DNA of 64,000 nt from Sneathiella sedimenti (lineage in GTDB: Bacteria > Pseudomonadota > Alphaproteobacteria > Sneathiellales > Sneathiellaceae), in contig NZ_JAFLNC010000003.1 in assembly GCF_017313765.1 (NCBI RefSeq), positions 124,001-188,000 on the forward strand. The letters run 5' to 3'. Positions 1-64,000 of the stretch are shown piece after piece (positions within the stretch are counted from its first letter, which is position 1; every line of letters begins with the position of its first letter). The position numbers were made by a program, and so were the translations under genes. Below the pieces are notes generated by a model that was given only the letters and a program-made list of their open reading frames with translations, was not told the origin of the DNA and ran no database searches.

Positions 1-2
1 TA

Positions 3-350
3 GCCGTTATGGATAAGTACGGCGAGGACGGGGATAGACGAGATACATTCTCCCAGTCAGGATATTTGTCTGCAAAATTTTTCGTTGATACGCTGCTAAA
101 AATGGATCCTGCCGAGATTAATCGCACGAATGTAACAAAGGCAATTAAAGGGATATCCGGATTAACGTCCGATTTGCTGTGTGGGCCCTATTATGTAGGC
201 GATTTTGACCGGCATATGCCTAACCACGCGGGTCGCATGGTTGTGTATGCGGATAATGAATTCAAGGTTGTCAGAGACTGCTACGACATTGAATCAAGCT
301 ACCTGGATTCAATTCGCCAGCAAGAACGCCAGTTGAAGCTTATCCAGTAA
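3..350 (+). CDS. Branched-chain amino acid-type ABC transporter substrate-binding protein, C-terminal end (partial)
   Basis: This open frame runs in from before the window and ends at 350, so only about the last 115 residues are visible. It is rich in features typical of the C-terminal lobe of Leu/Ile/Val-type periplasmic binding proteins: a segment like KAIKGISG, in which the ligand-specific loop is described, then a short strand with GRMVVYADNEFKVV. The strongest argument is context, since it sits 73 bp upstream of livH, livM, livG and livF homologues on the same strand, the usual place for the binding protein. The ligand cannot be told from this fragment. The first methionine seen, at position 9, is internal and is not the start. 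Confidence 0.75.
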   Translation, partial: AVMDKYGEDGDRRDTFSQSGYLSAKFFVDTLLKMDPAEINRTNVTKAIKGISGLTSDLLCGPYYVGDFDRHMPNHAGRMVVYADNEFKVVRDCYDIESSYLDSIRQQERQLKLIQ

Positions 351-423
351 TCCAATCAATGAAAGTACCGTTCCTGCTTAAGCCTGGGGACGGTACTCAA
401 CATCCTTTCGAGAGCCATCTGAC

Positions 424-1296
424 ATGAAAATATACGCAATATTTATGATCTCGGGGCTGGCGGTCGGCTCGCTTTATGCGCTTGGCGGCATAGGTCTTGT
501 TGTCCTGCGTCGCGCCACGGGGTTCCTGAATTTTGCGTATGGCGCGATCGCTGCGGCGAGCGCGATGATTTGCTGGCAATTCATTGATTGGGGATTTGCG
601 GGACCGGTGTCGTGGCTCATGTCTATACTTACCGGCGTGATTTTATCAGTGTTTTTCGGTCGTTACCTCGCCCCAAGTTTGGCGTGGAGAGAGCCTGTTG
701 TGAAGGCGGTCGCGACGCTCGGTTTTGCGTTGATAATCCTCGGGTTGGTCAGTTTTATTTGGGACGATGCTGCGCGTAAGCTGGTTCTGCCGACAGACAA
801 GATCGGCTTTCGCCTGATGGAGGTCCGGATCACGGTAACCCGCATTATTGCGTTCGGGTCTAGCTTGTTGATCGCCCTTGGGACGATACTTTATTTAGAG
901 AAAACCAGGACAGGGTTGCAGATGCGGGCGCTTGCCAATAATCGCGCTCATTCTGCCCTGATTGGAATACCAATCCTAAAAGTTGAAACCATCGCTTGGG
1001 CGCTTTCCGGTGCGTTGGCAGGATTTACCGGAATGTTGTTTGGAGATCTGGTGCGCCTGGACCCGACAATCATCACTTTCATGGTTATTCCGGCAATCGC
1101 CGCAGCCATTTGTGGTCGTCTTGAATCCCTTTTTCTTACCTTCATTGGCGGACTGTCTATCGGCGTTGCCGAGGCGATGCTCACGCTTGTAAAAACGGCC
1201 GCGCCCTTCAGGTCGCTGGTAGCCTTCGTTGTTGCCGTTCTTGTCATTCTTTGGATGCAGCGCAAGCAGCGTCTCGTCTTTCAAACGGAGGATTAA
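424..1296 (+). CDS. Branched-chain amino acid-type ABC transporter permease, LivH family
   Basis: Inner-membrane permease of a Liv-type (HAAT family) ABC importer, 290 residues, normal length for LivH. It opens with a hydrophobic helix containing GLAVGSLYALGGIGLVV, the usual LivH beginning, and has about eight predicted membrane segments. The cytoplasmic loop with LQMRALANNRAHSALIGI matches the conserved LivH motif that contacts the ATPase. The stop codon directly abuts the GTG of the LivM partner, so the two are translated together. Together with the next three genes it should form one importer; substrates of this family include branched-chain and other amino acids, amides and urea, and the sequence does not decide between them. 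Confidence 0.88.
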   Translation: MKIYAIFMISGLAVGSLYALGGIGLVVLRRATGFLNFAYGAIAAASAMICWQFIDWGFAGPVSWLMSILTGVILSVFFGRYLAPSLAWREPVVKAVATLGFALIILGLVSFIWDDAARKLVLPTDKIGFRLMEVRITVTRIIAFGSSLLIALGTILYLEKTRTGLQMRALANNRAHSALIGIPILKVETIAWALSGALAGFTGMLFGDLVRLDPTIITFMVIPAIAAAICGRLESLFLTFIGGLSIGVAEAMLTLVKTAAPFRSLVAFVVAVLVILWMQRKQRLVFQTED

Positions 1297-2283
1297 GTGG
1301 ACGTCATATCTCACTTCCGACAGGAGAGCAGGACGTATGCCGCGCTCGGGTTTGTGGCGATCTGCGTTATTGTCCTTCCCGTCGTTATTGACTCGATCTG
1401 GGTAAAAGTGCTTACGTCCGCGGTCATTTTTACACTCGCGGCCTACGGTATCTCCTTGCTGTATTCCCAACTTGGTCTCGTCAACCTCTCCCAGGTCGCA
1501 CTAATCGGCGTAGGAGGATGGATCATGCTTCGCTTGAACTATGCCGTCCAACTTCCCTTCGAGCTGAATTTATTGGTCAGTGCCGTGATAACGGCATTTA
1601 TTGGGATGATCCTCGCCTTGCCGGCGATGCGGATGAAGGGGTTATATCTTGCCCTTATCACGCTAATGGTTGCCGGCGGATTTCAGATAATTTTCTCTGC
1701 GATCCAGTTTCCAAACGGTGGTGCCGGTTTTCTCGGGGTGGCATTGCAATCTCCCGGCGAGATGCGCCGACCCCTGATAGCGGAGAGTGATACAGCCTAT
1801 CTGAGATATTCGATTATTGTTGTCGTTCTCGGGGTGATGTTGGCGGCCGCACATAACCGTGGCCGACCAGGGCGGGCCTGGGCAATGATCAGAAAGTCAG
1901 AGGCCAACGCCATGGCGGCCGGGGTAAACGTGACATTGTACAAGCTGTGGTGCTTCACCCTGTCCGGCTTCTTGGCGGGCGTATCGGGAGGGCTTCTCGC
2001 CGGGGCCTTGAAGATACTTGATGCCAAATCGTTCCCCGCGGGAGAATCGATTCTGTTGTTCGCGCTCTCTATTGTGGGCGGCGTTGGGCACTGGATGGGC
2101 GCTGTGATAGCGGGTTTTCTATACAGGGTCGTCCCTGCAATCTTTAACAACATCGGAATCGACGCTGATCTTTCCCTCGTTATATTTGGTGCTGCGTTGC
2201 TTCATGCAATCATGACCGCTCCCAACGGAATTGCCGGTCAGCTCTCCTCTTTGTTCCAGTCTTTGGGAAGGCAGAACAAATGA
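1297..2283 (+). CDS. Branched-chain amino acid-type ABC transporter permease, LivM family
   Basis: Second inner-membrane permease of the same importer, 328 residues. The start is a GTG placed directly after the LivH stop codon and preceded by a good ribosome binding site (CGGAGGA at 1286-1292), so coupling is likely. The LivM hallmark region, RMKGLYLALITLMVAG followed by a GGAGFLGV-type loop, is visible around residues 105-150, and the cytoplasmic loop RAWAMIRKSEANAMAAGVNV matches the conserved LivM coupling motif. Its end overlaps the start of livG by 4 bp. It forms the translocation channel with the LivH-type protein encoded before it. Confidence 0.88.
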   Translation: MDVISHFRQESRTYAALGFVAICVIVLPVVIDSIWVKVLTSAVIFTLAAYGISLLYSQLGLVNLSQVALIGVGGWIMLRLNYAVQLPFELNLLVSAVITAFIGMILALPAMRMKGLYLALITLMVAGGFQIIFSAIQFPNGGAGFLGVALQSPGEMRRPLIAESDTAYLRYSIIVVVLGVMLAAAHNRGRPGRAWAMIRKSEANAMAAGVNVTLYKLWCFTLSGFLAGVSGGLLAGALKILDAKSFPAGESILLFALSIVGGVGHWMGAVIAGFLYRVVPAIFNNIGIDADLSLVIFGAALLHAIMTAPNGIAGQLSSLFQSLGRQNK

Positions 2284-2996
2284 TCAGAATATCCGATTTG
2301 AGCGTACATTTTGGGGGTGTTGTGGCGCTCGATAACATTACGGTCGATATCAAGGACGACATCGTCGGCGTTATTGGCCCGAACGGGGCCGGAAAAACCA
2401 CGTTGGTAAATGTTTTGTCCGGGTTTGTTCTTCCCGATAGCGGGACCGTCGATGTCGAAGGGGTGGATCTGCTTTCCCTCGCACCCCATAAGAGGGCACG
2501 CTGGGGCCTCGCGCGTTCCTTTCAGAAAGTACAAACGGCGGACAATCTGACGGTCGCAGATAATATTTGGGTTTCCCTCGACACCTCGGCCAGCCCCGGT
2601 ATGAAAAAACATGCCGCGCTCAACAGGGTGCTGGATTATGTCGGGCTGGCAGACATGGCTGATGTGCCTGCGCATAAACTCAATCCGTGTCAACGGCGGA
2701 TGACGGAACTCGCGCGATGCCTTGTTGCCTCGCCCAGGATTGTTCTCCTGGATGAACCAGGGGGCGGGTTATCCGAAATGGAGGTCGACAAACTTCGGCA
2801 GGTGATCGGAAATATCAAAACCATTTTTGGCGCACAGGTTCTGCTGATTGACCATGACGTTGAACTGATCAAATCGGTCTGCTCTAAAACGATGGTGTTG
2901 GATTTTGGTGAGCTGATTGCGTTCGGTCCGACTGAAACCGTCTTACAGGATGAAAATGTCAAGGCTGCCTATCTGGGGACGGAGATTAAGGTGTGA
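2280..2996 (+). CDS. Branched-chain amino acid-type ABC transporter ATP-binding protein, LivG family
   Basis: Cytoplasmic ATPase of the Liv-type importer, 238 residues. Walker A GPNGAGKT lies at residues 33-40, Walker B is IVLLDEPGGG and the switch histidine is in LLIDHD. The ABC signature is degenerate: the family's LSxGEQRR-like motif reads LNPCQRR, so the usual serine-glycine pair is missing. LivG proteins tolerate variation here and the partner LivF has a canonical LSGGQ, so one of the two composite ATP sites may be weak. The start codon overlaps the livM stop by 4 bp and the end overlaps livF by 4 bp, indicating one translationally coupled operon. Confidence 0.87.
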   Translation: MIRISDLSVHFGGVVALDNITVDIKDDIVGVIGPNGAGKTTLVNVLSGFVLPDSGTVDVEGVDLLSLAPHKRARWGLARSFQKVQTADNLTVADNIWVSLDTSASPGMKKHAALNRVLDYVGLADMADVPAHKLNPCQRRMTELARCLVASPRIVLLDEPGGGLSEMEVDKLRQVIGNIKTIFGAQVLLIDHDVELIKSVCSKTMVLDFGELIAFGPTETVLQDENVKAAYLGTEIKV

Positions 2997-3712
2997 AAAT
3001 GGCAGACATATTGAATATTTCAGACTTAACCGTACTTACGCCCGAACGGACGGTTCTTGAAAAAATCTCGATGACGGTTGAGCCAGGGAAAATCGTTTCG
3101 GTCCTCGGGCCCAATGGCGCAGGCAAGAGCGAATTAGTGCTCGCAATTGTCGGGCAAATGGGAATTGCAAAAGGGTCCGTCTGTCTTGGTGAAACAAGCC
3201 TGGTTGGTAAACGTCCGGAAAACATCAGAGCGATGGGAGTCGCTGCAGTTCCGGAGGGGCATCAGGTGCTCACAAAACTGACTGTGCATGACAACCTTCA
3301 CGCCGCCGGGTCCATGCATAACAGTAATGAACTGGCGACAGCAGTTGAGGAAGCCTATGTGATTTTCCCCGAACTCAGACGCCTGGAGAAACAAGCTGCC
3401 GGTATGCTTTCCGGGGGGCAGCAGCAAATGGTTGCTCTGGCTCAAGCGATTGTGTGCCAGCCCAAATTTTTGTTGGTTGACGAGATGTCCTTGGGGTTGG
3501 CCCCGATCGTTATCGAGCGATTGATGAATGTACTGGTGATGTTGAGGGAGAAGGGGATCGGTATATTACTTATTGAACAGTTTACGCATCTGGCACTCGG
3601 AATTTCAGATTATTCCTATGTTCTGAACAGAGGGAGAATTGTTTTTTCAGGCTATCCAATGGAGCTGAATGAAAATCCAGAGATATTACATAAAGCCTAT
3701 TTGACAGTGTAA
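2993..3712 (+). CDS. Branched-chain amino acid-type ABC transporter ATP-binding protein, LivF family
   Basis: Second ATPase of the importer, 239 residues with the GTG start at 2993, or two residues shorter from the ATG at 2999. Walker A reads GPNGAGKSE, with glutamate where serine or threonine normally follows the KS/KT pair. The signature MLSGGQQQMVALAQAI is canonical and typical of LivF, Walker B is FLLVDEMSLGLAP, and the H-loop region is ILLIEQF, where LivF commonly has glutamine. It is the last gene of the first Liv operon; a strong terminator follows at 3811-3848. The KSE variant is worth noting but need not inactivate the protein, since the lysine and first serine are kept. Confidence 0.87.
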   Translation: MKMADILNISDLTVLTPERTVLEKISMTVEPGKIVSVLGPNGAGKSELVLAIVGQMGIAKGSVCLGETSLVGKRPENIRAMGVAAVPEGHQVLTKLTVHDNLHAAGSMHNSNELATAVEEAYVIFPELRRLEKQAAGMLSGGQQQMVALAQAIVCQPKFLLVDEMSLGLAPIVIERLMNVLVMLREKGIGILLIEQFTHLALGISDYSYVLNRGRIVFSGYPMELNENPEILHKAYLTV

Positions 3713-3810
3713 TCACTGCTCACAGATTTCCAGCAAGCGGTTTCTCCCGACTTTCTTGCTTTGGTATGGTGGCGAATTTTCCCATTGTAATTCGTTGCGG
3801 TACCTGTCTT

Positions 3811-3848
3811 GCCCGGAAGAGTTTGGAGATCTCTTCCGGGCTTTTTTT
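3811..3848 (+). terminator. Intrinsic terminator of the first liv operon
   Basis: A perfect 11-bp stem (3811-3821 pairs with 3831-3841, GCCCGGAAGAG against CTCTTCCGGGC) encloses a 9-nt loop and is followed at once by seven T residues at 3842-3848. It lies 98 bp past the livF stop, in the right orientation for plus-strand transcripts. On the other strand no T-run follows, so it should not stop the converging gene at 3916-7164. Confidence 0.9.
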
Positions 3849-3915
3849 CCGAAACTCAGGCACGAAATAAGAAACGAGGCCCTGAGTGAGGATTTATCCT
3901 GTACGGATCAAAATA

Positions 3916-6900
3916 TTAATGGCTTTCGTCGAGCAACGTTTCAGGGTCGGGCAGGGCAAATGAAGATTCGGGACCCGCGTCATCATCTTGCAGCTTTTCT
4001 TTCGCGGATTTTACCGCCCATTCATAGGCCAATTTATGAATGTATTCTGGGTAATCTACAAATGCGCTGAAGTAATCTTTACCAGACCGTGGGGCAAATT
4101 CGTAGTTCTCCCCAAGGGTTTTCTTCATATGACTGATAATTACAAGGCTGGCATTATTTGGCAGTGCCTTGCTGCCGATAACATCTTCAAAATTATCAAA
4201 ATCTATGGACGTGCCTTGAAAAATTGCGCGGCCAGCTTCATACAGTGCGCGGTATTGCTCAGCATTCCCTTCAGTCATGTCGGTGATCGCGGAAATGTAC
4301 GCGGCGGCCAACCGCCCGACTGTATAATATGGCCTGAATTTCTGAACCTCCAGATTATACTCCCGCATGGGATCATCGACTGTGATGACACCGCCGATCT
4401 TGATGGCATCGACAAGGCTGCGGGAGTTTAGGTTCTGGATGGCATAAAACCTCTCTAGTTCCGCCTGCGGATTCTCAATTCTCGCTGCTCGTAAATGCTC
4501 AAGCGCAAAACGGTAGTAGCTCTGCGATTTTACAAGATTTGTAATAGACTCTCGATTATTTACATCGGTAGCAAATATGTCCGATTTCATCGTAAGCGCT
4601 TTGGAAGCAGGGTCGAACGTCGTATCGCCTGTATATCTGATGGCATCTTTTAAACTTACGCCCTTACCCAAAAGTGCGTTGAGTTCGATTGACGTGAGTT
4701 CGGTTTGCCCTTTGATCTTCATCGCCAGTCGTCTGTTCGGAAAAACCGAATAACCGCTATTTGGGATGTAAATGTTGAAAACACCATCCTTATGACTTTC
4801 GATGACGGCAAGCTGGTTTTTCAATTTTTTGGTTGTCGCGATAACTTGCCTATCAATTTCTGCGATCATCGCATTGCTTTCAATAGACGGGGTTTCGCGG
4901 GGGTCGCTTGTATCCAGAAACAAGGATTGTAGTTTTCCGAATGTCAGTGTTTTAGCCCCAGTTTTCACCGTTTCCATCCCGCTCAATTGAGCGTCGGCAA
5001 TAGGAATAACGTCCGGCTTCCCATAAAAGATCGCAGATACGATAAACGCATCGAATTGCCGAGATTTTAACGCATCGGCTCCACCCACTCGGTCGAGATA
5101 GGGATTTTTCTCAATCTTATCTACGGCAGATGGCTGGATAACTAGTTTATTATTGTTATACTTTATGTTGGCATAGTCCACGGGGAGATAGACAGCGAGC
5201 TTCGCGTCAATGAGCATTTGCATCAAGGATTGAACCTCTATAGGTGAGGAAGTAACGTGGTTCATCATATCACCAGCATTGGCGAGCATTTTCCGCTGAG
5301 CCAACGCATGTTCCGCCGTTGGTTTATAAGTGACGGGGTTGCTGATAGCCCTGAATTGAGCCCGGTGCATCAAATATCCAAGCCGGCCTTTTGCCGTCAG
5401 CGGTGCCATGTTTGCGAGTGAGTTCTCATCTTCAAAAACCGGCCCCGGGCCTAATTCCATACCAAATCCAAGGATGCCTCCCAGGTAGGCCTGTCTGGAG
5501 GCTCCTTCCAACGTTCTCGTTGCCGATATGTCGTCGCTATAGTTATTGATTTTCTTTGCGCGCACGATATTGCGCTGGTACTGCTCCTTCAAAAGGGAAT
5601 AAGTATCCATGTCCGTTTTGAGGGCGTCCGGGTGTTGGCCACAATACGCGGCAATCGCCCCATCCATGATTATTTTCCAGGTATCAAATACTTGCCCGCC
5701 GTCGCCATGGAGAAAGAGCGCGTGTTGAATTTTTGCACTGCCAGCCAAAGGTTGACTTGGGGTGCTTTCATCTCCAATCGACTGTCTCCACCATGGGCCA
5801 TGTGAATGACGCGGAGGAATCCATTTTCCCGGTGTTCTGCTGATAATGACTAAGGGAGGGATGTCATTCCGCCGGTTTCTGACATATTTTTCTATTGCTG
5901 CCTCACTGATTTTATAGCCAAGCGGGTATTCCTCCCATTCACTTTCATCGACAGATTCAAAGAGGCCCATGCTATCCTGGAGCGCGAGAAGCTGATCATA
6001 AAGCGACAGCCCTGACCCCCCAACAAACAGCGTTGCTTCTTTATTCAGTTTATCATGTTCGTCCGTTAGCCCAAGACGCTTCAGGAAGGCTGTCACACCC
6101 TGGTTTTGTCTTCCAAACGGCGGTTCAGTTTTATCTTCAGGTGCCGGGTCCACGGGAACAACCGAAGTGTTGGACTTATCCTCTTCGGGATGTTTCGTTT
6201 TTCGTGAACCAAACATTGGCCCCCAATAGGTAAGTTTTTGAACGTCCTCGTCGTCAGTTGCGCAATGAGTGATTGTGCCAATATTTATGCGGACATTATC
6301 TGCAGACAGTCCGCCTAACTGGTCTCCGCGCTCAAAGATGACAACGGGTTTCAAGGGATTGGAAACATCGATCCCCCTAACGGTGGAATTACATAAGACA
6401 TTAACCGAATATCCGATATTCAGCTCATTTGCCTCCTCGACTTGATTGTTAAAATGTTCATGGAGTTCTCTTCCCATAATTCTGCGGGTTACAAGAGCGC
6501 GATTGAGGGGATTTTGGAAAATACGACCTGACCTTTTGGCGCGTTTGAATGTTGCGTAGCCGACGGGGTTTTCCTTAAGTTCCTTTTCAATAGATTCCTG
6601 ATTTTCTTCTATGTACCTAATAACTCGTGACGAGATTTCGGTTTCCGCGCCTGTATTCATCATGGCCGCGCCGAAGGTCTCAGTCCAGGCAACACCGCCA
6701 GTAATTGATTCCGCTCCTTGCTTCTCAATAATCGTGGTTTGAATGTTATAAAAGGCACCGAGTGACCTTAATGCCTCGAAGTCTCCCTTGTTCGCTTTTA
6801 GAAAATCTACCTCAGCGTTAAATTGCATGGCCCCTCGAGGCCCGCCGCCGACACTTATTAAATGGCCTGTAGGATTGGACTGGATAAATGCCTTTAATAA

Positions 6901-7164
6901 TGGGGTGTAGATAAGCTGGAATGCAAAATAGTCGACCGATTTTAGCTGTTTGAATGTGAGGGTGTTCTCGCCTCCCATTTGACGGGAAATTGTCTCTATG
7001 ACCCCCATATTGGACAGTTTTCCGAATTGCGAAGGGGTAAGGTAATTTTTACGCATGATTTGCGCGTAAGTAGAAAAATTATTTTGAGTATCACTGTATT
7101 TGTCATGTCTGAAGGTGGTAATTGAAGGGAGAAACCTCCATAAAAATTGTAAATTTCTTGGCAT
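3916..7164 (-). CDS. Large FAD/NAD(P)-binding protein of unknown function
   Basis: A 1082-residue protein (start ATG at 7164 after a GGAAAA-type ribosome site; TTG at 7176 is the alternative). I do not recognise its substrate. A dinucleotide-binding motif HLISVGGGPRGAMQFN lies near residue 105, and a second Rossmann-like segment, LFVGGSGLSLYDQLLAL, follows near residue 385. This two-motif arrangement resembles the FAD_NAD_binding_9 (HcpN/YdhS-like) family, but the protein is about twice the usual length and its last 400 residues match nothing I know. There is no signal peptide or clear membrane segment. It stands alone between two Liv operons, converging on the first. Its lysine- and asparagine-rich composition suggests a different base composition from the neighbours, perhaps from transfer. 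Confidence 0.6.
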   Translation of the reverse strand: MPRNLQFLWRFLPSITTFRHDKYSDTQNNFSTYAQIMRKNYLTPSQFGKLSNMGVIETISRQMGGENTLTFKQLKSVDYFAFQLIYTPLLKAFIQSNPTGHLISVGGGPRGAMQFNAEVDFLKANKGDFEALRSLGAFYNIQTTIIEKQGAESITGGVAWTETFGAAMMNTGAETEISSRVIRYIEENQESIEKELKENPVGYATFKRAKRSGRIFQNPLNRALVTRRIMGRELHEHFNNQVEEANELNIGYSVNVLCNSTVRGIDVSNPLKPVVIFERGDQLGGLSADNVRINIGTITHCATDDEDVQKLTYWGPMFGSRKTKHPEEDKSNTSVVPVDPAPEDKTEPPFGRQNQGVTAFLKRLGLTDEHDKLNKEATLFVGGSGLSLYDQLLALQDSMGLFESVDESEWEEYPLGYKISEAAIEKYVRNRRNDIPPLVIISRTPGKWIPPRHSHGPWWRQSIGDESTPSQPLAGSAKIQHALFLHGDGGQVFDTWKIIMDGAIAAYCGQHPDALKTDMDTYSLLKEQYQRNIVRAKKINNYSDDISATRTLEGASRQAYLGGILGFGMELGPGPVFEDENSLANMAPLTAKGRLGYLMHRAQFRAISNPVTYKPTAEHALAQRKMLANAGDMMNHVTSSPIEVQSLMQMLIDAKLAVYLPVDYANIKYNNNKLVIQPSAVDKIEKNPYLDRVGGADALKSRQFDAFIVSAIFYGKPDVIPIADAQLSGMETVKTGAKTLTFGKLQSLFLDTSDPRETPSIESNAMIAEIDRQVIATTKKLKNQLAVIESHKDGVFNIYIPNSGYSVFPNRRLAMKIKGQTELTSIELNALLGKGVSLKDAIRYTGDTTFDPASKALTMKSDIFATDVNNRESITNLVKSQSYYRFALEHLRAARIENPQAELERFYAIQNLNSRSLVDAIKIGGVITVDDPMREYNLEVQKFRPYYTVGRLAAAYISAITDMTEGNAEQYRALYEAGRAIFQGTSIDFDNFEDVIGSKALPNNASLVIISHMKKTLGENYEFAPRSGKDYFSAFVDYPEYIHKLAYEWAVKSAKEKLQDDDAGPESSFALPDPETLLDESH

Positions 7165-7897
7165 TATTTTTTCCAATATTTAAAGTTAATAATATAGGTG
7201 ACGGAATTATTTAAAGTTTGTGAATATTGGTAATAATTAAATTTTTTTAATTTCCATATTTCGATTATGTAAAAATATATATTTGAAAGTCGGTGTTCGG
7301 GCGGATTTATGACTGACATCGCGAAGTATTCACATATAGCTGAGTGAAGAACTCGAGTGATAGAATGTGAAAGGCTGGCGCCGGGGCGATGACGGTTACG
7401 TTTCGCTTATCGGTATGTGATGGGTAAATAGATTAATGAGATGCGACAGTGCCTGATAGGGTTTTAGGGTGGCCAACTGTTCGCCGTCAGAATAGGGCGA
7501 CGCCAAGGTTCCGCTCAAATGTTCCCGTTCAGATTCCGATGAGATTTAGTCGCTGTGCTTTCCTAAAGTTTCTCAAACCAATGAAACAGCGTGCCAATCA
7601 GGAAAAGTTTGGGGTGAATTAAGACATGAAATCTCCGAAATAAATCAATACTTCAGAGAATTGTAAAATTTGAAATCAAGGCTTAATCGCCAATAAAGGT
7701 CACAAGGTAAGAGGACGCGCGAAGCAGGAACTCGCGGTTTCCTTAGTTCCCATCTATCTGGGCTCCCTCCAATAAAATAGCTATACTTGACGCTGTACAA
7801 TCATAGGGTGAGAGACTCTAGCATGTTGACAATTGGCGAAAAAAGAACCATTTTCTGGGCGACCAAAAAACAAAAATAAATCATCAGGATTTCCCCC
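7165..7897. other. Long intergenic region, AT-rich at its left end
   Basis: About 730 bp with no convincing gene, lying between two divergent transcription units. Positions 7165-7280 are strikingly AT-rich and hold a direct repeat ATTTAAAGTT (7178-7187 and 7209-7218, 31 bp apart) and an inverted pair CCAATATT/AATATTGG (7173-7180 and 7223-7230), suitable as promoter or regulator sites for the minus-strand FAD gene. At the right end TTGACA at 7826-7831 could be a -35 box for the second liv operon, but no good -10 box is seen at the right spacing. Confidence 0.5.
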
Positions 7898-9031
7898 ATG
7901 AAACAAATAAAGCTAATATTCGCTGCAATTTCATGCATGAGTATATTGTCCTTTGGCACGGCAGCGGCAGAGGATCATACAATCGGAGCGTTGTTTCCTT
8001 TGAGTGGCCCCAATGCCACGTATGGCGACGTTTTTATGTCCGGCTCTGACCTTGCGGTTGAACATATCAACGCGGATAAAATGCTCAGTGGCCCTCTGTC
8101 TATTGCCTATGAAGATAGTCAAGGACTTCCACAGCCTGCGGTCGTTGGCATGACGAAACTCGTCAACGTCACAAATGTTCCCTATGTCCTGTCCGCCTTC
8201 ACTGGCGTATCCAAGGCAATTTCAACACTCGGAAATCGGAATGAAGTTGTTGCCGTAAACGGCGGCGGTGTTGGTCCGGACCTCGCGGCGCTGGGTGAAT
8301 ATTTCTGGAACGTTATTCCCCTTGTGAATTTGGAAGTGCGCGCCGTGATGCCGTACCTGATTAAGGAACAAGGTATCAAGCGTGTCGTCCTGATCTATAT
8401 CGATGATCCATTTGGCAATTCTATCCTCGATGAGCTGGAATCTACTTTGGAAAGTGCGGGCGGTGAACTGATCGAGACCATGTCGGTCCCGACGACAGCG
8501 CAGCAGTTTTCCGGTATCGCGGCAAAGGTCCGTGCAGCCAAACCAGATGCTGTTTACATCGCAAGCTACGGCGCTCAGCAGATCCAGATCGTAAAGCAGT
8601 TGCGCGACAACGGTGTGGACCAGCAGCTCATCACTTATTCCGGATATCTGGTGCCTGATGCGCTTGCGCTTCCTGAATCCGAAGGCATTATCGCGACCGG
8701 ACAGGGCGTGAACTATAATTCTGAAGATCCCGTCACCAAGCGCTTTGTTGCGGACTACACAGCCAAATACAATCGTGCCCCGACGGCGTATAACGTGAAC
8801 TACTACAATGCCACTTACCTGTTTGCGCTTCTGGCACAGGCGTTGGAAGCAGAAGGGAAAGAGGTCACAGGCGCCAATCTCCTCGCCAAGCGCAAGGAAA
8901 TCGGCACGTTCGATCTTGTTGGCGGGAATGTTTCCTTCCAGGAAAATGGAACCCTGCTGTTCCCGATCCAGGTAAAAACCATCAAGAACGGCAAGACTGA
9001 AGTTCTCGATACAATCGATTTCGGAAAATAA
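7898..9031 (+). CDS. Branched-chain amino acid-type ABC transporter substrate-binding protein
   Basis: Periplasmic binding protein of a second Liv-type importer, 377 residues. A Sec signal peptide is clear: a KQIKLIF positive start, a hydrophobic stretch and an AAA-E cleavage region near residue 24. The mature protein begins TIGALFPLSGPNATYGD, the conserved opening of the Peripla_BP_6 family, and keeps the two-lobe pattern, with VVLIYIDDPFGNS in the second half. It heads an operon with both permeases, both ATPases and an acyl-CoA ligase. That last gene hints that the ligand may be a carboxylic acid activated to a CoA ester after uptake rather than a branched-chain amino acid; this is inference. 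Confidence 0.9.
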   Translation: MKQIKLIFAAISCMSILSFGTAAAEDHTIGALFPLSGPNATYGDVFMSGSDLAVEHINADKMLSGPLSIAYEDSQGLPQPAVVGMTKLVNVTNVPYVLSAFTGVSKAISTLGNRNEVVAVNGGGVGPDLAALGEYFWNVIPLVNLEVRAVMPYLIKEQGIKRVVLIYIDDPFGNSILDELESTLESAGGELIETMSVPTTAQQFSGIAAKVRAAKPDAVYIASYGAQQIQIVKQLRDNGVDQQLITYSGYLVPDALALPESEGIIATGQGVNYNSEDPVTKRFVADYTAKYNRAPTAYNVNYYNATYLFALLAQALEAEGKEVTGANLLAKRKEIGTFDLVGGNVSFQENGTLLFPIQVKTIKNGKTEVLDTIDFGK

Positions 9032-9049
9032 GTAGGTATAGGTAGCAAC

Positions 9050-9919
9050 ATGCTTGCTTTACAGCTGACGATCACCGGTCTACAGACCGGTGCTCTATAC
9101 GCACTGACTGCCGTCGGGTTCTCGTTAATTTTCGGGTCCACGCGAATATTTCACTTCGCGCATGGAGCAACATTCATTATTGCCGCATACCTGTTCTATT
9201 TTGTGAACGTGTCTGGTTATGGGGTGGTTTTGGGAATTGCTGCTGCGACGGCAGGGGCAATAGCTTTCGGGCTGTTGCTCAACCGGTTCGTATATGTTCC
9301 CATTCAAAGGGACGAAGGGTCTTTCTTTACCGTGTTTGTGGCGTCTTTTGGTATCGGGATCGTTATCCAAAATATCGTCGGTATGATTTTCGGCCGCGGC
9401 TTTGTTACCGTTCAAACCCCGCTTTCCTTTTCGGTTGAACTGATGGATGGCCTCTATGTGTCGCCGCTGGCATGGATTTCGATGCTTTGCGCCGTCGTCT
9501 TTTTCGGTATTCTCTGGTGCTTCCTTCGGTACAGTAACCTGGGCTTGTCTCTCAGGGCGCTTGCCGATAATCCTGAGCTCGTGAAGGCATTTGGACTAAA
9601 TCCGCGCTACATTTCGGCCTGCGCGTTTACGATTGGATCAATTCTTGTGGTTCCCGCGGCAATCATTTCCGGGGCAACGTCAGGTTTGAATCCGGCGATG
9701 GGGCACCATGTCATGCTGATCTCGTTGGCAGCAACAATTGTCGGAGGTATCGGCAGTGTGGCGGGTACCTTGCTTGCGGGGCTTGCGCTTGGTCTGGCGG
9801 AAAGCCTGGCCTTGCTGTATGTGGATTCGCAATGGACCGAAGCAGTGACGTTTGCGATCCTTTTCCTCTTCATCATAGTTCGTCCGTCCGGTCTTCTCGG
9901 CCGTTCCGCAGCTCACTAA
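9050..9919 (+). CDS. Branched-chain amino acid-type ABC transporter permease, LivH family
   Basis: Inner-membrane permease, 289 residues, about eight membrane helices. It starts LALQLTITGLQTGALYALTAVG and continues with FGSTRIFHFAHGATF, both very typical of LivH. The coupling loop SLRALADNPELVKAFGLN is conserved. It begins 18 bp after the binding-protein gene and ends 13 bp before the LivM homologue, whose ribosome site AAGGAGGA lies between. It pairs with the LivM-type protein from 9933 to form the channel. Confidence 0.9.
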   Translation: MLALQLTITGLQTGALYALTAVGFSLIFGSTRIFHFAHGATFIIAAYLFYFVNVSGYGVVLGIAAATAGAIAFGLLLNRFVYVPIQRDEGSFFTVFVASFGIGIVIQNIVGMIFGRGFVTVQTPLSFSVELMDGLYVSPLAWISMLCAVVFFGILWCFLRYSNLGLSLRALADNPELVKAFGLNPRYISACAFTIGSILVVPAAIISGATSGLNPAMGHHVMLISLAATIVGGIGSVAGTLLAGLALGLAESLALLYVDSQWTEAVTFAILFLFIIVRPSGLLGRSAAH

Positions 9920-9932
9920 GAAGGAGGAGACT

Positions 9933-10823
9933 GTGGAAGCTTATCTGCTGAATCTTGTTATTCTGATCTCTATATATTCGATCCTGGCATCGACCCTGAA
10001 TTTTATCATGGGATATGCCGGGATTTACTCTCTGGCGCACGCCGTGTTTTTTGGGGTTGGAGCATATGCGGGCACGTTCGTGGCGACGCATTTTAGCGCT
10101 TCAATCTTTTTTACACTGCCGGCAGCAATGATTGCGGGGGCTGTGTTATCGTTGATCCTTGCGTTGCCAGCTCTTCGGGTAAGAGGGGAATATTTCGTTG
10201 CTGCATCCCTTGGGCTGCAGGTGCTGGCTGTGACGATCTTTTCTGAATGGAAAAGCGTTACCGGGGGTATTGGTGGACTAATCGGTATTCCGCCCTTGGA
10301 TATCGCGGGATTTGAGGTTTTTAAACCTAATCAGTTCGTCTTCGTGACTGTAGTTGGGTTGATCATCGTCCTTTTCATTATTAACCGACTTGTGCATTCC
10401 AGTTTCGGGCGTAGTCTTCGGGCTATTCGGGACAGTGAAAGCGCTGCGGCGGCATTCGGGAAGAATGTACCACTGATAAAGACAATTTCGGTTGTCATCT
10501 CATCCGCGCTCACGGCGGTTGCTGGCGTGATGTACGCGAGTTACCTAAGCTTCATTAACGTCGAAAGTTTCACGCTTGATACTTCGGTCCTGATTATGGC
10601 GATGGTGATTATAGGCGGAACAGGCACGCAAGCCGGACCAATTATCGGCGCGGCGCTGCTGCTTTTACTGCCCAGTCTTATCAGCTATCTCGATTTTCTG
10701 CCGCAGACAGAAATCGGGTCAATTCAGCAAATTATATATGGCCTGGGGATGGCTTTATTGATGATCTACCGACCTGGCGGAATTGTTGGTCTTAAGAAGC
10801 AATCCGGAGGGGGGAAAAAATAA
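9933..10823 (+). CDS. Branched-chain amino acid-type ABC transporter permease, LivM family
   Basis: Second permease of this importer, 296 residues. The start is GTG at 9933 after a strong ribosome site (AAGGAGGA, 9921-9928). Typical LivM segments are LNFIMGYAGIYSLAHAVFFGVGAYAG near residue 25 (quoted motif spans NFIMGYAG to FFGVGAY), the ALRVRGEYFVAASLGLQ region near residue 80, and the loop SFGRSLRAIRDSESAAAAFG. The stop codon shares its last base with the ATG of livG, so translation is coupled. Confidence 0.9.
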   Translation: MEAYLLNLVILISIYSILASTLNFIMGYAGIYSLAHAVFFGVGAYAGTFVATHFSASIFFTLPAAMIAGAVLSLILALPALRVRGEYFVAASLGLQVLAVTIFSEWKSVTGGIGGLIGIPPLDIAGFEVFKPNQFVFVTVVGLIIVLFIINRLVHSSFGRSLRAIRDSESAAAAFGKNVPLIKTISVVISSALTAVAGVMYASYLSFINVESFTLDTSVLIMAMVIIGGTGTQAGPIIGAALLLLLPSLISYLDFLPQTEIGSIQQIIYGLGMALLMIYRPGGIVGLKKQSGGGKK

Positions 10824-11587
10824 TGGTTTCTTCTCAGGTGGATACACAAGAAGTCCTCATGGAAATCCGGAATGTTGACAGGGCCTTCGGTGGTGTGAAG
10901 GCGGTGGATAACGTTTCCATGGACTTGCGTGCCGGCATCATCACAACGCTTGTCGGCCCGAATGGAGCTGGAAAAACAACCCTGTTCAATCTGATTACAG
11001 GGGAACTTTCAAAGGATAGCGGCACGATCAAATGGTTGGGGCAACCAATCAATCGCATTAAGCCGTTTCAGGCGGCCCGTGCGGGTATCTTAAGAACGTT
11101 CCAGGACTTGCGGCTTTTTAATGAAATGTCTGTTGAGGACAATATCCTTACGTCGATCGAGGCCAATTCAGTGCCACTTCCCATGGCGAAAAGTCAGAGA
11201 AAGGCGCGGCGGGAAAAGGTTGAATATGCGTTGAGTCGCACCGGCCTGATAGACAAACGACATATCAGGGCAAAAGATCTTGCCTATGCGGAAAGAAAAT
11301 TTCTTTCCATGGCACGGGTTATGGCAACAGATGCCCGGCTTTGGTTACTGGATGAACCTGCATCCGGGCTTGATCCGAACTCATACGAGAAATTTCTGGA
11401 AATATTACGCGAAGAGGTAAAGCAAGGGGTGACCGTCTGTATTATCGAGCATAACCTTGACATCGTCATCGGCATTTCCGATCGGATTGCGTTCCTCGAT
11501 CGAGGAAAATTGCTGGCGGATGATGAACCGCAAACCGTTTTGAACGATCCGGACCTCAGGGCAATTTATTTTGGAGAGCGCACATGA
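10823..11587 (+). CDS. Branched-chain amino acid-type ABC transporter ATP-binding protein, LivG family
   Basis: ATPase of the second importer, 254 residues. Walker A is GPNGAGKTT, Walker B is LWLLDEPASGLDP and the H-loop is CIIEHNLD. As in the other LivG of this window the signature is degenerate (LAYAERKFLSMAR instead of LSGGQ-like). Its ATG overlaps the livM stop by one base and its stop overlaps livF by 4 bp. About the first 12 residues before MEIRNVDRAFGG are a poorly conserved extension, so a start at the internal ATG at 10859 is possible. Confidence 0.9.
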   Translation: MVSSQVDTQEVLMEIRNVDRAFGGVKAVDNVSMDLRAGIITTLVGPNGAGKTTLFNLITGELSKDSGTIKWLGQPINRIKPFQAARAGILRTFQDLRLFNEMSVEDNILTSIEANSVPLPMAKSQRKARREKVEYALSRTGLIDKRHIRAKDLAYAERKFLSMARVMATDARLWLLDEPASGLDPNSYEKFLEILREEVKQGVTVCIIEHNLDIVIGISDRIAFLDRGKLLADDEPQTVLNDPDLRAIYFGERT

Positions 11588-12300
11588 GCAGTTCTGTCGT
11601 TCTGGCCGCAAAAAATATTACGGCAGGTTATGGCGGACATCCGGCCATTTCCGATATCACAGTAGAGCTCCGCGCAAATGAAGTTCTTACCCTGATTGGC
11701 CATAACGGGGCAGGTAAGTCGACCTTATTGAAATGTCTATTCGGTCTTCTTGAGTCTGAATCCGGAATTGTCGCCGTAGATGGAGAGGACGTAACCGGCC
11801 AGAACGCACGACAAATATCTGATCGGGGCGTCGCCCTGGTGCCCGAAGGGCGCGGTATTTTTCCAAGTCTGCCAGTTCGGGATATTTTTTCATTGGGGAT
11901 GCATGCATCCGGCGTTCCTAAAAAGGAGCAGGCGGACCGCATTGGGTGGGTTCTTGAGATCCTGCCCGCGATATCGGAGTTTATGAACCGTCCCGCGGGG
12001 AACTTGTCCGGCGGTCAGCAGCAGATGGTCTCGATTGGCCGCGCCTTGTTAAACCGCCCCCGGATCCTTCTGATGGACGAGCCATCAATTGGTTTGGCCC
12101 CTAAATTGTTCCAGGATTTGCTGGCGCCAATTCGTGCTCTACAGCAACGAGAAAAGCTTTCCATTCTGTTGGTTGAGCAAAATGTGCGTGAAGCGTTGAA
12201 AATTTCTGATCGCGCGGTTGTTATGAAATCAGGCTCGATGATCTGGGAGGGAGAGCCCGCTGAGCTCGAGGATAACGAGCGACTGATGGAACTCTACTAA
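11584..12300 (+). CDS. Branched-chain amino acid-type ABC transporter ATP-binding protein, LivF family
   Basis: Second ATPase, 238 residues. Walker A GHNGAGKST, canonical signature LSGGQQQMVSIGRAL, Walker B ILLMDEPSIGLAP and the LivF-type LLVEQNV in the H-loop position are all present. It is coupled on both sides: 4-bp overlap with livG, and one-base overlap with the acyl-CoA ligase that follows. With the preceding genes it completes a five-gene high-affinity importer. Confidence 0.9.
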   Translation: MSSSVVLAAKNITAGYGGHPAISDITVELRANEVLTLIGHNGAGKSTLLKCLFGLLESESGIVAVDGEDVTGQNARQISDRGVALVPEGRGIFPSLPVRDIFSLGMHASGVPKKEQADRIGWVLEILPAISEFMNRPAGNLSGGQQQMVSIGRALLNRPRILLMDEPSIGLAPKLFQDLLAPIRALQQREKLSILLVEQNVREALKISDRAVVMKSGSMIWEGEPAELEDNERLMELY

Positions 12301-13910
12301 TGGCTTTGGACTATACTTTTGACGCGGCTCTAGCAGATAGGATCGCGTCAGAAAAAGACGCTGATACACGCCCGATGTTTGTAACGGCAAAGGGCGATGG
12401 TATCTCTCCAACTGAGTTTGGTGAAAAAGTCTCCCAAACCGCCGCATGGTTGGTGGCAAGAGGTGTTACAAGCGGGGACAAGGTCGCTGTTTGGCTTCCC
12501 AACAAGTTGGAATGGATGATGTTGCTGTTCGCCTGTGCTCGAATAGGCGCGGTAGTGGCGGCGGTGAATACAAGATATCGTACAGCTGAGTTGCAGCATA
12601 TCCTCAAGTCCAGTGGCGCAAAAATGCTGATATTTGAGGGTCGAGATAGTCGTGCCGATTTTTATCGTCTGATCTCAGAGCTCGACTTTTCCGAGTTGGC
12701 TGACTTAAAGGAACTGGTTTGTGTTGATGCGGACGCAGCAGCACTTCCACCAATCAATAATATAAAGATTGGGTTGTTTTCCCCTGAAGAAGCGCATCCT
12801 GAAGCGGATACAGTGGGGACTGCGAATTCCCCCATCTTGCTATTTACTACGTCGGGCACAACAAATGCGCCGAAATTAGTAATGCATGTTCAAAGAGCGG
12901 TCATTCTTCACGCGTATAATTGTGCGAAAGCGTTGGAGTTTGATCAGGACGGCGCCCGGTTCTTGTCGGTCATGCCATTTTGTGGTGTTTTCGGGCTGAA
13001 TCCGACGCTTGCGGCCATTGCTGGCAGGGCCCCCGTCTATCTCCATACGGAGTTTGATATTGAGTTGCTGGTCAAGGATGTAAAAGAAAATGCCATTACT
13101 CACCTCTTTGGGAGTGATGAGATGTATCAGCAGATTTGGCAAAGAGACCGGGAGGCACTTAAACACGCCCGCATTTGTGGTTACGCCTCCTTTACGCCCG
13201 GTATTGAAGAAAAGATGCGCCATATCGCCGAAAACAGGGTCCCGTTGTTGGGACTGTATGGTGCGAGTGAAATTTTTGCGATTTTCTCCACCCAGCCCTT
13301 GAACTTACCGATTGAACAGCGATTGCAGGGAGGTGGTTTGCCCGCAGGCGGATCGCAGGCGGAACTCCGGGTTCGCAATACGGAAACCGGTGAGCTTTGC
13401 GCGGAAAATGAGGTTGGTATTCTTGAGTTTCGGGCGCCAACGAATTTTATAGGATATTACCGCAATGAGGAGGCGACCTCTAAAGCCATTGACGCGGACG
13501 GATATTTCCATAGTAACGACATCGGATATCTCCGCGGTGATGGGACATTCGTCTATTTGGCGCGGAACGGCGATTTCCTCCGTCTTTCAGGTTTCTTGAC
13601 TGACCCTAAGGAAATTGAAGAAGTTCTGGAGCAGGATGAGGCTGTCGGAAAATGTCAGGTCGTCGGGGTGGAGTATAAAGGCAAAACCCGCCCGGTGGCT
13701 TTCGTAATTCCGATTGACCCCGGCAAGATGCCGAAGGAAGACGTCCTTATTTCCGAGGCCAAATCAAGTCTTGCGCATTACAAAGTGCCGCTGCATGTGA
13801 TCGTTATCGACGCCTTTCCGACGACTGAAAGTGCCAACGGCCTGAAAATTCAAAAAGCGAAGCTTCGTGATGAGGCAATGCGGTATATCAAGGACGCGGG
13901 TTCAAGCTAA
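12300..13910 (+). CDS. AMP-dependent acyl-CoA synthetase / ligase
   Basis: Adenylate-forming enzyme of the ANL family, 536 residues, expected to activate a carboxylic acid with ATP and CoA. The phosphate-binding motif LLFTTSGTTNAPKLV lies near residue 180, the YGASE motif near residue 320, and the hinge region with FHSNDIGYLRGDG and DFLRLSGF near residues 400-425. The C-terminal small domain carries the catalytic-lysine region NGLKIQKAKLRDEA. The usual YGxTE motif is YGASE, an accepted variant. Its ATG overlaps the livF stop by one base, so it belongs to the transporter operon; the imported compound is probably its substrate, or is converted to it. Which acid is unknown. Confidence 0.85.
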   Translation: MALDYTFDAALADRIASEKDADTRPMFVTAKGDGISPTEFGEKVSQTAAWLVARGVTSGDKVAVWLPNKLEWMMLLFACARIGAVVAAVNTRYRTAELQHILKSSGAKMLIFEGRDSRADFYRLISELDFSELADLKELVCVDADAAALPPINNIKIGLFSPEEAHPEADTVGTANSPILLFTTSGTTNAPKLVMHVQRAVILHAYNCAKALEFDQDGARFLSVMPFCGVFGLNPTLAAIAGRAPVYLHTEFDIELLVKDVKENAITHLFGSDEMYQQIWQRDREALKHARICGYASFTPGIEEKMRHIAENRVPLLGLYGASEIFAIFSTQPLNLPIEQRLQGGGLPAGGSQAELRVRNTETGELCAENEVGILEFRAPTNFIGYYRNEEATSKAIDADGYFHSNDIGYLRGDGTFVYLARNGDFLRLSGFLTDPKEIEEVLEQDEAVGKCQVVGVEYKGKTRPVAFVIPIDPGKMPKEDVLISEAKSSLAHYKVPLHVIVIDAFPTTESANGLKIQKAKLRDEAMRYIKDAGSS

Positions 13911-14166
13911 CCCAGAATGCTGCGGCGAATGTAGTCACAGCGGGTCATTAGAATAGTCTTTAAGTAACGCTTTGTCGTTGGTCTATACATACTGATCAGG
14001 TGGCCATTAATGATTGCTGGAAACCTGCGACGGACTAATAGGCGGTTGGCGCGTTGAAACCATTTGGATTACCACAAACGGTATATCCGGTCGGCTATAT
14101 TTCATCCCACTATTGCTGGAAGCAGTTTAGCTTCCTCAGTAGCGATTGTTAGCGTATTATAACTAG

Positions 14167-15111
14167 ATGAAGTCCGATCTAGTAAAGCCGCCCGACAATC
14201 CTGTTGAGCCGTCAGTAGCTCTTCATTTCATACCATTGTCTGAGACATTTGGGGCGCAGGTTTCGGGCTTGGATCTATCCAGTGATATATCAGACATTGT
14301 CAAATCCGCCCTCAACCAGGCATTGCTCGATCATCAGGTTCTGTTGTTTCGTCAACAGGATTTAAATGAGGATCAGCAGGCCCGGGTTGCGGAGGTTTTC
14401 GGTCCTTGCCGCCCTCTGTGGCAAAATCAATTCTATCCAAGCCAAAATAATCGGGCCCATTATCTCAGCAATGTAGATATGGAAGGGCGCCCTATCGGCC
14501 GTCATCCAGACCCAGGGTCCACTCATTGGCATAGCGATGGGTCCTGGTCAGTTAATCCGAGCAAGGCGACAGTGCTTTATGGCATTCGGGTACCGGAGGG
14601 GGAAGGGGTTACACATTTCGCCAACATGTACCAACTCTACGAAGATCTGGATCAGCCTGCGAAAGATCGTCTCAGGAAACTGCAAGCCGAACATAATTAT
14701 GAGCTGGCCCGAGCTGCACGGCAGAAGCGGCTGCCCTGGCAATGGTCGCGAGCGGATTTGAGTGTTCAATCACTACTTATGCACGTGACCTGGTGGAAAA
14801 GTGTAATAGGACGGCGATTTCGGGATGGCGCAGTATTTCATCCAATTGTGCGTCCCCATCCCGAAACAGGCCGCCCTGCGCTTTATATCGGTGATCACGC
14901 TTGGCGGGTTAGGGGCAGGTTCTGGCCATCTGGGATTAAACTGATGAAAGAGATTAATAGCATCCGGTTTAATGCATCGGCCAGATACGACCACAAATGG
15001 CAACCCGGGGATCTGTTGGTTTGGGACAACCGGAGCGTATTACATAAGGTTGGGACGTATAATTTTCTCGACCAGGTCAGGATCATGCGCCGATGTGTGG
15101 TGGAGAGTTGA
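14167..15111 (+). CDS. TauD/TfdA-family Fe(II)/2-oxoglutarate dioxygenase
   Basis: Non-haem iron, 2-oxoglutarate-dependent oxygenase of 314 residues. The iron-binding HxD motif is H122 and D124 in THWHSDGSW, the distal histidine is H293 in DNRSVLHKV, and arginines at 305-309 (RIMRR) are placed to bind 2-oxoglutarate. An N-terminal segment with GAQVSGLDLS is the usual TauD opening. Family members hydroxylate taurine, alkyl sulfates, aryloxyacetates, carnitine precursors and others; the substrate here is not evident. The gene stands alone, 256 bp after the acyl-CoA ligase and converging on the TRAP operon. Confidence 0.85.
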   Translation: MKSDLVKPPDNPVEPSVALHFIPLSETFGAQVSGLDLSSDISDIVKSALNQALLDHQVLLFRQQDLNEDQQARVAEVFGPCRPLWQNQFYPSQNNRAHYLSNVDMEGRPIGRHPDPGSTHWHSDGSWSVNPSKATVLYGIRVPEGEGVTHFANMYQLYEDLDQPAKDRLRKLQAEHNYELARAARQKRLPWQWSRADLSVQSLLMHVTWWKSVIGRRFRDGAVFHPIVRPHPETGRPALYIGDHAWRVRGRFWPSGIKLMKEINSIRFNASARYDHKWQPGDLLVWDNRSVLHKVGTYNFLDQVRIMRRCVVES

Positions 15112-15133
15112 GAAAAACCATTTTCAGGGCAGG

Positions 15134-15228
15134 TTGGAGCCCCAATCCCGGTTTGTGCCGTTGTGGAGCCAATTCCCGTTTCCCTTTTACGTCAGGGAGC
15201 TATGTTCGGTGGAGTTGCGGGATCAATT
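15134..15228. repeat. Three imperfect direct repeats around TGGAG
   Basis: Three short related stretches follow one another: TTGGAGCCCCAATCCCGGTT from 15134, TGTGGAGCCAATTCCCGTTT from 15162, and GGTGGAGTTGCGGGATCAAT from 15208. The first two are 29 bp apart. They lie between converging genes and have no known role; they could be remains of a small dispersed element. Confidence 0.4.
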
Positions 15229-15266
15229 CCGGGCTGGTCAATTTCAAAGGTAATTAACCAGCCCGG
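15229..15266. repeat. Perfect inverted repeat between converging genes
   Basis: CCGGGCTGGT at 15229-15238 pairs perfectly with ACCAGCCCGG at 15257-15266 across an 18-nt loop. It lies between the ends of the dioxygenase gene and the TRAP permease gene. No T-run follows on either strand, so it is not a classical intrinsic terminator, but it may stop or protect both transcripts. Confidence 0.5.
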
Positions 15267-15284
15267 ATAGATGACAGTACGATT

Positions 15285-16625
15285 TTAATTCAGCGCATTC
15301 GGTAAGAACAGGCTGATTTCAGGTACGAGGATCAGAAGTAACAAGGTCAGGATATCCATAACGAGGAACCAGAGCACGCCCTTGAAGATGACTTCGAGCT
15401 TCACCGTATCGCCAATTACCCCTTTCAGGATATAGACGTTCAACCCCACAGGCGGGGTAATCAGGCCGATTTCAAGCAGCTTGATCATGATGACGCCGAA
15501 CCAGATCAGGTCATAACCCAGGTTCTCGATGACGGGCACAACAACCGGCAAGGTCAGGAGCATGATCCCGAGTGGATCCATAAAGGTTCCGAGAACCACA
15601 TACACCAGCGATAGGGCGAGAAGGATAACGATTGGCGGATAATCGAGCGACAAAGCCAGGTCAGACAGGAAGCCAGCGACACCGGTGATGGCGATAAAGC
15701 CAACAAATATTTTGGCGCCAATGACAACAGCGAAAATGCTGGCAGACTGGGTGACCGTTTCAAGAATTGAAAGCTTGGCTTCCCTGGCCTTTAACCGCTT
15801 GGAGAGAGCAGCCAGACCCCACGCACCCGCAGCGCCAACGGCTGCAGCTTCAGTCGGCGTCACGATGCCGGCATAGATTCCGCCCATCACCAACACAAAG
15901 AGGAGGATTATCGACCATGTTCCCTGCAGCGATTTATACCGCGTTTCCCAGCTGACATTCTCTGGGGCCGGGGCCAGCTTCGGGTTAATCATGGCCCGAA
16001 TAATGATCATGAGAATATAGATCAAGGCAGACAGAATGCCGGGAACCAAACCCGCGAGAAGTAGCTTGCCAACGGAGAGTTCAGTAAACAGGCCGTAGAT
16101 AATCATGAGGATGCTGGGCGGGATTAGCGACCCGAGCGTTCCACTTGCTGCGATAACGCCCGTGGCCAACCCTTTATCATATTTATAGCGAAGCATCTCA
16201 GGTACGGCGAGCTTGCCCATGGCCGCAGCTGTTGCCAAGCTTGATCCGCTGACGGCGGCGAACATGGCACAACCCATTACAGAGGCAATTGCAAGGCCGC
16301 CTGGAAGCCGTGATAGCCAGGCGCGGGCCGCATCATATCCATCTCTTGTAAAACCAAAATGAAATGCGACGTAACCCATCATCAAGAAGAGTGGTATTGC
16401 GACCAATGAAAATGAGGCGACAAACGAATAGGGCTCGAAAGCGATATAGTTGATAGCGGCCTGCCAGCCTCTTGCGAGATCAGCTTCCCGTCCGGCGGGC
16501 CACCCAATTGCGAGAATAAGGCCGACAAACCCGACAACCGCGAGCGATACGGCGATTGGAACGCGGATTATAATCAACAGTAAAAGTACGCCGATTCCGC
16601 AGAATCCGAGAGTAATGGGATCCAT
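15285..16625 (-). CDS. dctM: TRAP transporter large permease, DctM family
   Basis: Inner-membrane 12-helix permease of a tripartite ATP-independent periplasmic transporter, 446 residues, normal length. The highly conserved segments SGSSLATAAAMGKLAVPEM and GTLGSLIPPSILMIIYG, around residues 130-190, and GIVTPTEAAAVGA in the middle are diagnostic of DctM. It begins 6 bp after dctQ, forming the operon dctP-dctQ-dctM on the minus strand. It drives uptake of an organic acid or a similar solute by the sodium or proton gradient. Confidence 0.92.
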   Translation of the reverse strand: MDPITLGFCGIGVLLLLIIIRVPIAVSLAVVGFVGLILAIGWPAGREADLARGWQAAINYIAFEPYSFVASFSLVAIPLFLMMGYVAFHFGFTRDGYDAARAWLSRLPGGLAIASVMGCAMFAAVSGSSLATAAAMGKLAVPEMLRYKYDKGLATGVIAASGTLGSLIPPSILMIIYGLFTELSVGKLLLAGLVPGILSALIYILMIIIRAMINPKLAPAPENVSWETRYKSLQGTWSIILLFVLVMGGIYAGIVTPTEAAAVGAAGAWGLAALSKRLKAREAKLSILETVTQSASIFAVVIGAKIFVGFIAITGVAGFLSDLALSLDYPPIVILLALSLVYVVLGTFMDPLGIMLLTLPVVVPVIENLGYDLIWFGVIMIKLLEIGLITPPVGLNVYILKGVIGDTVKLEVIFKGVLWFLVMDILTLLLLILVPEISLFLPNALN

Positions 16626-16631
16626 AAAAAT

Positions 16632-17117
16632 TTACTTTCTGTTCGTGAGCTCTAGCCCGGCTTTGACCACGTCTATGGCAAACCGAAGCGTAAACATGAG
16701 AATGCCGACGAAAAATATGAAACGGACCGGCCATTCCGGTAGCGCAAGCGGACCTTCCATATAGTTTCCGGTGATCCACGCATCCAGAAAGTAGTGGAAT
16801 GCGGAATAAGTCATGATCGCAAAGAATACGAAACCTAGCAGGAAGCCAAAGGCATCGAGCGCGAGGTTTGTGCGATCAGACAATTTGTCGGTAAATAAGG
16901 TGACCATGATATGTTCGCGCTGTGCCTGAACAAAGGCAAATGGCAAAAACACCACGAACACCATGAGGAACTCATTCATCACCACATCGTCCGGTATTGG
17001 CGCACCAATGACGTATCGGCCAATTACAGACAATGTGGTGATTGCAAGCATGAGCATTACGGCTACGCCGGCAACTAGAACGAGAGATTTCTCGAAATAG
17101 TGAAAGCTGTTTTTCAT
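16632..17117 (-). CDS. dctQ: TRAP transporter small permease, DctQ family
   Basis: Four-helix inner-membrane subunit, 161 residues. The helices are visible as hydrophobic blocks starting at residues about 10, 45, 85 and 130, and the conserved VIGRYVIGAPIPDDVVMNE motif follows helix 1, as in most DctQ proteins. It lies between dctP (35 bp upstream) and dctM (6 bp downstream) and stabilises the large permease. Confidence 0.88.
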   Translation of the reverse strand: MKNSFHYFEKSLVLVAGVAVMLMLAITTLSVIGRYVIGAPIPDDVVMNEFLMVFVVFLPFAFVQAQREHIMVTLFTDKLSDRTNLALDAFGFLLGFVFFAIMTYSAFHYFLDAWITGNYMEGPLALPEWPVRFIFFVGILMFTLRFAIDVVKAGLELTNRK

Positions 17118-17152
17118 CTAGTTTTCCAGATTAAGTAGTTGTGAAAGACAGC

Positions 17153-18229
17153 TTAACGGTTCCAGGGGTAGCCCTTTTCTTCGAGCTCCTTCTGGTATTT
17201 AGCGAAAGTTTCGTTGTATTGATCAATGACCTTTTGGGAATCAATACCTTTTGCTTCTGTTCTTTCTTTCCATTCAACAACCAGTTCGTCCGCAGCCGCT
17301 TTCCATTTAGCCCGCTCTGCTTCATCAAGAGTGTTGATTTTCATTACTTTACCGTCAATGCCCTTGAGCAATTCGGCCCGAGCAGAGGCGTTATCCTCGA
17401 TCAGGGCTTTGGAGTAATGTTCTACGAACTCCTCGCTGACTTCAGTCATGACTTTCTTGATGTTGTCAGGCATCTCATTCCACTGTTTGAGATTAATGCC
17501 TGCGCCGTAACCAAGAATCTGGCCCATGTTTACTTCTAGAACATAGTCTGCAACTTCGTAAAACTTGTATGAACGCGTCGCAAACATGTAGGTAGCACCG
17601 CCATCAACTGTTCCGCGGTCCATTGCCTGGTAGATTTCACTATGTCCCAGATTGACAGGAATAGCGCCCAGGTTTTTCATAAGCGGAATAAAGCCTGCGG
17701 TTGCCCGGATTTTTTTACCGTCAAGATCAGCAGATGACTTAATCTCAAAGTTGGAGACAATTTCGCTCGGGCCCGTCGTGAAGTTTGCCAGCAGATGAAT
17801 GCCGTTTTTCTTCATCTCATCGGAAAGCTCCGGCATTGTTGTCTGCAGATCCTGCCAGGTTCTGAGCGTAACCCAAATATCGCCTGCAACAAACGGGAGG
17901 TTTCCGTAGTTCCATACCGGCATTTCGGCAGGATTGTATGGGCCCATGATAGTTCCCGCATCTGCAAGGCCGGTAGAAACCGCTCTCAGGGTTTCTTTGC
18001 CCTTGGACAGCGCCTGGCTCCAGAAAAATTCGATTTTGACTTCGCCGTTGGTGCGCTTTTCAATTTCTGAAGCCCACCATTTCAGGGATTCAGCACGGGC
18101 GCCACGTGGCGGGCCGAGTTCACTGTAACGGAGGTGATATTCTGCATAGGCGTTTGCGCTAAATGCAGAAATCGTGAACAATGTTGCCAGCAGCGCAAGG
18201 CTTTTGGCCAACTTAGACTTTAGTTTCAT
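17153..18229 (-). CDS. dctP: TRAP transporter substrate-binding protein, DctP family
   Basis: Periplasmic binding protein of 358 residues with a Sec signal peptide (KLKSKLAKSLALLATLF, cleaved after the ANA-YA region near residue 29). The DctP family motif DGKKIRATAGFIPLMKNLGA and the loop YQAMDRGTVDGG are present; the arginine in KIRAT is the residue that binds the ligand carboxylate in this family. The ligand is therefore likely an organic acid. It heads the dctPQM operon. A Rieske oxygenase encoded upstream on the same strand could act on the imported compound; this is only context. Confidence 0.9.
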   Translation of the reverse strand: MKLKSKLAKSLALLATLFTISAFSANAYAEYHLRYSELGPPRGARAESLKWWASEIEKRTNGEVKIEFFWSQALSKGKETLRAVSTGLADAGTIMGPYNPAEMPVWNYGNLPFVAGDIWVTLRTWQDLQTTMPELSDEMKKNGIHLLANFTTGPSEIVSNFEIKSSADLDGKKIRATAGFIPLMKNLGAIPVNLGHSEIYQAMDRGTVDGGATYMFATRSYKFYEVADYVLEVNMGQILGYGAGINLKQWNEMPDNIKKVMTEVSEEFVEHYSKALIEDNASARAELLKGIDGKVMKINTLDEAERAKWKAAADELVVEWKERTEAKGIDSQKVIDQYNETFAKYQKELEEKGYPWNR

Positions 18230-18703
18230 TATTTTCCCCTGACTATGGAATGTCTATGAATGTTTCGGGACGTTTGTTCCTTGTTAATTGGCTGTCCGAA
18301 AGCTGGCGGGATGGTGATATAGAATTAAATAATAGTCAATAGGCGGGAAAATAAACAGTGAGATTGCGATTGCTTTTTAGACTGTTGCGCGAAGAAGTAT
18401 GAGATTTACACTCTTTGGGCGAGAATAATAGAATTCCCGCATACCGAAACTGGGCCTGGCGGACAAAAGCAAATATGAAGCATTGGTGCCCAGAGGCAGG
18501 ATTCGAACCGCCGACAAGCCGGGCGCCTGTCGGCAGTATTCTTGGCTGATTTACCAAAAGCTATTGAGCATTCCATCATTCCTTTTTCGTTTCGAAACGA
18601 ATGGCCCGTTTTTTAGACATTGACCTGGTTTGAAAGCGGTCAATTCATTGCTAATTTTAGTAAACTGCCGCCGATTCTTTCATCAAATCAGACGGCCGTA
18701 CTA
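18230..18703. other. Intergenic region between Rieske oxygenase and dctP
   Basis: About 470 bp without a credible gene. It must hold the dctP promoter (minus strand). Its main feature is a tRNA 3'-end remnant at 18484-18520. Confidence 0.5.
18484..18520 (-). pseudogene. tRNA 3'-end remnant (possible attachment site)
   Basis: Read on the minus strand this segment gives TGTCGGCGGTTCGAATCC, then TGCCTCTGGGCACCA, that is a T-arm and the 3' acceptor strand with an encoded CCA. The T-stem GGCGG would pair with CCGCC, but one extra T is inserted (CCTGCC). The acceptor strand TCTGGGC would need a 5' partner GCCCAGA, which does not occur at the expected distance, so no complete cloverleaf can be drawn. 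From memory it is closest to a tRNA-Phe. Such 3' remnants are left at the edge of integrated elements; no integrase gene is in the window. Confidence 0.55.
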
Positions 18704-19828
18704 TTACGTCACTTTTGCAAGATGATCGTGCAGTGTTTCATGAAAATGGACGATCGCCTTTTCATAATGCCCAAAAGTGAAATGACTGTTGGCATTGGCA
18801 TTCAAACCGGTCTGTATGGAGCGCGCGGCTTCACGATCCTCCTCAATTCCCGAATTCTTGACGAAGCCTGCATCCCGTTTTGCGAGTTCCAAATCGACAG
18901 GATTCCCGTCAGCATCGAGATTGCGCAAACGATATACAATAGTCCGTGTTTCCGTCGGAGAAACCGGTTCCAGCACGATGAGCTGCGTATGATTGGATAG
19001 AACAGAAAGATGAGTGTTTGGGAATAACTGGAAAACATCCGTCGTCATGCCGTTGATACGCCGTTTTTCGCGTGGAATGTCTCGCAGTTTATTGATCCGG
19101 CGGAACGGGAATATAATGCGGGAGTTGGTTCCGAAAATCTCAACGACATTTACGTTGTCAAGGCCATAGGGGTAAAATGTACGGTTATGGAGGCTCTTGA
19201 TATGATAGCCTTCCATCGATGTTTCGGCCATGAGCTTCCAGTTTGTTTCGTCTTCATATTCACCATGATCGAACATGTCCTGCCGTGGGTCGAGAATATC
19301 CGGCAAAGCATCTAGTGCTCCGTCGGAAATGGGCGCATCTTGGGTGACAAAAACAATGCCGCCGCGCTCCTCCGCCTTAACGGGCACCAGTCCGTGCTCC
19401 GCCATGTCGACGCCGGGGAATCCTTCTTTCCCGGGAATATGCTTCAGATTGCCTTCCAGGCCATAGGTCCATGAATGATAGGGACAGACAAAAGCGCGGG
19501 CACAACCAGTCCCATTCGAGACCGCCATGCCGCGATGGCGGCAACTGTTGCGAAATGCTCGCACTACATTGTCGTCCCCGCGGACCACGACAATTGGCGT
19601 CAGGGCAGCTGTACGCGCAACAAACGATCCTTTCTCCGGCAACGCTGTGGACGGGCAGAAAGGCACCGGCAATCGACGCAGCATCTCGATTTCCGCATTA
19701 AAGCGTTCCACAGACCGATAACTCTCGACGGGCTCCCGCCAAACACGTTCGCCTACATCGGTGGTTTTGGCATCCAAATGAGCGAAAATTCTATCAATCA
19801 CTTCGGTATCGTTTAGTATTTTGGTCAT
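18704..19828 (-). CDS. Rieske 2Fe-2S ring-hydroxylating oxygenase, alpha subunit family
   Basis: Oxygenase component of 374 residues. The Rieske cluster ligands are C96 and H98 in CRHRGM and C115 and H118 in CPYHSWTYG. The mononuclear iron site is set by H209 and H214 in EGYHIKSLH. The length and these motifs fit the family of aromatic-ring dioxygenases and of carnitine or glycine-betaine-type monooxygenases. No ferredoxin reductase partner lies in the window, so electron supply must come from elsewhere. It lies upstream of dctPQM on the same strand, but 474 bp away, so it is probably transcribed separately. The true substrate is unknown. Confidence 0.87.
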   Translation of the reverse strand: MTKILNDTEVIDRIFAHLDAKTTDVGERVWREPVESYRSVERFNAEIEMLRRLPVPFCPSTALPEKGSFVARTAALTPIVVVRGDDNVVRAFRNSCRHRGMAVSNGTGCARAFVCPYHSWTYGLEGNLKHIPGKEGFPGVDMAEHGLVPVKAEERGGIVFVTQDAPISDGALDALPDILDPRQDMFDHGEYEDETNWKLMAETSMEGYHIKSLHNRTFYPYGLDNVNVVEIFGTNSRIIFPFRRINKLRDIPREKRRINGMTTDVFQLFPNTHLSVLSNHTQLIVLEPVSPTETRTIVYRLRNLDADGNPVDLELAKRDAGFVKNSGIEEDREAARSIQTGLNANANSHFTFGHYEKAIVHFHETLHDHLAKVT

Positions 19829-20471
19829 GATCTAACTCTTCTTATTATTTGATTTCAAATTCAATATTATCCTTCTTGCGCGGTACTTGTCGAGCTAGTT
19901 GACAGACCGACTATCGCCCGGGCATCCATCCCGCGATCAAAGCCATACGTAATTTCGCGACATTTCTCTTGAAAAATAAGCGGTGAGTTGGGATTTAGGA
20001 TGTCACACCTTTCATCCATTTCGAGCCCTATCATTTTGGGACTGGGCTAATATCCATTGACTATCTGTTAGGTCGGGCTTATCTACCTGCTTATGAGAAC
20101 GCATGTAGATCATATTCGGTTTTTTATTCTGAACCGCCCTTTTCCCCGGGCGGTATAGGCGCGTTTGCGCCTGCATAACTTCTCGGGGCATCCCAATACA
20201 CTCAAATTGAATAGTTAGCGTGGAAACGTCCAGAGTAGAGGCATGACTGCGCTCCAAAATCTCTCGTGTCAGTAGATTTTAAATACAGATTAACGTGGAA
20301 TGGCACCTGTGACTTGCGGGGCTAATCGCCCTTCCATTTTTCCTGATGTTTGAAATTTTCATACTGCCAGGCTTTTGGCTTCCTTAAGAACATCAGTTTC
20401 CGTTGCGGGCTCGGCATGTACTCAATCAATTTCCACGTTTTTTCATACACTTAAAGTAAATGGAGGTTATC
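19829..20471. other. Intergenic region between divergent rnk and Rieske genes
   Basis: About 640 bp with no gene I can support. An open frame on the minus strand at 20012-20257 has no recognisable motif and atypical composition. A 7-bp inverted repeat ACCGCCC/GGGCGGT sits at 20133-20154 without a T-run. Promoters for both neighbours should lie here. Confidence 0.45.
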
Positions 20472-20906
20472 ATGGCTACAACTTCAACTTCGCTCCCGAT
20501 CTCAACCCGCCGCCCAAAAATTGTCATCAGTGACGCGTCATTAAATCGCTTGGAAGCGTTGGCGGAAAGATCATTCGAGCGGGACCCTGCTTTGGCCAGT
20601 CGTCTTCTGGATGAAATTGGCAGAGCCCGTATCGTAAATGCGCAAAAGATGCCGGCTAATGTTGTGGCGATCGGTAATGTTGTTACCTACCGCGACGGAA
20701 CGACGGGACAGGAACGAACCGTGACGCTTGTCTTCCCAGGCGATGCAGACATTGCGAGCCAGAAAATCTCGATAATGACACCGATCGGCGTTGCATTGCT
20801 GGGCCTGAAAGAGGGTGCCAGCTTCTATTGGGACACGCGTGATGGCGAACGGCGGATGCTGACGGTAGTCCGGGTGACTTCCGGCGCGTCAGTTTCCGAA
20901 AACTGA
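20472..20906 (+). CDS. rnk: Nucleoside diphosphate kinase regulator Rnk / GreA-GreB C-terminal domain protein
   Basis: A 144-residue protein. The start is taken as ATG 20472, because the GGAGG at 20462-20466 is a good ribosome site for it; the ATG at 20460 overlaps that site. The N-terminal part (PKIVISDASLNRLEALAE) resembles the short Rnk helical arm, and the rest is the GreA/GreB FKBP-like domain, with VAIGNVVTYRD, TLVFPGDAD and ISIMTPIGVALLGLKEGASF. These proteins bind RNA polymerase through the secondary channel. It stands alone, 38 bp before a possible short leader frame and the RpiR gene. Confidence 0.8.
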   Translation: MATTSTSLPISTRRPKIVISDASLNRLEALAERSFERDPALASRLLDEIGRARIVNAQKMPANVVAIGNVVTYRDGTTGQERTVTLVFPGDADIASQKISIMTPIGVALLGLKEGASFYWDTRDGERRMLTVVRVTSGASVSEN

Positions 20907-20943
20907 ACTCGGACACTCCGGGGTAATCGCTAAAGGAGTATGC

Positions 20944-20994
20944 ATGGCCGAAATCTTAAAAATGATCCGAATGTATTATTTAGCGGGCTTTTGA
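20944..20994 (+). CDS. Possible 16-residue leader peptide upstream of the RpiR gene
   Basis: ATG at 20944 follows a near-ideal ribosome site (AAAGGAG, 20932-20938, 5-nt spacing) and opens a 16-codon frame, MAEILKMIRMYYLAGF, ending in TGA at 20992-20994. The long RpiR frame could also begin at an ATG at 20940, but only 1 nt from the same ribosome site, so the short frame fits better. No regulatory residue run is obvious. It may be chance. Confidence 0.25.
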   Translation: MAEILKMIRMYYLAGF

Positions 20995-21086
20995 TTCAAT
21001 CGTTGCATCTTTCGGAGTCCATATATAGTCTACCTTTCCAATGGACGGTAATTGTCGTCTCGTTGAGATGGCGTATACAAAAGCCA

Positions 21087-21983
21087 ATGGTGCCTATGAC
21101 GGATATTCAGCAGGATATACTTAAGGTCATCGAGAGAGAATATGACCAATTAAGTCCGCAACTGAGATTGGCAGCGCGGTTTGCCCTAGACCGTCCAGAC
21201 CGCATTGCCTTTTATTCCATGCGTGAAGTGGCGGCGCAGGCAGATGTCTTGCCGCCAACGATGTTACGCCTCGCAAAGCGGCTGGGGTTTAATAATTTTA
21301 ACGATTTTCGGGACAGATTCCGCGATAGGATTGAGGCGCCCGGCGGCTCTTACGCTGCACGTGCACGGCAATTGCAAATGCGCAAGATGCTGACATCTGG
21401 ATCTGGTCTCTTGCGGGAAATATGTGACGCCGACAGGCGCAATATAGAGCTTACCTTTGAGACCATTGACGATGCCGCCATCATGGCGGCTGCCGAAACC
21501 TTCATCAAGGCGGAAACAGTCAATATTATCGGTTTAAGAAAGTGTTTTCCGATAGCCTTTTACTTCCATTATGCAACCCGTGTTTTCTTTCCAAATGCAC
21601 GCTTGATCCAGGGGCAGGCAGGTTTGTATGGCGAGGAAATCTCCCGTATCTCTGAACGGGATGCAGTTCTCGTCATTGCCTTCGATCCCTACACGAAAGA
21701 AACTGTAAGAGCAGCCAGGGCCGCGCATTCCGTTGGAGCCCAGTTGACCTCTATTACCGACAGTGTCGTCTCCCCATTGGCGGTTGGCGCGAATCATCTA
21801 TTTCTAGTGGCGAACAGAAGTCCCTCATTCTATCGGTCCTTGGTTGGTGCCATGGCCGTCGTTCAGGCCCTGGTTGCTGCGATTGTTAGTAAGCTCGGCG
21901 AGGATGCTGTTGATAAGCTGCAGGCGTCTGAAGCCCTCCTTCGCGACAATAACACCTATTGGATAAATGGAGATGTCGGATGA
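21087..21983 (+). CDS. RpiR-family transcriptional regulator (HTH plus SIS domain)
   Basis: DNA-binding regulator of 298 residues from ATG 21087 (ATG 21096 is an alternative; the frame stays open up to 20940). The N-terminal HTH_6 domain holds YSMREVAAQADVLPPTMLRLAKRLGF, in which the recognition helix follows the AQADV turn (motif quoted from VAAQADVLPPTMLRLAKRL). The C-terminal half is a SIS sugar-isomerase-like ligand domain, with INIIGLRKCF-like and VLVIAFDPYTKETVRAAR segments. RpiR proteins usually sense a phosphorylated sugar or a catabolic intermediate. Its stop overlaps the start of the class III aminotransferase gene by 4 bp, so it should regulate that gene and perhaps the TAXI-TRAP genes beyond. 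Confidence 0.85.
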   Translation: MVPMTDIQQDILKVIEREYDQLSPQLRLAARFALDRPDRIAFYSMREVAAQADVLPPTMLRLAKRLGFNNFNDFRDRFRDRIEAPGGSYAARARQLQMRKMLTSGSGLLREICDADRRNIELTFETIDDAAIMAAAETFIKAETVNIIGLRKCFPIAFYFHYATRVFFPNARLIQGQAGLYGEEISRISERDAVLVIAFDPYTKETVRAARAAHSVGAQLTSITDSVVSPLAVGANHLFLVANRSPSFYRSLVGAMAVVQALVAAIVSKLGEDAVDKLQASEALLRDNNTYWINGDVG

Positions 21984-23323
21984 CACATGTATTTCATCGA
22001 AATCCGCGAGCTGAGCTACCCGTCGCCGCGCGAGGAGAGGGGCCGTACATCTATGATACCTCGGGTAAACAGTATCTAGACGCCAGCGGCGGCGCCGCGG
22101 TTTCCTGTTTGGGGCATAGCAACTCCTCAGTCGCCAAAGCCATGAAACAGCAGATTGACGGGATCTCATTCTCCCACAGTGGATTTTTCACTAATCAGCC
22201 TATGGAGGATTTGGCCGATTTCCTGGTCAAGCGGGCTCCCGCTAATCTTGATCGCGTTTACTTTGTGTCGGGAGGGTCGGAAGCTGTGGAAGCGGCTTTG
22301 AAGCTGGCCCGGCAATACTTTCTGGAGAAAGGCGAGACAAGCCGGACCCGTTTTATTTCGCGGCGGCAGAGTTACCACGGAAATACAATCGGAGCGCTGG
22401 CAGCGGGCGGGAATCAATGGCGGCGAGAACCTTATGCACCGTTGCTGATGTCGGTTCCCCTCATTTCACCCTGTTATGAGTATCGCGAAAAGAAGAACGG
22501 TGAAACGGAATGGGATTTTGGTCAGCGTGTCGCGGGAGAACTTGAAACGGCATTGCTAGACACTGGGCCAGAAAATGTCTGCGCCTTTATTTGCGAGCCA
22601 GTCGTGGGAGCAACAATGGGCGCCGTGCCAGCGGTCAAGGGCTATTTCAAACGCATACGGGAGATTTGCGATCAATATGGTGTCCTGTTTATTGCTGATG
22701 AAGTGATGTGCGGCATGGGCCGGACCGGTAGCCTTTATGCTGTTGAACAAGAAGACGTGGCGCCAGATATCCTGGTGACGGCAAAAGGGCTGGGAGCTGG
22801 GTATCAGCCAATTGGTGCAATGCTTGTTTCTGAAGGAATATTCACGACGATCGTCAATGGATCAGGCTTTTTCCAGCATGGACATACCTATATGGGGCAT
22901 CCAGTCGCGTGTGCGGCGGCGCTCGCCGTACAGCACTATATTGAAGACAATGATTTGCTGTCCAGTGTGCGCCATCGTGGAGCGCAGTTGGCCGAAGCTT
23001 TAACTTCTCGGCTTGGAAATAATCCATTTGTCGGAGATATACGGGGGCGCGGTCTTTTCCAGGGAATTGAGCTTGTTGCAGATCGCATGACAAAGGAACC
23101 GCTGGATCCCTCCCTCAAAATACATGCGAAAATAAAGAGCGCGGCTATGGCCGCCGGGCTTATGTGTTATCCAATGGGGGGAACAATTGACGGGCAGCGT
23201 GGTGATCACATTCTGCTGGCGCCCCCCTTTATTATCAACGATGGGCATATCGAGGAAATCGTCGATAAACTGGGTACAGTGATTGATGAAATCGTTGGCA
23301 GTTTGCCCTCTTCGCGCGCTTGA
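21980..23323 (+). CDS. Class III pyridoxal-phosphate aminotransferase
   Basis: Omega-amino acid or diamine-type aminotransferase of 447 residues. ATG 21980 is chosen because it gives the coupled ATGA overlap with the RpiR stop; a frame 7 codons longer exists. Family features are YLDASGGAAVSCLGH near the N-terminus, FVSGGSEAVEAALKLARQ near residue 100, the ADEVMCGMGRTG motif near residue 240 and the PLP lysine in TAKGLGAGYQPIGAM near residue 275. The family acts on amines remote from the carboxylate, such as GABA, beta-alanine, putrescine or taurine. The RpiR/aminotransferase/TAXI order suggests uptake and transamination of one compound, not identified. Confidence 0.88.
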   Translation: MTHVFHRNPRAELPVAARGEGPYIYDTSGKQYLDASGGAAVSCLGHSNSSVAKAMKQQIDGISFSHSGFFTNQPMEDLADFLVKRAPANLDRVYFVSGGSEAVEAALKLARQYFLEKGETSRTRFISRRQSYHGNTIGALAAGGNQWRREPYAPLLMSVPLISPCYEYREKKNGETEWDFGQRVAGELETALLDTGPENVCAFICEPVVGATMGAVPAVKGYFKRIREICDQYGVLFIADEVMCGMGRTGSLYAVEQEDVAPDILVTAKGLGAGYQPIGAMLVSEGIFTTIVNGSGFFQHGHTYMGHPVACAAALAVQHYIEDNDLLSSVRHRGAQLAEALTSRLGNNPFVGDIRGRGLFQGIELVADRMTKEPLDPSLKIHAKIKSAAMAAGLMCYPMGGTIDGQRGDHILLAPPFIINDGHIEEIVDKLGTVIDEIVGSLPSSRA

Positions 23324-23680
23324 AAGTGCTGCTGTATGTAAGCGCTCTTGCCATGGAAGGGGTTGTGGAGGTAGGCTTTGGAAACCGTCTGGCGCGAGCT
23401 TTTAAATAAGCTGCACACCGCGATGCAGTTCTATTCTGCCAGACCGGTAAATTACGGAACGTATTGGCGCGCTGGTGCAATATTCTGTAATGCAAGGCGG
23501 ATGTTATATAAAAATGAGGGCGAAATTGCTCCAACACAGAATTTTCCTTTTGGTACTTTATACCAGGAATTGAGAGGAAAGGCCGACTTTGGAGATTAAT
23601 CTTCGAATTTGGCATATTGCGTTGCTAGGGGAGATCAAGAAATTGCTAGCAACATGTTTTATAGGTGAAGGAGATATATA
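23324..23680. other. Intergenic region before the TAXI-TRAP genes
   Basis: About 357 bp with no credible gene. The ribosome site AAGGAG at 23668-23673 serves the next gene. The palindrome-like TAAGCGCTC near 23338-23346 could be a regulator site, but this is not supported further. Confidence 0.35.
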
Positions 23681-24655
23681 ATGAGAAAGTTTTTTGCCTT
23701 GGCTGCGGTAGCGGTCACCGCCATCGGCGGGGTTAGTTTGACGGCTGCGCCGGCGAGCGCGGAAACATTTATTACTATCGGAACAGGCGGACAGACCGGC
23801 GTTTACTATCAGGTAGGTGGCGCAATTTGTAAATTGGTCAACCGCGGGACCAGCGACCACGATATTAAATGTACCCATACGACAGGCGGCTCCGTAAAAA
23901 ACATCAATGGTATTCGCGCGGGCGACCTGGATATGGGTGTTGCCCAGTCTGACTGGCAATATCATGCTTATAATGGTACGGCCCCCACGCAGTTTCCGGA
24001 TGGTAAGTTCGAAGAGCTGCGCGCTGTATTTTCCGTTCACCCCGAGCCATTTACGGTCGTGGCCCGCAAAGATTCAGGGATCAAGACCTTTGAAGACCTG
24101 AAAGGGAAACGTGTGAACGTCGGTGATCCCGGGTCCGGACAGCGCGGCACGATGGAAGTCGTCATGGAGAAAATGGGCTGGACGATGGATGATTTTGCGC
24201 TGGCATCAGAGCTCAAATCATCTGAGCAAGCGGCGGCTTTGTGTGACAACAAGGTTGACGCCATTGTCTTCACCGCGGGCCACCCGAATGGCTCAATCAA
24301 AGAGGCAACCACCTCATGCGAAGCGGTTCTGGTGAATGTCAATAATGACGTGATCAAGAAGCTGGTTGCTGATAACGCATTTTATGCAATGGCGACAATT
24401 CCGGGCGGAATGTATACCGGAACGGATGAAGATGTAGAAACATTCGGTGTTGGTGCAACGTTTGTGTCTTCTACTAAGACCGATCCGGAAGTGGTTTACC
24501 AGATCGTGAAGGCGGTTTTCGATGACATTGACCGGTTCCGGAAAATGCATCCCGCATTCGCTAATCTGGATACCAAGCTGATGATTACGAATAACCTTTC
24601 TGCACCTTTGCATGAAGGAGCTGTTCGATACTACAAGGAACAAGGCTGGATGTAA
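23681..24655 (+). CDS. TAXI-family TRAP transporter solute-binding protein
   Basis: Periplasmic binding protein of 324 residues. A signal peptide (RKFFALAAVAVTAIGG, cleaved after PASA near residue 27) precedes the TAXI hallmark ITIGTGGQTGVYYQVGGAIC. The second lobe contains LKGKRVNVGDPGSGQRGTM, also highly conserved. TAXI systems import dicarboxylates, glutamate or related acids with a fused permease, which is the next gene. A strong terminator separates the two, which should let the binding protein be made in excess. Confidence 0.9.
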   Translation: MRKFFALAAVAVTAIGGVSLTAAPASAETFITIGTGGQTGVYYQVGGAICKLVNRGTSDHDIKCTHTTGGSVKNINGIRAGDLDMGVAQSDWQYHAYNGTAPTQFPDGKFEELRAVFSVHPEPFTVVARKDSGIKTFEDLKGKRVNVGDPGSGQRGTMEVVMEKMGWTMDDFALASELKSSEQAAALCDNKVDAIVFTAGHPNGSIKEATTSCEAVLVNVNNDVIKKLVADNAFYAMATIPGGMYTGTDEDVETFGVGATFVSSTKTDPEVVYQIVKAVFDDIDRFRKMHPAFANLDTKLMITNNLSAPLHEGAVRYYKEQGWM

Positions 24656-24665
24656 GCCAACTCGG

Positions 24666-24697
24666 GCAGGCGGGAAAGCATATCCCGCCTGCTTTTT
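24666..24697 (+). terminator. Intrinsic terminator between TAXI binding protein and permease
   Basis: A perfect 10-bp stem, GCAGGCGGGA at 24666-24675 with TCCCGCCTGC at 24683-24692, encloses a 7-nt loop and is followed by TTTTT at 24693-24697. It lies 10 bp after the binding-protein stop and 67 bp before the permease start. Confidence 0.88.
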
Positions 24698-24763
24698 CTT
24701 ATATTATGAGGTGAAGAAGCGAACCGGATTGGGATTGTGTAATAGAAGAGGGGGAGACTTTCT

Positions 24764-27583
24764 ATGAGCAGCAACGACGAAAAAAAACCGCTCAGTGTCG
24801 AAGAGCTAGAAGATCTGGTTGCATCGACCGACGTAGGTGGCCGTAATCCGTCGAACCGGAATATCGCTCTGCTAATTGCGGCTCTGGCCCTGATTTGGTC
24901 GTTGTGGCAAGTATGGATTGCCTCGCCAATTCCGTATATTTTTGGCTGGGGTGTCTTTTCAGGCAAGGAAGCCCGCCCTATTCATCTGGCCTTTTCGTTG
25001 ATACTGGCTTTTCTCGCCTATCCAGCCTTCAAAAGATCTCCACGGGATCACGTGCCCGCTTTTGACTGGCTGCTTGGCATTCTCGGTATTTTTACGACGA
25101 TGTATCTCGTCTTTTTCGATAGTGCCATCGCGGACAGCTTGATGGGCTCCCGTCTTTCTGACCGGCCCGGAAATCCGAATTTGGTGGATATCGTCGTTGC
25201 CTGTGTTGGTGTCGTTGTCCTTTTGGAGGCAACCAGGCGCGCGCTTGGTCCGCCTTTGATGATCGTCGCCATGGTATTTCTTGGATATACCTTCCTGGGC
25301 CCCTATGCGCCCGGAATTCTTGCCTGGAAAGGTGCAAGTTTTGGGGCGGTTGCGGATCACCAATGGCTTTCTTCGGAAGGCGTCTTCGGTATCGCCCTTG
25401 GTGTATCGACAGGCCTCGTGTTTCTTTTCGTGTTGTTTGGTGCGTTGCTCGATAAGGCCGGCGCGGGCAATTACTTCATTAAAGTTGCCTTTTCCCTTAT
25501 GGGGCATATGCGGGGTGGGCCTGCAAAGGCGGCTGTCGTGGCCTCCGGCATGACAGGATTAATATCCGGTTCGTCAATCGCCAATGTGGTCACAACCGGC
25601 ACCTTCACCATTCCCATGATGAAACGCGTCGGGTTTAATGCGGAAAAGGCGGGTGCCGTCGAGGTGGCGTCTTCCGTTAATGGCCAGATTATGCCGCCTG
25701 TGATGGGCGCTGCGGCCTTCCTGATGGTTGAATATGTTGATATCAGTTATTTTGAGGTCGTAAAGCACGCATTTGTGCCTGCTATCATCTCCTATATTGC
25801 TCTCGTCTACATCGTGCATCTGGAAGCCATGAAGCTGAATATGCAGGGCCTGGATAGGGTTGGAGACGTCAAGCCGATGAAGCTGGCGTTGTTATCGTTT
25901 GGTATTACCCTTGCGACCATCCTCATTCTGGGAGGCGGTATCTATTATCTGTCTGAATTGTTCCACCTGCTGGATACCTCCCTAAACCGACTTATTGCAA
26001 TCCTGATCCTGATTTTACTTCAGGTTGGCATCTTCAAAGTAGCTGTTGAGAAAGCGGAAGAGGGGACGAAAGCAAAGATATTCTCCAAGGGGGCACTGAT
26101 CCTCTGCAACATAGTAATTGCCAGTTTCGCAATCTTCTTTGCCGTAGACCTCTTGCGGCAACTCGTCGGTCCGACCCTTACGCCCTGGATTGCCGGTGCG
26201 GCGGTGCTTCTTGTCTATGTTTATCTGACGTCAATTTGCGCCAGGTATCCCGACCTCGTCGTTGATGATTCGAATGCGCCGATTACAACGCTTCCGGCAC
26301 CTGGCCCGACCGTTATGGCGGGATTACATTTCGTGTTGCCGGTTGGTGTTCTGATCTGGTGTCTGATGATTGAACGCTTGTCGCCTGAACTCTCCGCTTT
26401 CTGGGCCGTTGCGTTGATGATTTTTATCCTTCTTACTCAGCGACGCCTGTTTGCGTTATTCCGGAAAGAAGCAGGATCAGGGACATTCAAGCGTGGCTTT
26501 GACGAATTTATCGAAGGCATGATCGCAGGTGCCCGTAATATGATCGGCATCGGCATCGCAACCGCGTCGGCAGGAATTATTGTCGGTACGGTTTCACAGA
26601 CCGGTGTCGGCCTGGTTCTGGCGGAGCTCGTTGAATTTCTGTCCCAGGGACAGATTATGCTGATCCTGGTTTTTACGGCGGTGTTAAGCCTCATTCTGGG
26701 GATGGGCTTGCCTACAACGGCCAACTATATCGTTGTCTCGTCGCTTTTGGCACCGGTGATCGTAAGCCTGGGACAGCAAAACGGGCTTATTGTCCCTCTT
26801 ATTGCTGTCCATTTGTTTGTTTTCTATTTCGGGATTATGGCCGATGTTACGCCTCCGGTAGGCCTTGCGTCATTCGCGGCCGCGGCAGTTTCAGGTGGTG
26901 ACCCGATCCGAACCGGTTTTGTTGCCTTCTTCTATTCCCTACGAACAGCTATTTTGCCGTTCTTGTTCATCTTCAACACAGATTTGCTGTTGATTGATGT
27001 AACACCGGTGCAGGGATTTATTGTCTTTATCGTTGCCACTGTGGCCATATTGCTTTTTACGGCTGGAACACAGGGGTATTTTATGACCAAGTCGAAATTT
27101 TGGGAATCGATATTGCTCATCTTGATCGCATTTACCTTGTTCCGACCCGGTTTCTGGATGGATATTATTTCCCCGCCCTTCGATAAAGCGGACCCGGTTG
27201 GAATAGTCGAGGCTGTTCAGAATGCACCGGCGGGATCGGAGTTGCGGTTTATTGTCCAGGGTTTGGACGATGTTGGCGACGAGCTGGTTTTTACGGCGGT
27301 TATGCCAATTGGAGATGAAGCGACTGGCGAGGAAAGACTTGAAGATTATGGCCTTCAGATACTGATCGAAGATAATAAGGTCATCATTGATAACGCAGTG
27401 TTTGACAGTCCTGCACAAGCTGCCGGCCTCGATTTTGATCAACAGATTCTGACGATCCTGGTTCCAGTGAGCCAGCCTGCGAAGGAGCTGTTGTACATAC
27501 CCGCCATCTTGCTTCTTGGTGGCATCTATTGGCTGCAACGTCGCCGACAACGGCTTGGTTTTTCATCGACCAGCACCGCGTAA
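24764..27583 (+). CDS. TAXI-TRAP transporter fused permease (DctQM-like, with C-terminal DUF3394-type domain)
   Basis: A 939-residue inner-membrane protein, with about four N-terminal helices (small-subunit part), the 12-helix DctM-like core and extra C-terminal helices. Diagnostic core segments are SGSSIANVVTTGTFTIPMMK and MPPVMGAAAFLMVEYV in the first repeat, and LGMGLPTTANYIVVSSLLAP and FYFGIMADVTPPVGLASFAA in the second. After residue 770 comes a soluble stretch (about 805-905) and a final helix, as in permeases annotated with a DUF3394 tail. The good ribosome site GAGGGGGAG precedes the start. It works with the TAXI binding protein and is followed 16 bp later by a universal stress protein gene. 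Confidence 0.9.
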   Translation: MSSNDEKKPLSVEELEDLVASTDVGGRNPSNRNIALLIAALALIWSLWQVWIASPIPYIFGWGVFSGKEARPIHLAFSLILAFLAYPAFKRSPRDHVPAFDWLLGILGIFTTMYLVFFDSAIADSLMGSRLSDRPGNPNLVDIVVACVGVVVLLEATRRALGPPLMIVAMVFLGYTFLGPYAPGILAWKGASFGAVADHQWLSSEGVFGIALGVSTGLVFLFVLFGALLDKAGAGNYFIKVAFSLMGHMRGGPAKAAVVASGMTGLISGSSIANVVTTGTFTIPMMKRVGFNAEKAGAVEVASSVNGQIMPPVMGAAAFLMVEYVDISYFEVVKHAFVPAIISYIALVYIVHLEAMKLNMQGLDRVGDVKPMKLALLSFGITLATILILGGGIYYLSELFHLLDTSLNRLIAILILILLQVGIFKVAVEKAEEGTKAKIFSKGALILCNIVIASFAIFFAVDLLRQLVGPTLTPWIAGAAVLLVYVYLTSICARYPDLVVDDSNAPITTLPAPGPTVMAGLHFVLPVGVLIWCLMIERLSPELSAFWAVALMIFILLTQRRLFALFRKEAGSGTFKRGFDEFIEGMIAGARNMIGIGIATASAGIIVGTVSQTGVGLVLAELVEFLSQGQIMLILVFTAVLSLILGMGLPTTANYIVVSSLLAPVIVSLGQQNGLIVPLIAVHLFVFYFGIMADVTPPVGLASFAAAAVSGGDPIRTGFVAFFYSLRTAILPFLFIFNTDLLLIDVTPVQGFIVFIVATVAILLFTAGTQGYFMTKSKFWESILLILIAFTLFRPGFWMDIISPPFDKADPVGIVEAVQNAPAGSELRFIVQGLDDVGDELVFTAVMPIGDEATGEERLEDYGLQILIEDNKVIIDNAVFDSPAQAAGLDFDQQILTILVPVSQPAKELLYIPAILLLGGIYWLQRRRQRLGFSSTSTA

Positions 27584-27599
27584 ATGAGGGGAGAATAGA

Positions 27600-28028
27600 A
27601 TGTTCAAGGATATCTTGCTTGCTGTGGATATCGAGGATATGCAGTCATGGAAAAAGCCTGTTGTGGTGGCGACGGAATATGCCAGGGCTTTTAACTCCAA
27701 TTTGCATATTATAACAGTGGTCCCGGACTTTGGCATGAGTATTGTCGGTTCATTCTTTCCCAAGGATCATGAAAAAAAGATGGTTGAAAAGGCTAATGAA
27801 ACACTCCACAAATTTGTGAAGGAGCATGTTTCTGAAGATATTCATGTCCAGCATATTATCGGCCTCGGGTCGATATATGAGGAGATTCTTCGGGTAAGCC
27901 GGGAAATCAAATCTGATTTGATTATAATGGGAACGCATCGGCCCAAAGTGCAGGACTACCTGCTTGGTCCCAACGCGGCGCGGGTGACCCGCCATGCCAC
28001 CTGTTCAGTGATGGTGGTGCGGGATTAA
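27600..28028 (+). CDS. Universal stress protein, UspA family
   Basis: A 142-residue single-domain Usp protein. The N-terminal strand MFKDILLAVDIED is typical, and the ATP-binding signature near the C-terminus reads MGTHRPKVQDYLLGPNAARVTRHATCSVMVV, close to the G-2x-G-9x-G(S/T) pattern (GTHR, LLGPNAARV, CSVMVV). It starts 16 bp after the TRAP permease gene. A Usp gene beside a TRAP permease is a recurring arrangement; in TeaABC-type ectoine transporters the Usp-like protein binds ATP and tunes the transporter. A similar role is likely here. Confidence 0.88.
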   Translation: MFKDILLAVDIEDMQSWKKPVVVATEYARAFNSNLHIITVVPDFGMSIVGSFFPKDHEKKMVEKANETLHKFVKEHVSEDIHVQHIIGLGSIYEEILRVSREIKSDLIIMGTHRPKVQDYLLGPNAARVTRHATCSVMVVRD

Positions 28029-28272
28029 CGTTCGTCGATTGGGTGTGAAATAAACCAACTACAATTCCGGTTTGTAGTGCGAACAACCGCGCGTGATGAA
28101 TTCCAAGGGCACGGATTGATTGATATGTTCTTCTCAATCAGGTAACGCGCTGGCTGAAGCTGTCGCGGCGGCGATGGCGGTGAAAACCTGCTTTGCCAGT
28201 CGACCGATCATGACTGGTGGCAAATCAGGATTTCTGAGCTAGTATCATCGCTAAAAATCTGTGAGGAGCGAT

Positions 28273-28716
28273 ATGAAGCGACAAGAACATCACCGGTATA
28301 GGAATATCATCAAACAGTATTATGAGGGCTGTTCTACGGCAGATTTCGATTTGATGATGTCCACCTTTGATCCGGAAATCGTCCATTATTTTGTTGACCA
28401 CAGTCCGGTATATGGCGCTGAGGCTTTGGCGAACTATTGGATGAAGGTCGGCCCAAAAACAAAGGCCTCTTGGGTAATGGATCATATCATCGTTCAGGAA
28501 CCGGAAGCGGTGATCGAGTGGAGTATGCCCTGGACCCCGCCGAGCGACCAAAAGCGTCAGCTGTTACGGGGGACGGAATGGTATTTATTTAAAGATGATA
28601 AGATAACAGAGATCCGTAGCTATCATAATAATCACTACTTACAGGATACGAAGAACCGAGAGCTCTGGGGCTTTCCGTACGAAGAACGCGGATACGCACC
28701 GCAAGTGTCGGACTAA
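28273..28716 (+). CDS. SnoaL-like / NTF2-fold protein
   Basis: A small protein of 147 residues from ATG 28273, which follows the ribosome site GAGGAG at 28263-28268; a GTG four codons earlier overlaps that site. The pattern of an N-terminal helix (YRNIIKQYYEGCSTADFDLMMSTF), then IVHYFVDHSPVYGAEALANYW and a final strand pair ending in KITEIRSYH, is that of the SnoaL-like NTF2 fold. Such proteins are small-molecule isomerases, hydrolases or binding proteins. No substrate can be given. It has its own 240-bp upstream gap and is followed by 420 bp without genes. Confidence 0.7.
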   Translation: MKRQEHHRYRNIIKQYYEGCSTADFDLMMSTFDPEIVHYFVDHSPVYGAEALANYWMKVGPKTKASWVMDHIIVQEPEAVIEWSMPWTPPSDQKRQLLRGTEWYLFKDDKITEIRSYHNNHYLQDTKNRELWGFPYEERGYAPQVSD

Positions 28717-29135
28717 CCGTATTCCATTCGCAGAGGGAAATTGCAGCAGTGTAAAATAATATCCAACGAGAAGGCATTTACTCAGCAATTCCGGGCCTGG
28801 GTTTGGATGGGACAGCGGCAGTAGCGTATCATCGCCCAACCGTTGACCGGCAAATCATAGGGACGAATAACTTCGGAGAGGGGAATGTTGTGAGTCGACC
28901 CCCTGTTTCAGGTCAATTTCAGGATAAACCCTACAGCAATTCAAAATTATAAGCGCTTTAAAATACAATCAGTTAGGTATTTTTATCTCGGTGAAATTTC
29001 CATTTATTAGCATCAGCGAAAAAAACGCTTGACGATTGGTCAAATCATTCTAAATATTCGCTTGCTTGGAAGTGTGGCGACAGAATCGACGATTGTCGCG
29101 CGACGGCCCCTTCTGACACAGAGAACCATCTTAAG
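28717..29135. other. Intergenic region upstream of the kamA cluster
   Basis: About 420 bp with no gene seen; AT-rich in the second half. It includes the perfect palindrome AAGCGCTT (28951-28958), of the LacI-operator type, and a possible promoter at 29029-29056. Confidence 0.4.
29029..29056 (+). promoter_or_regulatory. Possible promoter of the kamA cluster
   Basis: TTGACG at 29029-29034 is a good -35 box. After 16 nt comes TAAATA at 29051-29056, a weak -10 box. Transcription would begin about 70 nt before the kamA start. The spacer contains the imperfect inverted repeat GATT-5-AATC. Evidence is only sequence resemblance. Confidence 0.3.
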
Positions 29136-30446
29136 ATGAACTCACTTATGTCTGGTCAAGCGGCAAAGGAGGCCGCTAAGCCGCCCAGTCGACGCTTACT
29201 TCAAAGCGCAGACTTTAAATCCCTTCCCCATATTGTTGCAGACAGCACCGCGTTTGCGGAAACGACTGCATTTCCGATATCGGAGCGATCCCGCGTCTTC
29301 AAGGACCGGTTCTTCCCTGCCGCGAGCGACGCGGAATGGCTGGACTGGCGCTGGCAGCTCAGAAACCGGATCAGGTCCCTCGCGGGTCTTGAACGGATTT
29401 TCAATCTTACGGACGACGAACGTGACGCGGTATCGCGCCATACTGGTTCGTTGCCAATGGGCATCACCCCTTATTATGCAAGCTTGATGAGCCTGGACAA
29501 TCCGTCCGAGGGTCTGCGGCGTACGCATATCCCGGTTGGTGATGAATTCATCAAGATGCCGGGTGAGGCCGACGATCCACTTGGTGAGGATCACGACGCG
29601 GCGGTGCCGGGTCTTGTGCATCGTTATCCGGACCGGGTGTTGTTCCTCGCAACGGGTTTCTGTTCGACTTACTGCCGCTATTGCACGAGATCGCGCATGG
29701 TCGGTGAAGCTGGCGGTGAATATGAATTCTCTAAATCCCAGTGGGAGAAGGCGTTCGATTATATCGCAGCGCATCCTGAAATCCGTGACGTACTGATTTC
29801 GGGCGGCGACCCACTGACCTTGTCGGATGACCGTCTCGATTATCTGCTGACGCGGCTTCGGGCGATCGAGCATGTGGAGTTTATTCGCATCGGCTCAAAG
29901 ATCCCGGTGGTGATGCCCATGCGGATTACCAAGTCACTGACAGATATGTTGAAAAAGCATCATCCGTTGTGGATGAGCATTCATTTCACTCATCCGGATG
30001 AATTGACACCGGAAGTGACCGAGTCGACCGCGCGGCTTGCCGACGCGGGTATTCCGCTTGGCAGTCAGACGGTTTTGCTGAAAGGTATCAATGACGATAT
30101 CTCGATCATAAAGCCATTGATGCACGGTTTGCTCAAACGCCGGGTGAAACCTTATTATCTTTATCAATGCGACCCGATTACCGGGTCTTCGCATTTCCGG
30201 ACCCCGGTGGCAAAGGGCCTTGAAATCATAGAGGGATTGCGTGGTCACACGACGGGCTATGCCATTCCCACATATGTGATTGATGCGCCTGGCGGCGGCG
30301 GCAAGATTCCGCTACTTCCTGACTATGTCGTTGGCCGCGATGGTGAAGACCTTATCCTCCGTAACTTCGAGGGCGGGACCTATCGTTACCATGATCCTGG
30401 CGGTGTAATCGGGTCTGAACCCTGCCATCAGGAGGCCGCGCAATGA
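29136..30446 (+). CDS. kamA: Lysine 2,3-aminomutase-type radical SAM enzyme (KamA family)
   Basis: PLP-dependent radical SAM aminomutase, 436 residues. The cluster-binding cysteines are C176, C180 and C183 in CSTYCRYC. The PLP lysine is K390 in DAPGGGGK. The two aspartates that bind the side-chain amine of lysine in Clostridium lysine 2,3-aminomutase (D293 and D330) have counterparts D346 in YQCDPITG and D383 in VIDAPG, with the same spacing of 37; glutamate 2,3-aminomutases carry Lys and Asn there. The predicted reaction is therefore L-lysine to beta-lysine. It is the first of four genes overlapping or nearly touching; the usual partner beta-lysine acetyltransferase AblB is absent as a separate gene. 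An overlap of 4 bp joins it to the next gene. Confidence 0.88.
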   Translation: MNSLMSGQAAKEAAKPPSRRLLQSADFKSLPHIVADSTAFAETTAFPISERSRVFKDRFFPAASDAEWLDWRWQLRNRIRSLAGLERIFNLTDDERDAVSRHTGSLPMGITPYYASLMSLDNPSEGLRRTHIPVGDEFIKMPGEADDPLGEDHDAAVPGLVHRYPDRVLFLATGFCSTYCRYCTRSRMVGEAGGEYEFSKSQWEKAFDYIAAHPEIRDVLISGGDPLTLSDDRLDYLLTRLRAIEHVEFIRIGSKIPVVMPMRITKSLTDMLKKHHPLWMSIHFTHPDELTPEVTESTARLADAGIPLGSQTVLLKGINDDISIIKPLMHGLLKRRVKPYYLYQCDPITGSSHFRTPVAKGLEIIEGLRGHTTGYAIPTYVIDAPGGGGKIPLLPDYVVGRDGEDLILRNFEGGTYRYHDPGGVIGSEPCHQEAAQ

Positions 30447-31447
30447 AGCTCGGCCTCGTCTATGATCTGCGGGACGATTATCTCGCCATTGGCTTCTCGG
30501 AAGAGGAGACCGCTGAGTTCGATTCCCGGGCAACTATTGATGCTCTCGAAGGCGCCCTTGGACGTCTCGGATGGGATGTCCAACGGATCGGGCGTGGACA
30601 GGAACTCGCCCGCCAACTGGTCGGCGGGGAGCGGTTCGATCTTGTCTTTTCCATCGCAGAAGGCCTGCATGGGCGGTCTCGCGAGGCGCAGGTTCCGGCG
30701 CTTTGCGAGATGTTCGATCAACCATATGCCTTTTCCGATCCATTGACCATGGCGGTAACGCTGGATAAGCCTGTCGCCAAGCGCATCGTTCGGGACAGCG
30801 GCATTCCGACAGCGGATTTCGTTATTCTCGAGAGGGCAACGAGAGACTTGCCGGATATTGCTTTTCCGGCGTTCCTGAAACCGATTGCGGAAGGGACGGG
30901 CAAGGGCTGCGGCGGACGTTCCAAAGTTTCAAACAAGGTTGAGCTGAAACGCGAGGCCGCGCGGTTGATCGAGAAATTCCATCAGCCCGTGATTGCCGAG
31001 AGCTATCTCGCTGGACGCGAGTTCACTGTCGGTATCGTCGGTAATGGCGCGAATGCAAAGGTAATCGGGGTGATGGAAATTGCTGTCAAACCCGATGCGG
31101 ACAGCGGTATCTATAGTTACGAAATCAAGGAAAATTGGGAGCCATTTGTAACGCTTGCGCTGGTGGATGACGCAGAGGCACAGCTTGCGGGCACGCGGGC
31201 ATTGGCCGCCTATCATGCGCTTGGCTGCCGTGATGGGGCGCGGGTCGATCTTAAATCCGACAGCCAGGGTTCGCCGCAGTTTCTCGAAGTGAACCCGATC
31301 GCCGGATTACATCCGACCCATTCGGATTTACCGATCTTGACAACGAAGGCGGGCTTCAGTTACGACTGGCTGATTGGCGAAATCACAACGTCGGCAATCG
31401 CGCGCTATAATCTTCAAACTTCGGCTGCTGACATACGGGCGGCCTGA
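30443..31447 (+). CDS. ATP-grasp ligase, D-alanine--D-alanine ligase-like (first of two)
   Basis: A 334-residue ATP-grasp enzyme. Nucleotide-binding features are FPAFLKPIAEGTGKGCGG (near residue 135; from FLKPIAEG to GCGG) and ESYLAGREFTVGIVG. The metal-binding end is ARVDLKSD followed by FLEVNPIAGLHP, the E-x-N motif of D-Ala-D-Ala ligases. The N-terminal part has LVFSIAEGLHGRSREAQVPAL, where true D-Ala ligases have the conserved HGxxGEDG-type loop, so the acceptor site differs. The Ddl-type serine-tyrosine loop is not conserved. It is not expected to be the cell-wall ligase; in this cluster it more likely joins an amino acid to another through an acyl phosphate. The start codon overlaps kamA by 4 bp. 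Confidence 0.85.
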   Translation: MKLGLVYDLRDDYLAIGFSEEETAEFDSRATIDALEGALGRLGWDVQRIGRGQELARQLVGGERFDLVFSIAEGLHGRSREAQVPALCEMFDQPYAFSDPLTMAVTLDKPVAKRIVRDSGIPTADFVILERATRDLPDIAFPAFLKPIAEGTGKGCGGRSKVSNKVELKREAARLIEKFHQPVIAESYLAGREFTVGIVGNGANAKVIGVMEIAVKPDADSGIYSYEIKENWEPFVTLALVDDAEAQLAGTRALAAYHALGCRDGARVDLKSDSQGSPQFLEVNPIAGLHPTHSDLPILTTKAGFSYDWLIGEITTSAIARYNLQTSAADIRAA

Positions 31448-31454
31448 GACGTCA

Positions 31455-32420
31455 ATGGCAGACTATATCCCGGTCCTGCATGGTGGCACGGACCTCCGGG
31501 CGGACGAGCTTGACACCATTGAGAGCGCAAAATGTGTTGCAGCGGCGCTTGAACGCCTTGGCTATAGAAGCAATGTCATCGCGCTCGATATCGATTTTAC
31601 AATTATTGAAGAACTGGCCAAGGAACAGCCACTCGTGATTTTCAATCTCGTTGAGAGTATTCGCGGAAACGGCAGCCTTGGCCATCTCGCCTGCGCCCTG
31701 CTGGCGCATTTTCACCTTCCCTACACGGGAGCGGGGGAGACGGCCTTTTTTCAGAGCAATTCGAAACGGCTTTCTAAGTCGCTACTTCGGGCGTCAAATC
31801 TGCCGACTCCTAGGGAATGGGCTGGCGCGGTACCTGCAGGTCAGACGGTCATTATCAAATCAGTCAATGAGCATGCATCTTACGGTATGGATCAACAGTC
31901 CATTGTCGAGGGGCATGAGGCGGAAGACGAGATCATCAGAAGAGAGGCGCAATTCGGCGGTCGCTTTTTCGCCGAAGCCTATATTCCGGGGCGGGAGTTC
32001 AATATTTCGCTTCTGGAATCAAAGACGGGACTACAGGTTCTGCCGATCGCGGAAATGCATTTTGATGGATTGCCCGAGGGTGTTTATCCAATTGTTGACT
32101 ATAATGCCAAGTGGGACGAGGAAAGTGATGTCAATCATCACACCCGGCGCAGGTTTGGCTTGGAGGAGCAAGAGCCGGACCTTGCGGCAGAACTCAGGCG
32201 CTTGTGCGTTGACTGTTGGTTTGCCGCGGACCTCAGTGGTTACGCGCGGGTCGATTTTCGCGTTGATGCCAAGGGCCGGATTTTTATCCTCGAGTATAAC
32301 GCCAATCCCTGCCTCGCGCGGGATGCAGGTTTCGCGGCGGCTCTCACGGAGGCCGGTATGAGCTATGAAGAAGGTATCCAAATGATTGTCGATGCGGCCC
32401 TTGCGAAGGAAGTGAACTGA
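31455..32420 (+). CDS. ATP-grasp ligase, D-alanine--D-alanine ligase-like (second of two)
   Basis: A 321-residue ATP-grasp protein, started at ATG 31455, 7 bp after the previous stop; the frame is open further upstream, but that part overlaps the preceding gene. Motifs include LVIFNLVESIRGNGSLGHLACALL (N-terminal, quoted from FNLVESIRG to HLACA), TVIIKSVNEHASYGMD for ATP binding, YIPGREFNISLLE, and the metal-binding ARVDFRVDAKG and FILEYNANPC (E-x-N). It is clearly related to the preceding ligase but diverged, which suggests two successive condensations with different substrates. Its stop overlaps the next start by one base (TGATG). Confidence 0.84.
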   Translation: MADYIPVLHGGTDLRADELDTIESAKCVAAALERLGYRSNVIALDIDFTIIEELAKEQPLVIFNLVESIRGNGSLGHLACALLAHFHLPYTGAGETAFFQSNSKRLSKSLLRASNLPTPREWAGAVPAGQTVIIKSVNEHASYGMDQQSIVEGHEAEDEIIRREAQFGGRFFAEAYIPGREFNISLLESKTGLQVLPIAEMHFDGLPEGVYPIVDYNAKWDEESDVNHHTRRRFGLEEQEPDLAAELRRLCVDCWFAADLSGYARVDFRVDAKGRIFILEYNANPCLARDAGFAAALTEAGMSYEEGIQMIVDAALAKEVN

Positions 32421-34687
32421 TGTTTCGTATTCGAACCCTTACCGATGCCTCGGCCCCCGCCAACCAGAAGGCCATTGGTGAAATCCAGGCAATTATTCGG
32501 GATCAATTTTCCGATATGACGGACAAGGACATCGCCAAGCTGCCGGACCAGATTTCCGATCCAATCACCCATCAGTTCGTCGCCAAGGTCTCCGTCGCAG
32601 AGGATGGGCGTGGACGTATTCGCGGCTTCTCGTTGCTGCTTGTCGATCCACAGCTCAATTTTGGCTATCTTGAACTGATTGCGACGGCAAAAAGCGGGTC
32701 GGGTAGCGGTGTCGGAGCTGCCCTCTATGAACAAATCCAGCAACGCGCACGGGAAAAGGGACTGCGTGGCCTTTATTTTGAATGTCTGCCCGATGATCCG
32801 GAGTTGAGTCCTAACCCCGCCATTCGCAAGCAAAATGAAGACCGGCTCCGCTTTTATGAAGGGTTCAATGCCTATCCAATTATGGGGACGGATTACGAGA
32901 CACCGGTTACACCGGGAACGACCGATAGCCCCTATCTGATGTTTGATGGTCTTGGCGAATTCATGGTGCCGCCTGCCGTGACGCTACGCCGGATAGTTCG
33001 CGCAATCTTGGAACGGAAATACGCCGACCTCTGTCCACCAGAATATGTGCAACGGGTTGTAGAGTCGGTCAAGGACAACCAGTATGCGATCAGGCTGCCG
33101 CGTTACGGCAGCACACTGCCCGACGTTAAACAACAAGCAATCGCCGCGAAAATTCCGCTCATTGTCAATGACCGGCATGATATCCATCATATTCGCGAGC
33201 GAGGGTATGTTGAGGCGCCGGTCCGTATCGAATCAATCCTGAAGGAGCTGGAACCGACAGGGCTTTTTTCCGTGAAGTCGCCAAAGCATTATGGCGATCG
33301 CCATATCAAAGCAGTCCACGATACCCGGCTCGTCGATTACATCGAGCGCGCCTGCGCAGATGCGCCTGAAGGAAAATCGATTTATCCCTATGTCTTCCCG
33401 ATCCGGAACGCACAGAGAATGCCCAAGGATCGTTCCGTTCTTGCCGGATATTGGTGTATTGATACCTTCACACCGCTCAACCGCAATGCCTTTCCGGCAG
33501 CACGGCGGGCTGTTGATTGCACCCTGACGGCGACAGAAGCGGTTCTCGATGGAGCGCGCGCCGCTTATGCTCTTGTGCGTCCACCTGGCCATCACGCAGA
33601 GAGCCGCGCCTTCGGCGGTTTCTGTTATTTCAATAACGCTGCGATATCGGCGCAATATCTCTCCCGTTATGGGAGGGTGGCTGTGCTTGACGTTGATTAC
33701 CATCATGGGAACGGCACACAAGACATTTTCTATGAACGTGGCGATGTTCTGACTGTCTCGATCCATGGCGATCCATCCTTCGCCTATCCCTATTTTACCG
33801 GATTTCGCAATGAAACCGGGCGAGGGGCAGGAGCAGGCTGTAATCTTAATATTCCGTTGCCGGAGACAATTACGGCCGATATCCATCGCGAGGCCCTCAA
33901 GAAAGCCTTTGTCCGCATCAAGGATCATGCACCGGCCTATTTGGTGGTCGCGCTAGGCCTGGATGCGGCCAAGGGGGATCCGACAGGTACCTGGCCGTAT
34001 CGCGCTGCCGACTTCTTCAAGATGGGGGCATTGATCGCCGGAATAGGCCTGCCGACGGTGTTTGTGCAAGAGGGCGGTTATCGCGTGCGCAATCTCGGTG
34101 TCAACGCCCGGCGCTTTTTTGAAGGGGTGGCAAGTGTTGCCAAGACGCCAGACTTGACCTGGGAACTGAAACGTAAAGGCGGCATGGGCAAGAATGAGCC
34201 GATGAAATGGCGCTCGTCCGTTGTTCCCGCCGATGTTGCCGAAATACGCCGGATCGTTATGGCCACCAACGCTTTTTCAGGTGAGGAGATCGATATCGCG
34301 GCGGAACTGGCAGAGGAACGGATCGCCAAGGGCCGGGTCTCTGGCTATGAGTTTATTCTCGCCACGCAAAATGGAAAACTCGCGGGCTATACCTGCTATG
34401 GCAAGACTCCGGGCAGCGAGCGGGCGTATGATCTTTATTGGCTCGCCGTCGATCCCGACCGACAGCGCAGCGGTCTCGGGCACCAAATTCTGGAACGGAC
34501 CGAGGCGGCTATTCGCAAAGCAGGTGGTGCGTTCATGATTGCGGAAACCTCGTCAACGGGTGCCTATGACAAGGCACGTGCATTTTATGAGCGGGTCGGG
34601 TTCGAGAAGTTGGTTGAAATCAAGGATTTTTATCGGCCCGGAGACAACAAGGTCATTTACCGGAAAAGCTGTCCGCCTCAATCCTAA
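32420..34687 (+). CDS. Trifunctional fusion: GNAT acetyltransferase - acetylpolyamine-type deacetylase - GNAT acetyltransferase
   Basis: A 755-residue fusion. Residues 1-175 form a GNAT domain (acetyl-CoA loop region SGSGVGAALYEQI at 94-106). Residues about 190-590 are a histone deacetylase/acetylpolyamine amidohydrolase domain: RPPGHHAE with H391/H392, zinc ligands D426 and H428 in DVDYHHGNGTQ, SIHGDPSFAYPYFTG (the polyamine-deacetylase signature), D515 in ALGLDAAKGDP, and the catalytic tyrosine Y554 in QEGGY. Residues 597-748 are a second GNAT domain with RQRSGLGHQIL (motif A). All catalytic residues of the deacetylase are kept. With kamA and two ligases it probably acetylates and deacetylates a beta-lysine-containing compound; the exact step is inference. 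Confidence 0.87.
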   Translation: MFRIRTLTDASAPANQKAIGEIQAIIRDQFSDMTDKDIAKLPDQISDPITHQFVAKVSVAEDGRGRIRGFSLLLVDPQLNFGYLELIATAKSGSGSGVGAALYEQIQQRAREKGLRGLYFECLPDDPELSPNPAIRKQNEDRLRFYEGFNAYPIMGTDYETPVTPGTTDSPYLMFDGLGEFMVPPAVTLRRIVRAILERKYADLCPPEYVQRVVESVKDNQYAIRLPRYGSTLPDVKQQAIAAKIPLIVNDRHDIHHIRERGYVEAPVRIESILKELEPTGLFSVKSPKHYGDRHIKAVHDTRLVDYIERACADAPEGKSIYPYVFPIRNAQRMPKDRSVLAGYWCIDTFTPLNRNAFPAARRAVDCTLTATEAVLDGARAAYALVRPPGHHAESRAFGGFCYFNNAAISAQYLSRYGRVAVLDVDYHHGNGTQDIFYERGDVLTVSIHGDPSFAYPYFTGFRNETGRGAGAGCNLNIPLPETITADIHREALKKAFVRIKDHAPAYLVVALGLDAAKGDPTGTWPYRAADFFKMGALIAGIGLPTVFVQEGGYRVRNLGVNARRFFEGVASVAKTPDLTWELKRKGGMGKNEPMKWRSSVVPADVAEIRRIVMATNAFSGEEIDIAAELAEERIAKGRVSGYEFILATQNGKLAGYTCYGKTPGSERAYDLYWLAVDPDRQRSGLGHQILERTEAAIRKAGGAFMIAETSSTGAYDKARAFYERVGFEKLVEIKDFYRPGDNKVIYRKSCPPQS

Positions 34688-34908
34688 ATGGACGGGCACT
34701 GTTTTCCATAGAACACAATTGTCGTCACCTATATCCGTTGCGCCACGGTTATCAGCCTAAAGATTGAACACCCAAAAGAATGGGTTGTTGGTGCCCGCGG
34801 CCGTATACGCGGTTGTCTAATTGATGAAACCTTCTTCCAACTCAGGAAAATGCATGATAAATTAGTAAAGTATAATATTTAATACAATTCTGAATATGGG
34901 GATTGTCT

Positions 34909-36471
34909 ATGACGCAAAATGAAGGCAGCGAAATAGCAAACGTCCAAATCAGTTATAGTATAGGGGGTGGGTCAACACAGAAACTGGGCGCCGAATTTCT
35001 GATTGTCGCATGTGATCCGCGTGGCCTGTTTGGGATAGCGAATTATACCGCATACGAAGCTAGTTTGTTCAAGAGGTTGGTGAACTTCACGTTTCATACA
35101 ACACTTTTAAAGGTAAAACGCAGGACCAAACCGGATCATGGCGTTCTTTTCGCTCCCAGCCGTCTCAAGGAAATGAGAGGCTGGATATACGGCTATCGCA
35201 ACGAAACTGGCAAAACTTACGGGATGGAGGTTGCCAATGAAATGGATGAAAACCTCGTTACGGTTTACCAGATCGTTAAAGCAGTGGAACATCCGCCGTC
35301 TCCGTTAAAATTCCGGCAGTATCTGGAACGTTATCTCGCTGAACTTGAATGGTGGCCCTATGGGTCGGATTATGAAATCCTGAGCGAAGTCACGACCCCC
35401 TATTTCGATCACTTCGGCCCAGAGGATCTCGAGATGAACATGCCATGGAAATATCTTGATATCCAGGGCATGAACCACACCGCCTTTGTACATGCGTCTA
35501 CCTGTTTTGAGTCTGTCTTGCATTGCTGGCTATACATCAACCTGCTGTTCGCCCCCGATGACCCAAGTAAGAAGAGCCGGATCGAACTGCCGCAGGACAA
35601 GTCAGCTCCTATTGTGATCCTGGGAGCGGGAGTTAGTGGGTTATTGGTGGCCAATATGCTGCGCGACCTTGGCTATGAAGCCGTCAGGCTCCTTGAAAAG
35701 ACGGATCGCTATGGCGGTAAAACGCATACAGTACCAGAGGGGTTTCCCCGCCCACAGCACGAAGTCAAGAATACAATCTGTGAACTCGGAACATGTTACC
35801 TGTCGCCAGCGTATGACGAGATGGTCAAGAAATTTGCGCAATTCACAACCGACGTGGGGAATAAGCAGGTAGGTTTCGGCGGACCCACCGGAAATTTTCG
35901 CGGTATCATTACCAAAGGACAGTTTTCGGGCAAGTTTCCTGTGCCGCCGGTTGTGAGTTATCCCGAGTATATTCTCTTGAAGGCGGCGGATGAAACGGGC
36001 ATGTCGCCGCCGATAGGGCCGGATAGGAAAAAAAATGCTGAGGCGCTTCAGGAGAGAATTGCGGATGATCTTGATGCCTATTGCGTTGAACATGAGCGTA
36101 TTATGGGTCGGCAAAAGCCGATGCCACTTAAGCCGCCCGATCCGTTCTTGCACTCCAAGTCGGCCCGGAGTTTCCTGGATTTCCTGAGGTCCAACGACTG
36201 GGAATCCCTGGTCGGCCTGATGCAATATGGCTATTCGGTTCAGGGATATGGACCGCTGGACGAAATTCCCGCCTATTACGGGCTTGTCTGGGTTACGCCA
36301 GATGTTGCGCGGCAGATAGCCAGAGAGTTTCGTAACCCCGATGGGAAAGACATTGTTACCGCCTGGTCTTTAGGTTGGAGCGATGTCTGGTACCATATGC
36401 AGCGGGGGATGAGTATCACCTATAATGTCGATGTAATTTCAGTATATCGCGCGGGTGTCCTAGACGATTGA
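34909..36471 (+). CDS. Flavin amine oxidase-like protein with apparently circularly permuted halves
   Basis: A 520-residue protein from ATG 34909 (TTG two codons earlier also possible). The FAD-binding motif VILGAGVSGLL, with LLEKTDRYGGK, lies at residues 237-272 instead of at the N-terminus. From there to the end it matches the first half of FAD amine oxidase-like proteins, finishing in a strand (YNVDVISVYR) that normally leads into the next strand of the substrate domain. That missing second half is found in front: VQISYSIGG, FLIVACDPRGL, then TTPYFDHFGPEDLEM and LDIQGMNHTAFVHASTCFESV, the normal C-terminal end. The simplest reading is a circular permutation. Function is unknown; an amine or polyenoic substrate is possible. 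A gene of 221 bp spacing from the kamA cluster, same strand. Confidence 0.72.
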   Translation: MTQNEGSEIANVQISYSIGGGSTQKLGAEFLIVACDPRGLFGIANYTAYEASLFKRLVNFTFHTTLLKVKRRTKPDHGVLFAPSRLKEMRGWIYGYRNETGKTYGMEVANEMDENLVTVYQIVKAVEHPPSPLKFRQYLERYLAELEWWPYGSDYEILSEVTTPYFDHFGPEDLEMNMPWKYLDIQGMNHTAFVHASTCFESVLHCWLYINLLFAPDDPSKKSRIELPQDKSAPIVILGAGVSGLLVANMLRDLGYEAVRLLEKTDRYGGKTHTVPEGFPRPQHEVKNTICELGTCYLSPAYDEMVKKFAQFTTDVGNKQVGFGGPTGNFRGIITKGQFSGKFPVPPVVSYPEYILLKAADETGMSPPIGPDRKKNAEALQERIADDLDAYCVEHERIMGRQKPMPLKPPDPFLHSKSARSFLDFLRSNDWESLVGLMQYGYSVQGYGPLDEIPAYYGLVWVTPDVARQIAREFRNPDGKDIVTAWSLGWSDVWYHMQRGMSITYNVDVISVYRAGVLDD

Positions 36472-36554
36472 ACCATGACCCGTGAACAACTTAGAGGGAG
36501 AAGTTTTGTGAGGGGCAGAGTGATCTTCAGAAACGGATAGTCTTGAATAAGCTA

Positions 36555-38327
36555 ATGGAAAGACGTCTGACAACTATCGTGGCAGCGGACCTCGTGGGAT
36601 ATTCGCGGTTGGTCTCGAATAACGAAGAGGCCGTGATCACGAGATTTCGGGAATTGCGGCACGAGCTTATCATTCCGGCGATTTCCAGCGCCCAGGGCCG
36701 GGTCATCAAAACCATGGGAGATGGGTTTCTCGTCGAGTTCCCGTCGCCGCGCGCTGCATTGCATACGGTCGTTTTCCTCCAACACGCAATGTTTGAACGC
36801 GAAGGTGCGGTCCCCCTTGAAACACGATTAATGTTCCGTATCGGAATCAATTACGGTGAGGTAATTGTTGATGGCGATGACGTGCTGGGAGACGTGGTCA
36901 ACATCGCTGCCCGCCTTGAAAGCATTGCGCCGCCGGGCGGTGTCTGCGTCTCCGAGACTGTATTTACAGAAGTCGCTGATGCCAGCGACACGCTCCTGGT
37001 GCCATTGGGGCCGCAATATGTGAAGAACATTCCGGCGCCAGTTAATGCATGGAACGTGCTGATTAAGGGCGTTGATGCCAGACCAACGAAACCTCCCAGA
37101 AGATCAGAGCGTCCGTCCATCGCGGTACTGGCGTTTGAAAATAACTCGGATGATGACGAACAGCGGTTCCTCGCGGACGGTATTGCCGAGGATGTTATTG
37201 TCCAGTTGTCGCGTTTTCGATCTCTTTTCGTCATCGCGCGAAATTCGGCCTTTTCTTACAGGAACACTCACAAGGACGTGCGCGAAATAGCCAGTGAGCT
37301 TGGGGTGCGCTACGTTGTCGAAGGATCGGTTCGCCGGGGGGGAGATCGTCTGCGGGTGAGTGCACACCTGGTTGAGGCGAAAACCGGAGGGCATATCTGG
37401 TCTGGCCGCTGGGATCGCATGGTGTCAGACCTGTTTGACTTGCAGGATGAATTAACCCGCGCGATTGTGTCTGAGCTTGCACCGGAACTTGGCGCGAATG
37501 AGCGGTCGCTGGCAAGGCGCAAACCTACAGAAAACCTGACGGCGTGGGAATTATGCCAAAAGGGGTTGGCAGAGTTTTATAATTACAATAACGAGAGTTA
37601 TCCCGCGGCGGCAAAGCTGTTTAAAGCAGCAATCGACGCTGACCCGGAATTTGCCTTGCCATATGCACTTTTGGGGCGTTGGCATTCTGTCATGGTTACG
37701 ACCGGCCGAAGTAGCGATATTCCCAATGATGTGCAGCAAGGGTTGGTCAATGCGAGCAAGGCCATTGAGCTGGACGATCGATTGGAGGACGGGCATGTCG
37801 CACTCGGGTCGTTGTTGACCCTGATGCGTCAGGAAACGCCGGCCAAAGAGTCTCTGGATCGCGCCTATGCGCTGAATGATAACAACCCGGTAATGTATCA
37901 CGCGCGCACGATGTTCTATCTATATCAGGTTGACCCCGATACACACGCGATGGAAAAATCGGCACAAACGGCCTTGGCACTTAATCCAAAGGACCCGTTG
38001 GCCTGGGCATTCCATTTCATGATCGGGACGGCCCGATGGATGCGGGACCTTGAAAATCTGCGACCAGATGTGAAAGAACCGATAGATGCCGCCTGTGCAT
38101 CGATGCAGGCGGATTACTTTCCGCTCATGGTTGGGGCAACGCTGTATGCGCGCCTGAATGATCTGGATCAGGCAAAATACCTGCTGGAGCGGGCCATTGG
38201 TCGTCGGCCAGCTTTGTCGCTGAAGATGTGGCAAACGGCCTTTCCGTTTCCATCATGGCCGCGCATGATCAAGTCAATCGAGCCAGAGTTGGAGAAGCTG
38301 GTCGAAATCGGGTTGCCCCGGGAGTAA
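36555..38327 (+). CDS. Class III adenylate/guanylate cyclase with TolB-like and TPR region
   Basis: A 590-residue signalling protein. ATG 36555 is chosen because MERRLTTIVAADLVGYSRL is the common start of this family; a TTG four codons earlier is possible. The cyclase domain (1-170) keeps both metal aspartates, D12 in AADLVGYS and D56 in GDG, and the transition-state pair N116 and R120 in NIAAR. A TolB-like segment follows (SIAVLAFENNSDDDEQRFLADG to about residue 310; motif cited AVLAFENNSDD), then TPR-type helices to the end. Proteins of this build are abundant in Rhizobiales and Rhodospirillales. There is no membrane segment, so it should be cytosolic. The signal it senses is unknown. Confidence 0.87.
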   Translation: MERRLTTIVAADLVGYSRLVSNNEEAVITRFRELRHELIIPAISSAQGRVIKTMGDGFLVEFPSPRAALHTVVFLQHAMFEREGAVPLETRLMFRIGINYGEVIVDGDDVLGDVVNIAARLESIAPPGGVCVSETVFTEVADASDTLLVPLGPQYVKNIPAPVNAWNVLIKGVDARPTKPPRRSERPSIAVLAFENNSDDDEQRFLADGIAEDVIVQLSRFRSLFVIARNSAFSYRNTHKDVREIASELGVRYVVEGSVRRGGDRLRVSAHLVEAKTGGHIWSGRWDRMVSDLFDLQDELTRAIVSELAPELGANERSLARRKPTENLTAWELCQKGLAEFYNYNNESYPAAAKLFKAAIDADPEFALPYALLGRWHSVMVTTGRSSDIPNDVQQGLVNASKAIELDDRLEDGHVALGSLLTLMRQETPAKESLDRAYALNDNNPVMYHARTMFYLYQVDPDTHAMEKSAQTALALNPKDPLAWAFHFMIGTARWMRDLENLRPDVKEPIDAACASMQADYFPLMVGATLYARLNDLDQAKYLLERAIGRRPALSLKMWQTAFPFPSWPRMIKSIEPELEKLVEIGLPRE

Positions 38328-38583
38328 AGGAAGACGAACACCTCATCGTGCACGAATGTAAGAAACGTGGACATATACCTACGTAACCCTGTTGCAGGAA
38401 ACAATGCCCATAGGCAGCAGGGAATCCCTGATACACATATATTTGTCGGCAGACGCTCTTCTAATAGTCCGTGCGGAAAAGTCTTTATTTATTCGCGGAA
38501 TGAATTCCTCGAGTAGACCGCAGCCGGCTATTCATTTTATAGTACTCCCAAAATAACACGAATAATCATACAGGAAGTCACCT

Positions 38584-39444
38584 ATGGGCCCGATTTCAAA
38601 TAGCTATATTTCGCAACGCATTAAGCTTCACTATGTGGATTGGGGAAACCCGGAGGCGCCGGCTTTGTTGCTAGTACATGGAGGGCGTGACCATTGCCGG
38701 AACTGGGACTGGGTGGCAGAGGAATTGCGTCATGACTGGCATGTCATCGCGCCGGATTTGCGTGGCCATGGAGACAGCGGATGGTCGACCGACGGTAATT
38801 ACAGTATCCAGAGCTATGTCTATGATATTGCGCAGCTAATCCATCAAAAGGAGTTGAGCCCGGTAACGATTGTTTCTCATTCCATGGGAGGTAATATCGC
38901 TCTTCGCTATACAGGGCTTTATCCGGAAAACGTTCGAAAGCTTGTCGCGATAGAAGGCCTTGGATCATCGCCCAAGATGATAAGGGAGGCTCAAGAAACT
39001 CCGGTCGCAAAACGCTGGCGCGACTGGATCGATCAAAAGCGGGCGGCAAGTGCCCGGACGCATCGCCGGTATGAAACATTTGAGGACGCCCTTGCGCGTA
39101 TGAAGGCTGAAAATAAGCATTTATCGGAAGAACAAGCCCTGCATCTGACAACGCACGCGGTCAACCAGAACGAGGATGGGACGTTCAGCTGGAAGTTCGA
39201 TCATTATATGCGTGTCTGGGCGCCATTTGATATTAGCCAGGAAGAAACCCAGAAATTATGGGGAGAAATCACCTGTCCGACAATGCTGTGTTACGGCAAT
39301 GACAGCTGGGCGTCAAACCCGATAAAAGATGGACGGATCAAGCATTTCAAAAGTGCAACCGTGAAAAATTACGAAAATGCCGGTCACTGGTTGCATCATG
39401 ACCAGTTCGAGAAGTTCATGGCAGACCTGAAAGAATTCTTGTGA
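38584..39444 (+). CDS. Alpha/beta hydrolase
   Basis: A 286-residue hydrolase of the alpha/beta fold. The oxyanion loop is LLVHGGRDH, the nucleophile is S100 in VSHSMGGN (S-x-S-M-G-G; the nucleophile elbow GxSxG has a first-position serine, SHSMG), the DLRGHGDS motif follows strand 4, and the catalytic histidine is in YENAGHWLHHD near the end. A cap region between residues 135 and 205 is rich in charged residues. Substrate unknown; esterases, epoxide hydrolases and lactonases look alike. It is a single-gene unit ending in the terminator at 39478. Confidence 0.85.
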   Translation: MGPISNSYISQRIKLHYVDWGNPEAPALLLVHGGRDHCRNWDWVAEELRHDWHVIAPDLRGHGDSGWSTDGNYSIQSYVYDIAQLIHQKELSPVTIVSHSMGGNIALRYTGLYPENVRKLVAIEGLGSSPKMIREAQETPVAKRWRDWIDQKRAASARTHRRYETFEDALARMKAENKHLSEEQALHLTTHAVNQNEDGTFSWKFDHYMRVWAPFDISQEETQKLWGEITCPTMLCYGNDSWASNPIKDGRIKHFKSATVKNYENAGHWLHHDQFEKFMADLKEFL

Positions 39445-39477
39445 TGAGTTGATTTGGGCCTCATGGCCGAGAGTTTA

Positions 39478-39517
39478 CCGCCGACAGATTGATAGCCTGT
39501 CGGCGGGACGGATTTTT
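39478..39517 (+). terminator. Intrinsic terminator after the alpha/beta hydrolase gene
   Basis: A 10-bp perfect stem, CCGCCGACAG at 39478-39487 with CTGTCGGCGG at 39497-39506, with a 9-nt loop, is followed after GACGGA by TTTTT (39513-39517). The T-run is offset by six bases, so efficiency may be modest. It also lies between converging genes. Confidence 0.65.
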
Positions 39518-39522
39518 AGAGC

Positions 39523-40548
39523 TTATCCCAAACGGTATACGCGGTTTGCGGTATCGTGAAATAAGTCAGCTTTTTCAGCGTCGCTGTAATTGGCCGTCAG
39601 TCGTTTAAACGAGTTCCATAGTACATTATAGCTACAGCTCACCTTGTCGACCGGGAAATTGGATTCAAACATGCACCGCTTGGGACCAAACTGTTCAATT
39701 ACATGTTCATAGAAACGCCGTGTTGCCTCCATCAATTCAAGGCTTGAAGGCGGGCGTTGCTTCATATGCCAGTCGAAGCCATTAATCTCCATGGCGAGAC
39801 CGCCAAGCTTTGCAACCACGTTCGGGCATTTCGCCAGGTCGGTTATCGCGTTTTTCCAGGCCGGAAAATAGTCGTCCTGTTTCCCTTTATAGGGTCCGAT
39901 ACCAAGGGGGCCGCCAAAATGATTGAGGATGATGGTTGTCTCTGGAAAGGCGCGTGCAAGATCCGCTAGCTGGGGTATTTGCGGATGATAACACCAGCCT
40001 TCAAAGCTTAAATTTCGCGGCGCAAGAGTTGCGAACCCTTCGCGAAATTGGTCATTCAGGTACAAGTCTTGGATTGTTGTTGGTTGGGAATTCGGTACAT
40101 CCTTGCTTGGGTCCCAGCAAGCCCGATGGCGAATGCCGCGAAATCGACCGCCCCCCGCGGCGATGTGGGCATCCAGTACAGGACCAACAGCATCGCCGAA
40201 CATCAGGTCAGCCAGACCAACAATGCCCGCGGCAACACGCGGCTTACCATAAAGCCCGGATGCACTCATTGCCGCAATACCATTAACGAATTCGGTTTCG
40301 CCAACCGGTTTCAAGTTGTCGGGGCCGCTTGATCGGTACATCGACCCACATTCTATGAACACGGTCGAGACGACGTTGTGACCACTCGTCACGTCGGTGA
40401 GAATTTCATCGAGAAGGTACCGCTGGGACGCTCTATCGCTCCGTGAATCCCACAAATGATGATGCGGGTCGCAGATCGGTAACTCGGGCTCTAATGTTTC
40501 TTCAACCGTGAGGTTAAGCCAGTCGAAATTTGTTGGTTTGATTGTCAT
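39523..40548 (-). CDS. Amidohydrolase-family (TIM-barrel) hydrolase
   Basis: A 341-residue member of the amidohydrolase_2 family, the group containing 2-pyrone-4,6-dicarboxylate lactonase and L-fuconolactonase. The metal-binding start is PICDPHHHLWD near residue 24 (the HxH pair), the middle histidine is in TTIILNHFGGPLG near residue 215, and the final aspartate region is replaced by RCMFESNFPVDK near residue 295, where many lactonases have MFGSDWP. The SNFP rather than SDWP reading is common in this subgroup. The substrate is probably a lactone or an amide. It stands alone, converging on the alpha/beta hydrolase. Confidence 0.82.
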   Translation of the reverse strand: MTIKPTNFDWLNLTVEETLEPELPICDPHHHLWDSRSDRASQRYLLDEILTDVTSGHNVVSTVFIECGSMYRSSGPDNLKPVGETEFVNGIAAMSASGLYGKPRVAAGIVGLADLMFGDAVGPVLDAHIAAGGGRFRGIRHRACWDPSKDVPNSQPTTIQDLYLNDQFREGFATLAPRNLSFEGWCYHPQIPQLADLARAFPETTIILNHFGGPLGIGPYKGKQDDYFPAWKNAITDLAKCPNVVAKLGGLAMEINGFDWHMKQRPPSSLELMEATRRFYEHVIEQFGPKRCMFESNFPVDKVSCSYNVLWNSFKRLTANYSDAEKADLFHDTANRVYRLG

Positions 40549-40896
40549 TTTTCTTTTCCTAGCACAATGAGTAATCCATGGATCTTCGCAAGCGGAGCCT
40601 GGGGAGAATTGGCTTTCCGGTCCGGCTATCCTGTGGGGTTATTATAAACGACCTGAGGCGAATGCAGAGAGGTTTTGCAAGAAATGGTTGAGTACAGCAT
40701 CCGGAACTTCCTGGATTTACGGTCTTGCCGTATAAACTACGATACAGCTATCGGGTCAGGCCAGGGAAATTATTCTGAACGCTACGATTTGCTGACCCTA
40801 GGGTTTGCAAATATACTTTAGGATACATCTTGCAGATACGACTTGATAGGCACACTTCTTCTAGACGGTGGATCAACTGCCCCGAGAGCATTTAAA
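40549..40896. other. Intergenic region between divergent amidohydrolase and antiporter genes
   Basis: About 350 bp with no gene seen. It should hold promoters for both divergent neighbours, but none is strong enough to name. If the antiporter starts at TTG 40843 the gap is 294 bp. Confidence 0.4.
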
Positions 40897-41814
40897 TTGG
40901 ATTACATTTACATTCTAGGCGGCTTGATCGGTCTTTTCTTCGGGGGCGAGCTGTTGGTGCGCGGTAGTGTGGGAATTGCTCAGCGTATGGCTATTCCTCC
41001 GCTCCTTATCGGGCTTACTGTGGTCGGCTTTGGCACTTCTACACCAGAACTACTGGTATCGGTCGATGCCGCCTTGCACGGTGTGCCGGATATTGCGATC
41101 GGCAACATCGTTGGGTCGAACATTGCGAATGTTCTCCTGATCATCGGCCTTTCGGCGCTGGTCTGGCCGATCCGCGTGACCGGGGCGACTCTGCGGCGAG
41201 ACACGGTCGTCATGGTGATGGCAGCGCTTGTTCTTGTGCCGATCTTTGCCAGGGGCGAAATGGGGCGGGTCATGGGCATGATGTTGATAGCCGGGCTCGT
41301 ATTTTATCTGATTTGGGCCTATCGACAATCTGCCGGAGCACTCATTGAAGCTGTTGACCTTCAGGCTCCCAGATCAGTGTCCATTTCCATTTTCTGGGTA
41401 ATCGCGGGACTTATCGCCTTGATGTTTGGCGCTCGTTTGTTGGTGGACGGCGCGGTCTCAGTCGCGCGAGGATTTGGTATTTCTGAAGCCTTCATCGGCC
41501 TGACTATCGTCGCCGTGGGTACATCGTTACCTGAGCTTGCGACTTCCCTCATTGCCGCTTTTCGTCGGCAGTCGGAGATCGCCATCGGTAATGTTGTCGG
41601 TTCCAACATTTTCAACATTTTGGGCATTCTCGGTGTTACCGCTGTGATAACACCGGTTCCAGTGGCATCGCGCTTCCTGACCTTTGACCTGCCGGTCATG
41701 ATTGGCGCATCGATTTTACTCACCCTCCTCTTGCTCACGCGTCCGGTCATTGGACGAGGGACCGCTGTATTCTTTCTTGTCAGTTATCTATTATATGTGT
41801 GGATGGCGCAGTGA
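40897..41814 (+). CDS. Calcium/sodium antiporter, YrbG/CaxA family
   Basis: Inner-membrane cation/Ca2+ exchanger with two homologous halves of five helices each. The two alpha-repeat signatures are GLTVVGFGTSTPELLVSVDA (first half) and GLTIVAVGTSLPELATSLIA (second half), each followed by IAIGNIVGSNIANVL or IAIGNVVGSNIFNIL. The start is uncertain, since no ATG lies before the first helix. TTG 40897 gives LDYIYILGGLIGLFFGGELL read as MDYI, matching usual family starts, and is chosen here (305 residues); TTG 40843 would add 18 residues. It is a single gene that exports Ca2+ against Na+ or H+. Confidence 0.87.
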   Translation: MDYIYILGGLIGLFFGGELLVRGSVGIAQRMAIPPLLIGLTVVGFGTSTPELLVSVDAALHGVPDIAIGNIVGSNIANVLLIIGLSALVWPIRVTGATLRRDTVVMVMAALVLVPIFARGEMGRVMGMMLIAGLVFYLIWAYRQSAGALIEAVDLQAPRSVSISIFWVIAGLIALMFGARLLVDGAVSVARGFGISEAFIGLTIVAVGTSLPELATSLIAAFRRQSEIAIGNVVGSNIFNILGILGVTAVITPVPVASRFLTFDLPVMIGASILLTLLLLTRPVIGRGTAVFFLVSYLLYVWMAQ

Positions 41815-41923
41815 AGCCTAGCTTTGGCAGGTTCTGGGTTACATTTATTGTCTCTAGGGGGCTGTTCTGCAAACCGAACAAGGTCTCCGTCTCAACTTAA
41901 CCGGAACCGGTCAACCCTCCTGT

Positions 41924-42649
41924 TCAGGAATGTGATCGCATCAGGGCGACCTGTAATCCATATTGTACGTTCTGTAATCCACCATCGATATTTTCCAACA
42001 GGCATCTTCTCGCCATTTCGATGTTCCCTTTTTCGATGGCGTCGATAATTTCCAGATGCTCACGACAGGTTTCCCCAATTCGTCCGTCACGCTGAAAATC
42101 GATAGTCCTAAAGAACAGTAATCGTTCGCTAAGAGACCGTAAGGCATTCAAAATAACTTTGTTACCTAACAATTCCGCGAGACCTTCATGGAAGTCCTGA
42201 TCCAATAGCGCGGCCTTTGCAGGCTCCGGATCCACACCTGCTTCATGAGATTTCTGGATATCTAGCCACTGAACTTTCAACGCTTTCAATCCGGCCTGCC
42301 TCTGCTCTAGAACACACAGCCGCTCGATCACGTATAGCTCGATGGCTTCGCGAAACTCGTAAATGTCCCGAACTTCTTCAAAGCGAACTTGCTTAACCAC
42401 AAATGAGCGGTTTTTTCGGCGCTCTGCCAAACCAGCGGATTCCAGCATTTGCAGGGCTTCGCGCACAGGGCTACGGCTGACACCAAATTCCTCGCTCAAC
42501 TCTTCTTCAACCAAGAGTGTGTTGGGGGGGTACTCCCAATTCAGGATTCGTCGCTTTAGAGTATCTGATATTTTTTGTCCCAAACTTATCTTGGTTTTGC
42601 CACTCTGCTTTGCCCGTTGTTCGGTTTTAGAGTTTGATTTCACTGACAA
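41924..42649 (-). CDS. GntR-family regulator, FadR/FCD subfamily
   Basis: Transcriptional regulator of 241 residues. The winged helix lies at about 25-95, with PNTLLVEEELSEEFGVSRSPVREALQ (GntR signature from LSEEFGVSRSPVREAL) and an all-helical FCD ligand domain behind it, with the conserved IYEFREAIELYVIERL start. A charged, lysine-rich N-terminal tail of about 20 residues is unusual. It is the last of eight genes on the same strand, 36 bp after carbamate kinase. It probably senses a ureide or degradation intermediate and represses the operon at the palindromes 50422-50465. Confidence 0.87.
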   Translation of the reverse strand: MSVKSNSKTEQRAKQSGKTKISLGQKISDTLKRRILNWEYPPNTLLVEEELSEEFGVSRSPVREALQMLESAGLAERRKNRSFVVKQVRFEEVRDIYEFREAIELYVIERLCVLEQRQAGLKALKVQWLDIQKSHEAGVDPEPAKAALLDQDFHEGLAELLGNKVILNALRSLSERLLFFRTIDFQRDGRIGETCREHLEIIDAIEKGNIEMARRCLLENIDGGLQNVQYGLQVALMRSHS

Positions 42650-42685
42650 TATTTTATTTCACATTTCTATATTGAAAACAAAGGC

Positions 42686-43636
42686 TTAGTCGCGAATTAT
42701 TCGTGTGCCCGCTTTGCCTGTCAAGGCTAGTCCCATAAGAGGTAAGCTGGTGATAATACCATTGGCTCCCTCCCTGTGTTCAACAAAATCCGCAAGGGCT
42801 GTAACTTTGGGCTTCATGCTACCAGCCGGGAATTCGCCGGAGGCACAATGGGCCCTGGCCTCGCTCACAGTCATGGTTTCTATTTGCCGTTCGTTAGGTG
42901 TATTGAAGCCCAGGCTGACACGGTCAACCCCGGTCGGTAAAATCAACATATCCGCGCCAATGTCTTGGGCCAGCAGCGCAGACGAAAAATCTTTATCGAT
43001 AACGGCTTCAATTCCCTCAATTTCGCCCTTCACATTTTCAATGACCGGTATGCCGCCACCGCCAAGGGTAATTACCAAAAAATCGTCAGCGATCAGTTTG
43101 CGGATGGAATTGACCTCAATAATATCGATGGGCTTTGGCGAGGGCACCACACGTCGCCATCCCCGACCTGAGTCCTCAATAATACTCCAGCCATTTTTTT
43201 TAGCGAGCGCTTCGGCTTCCTTTTTACTATACCATGATCCGATGGGCTTGGTGGGATTAGAAAAGGCTGGATCATTTCGATCAACCAATGTCTGGGTAAC
43301 AATGGCGATAGGATCGCGCTTGATGCCCCGTCGCTTGAATTCGTTACGCAGGGCCTTACAAAACATGTAACCGACTGCCCCTTGAATATCCGCGCCCGCA
43401 TAGTCCATGCTCACTTTTGAAACATATTTCTCGCTCAGTTCTGAACGCCGCATGATGAAGCCCACTTGAGGACCGTTCCCATGTGTTAAGAGCACATTCC
43501 AGCCCTGTTCGATCATATCGGCGATGTTGATGGCTATCTTCTGAACGACCGCAAATTGATCATTCAGGGATACATTTTTAGCATCTGGAATCAGAGCGTT
43601 TCCACCGATAGCAACAACAGCAAGATTATTGGTCAT
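42686..43636 (-). CDS. Carbamate kinase (ArcC/AllK-like)
   Basis: A 316-residue enzyme that converts carbamoyl phosphate and ADP to ATP, CO2 and ammonia. Family motifs are VVAIGGNALI at the N-terminus, LLTHGNGPQVG near residue 50, MDYAGADIQGAVGYM near 75-95, and VITLGGGGIPV followed by EAVIDKDFSSALLAQDIGAD-type residues (from AVIDKD to LLAQDI) near residue 210. All match carbamate kinases of fermentative arginine and allantoin catabolism. It lies 17 bp after the AllG-like gene and would use the carbamoyl phosphate made by AllFGH-type proteins, conserving energy. Confidence 0.92.
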   Translation of the reverse strand: MTNNLAVVAIGGNALIPDAKNVSLNDQFAVVQKIAINIADMIEQGWNVLLTHGNGPQVGFIMRRSELSEKYVSKVSMDYAGADIQGAVGYMFCKALRNEFKRRGIKRDPIAIVTQTLVDRNDPAFSNPTKPIGSWYSKKEAEALAKKNGWSIIEDSGRGWRRVVPSPKPIDIIEVNSIRKLIADDFLVITLGGGGIPVIENVKGEIEGIEAVIDKDFSSALLAQDIGADMLILPTGVDRVSLGFNTPNERQIETMTVSEARAHCASGEFPAGSMKPKVTALADFVEHREGANGIITSLPLMGLALTGKAGTRIIRD

Positions 43637-43652
43637 CAGATGATCCTCACTA

Positions 43653-45059
43653 TTACGTATTCAGATTGTAATAAAGTGCTCTTAGTGCCTGGGTAAAACA
43701 CTCAAGGGGCGCCGCTGTCAGCCCGGCACCGATTTGTCCGACGCCTGCATCTTTATGAGCAATCCCCGTGTTGATAATTGGCAGGATCCCGGTATCAACA
43801 ACTTTACGAATATCAATGCCCGCGGCCGTTCCTGCAAAATCCAGCATGGGCAAGGTGAACGCGGAATTGCGGCCAAGGGTAATGCGCTGCATCTTTCGAG
43901 AGTTCTCAACCGCTTGGGCCACATCTCCGCCCACGAACTGGACGATAGCCGGGGACGCAGCCATAGCAAACCCGCCAACACCGGCAGTTTCGGTAATCGC
44001 ACTATCACCTAGATCGGGAGCTGCATCAGCGCCCGTATATCCGGGAAAGAACAATCCTTCCACCAGCGGGGCCTCTGTCACAAACCAGCGGTCGGGAAAT
44101 GCCGAAATACGGATGCCGAATTGAACGCCATTTCGCGCCATAACCGTAACCATGCTCGAATTCTCGACACCGCTTGCAGCATCAAGCATGGATTTACACG
44201 CCGCCATGGAGAGGTTTAGGAAGAAGTGATCGTTGCCGGCAATAAAACTGAGGGCTTCGCTAATTTGGGCCTTATCGGCACTGCCTTGCAGCGCGGCGGG
44301 GGCGAGTTTGCGAAAAAATAGCGATGTCGCCGCCGCATTGCGGTTGTGGACCTCATCCCCCATGTGCAGGGCCGAAGCCATCAAGGGCTTGAGTTCGAGG
44401 CCGCCCATGATCTCAACGGCTTCCTGCAGCACCGGAGCTAGAACGTCGGCCATCCAGCGCAAGCGGTTCAGTACATCATCACTATAGGCACCAAAACGAA
44501 GTACCTTGCCAAGTCCTTCGTTGAAGTTGCAGTAGGTTAAATTCCCTAACATCTCGTTCTTAACAATCCATACCGGCATAGATGGGCTGATTATCCCGGC
44601 CATTGGCCCGACGGCGTTTAAATGCTGCGCGGGTGTCAGCTCAATATCACCATTCTTGGCAAGTTTTTGTGCGTCTTCGGCGGTGCTGGACCAGCCTTCA
44701 AACAAGATCGCTCCTATGATAGCTCCTTGCTGTGGGCCACACATATCACGCCAAGCCACGGGGGGGCCGGAATGAAGAATTTGTTTGGAACCCATACCGG
44801 GTATGGAGTCAACGGCCGTCCCAACCCCTGTCAAGATTGGGTTGGCTTCAAGGTAGCGTGAAAAGGCAATCTCGTTGGCGGCTTCAACAATCGGGTTATT
44901 GGTTATTTGAGCCAACTGCCAGGCAGTTTCAGCGACACCCCCCGCGGGCGGTTGCCATTGGCAGGAAATAACAGGAACGGAATGGGCAACAAATGGATCA
45001 GCAAATTTTGCTAGTCCCACGTTGATCACGTTCAATGGATCACTAATAATGTTTTTCAT
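43653..45059 (-). CDS. DUF1116 protein, AllG (YlbE)-like subunit of oxamate carbamoyltransferase
   Basis: A 468-residue DUF1116-family protein. The N-terminal portion repeats the typical motifs NVINVGLAKFADPFVAHSVP (quoted from NVINVGL to AHSVP) and VISCQWQPPAGG, and a later stretch reads HMGDEVHNRNAAATSLFFRKL, which is highly conserved in this family. In E. coli the homologue YlbE (AllG) was assigned with FdrA (AllF) and YlbF (AllH) to oxamate carbamoyltransferase, which yields carbamoyl phosphate. The same three genes occur here together, with a carbamate kinase. It overlaps the AllF-like gene by 4 bp. The true substrate may be another ureide than oxalurate. Confidence 0.82.
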   Translation of the reverse strand: MKNIISDPLNVINVGLAKFADPFVAHSVPVISCQWQPPAGGVAETAWQLAQITNNPIVEAANEIAFSRYLEANPILTGVGTAVDSIPGMGSKQILHSGPPVAWRDMCGPQQGAIIGAILFEGWSSTAEDAQKLAKNGDIELTPAQHLNAVGPMAGIISPSMPVWIVKNEMLGNLTYCNFNEGLGKVLRFGAYSDDVLNRLRWMADVLAPVLQEAVEIMGGLELKPLMASALHMGDEVHNRNAAATSLFFRKLAPAALQGSADKAQISEALSFIAGNDHFFLNLSMAACKSMLDAASGVENSSMVTVMARNGVQFGIRISAFPDRWFVTEAPLVEGLFFPGYTGADAAPDLGDSAITETAGVGGFAMAASPAIVQFVGGDVAQAVENSRKMQRITLGRNSAFTLPMLDFAGTAAGIDIRKVVDTGILPIINTGIAHKDAGVGQIGAGLTAAPLECFTQALRALYYNLNT

Positions 45060-46612
45060 TGTTGACTCCGCTTAACAACTTGCAGGGCAAGAATGACCGC
45101 TTCCGCATTACTTGCGCAAAGCGTTACACCCTCGGCTTCCAGCTTTGCCTTCTGATCGGCAAGATTTTGTGGATCGTTAACAGTGCCGCAAATTGAGGCA
45201 ATATAGGCTGGCCCGGATCCCTTTAGGGAGGTTCTGGCGGCTCCGATGGTTTTTGCCAATTCCCCGGCGGGATCATCGTGCGACCCATACCCCAGGACAA
45301 CATCCAAAAGAATGACGGCAGTCTCCGGGTCATTCGCTTCCTGCAGGATGCGTTCATTGCGGGGAGTCGGGTCAATCATCGGATGGGGTTTGCCGCGTGT
45401 AAATACATCATCTCCCAGGTCAATCACAGTGTGCCCTTCGCTTCGGAAGGGCGACGTCATTTTCTGGGCATTGCCGACGGGGCCATTGGAACAAATATCC
45501 GATAGATGGTTCTGTAAAAGCAATTGCGCCTCATAGCAAAAGGTGCCGCCGGTATATAGTCCACGCAAATAGCGTTGTGGTGACTTGATGGTTCGGGCAA
45601 TAATTTTGCTGCGTTCATTTATCCCGAGATCGTCAGGTCCGGCGCTGGTAAAATCTGCTGCTTCTCCTTTATCAAGAGCGACAGCCCGGTGGGCGGCTTC
45701 TTCCAGGGTACTGGCGGCTGTGATGTGCGGGCCCTTGATTTGGCTTGCGTCAGCGCCCAGGAAGTTTACGACAATAGGCTTTCCGGTTTTACTGGCAGCG
45801 GCAAGAACTTTATCCGCAACTTCTTTCGCCGGAGGTTTTGAAATCAAGGTTATGACCTTGGTTTGAGGATCATTTGCCAGCGCATGAATGCCTGCCAACA
45901 TAGTCAGGCCACCGACCTCTTTGGACAGATCATGCCCGCCTGTCCCAATGGCGTGGCTGACACCCGAGCCGAGTTGATCAATCAGGCTTGAAACCTGCTG
46001 GATGCCGGTGCCCGAAGCCCCGATAATACCTATATTCCCCTGGCGGACCACATTTGCGAAAGCCAGTGGGACACCGCTAATAATGGCGGTGCCGCAATCA
46101 GGCCCCATGAATAAGAGACTTTTTTCGGCGGCGTATTTCTTTAATATAATTTCCTGTTCGACTGAGATGTTATCGGAAAAAAGCAACACATTCAGTCCGG
46201 CCCGCAAGGCTTTCATGGCCTCCGCCGCGGCAAATTCCCCAGGGGTGGAAATCAATGCCAGGTTGGCCATCGGAGCTTCTTCCAGTGCACCAAGCAAGGA
46301 GGTTGGCGCGAGACGCTTAACGCCGCCACTCGACTCTGAGGACTCCTTGGGCGCGAGTGCAATCTCGGCAGCAGTGAAGGCGTCATCCAATGCCTCTGGC
46401 TTGCCCTTTATGACAAATAGCAAATCACTGGGTTTCGTGTTGGGGCGGGCATCCAATAAGCCGCTTTCCAACAGCAAATCCAGATTGGTGGTTGTTCCCA
46501 TCAGCCCCGATGCCTGCTCGATGCCGGGCATGTCGGAGATGGTTGCCGAAATGCGCATAAGTGCCACGGAATCCTGATAGATGTTTTGGTAAATTTTCGT
46601 CCTCGTTTCCAT
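45056..46612 (-). CDS. FdrA/AllF-like protein (succinyl-CoA synthetase-type fold)
   Basis: A 518-residue protein of the FdrA family, with an ATP-grasp-lacking succinyl-CoA-ligase-like architecture. Visible motifs are MGTTTNLDLL near the N-terminus, LLFMGPDCGTAIISGVPLAF in the middle (quoted from FMGPDCGTAI), and GNIGIIGASGTGIQQVSSL, a Rossmann-type loop of CoA-binding folds. The C-terminal part has DVVLGYGSHDDPA. In E. coli, FdrA was renamed AllF, a subunit of oxamate carbamoyltransferase. The start follows a GGAG ribosome site. The order allH-allF-allG-carbamate kinase is close to the E. coli set. Confidence 0.85.
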   Translation of the reverse strand: METRTKIYQNIYQDSVALMRISATISDMPGIEQASGLMGTTTNLDLLLESGLLDARPNTKPSDLLFVIKGKPEALDDAFTAAEIALAPKESSESSGGVKRLAPTSLLGALEEAPMANLALISTPGEFAAAEAMKALRAGLNVLLFSDNISVEQEIILKKYAAEKSLLFMGPDCGTAIISGVPLAFANVVRQGNIGIIGASGTGIQQVSSLIDQLGSGVSHAIGTGGHDLSKEVGGLTMLAGIHALANDPQTKVITLISKPPAKEVADKVLAAASKTGKPIVVNFLGADASQIKGPHITAASTLEEAAHRAVALDKGEAADFTSAGPDDLGINERSKIIARTIKSPQRYLRGLYTGGTFCYEAQLLLQNHLSDICSNGPVGNAQKMTSPFRSEGHTVIDLGDDVFTRGKPHPMIDPTPRNERILQEANDPETAVILLDVVLGYGSHDDPAGELAKTIGAARTSLKGSGPAYIASICGTVNDPQNLADQKAKLEAEGVTLCASNAEAVILALQVVKRSQQ

Positions 46613-46620
46613 GGATACTC

Positions 46621-47496
46621 CTAGTGGTAACAGTTGTTCGTATCTTCGAGTCTGAACATCGATGACGGATGGGGTTGATGGAAAACTAGTAGGCCGTTAA
46701 GTAATCCCCAGGCTCCATCGCAGCCTGAACTGGCGCCAATGCTTGTCGCCTGGTGAAAGATCGCGCAAACCTTGGCGGGCTCGGCATCATGCATCAGTAC
46801 GTTGCGTAGCTGAATTAGCGGGTTGTGAAATGAGCCCCTCAAAGCATCCTTCAGCAATAGGCGACTGACCAAAGTGGTGTTTCCCAGGTGGGGCCGTAAA
46901 GCGACTGCCAATGACTCTAATAGGGAACTCTTTAGGCCGTGCAAGGCGCAACAGAGACCTACCAGCATATCATCGCCACTCGGTGTCAGGCCTGGGCCGG
47001 CACCAATCACGCCGGCCAGTAGTTTGTCATCCGGTTTATTGTGACTGTGCAAATCTTCAACAAAAGCGTCGAAGCGGGTTTGAGCGGCGATTCGGAGCGG
47101 GAGGGCATTTAAATTTGTCTTCTCTTTCTGCAGGGCGTCTCGCACGAACTTGCAGGATAGATCATTAATTAAAATACTTTCGGGAGGAGGAGGGCTGCTC
47201 CAACTATCCTTCTGGCTCTCTGTTAACCGAAGGGATGAGATCCCCGTCTTTGGAAAATGGAGACCGAGTTGATCACAGCGGACCATCATACCCGGTTTTA
47301 GCCGGGCAAAGAGGTGGCGCGCAGACCGTTTCTCTAGAGCAAGACAGCGTTCTCCAATGTTCTCCTCTCCAGCTATTAAAGTTTTCAGGGTTTCCTCATC
47401 AGAGTCACGTACGCAAACGTTAACGGCCTCAGCGTAGGTGCTATGAATTTCACCCTGCCAATTACCCTCAAAACCTATGCCTGCTCTGATAATCAT
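46621..47496 (-). CDS. DUF2877 protein, AllH (YlbF)-like subunit
   Basis: A 291-residue DUF2877-family protein. ATG 47496 is used, because it lies 7 nt behind the ribosome site GAGG; an ATG 14 codons upstream would include it. Family features are LPLRIAAQTRFDAFVE and the strongly conserved GVIGAGPGLTPSGDDMLVGLCCALHG in the centre (quoted from GPGLTPSGDDMLVG), where TPSGDD is diagnostic of DUF2877. It precedes the AllF-like gene by 8 bp. In E. coli the homologue YlbF (AllH) is the third subunit of oxamate carbamoyltransferase. Confidence 0.84.
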   Translation of the reverse strand: MIIRAGIGFEGNWQGEIHSTYAEAVNVCVRDSDEETLKTLIAGEENIGERCLALEKRSARHLFARLKPGMMVRCDQLGLHFPKTGISSLRLTESQKDSWSSPPPPESILINDLSCKFVRDALQKEKTNLNALPLRIAAQTRFDAFVEDLHSHNKPDDKLLAGVIGAGPGLTPSGDDMLVGLCCALHGLKSSLLESLAVALRPHLGNTTLVSRLLLKDALRGSFHNPLIQLRNVLMHDAEPAKVCAIFHQATSIGASSGCDGAWGLLNGLLVFHQPHPSSMFRLEDTNNCYH

Positions 47497-47556
47497 CAAC
47501 GATCCTCTTGTTTGAGAAAAGCAAGAGGATGATTTCAATCTCTTGCTTTAACGGTT

Positions 47557-48228
47557 TTACCTGAACGCTCTAATAACCTCGCTGCTGTCCGTAACCCAGC
47601 CGAAGATTCCGCCCTGAGCCTTGATCATCTCAAGGGACATTTTATGAAATTCCGGGAAATATGAGCCGGTTGCATCCGAGACAACAACACATTCATATCC
47701 ACGATCATTGGCTTCGCGGACAGTAGTCGTGACGCACACTTCTGTTGTTACACCGCAGACAATCAGGGTTTTGATGCCCCGGTTCTGCAAAATTAAATGG
47801 AGGTCCGTAGCCCAGAAGGCGCCCTTGCCAGGCTTATCAACTACGGGTTCATCATTAAGTGGATAGAGTTCCGGTATAATATCGTGACCTTTTTCGCCGC
47901 GAACCAGGATACGGCCCATGGGGCCAACGGAACCAATGCCGCCATCAGGTCCCGGGCGACCACGTTCAGCCTTTGTTGGCGGGAGATCGCCCAAATGGGG
48001 GGCGTGACCCTCTCTGGTGTGAATGACACACAATCCTTGGTGACGCGCCATATCCAGCAGCTTTTTTGTTGGTTCAATGGCTGTGCGCACAAGCGTTACG
48101 TCATTACCCAAGGCTTCGCCGAAGCCGCCGGGTTCGACAAAATCGCGTTGCATGTCAATGATTAATAACGCGGTGTGCTTTGGGTCAAATACCAGTTCAT
48201 AAGGCTCAGCCTGAATTTTTCGAGTCAT
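47557..48228 (-). CDS. Isochorismatase-family cysteine hydrolase, biuret-hydrolase (BiuH)-like
   Basis: A 223-residue hydrolase of the isochorismatase fold. The catalytic triad is D25 in IIDMQRDF, K132 in VVDKPGKGAF and C165 in TTEVCVTTTV. The spacing and the flanks (IEPTKKLLDM, IHTREGHAPHLGDLPP, DIIPELYPL, REANDRGYEC) match, from memory, biuret hydrolase of Rhizobium, whose residues are D36, K142 and C175. The likely reaction is hydrolysis of biuret or a closely related ureide to allophanate-like product plus ammonia. It lies between the AIG2-like gene and the AllH-like gene. Alternatives are ureidoacrylate or triuret hydrolase. Confidence 0.8.
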   Translation of the reverse strand: MTRKIQAEPYELVFDPKHTALLIIDMQRDFVEPGGFGEALGNDVTLVRTAIEPTKKLLDMARHQGLCVIHTREGHAPHLGDLPPTKAERGRPGPDGGIGSVGPMGRILVRGEKGHDIIPELYPLNDEPVVDKPGKGAFWATDLHLILQNRGIKTLIVCGVTTEVCVTTTVREANDRGYECVVVSDATGSYFPEFHKMSLEMIKAQGGIFGWVTDSSEVIRAFR

Positions 48229-48251
48229 AATCTTCTCTCTTGTGCGGTGAG

Positions 48252-48635
48252 TTATTTTTTGGAATCCATGTAAGCTCGCCAGTCACCAAAACTAGAAATT
48301 TCCTTGTGGATTCCTTCTGCGTGCTCGCGCGGAAAAAGAATGCCGTCCACAGTACGACCATCTTCAAGTTTCACAGGACCGCAATAGAGATGCGGTGGTT
48401 CGCCTGCCTCAACTCTGGCCCAGATCTCATCACTCATACGATAATATTCACCGGTAACCGAGACGCCGTTTTCTTTTTCAGGATCTACTTCAAACATGCC
48501 CGGGTGGACATCACCGATGGAAAATAACCGATAACAAGGCTGGGTTCGGAATTCACCGAGAAACTCAGCACCCTCCAGGTTGGAGTGCAAGCCTAGCCCA
48601 CGCATCAATGTGCCATTGACAAAAAGTTCCTTCAC
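48252..48635 (-). CDS. Stand-alone gamma-glutamylcyclotransferase-like domain resembling allophanate hydrolase C-terminus
   Basis: A 127-residue protein with a GTG start (48635) behind the ribosome site AAAGGA. The sequence LFVNGTLMRGLGLHSNLEGAEFLGEF, followed by YRLFSIGDVHPGM and DGRTVDGILF, matches the C-terminal domain of AtzF-type allophanate hydrolase (cited segments LFVNGTLMRGL and GAEFLGEF). In two-domain allophanate hydrolases the amidase half makes N-carboxycarbamate and this C-terminal half has been linked to its decarboxylation. Here no amidase half is encoded in the operon. The domain may accept an unstable carbamate from the BiuH-like enzyme or act on another ureide; this is inference. 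Confidence 0.75.
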   Translation of the reverse strand: MKELFVNGTLMRGLGLHSNLEGAEFLGEFRTQPCYRLFSIGDVHPGMFEVDPEKENGVSVTGEYYRMSDEIWARVEAGEPPHLYCGPVKLEDGRTVDGILFPREHAEGIHKEISSFGDWRAYMDSKK

Positions 48636-48717
48636 AAGACGTCCTTTCTTTTATTTTGACTAAAGGTTGGGGGAGAGAATGTCTCTTTCCCTCCCCAGTT
48701 TATCAGGACACCACTGA

Positions 48718-50286
48718 TCAAGGTGCGTCATCATCGACGGGCGTCCAGTCAACACCTTCCTCCTGTCGCAAGCTCACGTACGCCAGCATCAGAGCGAGCA
48801 GAGCATAACCTAGACTGACGGACGGGCTGGCATTTATGGCCAGTTGTGATCCGTGGATAAAGCCTAAGAAGGACAGAACGGCCGCAATACCGGCATAAAC
48901 AGCGGCCCAATTGAACTTGCGCTCAATTATGAACACACCAATCGCGCCGAGCATCAAGCCGGCGAGGATGGAGCCGCCGCCGAGGGTTTCGACACCATGA
49001 TAAAGCACATTGGCTGAATTCAGGTTTGCAATACCAATTTCGGCTACGCTTGTTCCGGCGACCTGTATCGTACCGTCAATCTGCGTCTTGGCCCATTCGG
49101 CGATACTCGGTATTGTTGCCAAAATAATGGCCGGTGCATGTGCTTTTGGTGTGCATTGAAAAGCCTGGGCACCGATGACCAGTCCAATGAACAGCAAGAT
49201 TGGTAGTATGGCAACCAACGGAATAACAGACAATAGCAGCGCCGTAAGACCGAAGAAACAAATCACGGCTACCGAAAAGCCCGTCGCCAGGGAATAGCCA
49301 ATTCGTCCACCAACTGCTTTCCAGCCTGGATGGCCAATATAGACTGCGGGTGGGAACGGAGAACCAAGCAACGATCCGACGACAGCGCCACCGCCATCCG
49401 CCAGAAGTACAGGGCGTAAATTGAAATCATCGCCAGCAGCGGCAGCGGATTCAATATTGTTTATGGCTTCGGTGAAGTTATAGATACCCAGCGGAATAGC
49501 AGTAACCAACAAGGGCCAGACTTCACCAAGGGAAACGGCAAACACATCGCCAGACAAAGTCGGCATATAAAAACTGAACGTATCCATGGCTGAGCCAACG
49601 GCGGAAGGGACCATTAGGTCGCTATAGCCGAGGAACACTGCTCCCCACGCCATTGCCGTTCCAACGATGACAGCGGCAAGTCCGCCTGGGATACCAAATG
49701 GCATACGCACTTTGCCAAGCCAGCTCAGAAGAATGATACCGAAGCAGACGATAGCAATCCATGGGACTTCATACATCTGGAAGGCGGGCCGCATCGAAAT
49801 GAAGGCAATGGAAATACCCGCCAGCGTTCCAAGCATTGCCGCGCGCGGCGTATACTTGCGAATGGTCGGTCCGACAAAAGCACCGATCAGCACGATTACA
49901 CCAATTATCAATGCCCAGATCAAACCCATCTGCCAGGCTAGTATTGGATCATTCGTTTTCAAATAGGTGGGAAGCATGACCAGAAACACCACAATAAACA
50001 TGTGGGGTACACTTGGACCATACGGCAAAGCCGCTACATCTGAGCGACCTTCTTTCTGCGATAATTTATAGGCCAGATAGGCATAAAATAAATTGCCAAG
50101 CGGTAGTGCGATACCTAGTGCCGGGAGAATTCGACCGTATACAGTCGTTTCCGGCATTTGAACGACGTAAAGGGAAAGTCCCGTCAGTACCAGTACGTTC
50201 AGCAAAATATTTGTGAAAAGCCCAAAGAATGCGTTCCAGTCACCTGGGGTCCACAGCTTTGGCTTGTCAAAAGTTTCTGTGCTCAT
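48718..50286 (-). CDS. NCS2/AzgA-type nucleobase-like permease
   Basis: Inner-membrane transporter of 522 residues, with about 12-14 helices. ATG 50286 is chosen because a GGAGG ribosome site lies 5 nt upstream; the frame runs on 21 codons further. The protein shows the NCS2-type pattern: LVVTAIPLGIYNFTEAINNIESA (quoted from IPLGIYNFTEAINNIESA), GAVVGSLLGSPFPPAVYIGH, followed by IGLVIGAQAFQCTPKAHAPA. These match AzgA-like purine permease relatives that sit with ureide-degradation genes. It heads the operon and so probably imports the compound (biuret, allantoin-like or another ureide) degraded by the following genes. Confidence 0.82.
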   Translation of the reverse strand: MSTETFDKPKLWTPGDWNAFFGLFTNILLNVLVLTGLSLYVVQMPETTVYGRILPALGIALPLGNLFYAYLAYKLSQKEGRSDVAALPYGPSVPHMFIVVFLVMLPTYLKTNDPILAWQMGLIWALIIGVIVLIGAFVGPTIRKYTPRAAMLGTLAGISIAFISMRPAFQMYEVPWIAIVCFGIILLSWLGKVRMPFGIPGGLAAVIVGTAMAWGAVFLGYSDLMVPSAVGSAMDTFSFYMPTLSGDVFAVSLGEVWPLLVTAIPLGIYNFTEAINNIESAAAAGDDFNLRPVLLADGGGAVVGSLLGSPFPPAVYIGHPGWKAVGGRIGYSLATGFSVAVICFFGLTALLLSVIPLVAILPILLFIGLVIGAQAFQCTPKAHAPAIILATIPSIAEWAKTQIDGTIQVAGTSVAEIGIANLNSANVLYHGVETLGGGSILAGLMLGAIGVFIIERKFNWAAVYAGIAAVLSFLGFIHGSQLAINASPSVSLGYALLALMLAYVSLRQEEGVDWTPVDDDAP

Positions 50287-50727
50287 AAGTGCCTCCATTT
50301 TGGCAACCTTGAAAGGCTGGGAGTGCTTCACTGTATGTCGATATTTCAACCGAACGCAGAACAGAAAAATTTCAACAGTACACTATATAGAAATTTTCCA
50401 TCTTCGTTGCCGCCCCCCCCCCTGTACGACAACTAGAGACAAACTCTCGCGCAATTGTCGACAATATAGTATATTTTATTGAATACAAGAAAAATATGAT
50501 GTTTTAAAAATACCTATGCGGGCATTTCCATTCTATTTTGTGTTAAAAGTCCAAATCCTTACTGCTATTTCAAGATGTTAAGTTGGCGTGTAAACATGAA
50601 AATAACCGCCCATTGTGTGATGAGGACCAGAAGCGCCTGGCTTCATTTTTTAAAGACCGACAGACGCGATCCCCCTACAATGACGCCTACATCAGGACTT
50701 ACCAATCGCGGCAATCCGGAGTGAAAG
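50287..50727. other. Divergent intergenic region with operon promoter
   Basis: About 440 bp between the ureide operon (minus) and the LigB-type gene (plus). It contains the operator-like palindromes at 50422-50465, a run of ten C at 50413-50422, and an AT-rich block at 50461-50530 in which TATACT/TATATT boxes on the minus strand could serve as -10 elements. Confidence 0.45.
50422..50465. promoter_or_regulatory. Two palindromic sites, probable GntR/FCD operators
   Basis: CTGTACGACAA (50422-50432) fits the TNGTNNNACNA pattern of FadR-type GntR regulators except its first base, and ATTGTCGACAAT (50454-50465) is a perfect 12-bp palindrome containing TTGTCGACAA. They are 32 bp apart, that is three helical turns. 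On the minus strand the second site overlaps the start-point region of the likely promoter, so binding should repress the operon. The operon's last gene encodes a GntR/FCD regulator. Confidence 0.5.
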
Positions 50728-51534
50728 ATGGCAGAACAGGTTTATTACATTCCCCATGGTGGTGGCCCATTGCCAATAATGGGTGACGATAGCCACAAAG
50801 GTATCATTGACTTGATGCGAGGCATGGAGGATGAGGTTGAAGGTAGCCGCGCAATCATATTGGTGACGGCGCATTGGGAAGGGCAGGTTGTTCTTCTTTC
50901 CGGAGCCGCTAAGCCGCCGTTACTGTTTGACTATTATAACTTTCCGCCGGAGACATACAGGTATAACTATCCCGCATCCGGTGCCCCCGCCCTTGCCCAG
51001 GAAGCGAGCGCACTACTGAGCGCTGCGAGCATCGATAATCAGATTGATACTGAACGGGGTTTTGATCACGGAACATTTGTGCCCATGATGCTCATTCGGC
51101 CGTCGGCGGATATACCGATCCTGCAGATGTCCCTGTTGGCATCCCTCCACCCTAATGCACATATCAAGATAGGGCTGGCTCTCAGCCCATTGGTGAAACA
51201 AGGTGTTACAATTATCGGGTCCGGCCTGAGTTTTCACAATCTGGGGGCCATGCTTGGCGGGCAAATGCCTAACCGATCTGAAGACGAACTATTTGATGCC
51301 TGGCTCAATGACACATTGGTTGGGCCCGGCTTTTCCAACGCCGAACGGACCACCAATCTTGTCAACTGGAGCAAGGGACCAGGCGCCAGATTTTGTCATC
51401 CTCGAGAAGAACATTTACTCCCGCTGCATGTTTGCTTCGGCGCCGCGTCCGGAGCGAACCTTGAAGGTAAAAACATCTATCGTGACAAGTTGCTGGGCTT
51501 CCACGTGTCCGGGTTTCGCTGGTCCGTCAATTAA
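50728..51534 (+). CDS. LigB/DODA-type extradiol ring-cleavage dioxygenase
   Basis: A 268-residue class III extradiol dioxygenase, DODA type (YgiD-like). The iron-binding histidines are in YYIPHGGGPLP near the N-terminus and ILVTAHWEGQV near residue 47, with GFDHGTFVPMMLI near residue 111 carrying the catalytic histidine; PILQMSLLASLHPNAHIKIG and GSGLSFHNL follow. These motifs fit the LigB fold with no separate alpha subunit. The substrate would be a catechol derivative such as protocatechuate, gallate or DOPA. It stands alone, divergent from the ureide operon and ending 22 bp from the converging phn operon. Confidence 0.86.
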   Translation: MAEQVYYIPHGGGPLPIMGDDSHKGIIDLMRGMEDEVEGSRAIILVTAHWEGQVVLLSGAAKPPLLFDYYNFPPETYRYNYPASGAPALAQEASALLSAASIDNQIDTERGFDHGTFVPMMLIRPSADIPILQMSLLASLHPNAHIKIGLALSPLVKQGVTIIGSGLSFHNLGAMLGGQMPNRSEDELFDAWLNDTLVGPGFSNAERTTNLVNWSKGPGARFCHPREEHLLPLHVCFGAASGANLEGKNIYRDKLLGFHVSGFRWSVN

Positions 51535-51556
51535 TAAGGCTATTCCGGCTGGTGTA

Positions 51557-52375
51557 CTAAATCAGGCTATGGCGGACTTTAGCGGATACCCACTCGCTGA
51601 TCATCACGGTCACAAGGATCACGATGAAGATTGTCGTTACCTGTCCCCAGGCAAGTACATTGATAGATGCTTGAAGTTTTAGGCCGAGGCCGCCGGCACC
51701 AACCAAACCCAGCACGGTGGACTCACGTATATTGATATCCCAGCGAAAAACCGTAATCCCGGCAAAAGCAGGCATAATCTGTGGCGTGATACCATAATCA
51801 AGGCGTTGCATTGCCGACGCTCCCGTCGCGTTGATTGCCTCAATCTGGGTTTCGTCAATTTCTTCGATCGCCTCATATAACAGTTTGGCAATAAACCCGA
51901 TGGAGCGGAGCGCAATAGCGATGATACCAGCAAATACCCCTGGGCCGATTACTGCCACCAATAAAAGCCCCCAGATCAACGCATTAATCGACCGCGAGGA
52001 AACGATTATAAATAATGCTACTGGGCGGACAAAACGGATACTGGGCGTCGTGTTGCGTGCCGCGAGAAATGCGACCGGCACGGCCATGACTATCGCCAGC
52101 AATGTTCCCAGCGTCGCGATATTGATGGTATCCCACAATGGGCCCCATAGTTCATTCATATAGTCTAGTTTCGGGGGAAACATGCGCGACCCGATGTCGG
52201 CCGCCTGCCGGGGGGCATCTGCAACAAAATACCAGATAGTGTCTTTTGTCATCACTTGCCAGCAGAAAACGAACAATGCAACAAGCGCCAGCCAGCCGAC
52301 CCACATCAAGAGTCTGGTTTTAGGTGTCCGATGCATCCAGACGGGGGCGCCGGCTTCTGATTTTTTTATCGGCAT
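51557..52375 (-). CDS. phnE: Phosphonate-type ABC transporter permease, PhnE family (second)
   Basis: Inner-membrane permease, 272 residues. ATG 52375 lies one base after the stop of the preceding phnE; a frame eight codons longer would overlap that gene by 23 bp. The binding-protein-dependent transport motif is AINATGASAMQRLDYGITPQIMPAFAG, close to the PhnE EAA loop (quoted LDYGITPQIMPAFAG), and RWDINIRESTVLGLVGAGGLG follows, as in other PhnE. The two permeases form the channel of one importer. No C-P lyase or other phosphonate-degradation gene is near, so the substrate may be phosphonate, phosphite or another oxyanion. Confidence 0.88.
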   Translation of the reverse strand: MPIKKSEAGAPVWMHRTPKTRLLMWVGWLALVALFVFCWQVMTKDTIWYFVADAPRQAADIGSRMFPPKLDYMNELWGPLWDTINIATLGTLLAIVMAVPVAFLAARNTTPSIRFVRPVALFIIVSSRSINALIWGLLLVAVIGPGVFAGIIAIALRSIGFIAKLLYEAIEEIDETQIEAINATGASAMQRLDYGITPQIMPAFAGITVFRWDINIRESTVLGLVGAGGLGLKLQASINVLAWGQVTTIFIVILVTVMISEWVSAKVRHSLI

Positions 52376-52376
52376 G

Positions 52377-53189
52377 TTATTGCACCCATTTTCGTACATA
52401 ACCCGAACTATATTCTGCCACCATTACAATCAGGATGATGACTATGAGGATCGCACCGGCAGTATCATACTCATACCGGTCAATGGCGGTGTTGAGGGTC
52501 GCCCCTATGCCGCCGGCCCCGACAATTCCAATCACGGCGGACTCCCGGAAATTGATATCAAGACGATAGAGAGACAGGCCAATCAGTCGCGGCATTACCT
52601 GCGGCTGGATCGCATAATTGACGACCTGCCACCATCCGCCGCCGGTCGCCCCGATAGCCTCGGTTTGGGATTCGTCAATGTCCTCTATATCCTCCGCCAG
52701 CAACTTGGATAAGAACCCGATGGTTGCAAAGCTAAGCGTTAGAAAGCCCGCAAATGGGCCGAAGCCAAACATTGCAACGAACAGTATTGCGATGATAATT
52801 TCCTGGAAACTGCGTGAAATTGTGATAATTCCCCGGCAAATAGCGTAAACCGGGGCCGGTGCTATATTGCGGGCTGCCCCGATGCCGATCGGTACTGAGA
52901 TTAGAATACCCACCACGGTTGAGGTCACCGTCATGGTCAGGCTTTCCTGCATGCCGATCAAGATGTCGCCCCAGCGCGACGTAAAATCGGGGACAAGGAA
53001 CCCTTGGACAAATCGCCAGCCCCGATCGAGCCCTTCCCAAACGCGCGCCCAATTTACGGGCACAGTAGAAACGGCGAGAGCAAGATAAATCAACGCAGCT
53101 GTATAAAGGCCCCAACGAGTCAAAGGGTTCTTGATAAAGGGTTGTTTTCGCCAGATGCGCGGTGCTGCCGACGCGTTTTCCACAGTCAT
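52377..53189 (-). CDS. phnE: Phosphonate-type ABC transporter permease, PhnE family (first)
   Basis: Inner-membrane permease of 270 residues, about six helices. The coupling loop reads [28 protein letters not shown], where the PhnE pattern [11 protein letters not shown] is clear, and [21 protein letters not shown] follows. The start overlaps the phnC stop by 4 bp and the end nearly meets the next permease. Two different phnE genes in tandem are common in alphaproteobacterial phnCDE operons and make a heterodimer. Confidence 0.88.
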
Positions 53190-54010
53190 ACCAACTCCGC
53201 CGGTGCTTCTTTTATCAGGCGCGCTGAACGACCATCCTCGCCATCGTCTTGGTCGCCGCGCATGGTCGTCCAGTCTTCTTCACCATAGATGCGGGTCAGA
53301 ACACTTTCTGTCAGTTCAGACGGCGGGCCATCAAAGACCAATTCACCATCCTGCAACCCGAGAATGCGATCGACAAAGGCTTGCGCCAGCGGCACATCAT
53401 GAATGTTAATGATGGTCGGCAAATTACGCTCACGACAGATTTCCGTGATCAGGCGCATTATCTGGCGCGATGTTTTCGGATCGAGGCTCGCCGTAGGTTC
53501 ATCAATCAGTAACAATTCCGGATCCTGTTCGAGCGCGCGCGCGATGCCAACGCGTTGGCGCTGTCCGCCCGACAGAGCATCTGCGCGCTTGTCCGCATGA
53601 TCGGACAGTCCAACACGCTCCAGCAGGGCAAAGGCCTTATCAACATCCGCCTGGGGAAATCGGCGGGTAAAGCTTTGCCAGAAAGAGACATAGCCCAGCC
53701 GTCCCGAGAGCACATTTTCCATTACGCTCAGGCGTTCAACCAGTGCAAATTCCTGAAAAATCATACCGATGCGACGACGAGCCCGCTTCAAATCTCCTCG
53801 GCCGAGTTGTGTGATGTTCAGGTCGTTCAAGAAAACATTACCGTCGGTTGGTTCAACCAGGCGGTTTACGCAACGGATCAGGGTTGATTTTCCTGCGCCA
53901 GACGGGCCTATTAACCCGACAACTTCGCCAGCAGGCACAGAAAACGAGACGCCTTTCAACGCCTCGTCCCCGGTCCGATAACGTTTCCGCAGATTTTCAA
54001 CGCGGAGCAT
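53186..54010 (-). CDS. phnC: Phosphonate-type ABC transporter ATP-binding protein, PhnC family
   Basis: ATPase of 274 residues. Walker [10 protein letters not shown] lies at residues 36-44, signature [15 protein letters not shown] is canonical, Walker B is [13 protein letters not shown] and the H-loop is IINIHDV. The segment [23 protein letters not shown] is characteristic of PhnC (quoted from [14 protein letters not shown]). A C-terminal tail of about 30 acidic residues follows the ATPase core. It begins 34 bp after phnD and overlaps phnE by 4 bp. Confidence 0.9.
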
Positions 54011-54044
54011 ACGCTACCTCACAGTCTTAAGTATTAAAATGCCA

Positions 54045-55007
54045 TTATTGGCAGTCATAGGAAACGTCGTTGGCAGCGTCAATCTTGCGAATTACTTCCC
54101 AATGCTTCTTGAATGTAATTGGAATGAATTTCGCCTCGCCGGACTTGGAAAATTCTTCCTGCAGAGCAGATCCTTCCCAGTCGTAACTGAAGAATGCGGA
54201 CTTGATTTTCTCCTGCAACTCGGGCTTCAGGTTATAAACAACGCCGTAACCGGTAGTTGGAAAGGTTTGGGATTTATAGATAGTGCTGACCTGATCGCTC
54301 TTGATTACGTCGCGCAATATCATCCGGTTCAAGACGGAGTTTGCAATTGCAGCAGCAGGATAATCCTTATTGGCAACGCCTAAAATTGAGTTGTCATGCT
54401 TGCCTGAAAAAACCGCTTCGAAATCTTGGCCCGCTTTCATGCCAAATTCACTGGCCAGCAGTGCCGAAGGTGCCTTGAAGCCGGAATTAGAGGTTTCCGA
54501 CGTAAAGGCCAGTTTCTTTCCCTTGATATCTTCGACTTTTTCAATTCCAGATCCGGGGTAAGTAATGATCTCCATTTCGTAGCCAAAGCTATCATCTTCC
54601 CGCGCCATCATGGCGAATGATTTGAAGCCCGCGCAGGCAACAGCAATCGGGTTGGAACCGGTGTTGAAACCAGCTATATGCAGTCGGCCTGCCCGCATGG
54701 CTTCAAGCTGTGCCGCATTTGACTGAACAGGAAAGAACTGTACTTTCTTGCCCGTGACTTCTTCCATATGTTTCAGAAAGCCGTCCCAAACCTTGGCATA
54801 GACGGCAGGATCTTCTACCGGTGTATAAGCAAAAATAAGGGTATCAGGGTCAATCTGCATCGCGGGATCAGTTGGTGTATCCGCAGTTAAATCACCGTCC
54901 GTATCGGTAAAACGGGAATCGAGCGTGAATGCGGCCTGTGCGCCGGTAGACGCCGCAATTGTCAGTGCAGCAACAGCAAAAACCTTGCCGAGTAATTTTA
55001 GAGCCAT
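54045..55007 (-). CDS. phnD: Phosphonate-type ABC transporter substrate-binding protein, PhnD family
   Basis: Periplasmic binding protein of 320 residues, with signal peptide (KLLGKVFAVAALTIAAST, cleaved after AQA near residue 25). The PhnD core is visible from LIFAYTPVEDPAVYAKVWDG, in which the family has the solvent-exposed cap, to LEAMRAGRLHIAGFNTGSNP (quoted AMRAGRLHIAGFNTG) and FTSETSNSGFKAPS. At residues about 31-43 there is an unusual acidic insert, FTDTDGDLTADTPTDP, like a calcium-binding DxDxDG loop. A GGAGG ribosome site precedes the start. It heads phnDCEE. Confidence 0.88.
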   Translation of the reverse strand: MALKLLGKVFAVAALTIAASTGAQAAFTLDSRFTDTDGDLTADTPTDPAMQIDPDTLIFAYTPVEDPAVYAKVWDGFLKHMEEVTGKKVQFFPVQSNAAQLEAMRAGRLHIAGFNTGSNPIAVACAGFKSFAMMAREDDSFGYEMEIITYPGSGIEKVEDIKGKKLAFTSETSNSGFKAPSALLASEFGMKAGQDFEAVFSGKHDNSILGVANKDYPAAAIANSVLNRMILRDVIKSDQVSTIYKSQTFPTTGYGVVYNLKPELQEKIKSAFFSYDWEGSALQEEFSKSGEAKFIPITFKKHWEVIRKIDAANDVSYDCQ

Positions 55008-55461
55008 CTATTTCCTCCATGTATTTAAGAATGTAATTGCAAATTACTGTTCTTAGGTTCCCCCAATTACATTGCGAGAGGACTGTAGGGTTTGCATTAA
55101 CGAAAATCCCGTGAAGGTTTTGTTACGTCAATGTTTGGCCTTTAAAATAATCAGGCGCCTTGCCTCCCGAAAAGGCGCTAGAAGCGACTCATTTTCTCCC
55201 TGTTCAGAACAACCGCGCTGGTGATTTTCCTGCTTTCTCGCGCGCGTATGGTTTTAAGCCATAAAACATTAGCTTAACATGGTTTAATATTCCGCAGCAA
55301 CAAACGATGATTAAGTTCAGGCGTGTCCAGTTGAGAGGGATCAGTTGGGAAATTTTGTTATTTCCCGGTTAAAGACATGCACGTCAGAAATTTTCCGGCA
55401 GGATTGAGTGTTCGTATGCGGATTTTTTGGAAGTAAAAGGGATTAGGCGGTCGCAACTGTC
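55008..55461. other. Intergenic region between ectR and phnD
   Basis: About 450 bp on the 3' side of ectR with no gene or clear hairpin. It should carry the phnD promoter on the minus strand. Confidence 0.4.
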
Positions 55462-55950
55462 TTACTTGGTACCTGTTTCATGAGCGTGAACTTCCCCCAA
55501 TTGCAGGAGTGGCGCCGCGTCAATGTCCGACGCATCCAGCATAGCGGCTACTCGCTGAAGGGAGGCAATCATCATCGATTTTTCCCAAACCTCCAAGGGC
55601 TCAAACTCTTCCGCGAAACGCTGATGCAACGCCTCGGGCGCCTGGGCTAGAACCTCCAGCCCGCGTTCCGTGAGGCTTACAAAGACCTTTCGTTTGTCGG
55701 TAACCCCTTTTTTCCGGCGAACAAAACCCATGGTTTCAAGCCGGCTGACAATCATGGTCACCGTTGCCTGAGCCATATGCACCTGAGCCGTAATCTCGCC
55801 AACTGTGAGTTCGGGTGATTCTTCGAGCGCCTGGAGGACAATCAATTGCGATGTCTTAAGGCCTGTCGCAATACGCAGCGCTTTTCCGTGCAATTCCGTC
55901 GCCCGCAATATCTTGCGAATAGAGACAAGTGCTTCGTTGAGTTGATCCAT
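55462..55950 (-). CDS. ectR: MarR-family regulator of the ectoine operon, EctR-like
   Basis: A 162-residue MarR-type regulator. ATG 55950, behind AGGA, is chosen; a frame 25 codons longer exists but its extra N-terminus is not family-like. The winged helix includes LTVGEITAQVHMAQATVTMIVSRLETMGFVRR (quoted VGEITAQVHMAQATVTMIVS), followed by the wing KGVTDKRKVFVSLTERG. It is divergent from ectA, the layout of EctR1 in halotolerant methylotrophs, where the protein represses ectABC-ask. It likely binds between 56026 and 56240. Confidence 0.85.
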   Translation of the reverse strand: MDQLNEALVSIRKILRATELHGKALRIATGLKTSQLIVLQALEESPELTVGEITAQVHMAQATVTMIVSRLETMGFVRRKKGVTDKRKVFVSLTERGLEVLAQAPEALHQRFAEEFEPLEVWEKSMMIASLQRVAAMLDASDIDAAPLLQLGEVHAHETGTK

Positions 55951-56154
55951 GCCCGATATCCTGTGCAACGTTCTGGCACTAAAAGGGAAAGATACATAGC
56001 TCAAAAACGCTGAAACATCTTCCACAAATTATGCTGTAGCGAAATTTCAATCAAATATCAATGTAATTTTGTTTTTACCTGACAATGCAATCGGCGAAAT
56101 AATTAGATTTTAGGGCGCTGCGGGAAAATAAAATATTAATTTTTAATGGCTTGG

Positions 56155-56183
56155 TTGACATTTGGGGCGCGACTGTCTATGTC
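56155..56183 (+). promoter_or_regulatory. Likely promoter of the ectABC-ask operon
   Basis: TTGACA at 56155-56160 is a perfect -35 box, followed after 17 nt by TATGTC at 56178-56183 as a fair -10 box. Transcription would start about 50 nt before ectA. The region upstream (56040-56150) is AT-rich. EctR is expected to bind here. Confidence 0.6.
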
Positions 56184-56240
56184 ATACGCAAGAAAATTAT
56201 ATCGTTAATTGATATATTAATAAAAGGGAAATTCAGTACA

Positions 56241-56783
56241 ATGAGTGCAATGAAAGATCGTGATCCGGAAATTATACTCAGGCGACCGTCTCCCGAAGAT
56301 GGAGTTGCGATTAATGAACTGGTGGAGAGGTGCAAGCCTCTCGATGAAAACTCGGTCTATTGTAATCTGCTGCAATGTTCTCACTTTAGTGAAACCAGCG
56401 CGCTTACGGAAATCAATGGTGAGGTGGTTGGATTTGTATCCGGCTATATGATTCCGGAAGACGAGGAAAGCCTGTTTATCTGGCAGGTCGCGGTGGCGCC
56501 CGAAGCAAGGGGACTTTCCCTTGGTAAGCGCATGATTTTCGATATCCTGCATCGCTCCTCTGCGAAGAAGGTAAAATATATCAAGACGACGATTACGCCG
56601 GACAATAAGGCCTCTCACGGAGTCTTTAAATCGATAGCCCGTGAAATGGGCGCAGATGTCGACCAAGACGTCTTGTTCGACGAGGAAGAGCATTTCGATG
56701 GTCAGCAGGAAACGGAAATGCTCTGGAATATCGGGCCGTTCAAGCGAGCGGACATAATGTCGGCTCTCTCCAGCGCAGCGTAA
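56241..56783 (+). CDS. ectA: L-2,4-diaminobutyrate acetyltransferase EctA
   Basis: A 180-residue GNAT enzyme that acetylates L-2,4-diaminobutyrate, the second step of ectoine synthesis from aspartate semialdehyde. The start is ATG 56241, matching the usual length; the frame is open 30 codons upstream. Family motifs are ILRRPSPEDGVAINELVERC at the start (quoted RRPSPEDGVAINELV), LDENSVYCNLLQCSHF, GFVSGYMIPE, and the acetyl-CoA loop QVAVAPEARGLSLGKRM. The C-terminal LFDEEEHFDGQQETEMLW is typical of EctA. First gene of the ect operon, 118 bp ahead of ectB. Confidence 0.94.
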   Translation: MSAMKDRDPEIILRRPSPEDGVAINELVERCKPLDENSVYCNLLQCSHFSETSALTEINGEVVGFVSGYMIPEDEESLFIWQVAVAPEARGLSLGKRMIFDILHRSSAKKVKYIKTTITPDNKASHGVFKSIAREMGADVDQDVLFDEEEHFDGQQETEMLWNIGPFKRADIMSALSSAA

Positions 56784-56901
56784 GGCTGGAATACAATTTC
56801 ATCATCTATTGTTGCCAGGTGGAGCTATCCGACAATCGGGTCGCAATGCCCTGGCTCATGAAACGATTACTATTTAACTCAACAACAAAAGTGAGGTTGC
56901 T

Positions 56902-58182
56902 ATCTCTATTTTTGAAAGACGTGAGTCACAAGTTCAAAGTTATGCAAAGTCTTTCCCTGTCGTTTTTGACAAGGCGCAAGGCGCTACCCTAACGGATGAG
57001 AAAGACAATAAATTCATCGATTTTCTTGCTGGTGCGGGTAGTCTGAATTATGGTCATAACGATCCGGACATGCGGGAAGCATTGATCGAGTATTTGGGTT
57101 CCGGTGGGATTACCCACGGCCTTGATATGCACACAAAGGCAAAAGCCGCCTTCTTGAACGCATTTGAACAATACATCCTTGAGCCAAGAAAACTGGATTA
57201 TGTGCTGCAATTTACCGGCCCTACAGGCGCAAACGCCGTTGAGGCCGCGTTGAAGCTCGCCCGCAAAGTCACCGGCCGCAGCAATGTCATCAGCTTTACT
57301 AACGGTTTCCACGGGGTAACACTCGGTGCCCTCGCGACCACTGGAAACGAGCATCACCGCGGCGCCGCAGGCGTAGATATGCCTGGCAGCAGTACAATGC
57401 CGTATGACGGCTATCTCGGTAAGGACTTGGACAGCACGGAATATCTCGATCGCGCCTTGGGCGATCCGTCCAGCGGTGTTGATCTTCCGGCGGCTGTCAT
57501 AGTTGAGTGCGTACAAGGTGAGGGTGGATTAACTGCCGCCCGTATTGACTGGCTGCAAAATCTGGAACAGGTATGCCGTCGCCATGACGTCCTGCTGATC
57601 GTAGATGATATTCAGGCAGGCTGCGGCCGAACGGGAACGTTCTTCAGTTTCGAGCCGGCCGGCATCAAGCCGGATATGGTTACGCTCTCCAAGTCGCTTT
57701 CCGGCTATGGGCTGCCCTTCGCTGTCACGCTCATCAATCGCGACCTCGATATCTGGGAGCCCGGCGAACATAACGGCACGTTTCGCGGAAATAACCATGC
57801 TTTCGTCACGGCGACGGTCGCCCTCGAAAAATTCTGGCAAGATGACAGCTTTGCGAATGGCGTAAAGGACAAGGGCGAAAAACTGCTGAGCGGCTTTAAA
57901 GCAATTCAGGAAAACTATGCCGACCAAGTTGTTGAATTGCGCGGCCGAGGCATGATGCGCGGGATTGTCGTCGAATCCGGCGATCTTGCGAGCCGTATCG
58001 TCGAGGAATCCTTCAAGCGCGGCCTTGTCATCGAGACTTCGGGCGCGCATGGCGAAGTGGTGAAATGTCTCGCCTCCCTCACCATTACGGATAAGGAGCT
58101 GGCCCGTGGTCTTGATATTCTCAATCAGGCGTTTGACGCGGCTATTAACGCAGGAAATTCAAACCTGATCGCTGCCGAGTAA
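56902..58182 (+). CDS. ectB: Diaminobutyrate--2-oxoglutarate aminotransferase EctB, with a non-canonical start
   Basis: PLP aminotransferase of 426 residues that makes L-2,4-diaminobutyrate from aspartate semialdehyde and glutamate, the first step of ectoine synthesis. The conserved N-terminus (SIFERRESQVQSYAKSFPVV) is encoded from 56905, but no ATG, GTG, TTG or CTG occurs in frame between the stop at 56875 and ATG 57070. The likely start is ATC 56902, 5 nt after a GAGG site, giving MSIFE as in other EctB; ATT 56908 is second choice. The PLP lysine is in TLSKSLSGYG and VDDIQAGCGRTG is intact. A start at 57070 would lose 56 conserved residues. This may be a real rare start or a sequence error. 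Confidence 0.9.
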   Translation: MSIFERRESQVQSYAKSFPVVFDKAQGATLTDEKDNKFIDFLAGAGSLNYGHNDPDMREALIEYLGSGGITHGLDMHTKAKAAFLNAFEQYILEPRKLDYVLQFTGPTGANAVEAALKLARKVTGRSNVISFTNGFHGVTLGALATTGNEHHRGAAGVDMPGSSTMPYDGYLGKDLDSTEYLDRALGDPSSGVDLPAAVIVECVQGEGGLTAARIDWLQNLEQVCRRHDVLLIVDDIQAGCGRTGTFFSFEPAGIKPDMVTLSKSLSGYGLPFAVTLINRDLDIWEPGEHNGTFRGNNHAFVTATVALEKFWQDDSFANGVKDKGEKLLSGFKAIQENYADQVVELRGRGMMRGIVVESGDLASRIVEESFKRGLVIETSGAHGEVVKCLASLTITDKELARGLDILNQAFDAAINAGNSNLIAAE

Positions 58183-58220
58183 AGGCACCAGACAGCTAGA
58201 TACTATTTCAGGAGACTATT

Positions 58221-58625
58221 ATGATTGTTCGCACGCTTGAAGAGTGTGAAAACTCTAACCGCACCGTAAAAACCGACACATGGAGAAGCGTTCGCCTTTC
58301 CCTGGCCGATGATGGAATGGGATATTCCTTCCATATCACGACCATCTACGCCGGAACGGAAACGCCAATCTGGTACAAAAACCATTTTGAGACCGTTTAC
58401 TGCATTTCCGGCAATGGCGAAGTGGAAACGGTCAGCGATGGCAAGATCTACAAGATCGAACCTGGTACTGTTTATATTCTGAACAAGAATGATCAGCACC
58501 TGTTGCGTGGTGGTACCGAAGATATGCAGCTTGCCTGTGCCTTCAACCCTCCACTTAACGGCCGCGAAGTCCATGATGAAGATGGCGCCTACAAATTGAA
58601 TGAAGAAGCGCTTCAAAACGCATAA
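58221..58625 (+). CDS. ectC: Ectoine synthase EctC
   Basis: A 134-residue cupin enzyme that cyclises N-gamma-acetyl-L-2,4-diaminobutyrate to ectoine. It begins [17 protein letters not shown], almost the consensus for EctC. The iron-binding cupin core is visible as [19 protein letters not shown], with E and H residues placed as in characterised ectoine synthases, and ends in [12 protein letters not shown]. The ribosome site CAGGAG lies 7 nt upstream, 38 bp after ectB. Confidence 0.95.
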
Positions 58626-58647
58626 ATGCACGGAAACGGGATAATCT

Positions 58648-60144
58648 ATGACCAGTAAGACAATGCCACCCGCACATAACGGGGAAGCAACCAAGGATCG
58701 CAGGTCGCATTCCGTCCACAAGATAGGCGGAACCTCAATGTCGAATATCGAGGCAGTGTTCGATAACATTCTCATTGGCGGTAGAAAAAATGAAGAGCTC
58801 TATAATCGGATATTCGTCGTCTCCGCTTATGGCGGCATCACTGATCTGTTGCTTGAAAACAAAAAAACGGGTGAGCCGGGCGTGTTCGCGCTTTATGCCG
58901 GCTCGGAGAATGATTGGGCATGGGGTGACGCCCTGTCACGAGTTCAAAGTCGTATGCTGGAAATCAATACCGATGCTTTTGACGATGAGGCGGATCGCAA
59001 GCTTGCTGACCGGTTCGTGCAGGAACGGGTTGAAGGTGTGCGAAGCTGCCTGATCGACCTGCAGCGAATCTGCGGCTATGGACATTTCAAGCTTAAAGAA
59101 CATCTGATGACAGTGCGGGAAATGATTAGCGGCATCGGGGAGGCGCACAGCGCTCATAATACGATGCTGTTGCTGCGCCGTCGTGGCGTGAACGCCGAGT
59201 TTGTTGATCTTTCAGGCTGGCGTGAAAGCGAGAGCATGAGCCTTGAAGATCGCATCCGCGATGCCTTCGTCGATATAGATGTCCAGACCGTGATGCCCAT
59301 CGTCACCGGCTATACCCAGGCTGCAGATGGCCTGATGGGAATATACGGTCGCGGTTATTCTGAAGTAACATTTTCCGCGATTGCCTGCGTTACCAGCGCG
59401 AACGAAGCCGTTATCCACAAGGAATTTCACCTTTCCAGTGCGGATCCACGGATTGTCGGTGCTGACAAGGTGCAACCTATCGGACGGACAAACTATGACG
59501 TTGCAGACCAGCTCTCCAACATGGGGATGGAAGCGATTCATCCTCGCGCGGCAAAAGGCCTTCGGCAGCAGGGTATCCCCCTTCGGATCGTCAATACCTT
59601 TGAGCCAAACCACCCGGGCACTGTGATTGACGAAAGCTGGACGCCGGAGGAGGCCCGCATTGAAATTGTAACCGGTCTTGAAAATGCGTTTGAAATTGAG
59701 GTGTTTGACCAGGACATGGTCGGTATACCGGGGTCCGGTGAGGTTGCGCTAACAGCCTTCCGTCGGTTCAAGGTTCCGCTTGTCAGCTGGAGCATGAATG
59801 CAAATACAATGTCATTCTATGTTTCCGCACCGATGAAACAGGTGCGCCGCGTGATTGAAAACATCCAAAAACATCAGCCCGGCGCGGACATCCAGACCCG
59901 AAAGATCGATATCGTATCGGCAATCGGGGCCAACTTGCGTGCAAAGAACATCCTTGGCGAAGCAATTTCCGCAATTGAGAAATCAAATCTCGACTTGCTT
60001 GCCACGCATGTGTCTGGCCGCGGCGTCGATATCCAGTTTGCCTTCCCGGATGGCAGCTACACGGAAGCGGTCGAGATTCTCCACCAGGCGCTTATCGAGA
60101 ATACGGGGTATGAGCTGATTGATGCCAAAAAAACAGCTGCCTGA
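58648..60144 (+). CDS. ask: Aspartate kinase of the ectoine operon, Ask_Ect
   Basis: Aspartokinase of 498 residues, dedicated to supplying aspartyl phosphate for ectoine. The N-terminal kinase motif is VHKIGGTSMSNIEAVFDNI (quoted KIGGTSMS), and a later segment is VTGYTQAADGLMGIYGRGYSEVTFS (quoted GIYGRGYSEVTFS). Two ACT domains at the C-terminus (VFDQDMVGIPGSGEVAL and IVSAIGANLRAKNILGEAI) differ from those of lysine-sensitive enzymes, in line with Ask_Ect proteins escaping normal feedback. It begins 22 bp after ectC and is the last gene of the operon. No ectD is present. Confidence 0.93.
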   Translation: MTSKTMPPAHNGEATKDRRSHSVHKIGGTSMSNIEAVFDNILIGGRKNEELYNRIFVVSAYGGITDLLLENKKTGEPGVFALYAGSENDWAWGDALSRVQSRMLEINTDAFDDEADRKLADRFVQERVEGVRSCLIDLQRICGYGHFKLKEHLMTVREMISGIGEAHSAHNTMLLLRRRGVNAEFVDLSGWRESESMSLEDRIRDAFVDIDVQTVMPIVTGYTQAADGLMGIYGRGYSEVTFSAIACVTSANEAVIHKEFHLSSADPRIVGADKVQPIGRTNYDVADQLSNMGMEAIHPRAAKGLRQQGIPLRIVNTFEPNHPGTVIDESWTPEEARIEIVTGLENAFEIEVFDQDMVGIPGSGEVALTAFRRFKVPLVSWSMNANTMSFYVSAPMKQVRRVIENIQKHQPGADIQTRKIDIVSAIGANLRAKNILGEAISAIEKSNLDLLATHVSGRGVDIQFAFPDGSYTEAVEILHQALIENTGYELIDAKKTAA

Positions 60145-60348
60145 ATTTTCGTGAAAAAAGAGGCCTGTTGTACAAGCAATGACGCCTCGGCAACGCGCTG
60201 CGACGAATGCTCCATGCGGGACTTTCCGTCCGTATTTAAAGGTTGATTGGAGGGCACTTGGTTTCAGTTTTCGATGATGATGGTTGACAGATGGGATCAA
60301 CAATCGCAGCATCACCTGCATCCAAATTATAAGAACAGGAATAAAAAT

Positions 60349-61596
60349 ATGTCGGGAACCGACCAGGAGTTGTTTAATCTAGCTATGTCAGAAGAGGCGC
60401 GCCCTCTGCTTTATGCCGTGCAGAAGCATATTAAGGAAAACGTGGCGCCAATCACTGACGAATTTTTCGCCCTTAATGAGAAGAAGGAAGACCGCTGGAG
60501 CTGGCATCCACGTCAGCTTGAATTGCTCGAGGGAGCAAAAGCAAAGGCGAAGGAATCAGGGTTGTGGAATTTCTTTTTACCTGATGCCGAAACCGGCGAA
60601 GGGCTGAGCAATCTCGATTACGCCTATATCGCGGCAGAACTCGGAAAATACACCTTGGCTGCTGAAACCTTGAATTGCAGTGCGCCTGATACCGGCAATA
60701 TGGAAGTGCTGGAGCGGGTCGGCACGCCGGAGCAAAAGGAAAAATGGTTGAAGCCGTTGCTGAACGGCGAAATTCGATCTGCATATGCCATGACGGAACC
60801 GGGTGAAGCCTCGTCAGACGCCAAGAATATCAGTACCACGGCGCGTCTGGAAAATGGCGAATGGGTCATTAACGGAGAAAAATACTATATTTCTGGCGCG
60901 GGAGACCCTCGTTGCAAAATCATGATCACGATGGTCAAGACCAGCCCTGACGCCGCGCCGTCGAAGCAGCAGTCTCAGATACTGGTGCCGATCGATACTC
61001 CCGGTGTGGAGATTGTCGAAGGTATGCAGGTTTTCGGTGAAGATCATGCACCGCGCGGTCACATGCATATCAAGTTCAACAATGTGCGTGTCCCGGAAGA
61101 GAATATGCTGTTGGGAGAGGGCCGTGGTTTTGAAATCTCCCAGGTCAGGTTGGGACCCGGTCGCATTCATCATTGCATGCGATCCATTGGCCAGGCAGAG
61201 AAAGCGCTGGAATTGATGGTTAAGAGAGCCGGTAGCCGCAAGGCATTTGGCAAAACAATCTTAAAGCTTGGCAAGAATCTTGAAGTTATTTCCCGTGCCC
61301 GCATTGAAATTGATGCCATGCGTCTGATGGTACTTCAGGCGGCAAAAGCCATGGATGTTCTCGGTAATAGAGAGGCACGCGTCTATGTAAGTGCGGTGAA
61401 GGCCATGGTGCCCGAAAAAGTCTGCTTGATTATCGATCAGGCGATGCAGATGCATGGCGCAACCGGAGTATCTCAATGGTCACCGCTTTCCAGCATGTAT
61501 ACGCATCAACGTCACCTTCGGTTCGCTGACGGACCGGATGAAGTGCATCATATGGTTGTCGGACGTGCGGAGGCTCAAAAGCACGGAGCTTGGTAA
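60349..61596 (+). CDS. Acyl-CoA dehydrogenase
   Basis: FAD-dependent acyl-CoA dehydrogenase of 415 residues. ATG 60349, behind ACAGGA, is chosen; the open frame continues 34 codons upstream without family resemblance. Features in order are the N-terminal helical domain, SAYAMTEPGEASSDAKNI for FAD/substrate contact (quoted YAMTEPGEASSDA), NGEKYYISGAGDP, and the C-terminal helical domain with GPGRIHHCMRSIGQAEKAL, RKAFGKTI and QMHGATGVSQ. It lies about 200 bp after the ect operon and 3 bp before the next hydrolase, so it begins a three-gene set. The acyl substrate is unknown. Confidence 0.9.
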   Translation: MSGTDQELFNLAMSEEARPLLYAVQKHIKENVAPITDEFFALNEKKEDRWSWHPRQLELLEGAKAKAKESGLWNFFLPDAETGEGLSNLDYAYIAAELGKYTLAAETLNCSAPDTGNMEVLERVGTPEQKEKWLKPLLNGEIRSAYAMTEPGEASSDAKNISTTARLENGEWVINGEKYYISGAGDPRCKIMITMVKTSPDAAPSKQQSQILVPIDTPGVEIVEGMQVFGEDHAPRGHMHIKFNNVRVPEENMLLGEGRGFEISQVRLGPGRIHHCMRSIGQAEKALELMVKRAGSRKAFGKTILKLGKNLEVISRARIEIDAMRLMVLQAAKAMDVLGNREARVYVSAVKAMVPEKVCLIIDQAMQMHGATGVSQWSPLSSMYTHQRHLRFADGPDEVHHMVVGRAEAQKHGAW

Positions 61597-61599
61597 CGC

Positions 61600-62568
61600 A
61601 TGGAAGACTTGGTTGTCGAGGAGGTCATGGTCCCCACAGGGGATCATGACCTTCGCGTCTTCATGCGCAACAAGCGGCGCGCTGACACCTTACTGGGCAA
61701 GCCGGAGCGTACCTTGCTGTTCGTGCATGGCGCAACTTACCCGTCGTCTGAGACCTTCGATTTTGGCGCCGGCGGGTATTCCTGGATGGATACTCTGGCG
61801 CAGGCGGGATTTGACTGCTGGCTCATGGATATCCGGGGGTATGGCCGTTCCGACCGTCCCGCAGAAATGGATCAGGCGGCAGCCGCCAATGCCCCGATTG
61901 TGCATACGGACGTGGCCGTAGCGGATCTAAGCTTGATGGTCGAGTATATATTAGCTGAGCGAGGTTTGGAAAAACTCCAGCTGCTCGGGTATTCCTGGGG
62001 CACGTTAATCACGGGTGCCTTTACGGCGAAAAATAATTCCAAGGTTGAGCGGCTGGCGTTATATGGGACCAGCATGCTGAACTCCGGCGCGTCCTTGATC
62101 GGAAGCGACCCGCCAACGACGGCCTACAGACTAGTGGATGCGCAATCAATCAAGGATCGCTGGGAATATGGTCTGGAGCCGACCGAAATATCCGACATCA
62201 TTGACCCTTATTGGCAACAGCAATGGTTATCCCAAGTTATTGCAAGCGATCCCAAGTCAGGTGACTTCGACCCACCGAAGCTGCGCGCGCCAACAGGTGT
62301 GGTGGATGATAAAGTGAGGCGCTGGTCACGCGGCCAATTTCAATATGATCCGGCAGAAATCAAGGTTCCGACACTGGTTATTGTGGGCGAAAAGGATATT
62401 GAGACCACGCCAGAAGGCGCATTGGTGGTTTATCATAAATTGGTCAATGCACCTCATCGCCGTTATACTATTATTGGGAAATCAACGCATTCAGCTCTGC
62501 TAGAACGGCGGCGAGATCAGCTCTTCCGGGCAACACAGTCATTTCTAGAAGAAGATTTTAGGATTTAG
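61600..62568 (+). CDS. Alpha/beta hydrolase
   Basis: A 322-residue alpha/beta-fold hydrolase. The oxyanion loop is LLFVHGATYP, the DIRGYGRSDRP motif follows strand 4, the nucleophile lies in LLGYSWGTLI (GYSWG) near residue 130, an acid in VIVGEKDIET, and the histidine in GKSTHSALLER near the end. It starts 3 bp after the acyl-CoA dehydrogenase gene and is probably co-transcribed. It may act as a thioesterase, esterase or lactonase on a product of that pathway. Confidence 0.85.
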   Translation: MEDLVVEEVMVPTGDHDLRVFMRNKRRADTLLGKPERTLLFVHGATYPSSETFDFGAGGYSWMDTLAQAGFDCWLMDIRGYGRSDRPAEMDQAAAANAPIVHTDVAVADLSLMVEYILAERGLEKLQLLGYSWGTLITGAFTAKNNSKVERLALYGTSMLNSGASLIGSDPPTTAYRLVDAQSIKDRWEYGLEPTEISDIIDPYWQQQWLSQVIASDPKSGDFDPPKLRAPTGVVDDKVRRWSRGQFQYDPAEIKVPTLVIVGEKDIETTPEGALVVYHKLVNAPHRRYTIIGKSTHSALLERRRDQLFRATQSFLEEDFRI

Positions 62569-62627
62569 GCAAGAGTTTCATCTCAAATTGCGGGCCTCCT
62601 GCCGCCATGGTTACGGGAGCAAACAAA

Positions 62628-63392
62628 ATGAAAGAATTTGACGCGGAAATCCAAACGGCTGATGGAATGATGGACATGTTTGTCTGTCATCCTGAAGAAG
62701 GTGGACCATTCCCGGCCATTATCCTCTATATGGACGCCCCCAGTATTCGTGAAGAATTGCGGGACATGGCGCGCCGTATTGGTACGAGTGGTTACTTCGT
62801 CATATTGCCTAACTTGTACTACCGCCGAGGTCGTGAGGGAAATTACGGGTTTGACCGTGAACGCATTCGTGAGGATGACAGTGAGCGCACTAAAATGTTC
62901 GAACTCATGAATGAAACAACAACGGTTAAGGTCGTCAGGGATACCGGATCGTTGCTTGATTTCATCGTAGGGGAACAAGTAGCCAGCGACGACCAAATAG
63001 GATGTGTCGGGTACTGCATGAGCGGCAAGTATGTAGTTCAGCTGGGAACAGAATATCCCGATAATTTTGCGGCGATTGCTTCCTTTTACGGCGTTGACAT
63101 ACAGACCGAAGAGGCAGACTCTCCGCACCTATCTGCACACAAGATAAAAGGGGAACTTTATCTGGCTTTCGCGTCACATGATCCATATGTGCCTGAGTCC
63201 TTGTTGGAAAGGATTCCGCAATCAATGAATAAAGCTGGCGTAAACTACCGTATGGAAATTTACCCCAATACTGAACACGGCTTCGCGTTTCCGCTGCGCC
63301 CTGTTTACAACAAACCGGCTGCAGAGCGTCATTGGGAACGCATGCTTGCTCTGTTTGAAAGAAATCTCAAAATGCAGCGCACCGGATGTTGA
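62628..63392 (+). CDS. Dienelactone hydrolase-family protein
   Basis: A 254-residue hydrolase; ATG 62628 is chosen behind the ribosome site GGGAG, and the frame extends 7 codons upstream. The catalytic triad of the family is cysteine-type: C130 in GYCMSGK, D185 in ASHDPYV and H217 in NTEHGF. The N-terminal strand FDAEIQTADGMMDMFVCHPEE (quoted TADGMMDMFVCHP) is family-typical. These enzymes open enol-lactones such as dienelactone in ring-cleavage pathways. It is likely the third gene after acyl-CoA dehydrogenase and the alpha/beta hydrolase. Confidence 0.87.
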   Translation: MKEFDAEIQTADGMMDMFVCHPEEGGPFPAIILYMDAPSIREELRDMARRIGTSGYFVILPNLYYRRGREGNYGFDRERIREDDSERTKMFELMNETTTVKVVRDTGSLLDFIVGEQVASDDQIGCVGYCMSGKYVVQLGTEYPDNFAAIASFYGVDIQTEEADSPHLSAHKIKGELYLAFASHDPYVPESLLERIPQSMNKAGVNYRMEIYPNTEHGFAFPLRPVYNKPAAERHWERMLALFERNLKMQRTGC

Positions 63393-63419
63393 ATTCAGAG
63401 GGCATCCTTTCACGACGCG

Positions 63420-63701
63420 TCAGACATACCGAAAAACAAATACGCTCCAAAAAATAGCGATAATTAACGGCCAGTAAAGCTCTGCATTCATGAGGCCGAG
63501 CCACCCAAGGAAAATAAAAGCCGACCCTAAGAGGGAAATAAACAATCGATCGCCGCGCGTGGTATTAATTAGAAAAATGCCATCCCTTGGGTTTCCGCCG
63601 GGACTGAAATACTCCCAAATTCCGAGTGTCATGATGGAGAGCGCAATAAAGGCGAAAAAGGCGGCTGTTGGCCAGGTCCAGGCCATCCATGAAAGATCCA
63701 T
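63420..63701 (-). CDS. Small DUF2160-family membrane protein of the glycerol ABC operon
   Basis: A 93-residue membrane protein with three hydrophobic helices (residues about 13-32, 52-70 and 74-92), separated by the conserved loop YFSPGGNPRDGIFLINTTRGDR (quoted SPGGNPRDGIFLI). The pattern SPGG-x-PR-x-G fits the DUF2160 family, encoded inside glycerol ABC transporter operons (glpSTPQV) of Rhizobium and relatives. The permease gene just upstream supports this. Its role is not established. Confidence 0.8.
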   Translation of the reverse strand: MDLSWMAWTWPTAAFFAFIALSIMTLGIWEYFSPGGNPRDGIFLINTTRGDRLFISLLGSAFIFLGWLGLMNAELYWPLIIAIFWSVFVFRYV

Positions 63702-63712
63702 AGCGAGCTCTC

Positions 63713-64000
63713 CTAAACACGCCCAAGGGCAAAACCCTTGGCGATATAATTGCGTACGAAATAAATCACGATCGCCCCGGGGATAATTGTCAGCGCACCT
63801 GCGGCGGCGAGCAAGCCAAGCTCATACCCTGAAGAGGAAGCTGTCTTGGTCATCGTCGCGGCGATCGGTTTGGCGGCAACAGCTGTCAGGGTTTTGGCCA
63901 GCAATAACTCTACCCAGGAAAACATGAAACAGAAAAACGCCGCAACACCCACGCCGGCGGCAATCGTCGGTATAAAAATCTTGATAAAGAATTTTGGAAA
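63713..64000 (-). CDS. ABC transporter permease, GlpQ-like (C-terminal part, runs out of the window)
   Basis: The frame is open through the window's right edge; 95 residues of the C-terminus are visible. IFIPTIAAGVGVAAFFCFMFSWVELLLA fits the coupling region and the next helix of a MalG-type permease (quoted FSWVELLLA), and TLTAVAAKPIAATMTK follows. With the DUF2160 gene 11 bp downstream, it is most likely the GlpQ permease of a glycerol ABC importer. The start lies beyond 64000. Confidence 0.75.
   Translation of the reverse strand, partial: FPKFFIKIFIPTIAAGVGVAAFFCFMFSWVELLLAKTLTAVAAKPIAATMTKTASSSGYELGLLAAAGALTIIPGAIVIYFVRNYIAKGFALGRV

Follow-up and report, generated by a model that had tools for sequence, protein, structure and literature searches.

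Organization of the locus

What might a bacterium make with a lysine 2,3-aminomutase, two peptide ligases and an acetyltransferase-deacetylase fusion that are encoded one directly after another? The question is raised by a locus of Sneathiella sedimenti (GCF_017313765.1, contig NZ_JAFLNC010000003.1, positions 124,001-188,000, forward strand), analysed here as a window, the whole stretch of 64,000 nt, in whose own coordinates all positions are given. The four genes claimed in a sequence-only reading of this DNA lie where it placed them, as judged from ORF coordinates and Pfam matches. All on the plus strand, they encode a KamA-family radical SAM lysine 2,3-aminomutase (KamA; 29136..30446, 436 aa; Radical_SAM and LAM_C), a first ATP-grasp peptide ligase (AG1; 30443..31447, 334 aa), a second one (AG2; 31452..32420, 322 aa from its ATG), each ligase with a Dala_Dala_lig_C match, and a 755-aa GNAT1-HDAC-GNAT2 fusion (32420..34687) with Hist_deacetyl and GNAT matches. 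The mechanical ORF of AG2 begins at TTG 31374, and the ATG start gives 31452. The tight packing noted earlier is likewise real: KamA and AG1 overlap by 4 bp, AG1 and AG2 are 4 bp apart, and AG2 overlaps the fusion by 1 bp.

Conservation and distribution of the cluster

Lack of conservation as a unit elsewhere had been set beforehand as a ground for refutation; the cluster is in fact kept together in many phyla. The comparison comprised 50 matching genomes besides the window's own (27 + 19 + 4), with wide regions taken from 40. The locus counts leave out L116 (genome G377, AG1-like, 35% identity) and the duplicates L126, L158 and L165, and cluster genes were sought by profile search instead of the simple ORF caller, which missed real genes in G+C-rich loci. 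Among 67 distinct AG1 loci that have flanks of 5 kb at either end, KamA is present in 62, AG2 in 57, GNAT2 in 50 and GNAT1-HDAC in 14. The exact order KamA-AG1-AG2-GNAT2 occurs in 33 loci and KamA-AG1-AG2-GNAT1-HDAC-GNAT2 in 11, the partial loci including six with KamA-AG1 only and four in which AG1 stands without any nearby partner. Fusions join GNAT1, HDAC and GNAT2 (15), AG2 and GNAT2 (7), and AG1 and AG2 (1). The earlier picture of a four-gene system stands as regards the gene set, but the fused part is not its heart, since GNAT1-HDAC occurs in only those 14 loci and other bacteria encode it as a gene of its own. The core of the cluster is KamA-AG1-AG2-GNAT2, and GNAT1-HDAC is an optional addition, which in Sneathiella sedimenti is fused to GNAT2.

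The 80 named loci span 15 phylum-level groups, and the tree is largely phylum-like. Of 395 genomes sampled from the phylum to which one deltaproteobacterial carrier belongs, 128 contain a relative of GNAT2; in a reverse test from this relative, covering the best 30 of the 128 matching genomes, the nearest same-strand cluster domain upstream was AG2 (24) or HDAC (6) in 30 of 30 loci. A chance neighbourhood of ordinary genes could be argued from the patchiness of the cluster within its order, where AG1 orthologues (E <1e-100) occur in only 5 of 25 genomes. The cluster is nevertheless more than chance because its gene order recurs in many phyla, and with both order and fusions recurring in this way, the chance explanation is refuted and retains only a vanishingly small probability.

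Among the neighbouring genes, the most frequent families, F4 (in 19 loci) and F5 (in 8), were taken from their positions to be antisense artefacts of the simple ORF caller, and no other family was present in more than 6 loci. With the same caller, which divergent families could escape, no family of transporters, osmosensors, exporters, receptors or regulators turned up repeatedly beside the cluster across phyla. None of 542 plasmid records carried AG1 at 60% identity (the 20 listed reach at most 35%), and no plasmid record matched the fusion protein over 80% of its length. A phage or defence origin of the genes was rejected: PADLOC gave 0 matches to defence families for all four proteins, and the PHROGs matches were to generic acetyltransferases only. 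The six domain families have correlated pairwise distances (r 0.48-0.82; 0 of 500 shuffles as high), a pattern that fits co-function and shared ancestry alike.

The aminomutase

KamA matches the lysine 2,3-aminomutase structure 2a5h at 1e-134, and all 99 cluster KamA copies keep the CxxxCxxC motif and the equivalents of Arg134, Asp293, Asp330 and Lys337, the residues of lysine-type KamA. We take their roles, including a PLP lysine and the binding of lysine by Asp293 and Asp330, to be those in lysine 2,3-aminomutase (LAM). The retention of these residues agrees with the earlier prediction of a beta-lysine producer and argues strongly that cluster KamA would turn L-lysine into L-beta-lysine. It is very unlikely that the enzyme instead makes the beta form of some other amino acid. 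Such a reading could point to the shortfall of the window KamA against the AblA equivalog TIGR03820 (485.1 vs 525.4 bits, with model part 365-417 uncovered), the KamA subfamily TIGR00238 being the only model over its cut-off (365 vs 199), but the putative lysine-binding Asp293 and Asp330 equivalents are present in every copy, and the cut-offs for glutamate (414 vs 650) and arginine (387 vs 600) aminomutase are missed by far.

Two ligases with different substrate pockets

AlphaFold models of AG1 (pLDDT 90.4) and AG2 (pLDDT 94.6) support the claim that both resemble D-Ala-D-Ala ligase (Ddl), all 50 PDB matches listed for each being Ddl/Van-type ligases. Along with the fold, AG1 and AG2 share the ATP-grasp catalytic residues of Ddl: two Lys, one Glu, one Asp, the final Asn and the Ddl substrate Arg are kept in 116 of 116 AG1 and 88 of 88 AG2 sequences, and a further metal Glu is found in all 116 AG1 and as 84 Glu and 4 Asp in the 88 AG2. 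The substrate pocket, in contrast, is altered in both, and the loss of D-Ala-binding residues takes a different form in each, so that the two ligases do differ from one another, as had been proposed. The His that Ddl has near its first substrate (E. coli His63) is replaced by Glu in 116 of 116 AG1 and by Glu (85) or Asp (3) in AG2; the active-site Tyr (Tyr216) is Glu in 99 of 116 AG1 and Trp in 88 of 88 AG2; Leu282 is Asp in 108 of 116 AG1 and Gly in 88 of 88 AG2; and Ser281 is kept in 116 of 116 AG1 vs 16 of 88 AG2. The Ddl reference consisted of 18 of 22 candidate Ddl loci, chosen by motif, and the residue roles and E. coli numbering, with His63, Tyr216 and Ser281-Leu282 as D-Ala-binding, are those we assume for Ddl. 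Neither AG1 nor AG2 reaches the NCBIfam Ddl cut-off (best 134 and 109 bits vs 243). A genuine Ddl sits between the MurB and FtsQ genes of the Sneathiella sedimenti genome, so AG1 and AG2 are not needed as cell-wall ligase, and its presence together with the changed pocket residues rules them out as Ddl isozymes.

When AG2 was sought in 16 genomes without it beside AG1, separate copies were detected in three (G1188, 391 bits; G1192, 319 bits; G1191, 212 bits) and broken pieces in G1190. For the remaining 12 AG1 itself came out on top, and G435, G489 and G788 among them had weaker second ligases as well. One Magnetococcales genus and two cyanobacteria retain KamA-AG1 without the remaining cluster genes, which marks AG1 as the ligase closest to KamA.

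Acetyltransferase and deacetylase domains

The fusion begins with GNAT1 (32420..32989), a divergent acetyltransferase-like region for which no convincing relative was found in the PDB. In all examined loci apart from those cut short, the HDAC domain comes after GNAT1, and GNAT1-HDAC is encoded separately from GNAT2 in other loci. The HDAC domain (33209..34123), a zinc deacetylase by family, has acetylpolyamine amidohydrolases (APAH/AphA) as its best solved relatives (1.2e-77) and has in common with them the zinc ligands, His pair and catalytic Tyr, kept in 27 of 27 cluster HDACs. It differs from them in its fusion to GNAT domains and at the position of Glu117, which binds a polyamine nitrogen according to a section of PMC5454378 and which is Phe in 27 of 27. 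GNAT2 (34190..34687), the core acetyltransferase of the cluster, is related (E 1.8e-43) to the solved structure 2r7h, named by its depositors 'putative D-alanine N-acetyltransferase of GNAT family'. That protein is probably from Desulfovibrio alaskensis G20; the best match among the sampled genomes was 55% identical. The linkage of GNAT1-HDAC to the cluster is loose: 3 of 7 matching genomes of the class (L252-L254) lack AG2 in the 1.5 kb upstream, and two of the three do not belong to the AG1 carriers.

A predicted acetylated beta-lysine peptide

In the pathway that we propose, KamA would, with strong backing from its residues, convert L-lysine to L-beta-lysine, AG1 would use ATP to form an amide bond from beta-lysine to a second amino acid, and AG2, with its different pocket, may attach one more residue; the use of beta-lysine by the ligases is predicted chemistry. 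GNAT2 would then acetylate a free amine of the product, a step presumably coupled to AG2 because a fusion joins them in 7 loci. Optionally, the HDAC domain may take an acyl group off for turnover or reuse, and the attached GNAT1 may re-acetylate. The acetyl groups could serve as protection, as a cap or in regulation. We regard it as an even call that the product is a small soluble N-acetylated beta-lysine peptide (di- or tripeptide).

A similar combination is known from NAGGN (N-acetylglutaminylglutamine amide, asnO-ngg), a capped dipeptide for which, according to parts of PMC8070244, ATP-grasp ligation and GNAT acetylation are done by one protein, Ngg. The AG2-GNAT2 fusion resembles this arrangement, and the product predicted for the cluster is likewise a small capped peptide. 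The cluster differs in drawing its beta-lysine from KamA, in having no protein that matches Ngg (TIGR03103) at E 0.001 and, by Pfam, in having no AsnO amidotransferase among its four genes. An Ngg-type enzyme lies elsewhere in the Sneathiella sedimenti genome (833 bits, cut-off 569), and the cluster is therefore ruled out as the NAGGN pathway. The likeliest use of its product would be as a cytoplasmic compatible or stress solute, made by NAGGN-like logic but with beta-lysine and other enzymes. A role of the beta-lysine peptide as an osmolyte or compatible solute is in itself doubtful: with the Ngg-type enzyme already in the same genome another osmolyte is hardly needed, and a link to salt is not clear because the carriers, by record title, include groundwater and fen besides marine or saline sources.

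The closest simpler scheme is the AblA-AblB pathway to N-epsilon-acetyl-beta-lysine, with which the cluster has in common a KamA/AblA-type aminomutase and a GNAT acetyltransferase; the cluster has no AblB, GNAT2 being another GNAT, and adds two ATP-grasp ligases and sometimes the HDAC. AblB was reported missing by the sequence-only reading, and the whole genome of Sneathiella sedimenti indeed contains nothing that matches it at E 0.001 or better. AblB (TIGR03827) exceeds its cut-off in only 2 of 62 AG1 genomes (0 of 28 and 2 of 34) and in 3 of 14 control genomes, and 1 of the 28 and 5 further of the 34 give weak matches below it; these profile searches rule out an overlooked AblB. It is quite unlikely that the cluster is a plain N-acetyl-beta-lysine osmolyte pathway, with GNAT2 replacing AblB and the ligases serving something else. 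The scarcity of AblB and the frequency of KamA (62 of 67 loci) and GNAT2 (50 of 67) would suit it, but KamA-AG1 is found without GNAT2, the AG2-GNAT2 fusion ties acetylation to ligation, and the two genomes with AblB (G770 and G781) have it, besides the cluster, next to another KamA, so that both systems are present apart in the same genomes.

Two other destinations of the product were weighed. Beta-lysine occurs in streptothricin and viomycin, ATP-grasp ligases and GNATs are common in pathways to secreted specialised metabolites, and the patchiness within the order would fit NRPS-independent ligases that build a siderophore, an antibiotic or a signal on beta-lysine. We consider such a secreted product unlikely, as the simple ORF caller showed no family of exporters, receptors or regulators recurring across phyla, and most specialised metabolites differ from the cluster in distribution, with its 15 phylum-level groups and a tree that largely follows the phyla. 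Attachment of beta-lysine or beta-lysyl peptides to a macromolecule (peptidoglycan, protein or lipid), with reversible acetylation, seems if anything slightly less likely: both ligases have the D-Ala-D-Ala ligase fold, EF-P carries beta-lysine in other bacteria, and protein acyl-lysine can be an HDAC substrate, but the cluster has no additional recurring gene as a possible target, its nearest solved HDACs are small-molecule acetylpolyamine amidohydrolases, and the Sneathiella sedimenti genome contains no second KamA-family gene such as EpmB.

Earlier descriptions and implications

The view that no pathway of this composition has been described agrees with the open-access literature searched, in which no published pathway with this gene set was found, the search being partly blind because the term 'lysine 2 3-aminomutase' matched nothing. 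The likeliest earlier description would be the survey of amidoligases by Iyer et al. 2009 (Mol Biosyst), which might mention the cluster. Iyer, Aravind and colleagues predicted in 2010 operons with peptide ligases, amino-acid-modifying enzymes and GNATs, and the cluster is built on the same logic as the ATP-grasp/GNAT operons set out in portions of that paper (PMC2922099), whose searchable text contains neither 'aminomutase' nor 'deacetylase'.

More tentatively, the cluster may define an unrecognised, widespread class of N-acetylated beta-lysine oligopeptides that are neither ribosomal nor NRPS products and are made by KamA, a pair of dedicated ATP-grasp ligases and a GNAT, with HDAC-type reversal in some carriers; these could be abundant intracellularly in about one third of the deltaproteobacterial phylum (presumably Desulfobacterota), many Alphaproteobacteria and Planctomycetota. 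If so, a metabolite class has been overlooked across much of the bacterial tree, and sediments and anaerobic digesters could be searched for a new lysine-derived solute. The two ligases would have a new beta-amino acid specificity of use in peptide chemistry, and a bacterial HDAC would gain a natural small-molecule substrate. The cluster is compact and amenable to study in E. coli. The 419 bp upstream of KamA (28717..29135, plus strand), to which no gene is assigned, are a likely candidate promoter region, in which sigma-70-like matches are weak (best 9 of 12 positions); region-wide, 9 such matches were observed vs 4.7 in shuffles.

Gene content and conservation of the cluster

The best-supported reading of the KamA cluster is a pathway to an acetylated di- or tripeptide of beta-lysine, the deacetylase being an optional component. 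Four close-packed genes on the plus strand encode KamA (29136-30446; Pfam radical SAM plus LAM_C), two D-Ala-D-Ala-ligase-like ATP-grasp enzymes, AG1 (30443-31447) and AG2 (31452-32420), both matching Dala_Dala_lig_C, and a 755-aa GNAT1-HDAC-GNAT2 fusion protein (32420-34687; Hist_deacetyl with GNAT matches), an arrangement that the sequence-only reading had described correctly. Only weak promoter-like matches were found in the 419-bp gap 5' of the cluster, and no Rfam family reached the gathering level in the whole window. The region directly upstream (20940-28028) looks like an uptake locus with a TRAP transporter, comprising an RpiR/SIS regulator, a class-III aminotransferase, a TRAP solute-binding protein, a DctM permease-DUF3394 fusion of 939 aa and a universal stress protein. 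The downstream genes have no evident link to the cluster; among them are one for a protein with an adenylate/guanylate cyclase domain and a weak TPR match (36543-38327) and a probable purine/allantoin-type degradation locus on the minus strand (41924-45059; GntR-type regulator, amino acid kinase and AllG, an oxamate carbamoyltransferase subunit).

Using AG1 as bait, we found matches at E 1e-35 or better in 28 of the 385 class genomes and 20 of the 398 phylum-sample genomes, and copies at E below 1e-100 in 5 of 25 genomes of the order, the own genome being counted each time. A scan of named genomes yielded at least 583 stretches, 571 of them confirmed, and the best 80 were kept. Profiles of the six domain families (KamA, AG1, AG2, GNAT1, HDAC and GNAT2) were run on 119 loci, of which 116 were distinct after removal of three duplicates, and neighbours were counted in the 67 with 5 kb on either side of AG1. 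The first reading had staked its proposal on conservation of the cluster as a unit in other genomes, and such conservation is clearly present: KamA lies near AG1 in 62 of the 67 loci, AG2 in 57, GNAT2 in 50 and GNAT1 with HDAC in 14, fractions that may drop in remoter relatives, the loci having been drawn from the best-scoring AG1 matches. The commonest gene order was KamA-AG1-AG2-GNAT2 (33 loci), followed by KamA-AG1-AG2-GNAT1-HDAC-GNAT2 (11), KamA-AG1-AG2 (7), KamA-AG1 (6), AG1 alone (4) and rarer arrangements (6). In four loci (L169, L175, L176 and L178), three from Planctomycetota and one from a member of Desulfosarcinaceae, KamA and AG1 are separated by a gene for a small cysteine-rich protein (162-209 aa).

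KamA and the two ligases

The KamA core aligns to lysine 2,3-aminomutase 2a5h (E 1e-134), and all 99 KamA copies of the cluster have counterparts of its three CxxxCxxC cysteines, of Arg134, Asp293 and Asp330 and of the PLP lysine Lys337. We take Asp293 and Asp330, which are replaced in glutamate aminomutase, to be the binders of the substrate side-chain amine. The protein scores below the AblA equivalog cut-off (485 versus 525 bits) because its C-terminus is short, and it is the only KamA-family member in its genome. We strongly infer that KamA converts lysine to beta-lysine.

The structures of AG1 and AG2 were predicted confidently (pLDDT 90.4 and 94.6), and for each enzyme all 50 PDB matches listed were D-Ala-D-Ala, D-Ala-D-lactate or D-Ala-D-Ser ligases. 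To compare the pockets, 116 AG1, 88 AG2 and 18 D-Ala-D-Ala ligases (Ddl) from the order were aligned, with the genuine own-genome Ddl, flanked by MurB and FtsQ genes (Pfam), as the reference. All AG1 and AG2 copies retain the final Asn of Ddl together with one Asp, one Glu and two Lys, and a further Glu is kept in 116/116 AG1 and 84/88 AG2 (Asp in the other 4); presumably, these residues bind ATP and metal. The Arg that we assume holds the second substrate is likewise present in every copy. The His taken to lie beside the first substrate is replaced by Glu in 116/116 AG1 and by Glu (85/88) or Asp (3/88) in AG2, and the active-site Tyr by Glu in 99/116 AG1 and by Trp in 88/88 AG2. The Ser-Leu pair, the presumed holder of the second carboxylate, reads Ser (116/116) then Asp (108/116) in AG1 and is changed in most AG2. 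Judged from these substitutions, an acidic side chain at the first-substrate site of AG1 and AG2 would fit an amine-rich substrate, beta-lysine for instance.

KamA and AG1 occur with neither AG2 nor GNAT2 adjoining in a Magnetococcales genus (seven genomes, two of them with 1-2 kb between KamA and AG1) and in two cyanobacteria, which points to AG1 as the ligase taking beta-lysine and to AG2 and GNAT2 as elaboration. Across these nine genomes, several of them incomplete, the AG2 profile matched AG1 itself best; three of them also had weaker second ligases. The reduced loci (L103, L105, L106, L108-L111, L179 and L193) possibly represent a simpler route to a beta-lysine dipeptide. Four further loci, cut by a contig end or with AG2 out of view (L132, L141, L142 and L170), were given no weight on this question; the L132 genome has a possible AG2 (212 bits) away from the locus.

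Relation to known pathways

In the AblA-AblB pathway, acetylation to N-epsilon-acetyl-beta-lysine is carried out by AblB, which exceeds its cut-off in 0/28 and 2/34 AG1 genomes in two samples. In both positive genomes AblB adjoins another KamA rather than that of the cluster, so that the two systems coexist there; these genomes (G770 and G781, loci L198 and L199) are suited to distinguishing the two products. The NAGGN pathway resembles the cluster in coupling ATP-grasp ligation with acetylation, both performed by Ngg according to passages of PMC8070244. The likeness is one of architecture only, and we rejected NAGGN as the identity of the cluster, whose proteins have no match to Ngg. A separate Ngg gene is located ~83 kb from the cluster, outside the window (G000:C3:68760-70391, locus L256; TIGR03103, 833 bits), which weakens the idea that the cluster makes an osmolyte; none of 14 control genomes had an Ngg over the TIGR03103 cut-off.

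In the open-access literature, coverage of which is imperfect (the phrase 'lysine 2 3-aminomutase' gave no match), we found no description of a KamA/two-ATP-grasp/GNAT cluster, and our claim is limited to that statement. A 2009 amidoligase survey might include this neighbourhood. Among the matches listed, 'ATP-grasp' and 'aminomutase' occurred together in one paper only (PMC6150868), which deals with beta-phenylalanine degradation.

The acetyltransferase and deacetylase domains

GNAT1, HDAC and GNAT2 form a single protein in 15 loci, and GNAT1-HDAC occurs without GNAT2 in 13, including L081 and L124, both cut by a contig end; the separate occurrence of GNAT1-HDAC and GNAT2 in other bacteria indicates that the last gene in the window is a fusion of two units. 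Fusions of AG2 with GNAT2 (7 loci) and of AG1 with AG2 (1) were also found. GNAT2 has a relative of solved structure, 2r7h (E 1.8e-43). A search from the 2r7h-type GNAT2 matched 128 of 395 genomes in the phylum sample (presumably Desulfobacterota) of the deltaproteobacterium carrying locus L171, and in the 30 best-scoring loci from these 128 genomes the nearest upstream cluster domain was AG2 (24/30) or HDAC (6/30). GNAT1 was detected at E 1e-10 in 7 of 289 class genomes, in three of which (L252-L254) AG2 is absent within 1.5 kb upstream of GNAT1-HDAC. One of the three, G073, carries KamA, AG1, AG2 and GNAT2 on a different contig; the other two, G053 and G183, have GNAT1-HDAC fusion genes (L253 and L254) and no AG1 match, not being among the 28 carriers in the 385 class genomes. 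GNAT1-HDAC is tied to the cluster less strictly than GNAT2 is to AG2.

The own genome (3.58 Mb) contains three HDAC-family genes, one of them inside the cluster. The nearest relatives of its HDAC domain are acetylpolyamine amidohydrolases, with which it shares the zinc ligands, His pair and Tyr (conserved in 27/27 domains). The Glu117 of those enzymes, which stabilises a charged polyamine nitrogen according to PMC5454378, is however Phe in 27/27 cluster domains, and the Glu106 position holds Ser, Pro, Ala, Thr or Asn, making a polyamine an unlikely substrate. A term search of PMC11532494, which surveys HDAC-type deacylases of bacteria, matched neither 'aminomutase' nor 'acetyltransferase domain'.

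Evolution of the cluster

In a tree of AG1 from the 80 named loci and the window plus one Ddl, the window copy groups with those of Hyphomicrobiaceae and further Alphaproteobacteria (support 100/93). The tree is largely phylum-like with many exceptions (27 label changes across 15 groups versus a shuffled mean of 47.1). The HDAC-bearing copies are, by eye, scattered over the tree, suggesting probable repeated gain or loss of the HDAC part. Among the six domain families, pairwise distances correlate (r 0.48-0.82; 0/500 shuffles as high), a pattern that common ancestry alone could explain. Plasmids of Rhizobium and Sinorhizobium (matches H21, H24 and H27; L258) encode ATP-grasp proteins with 31-35% identity to AG1.
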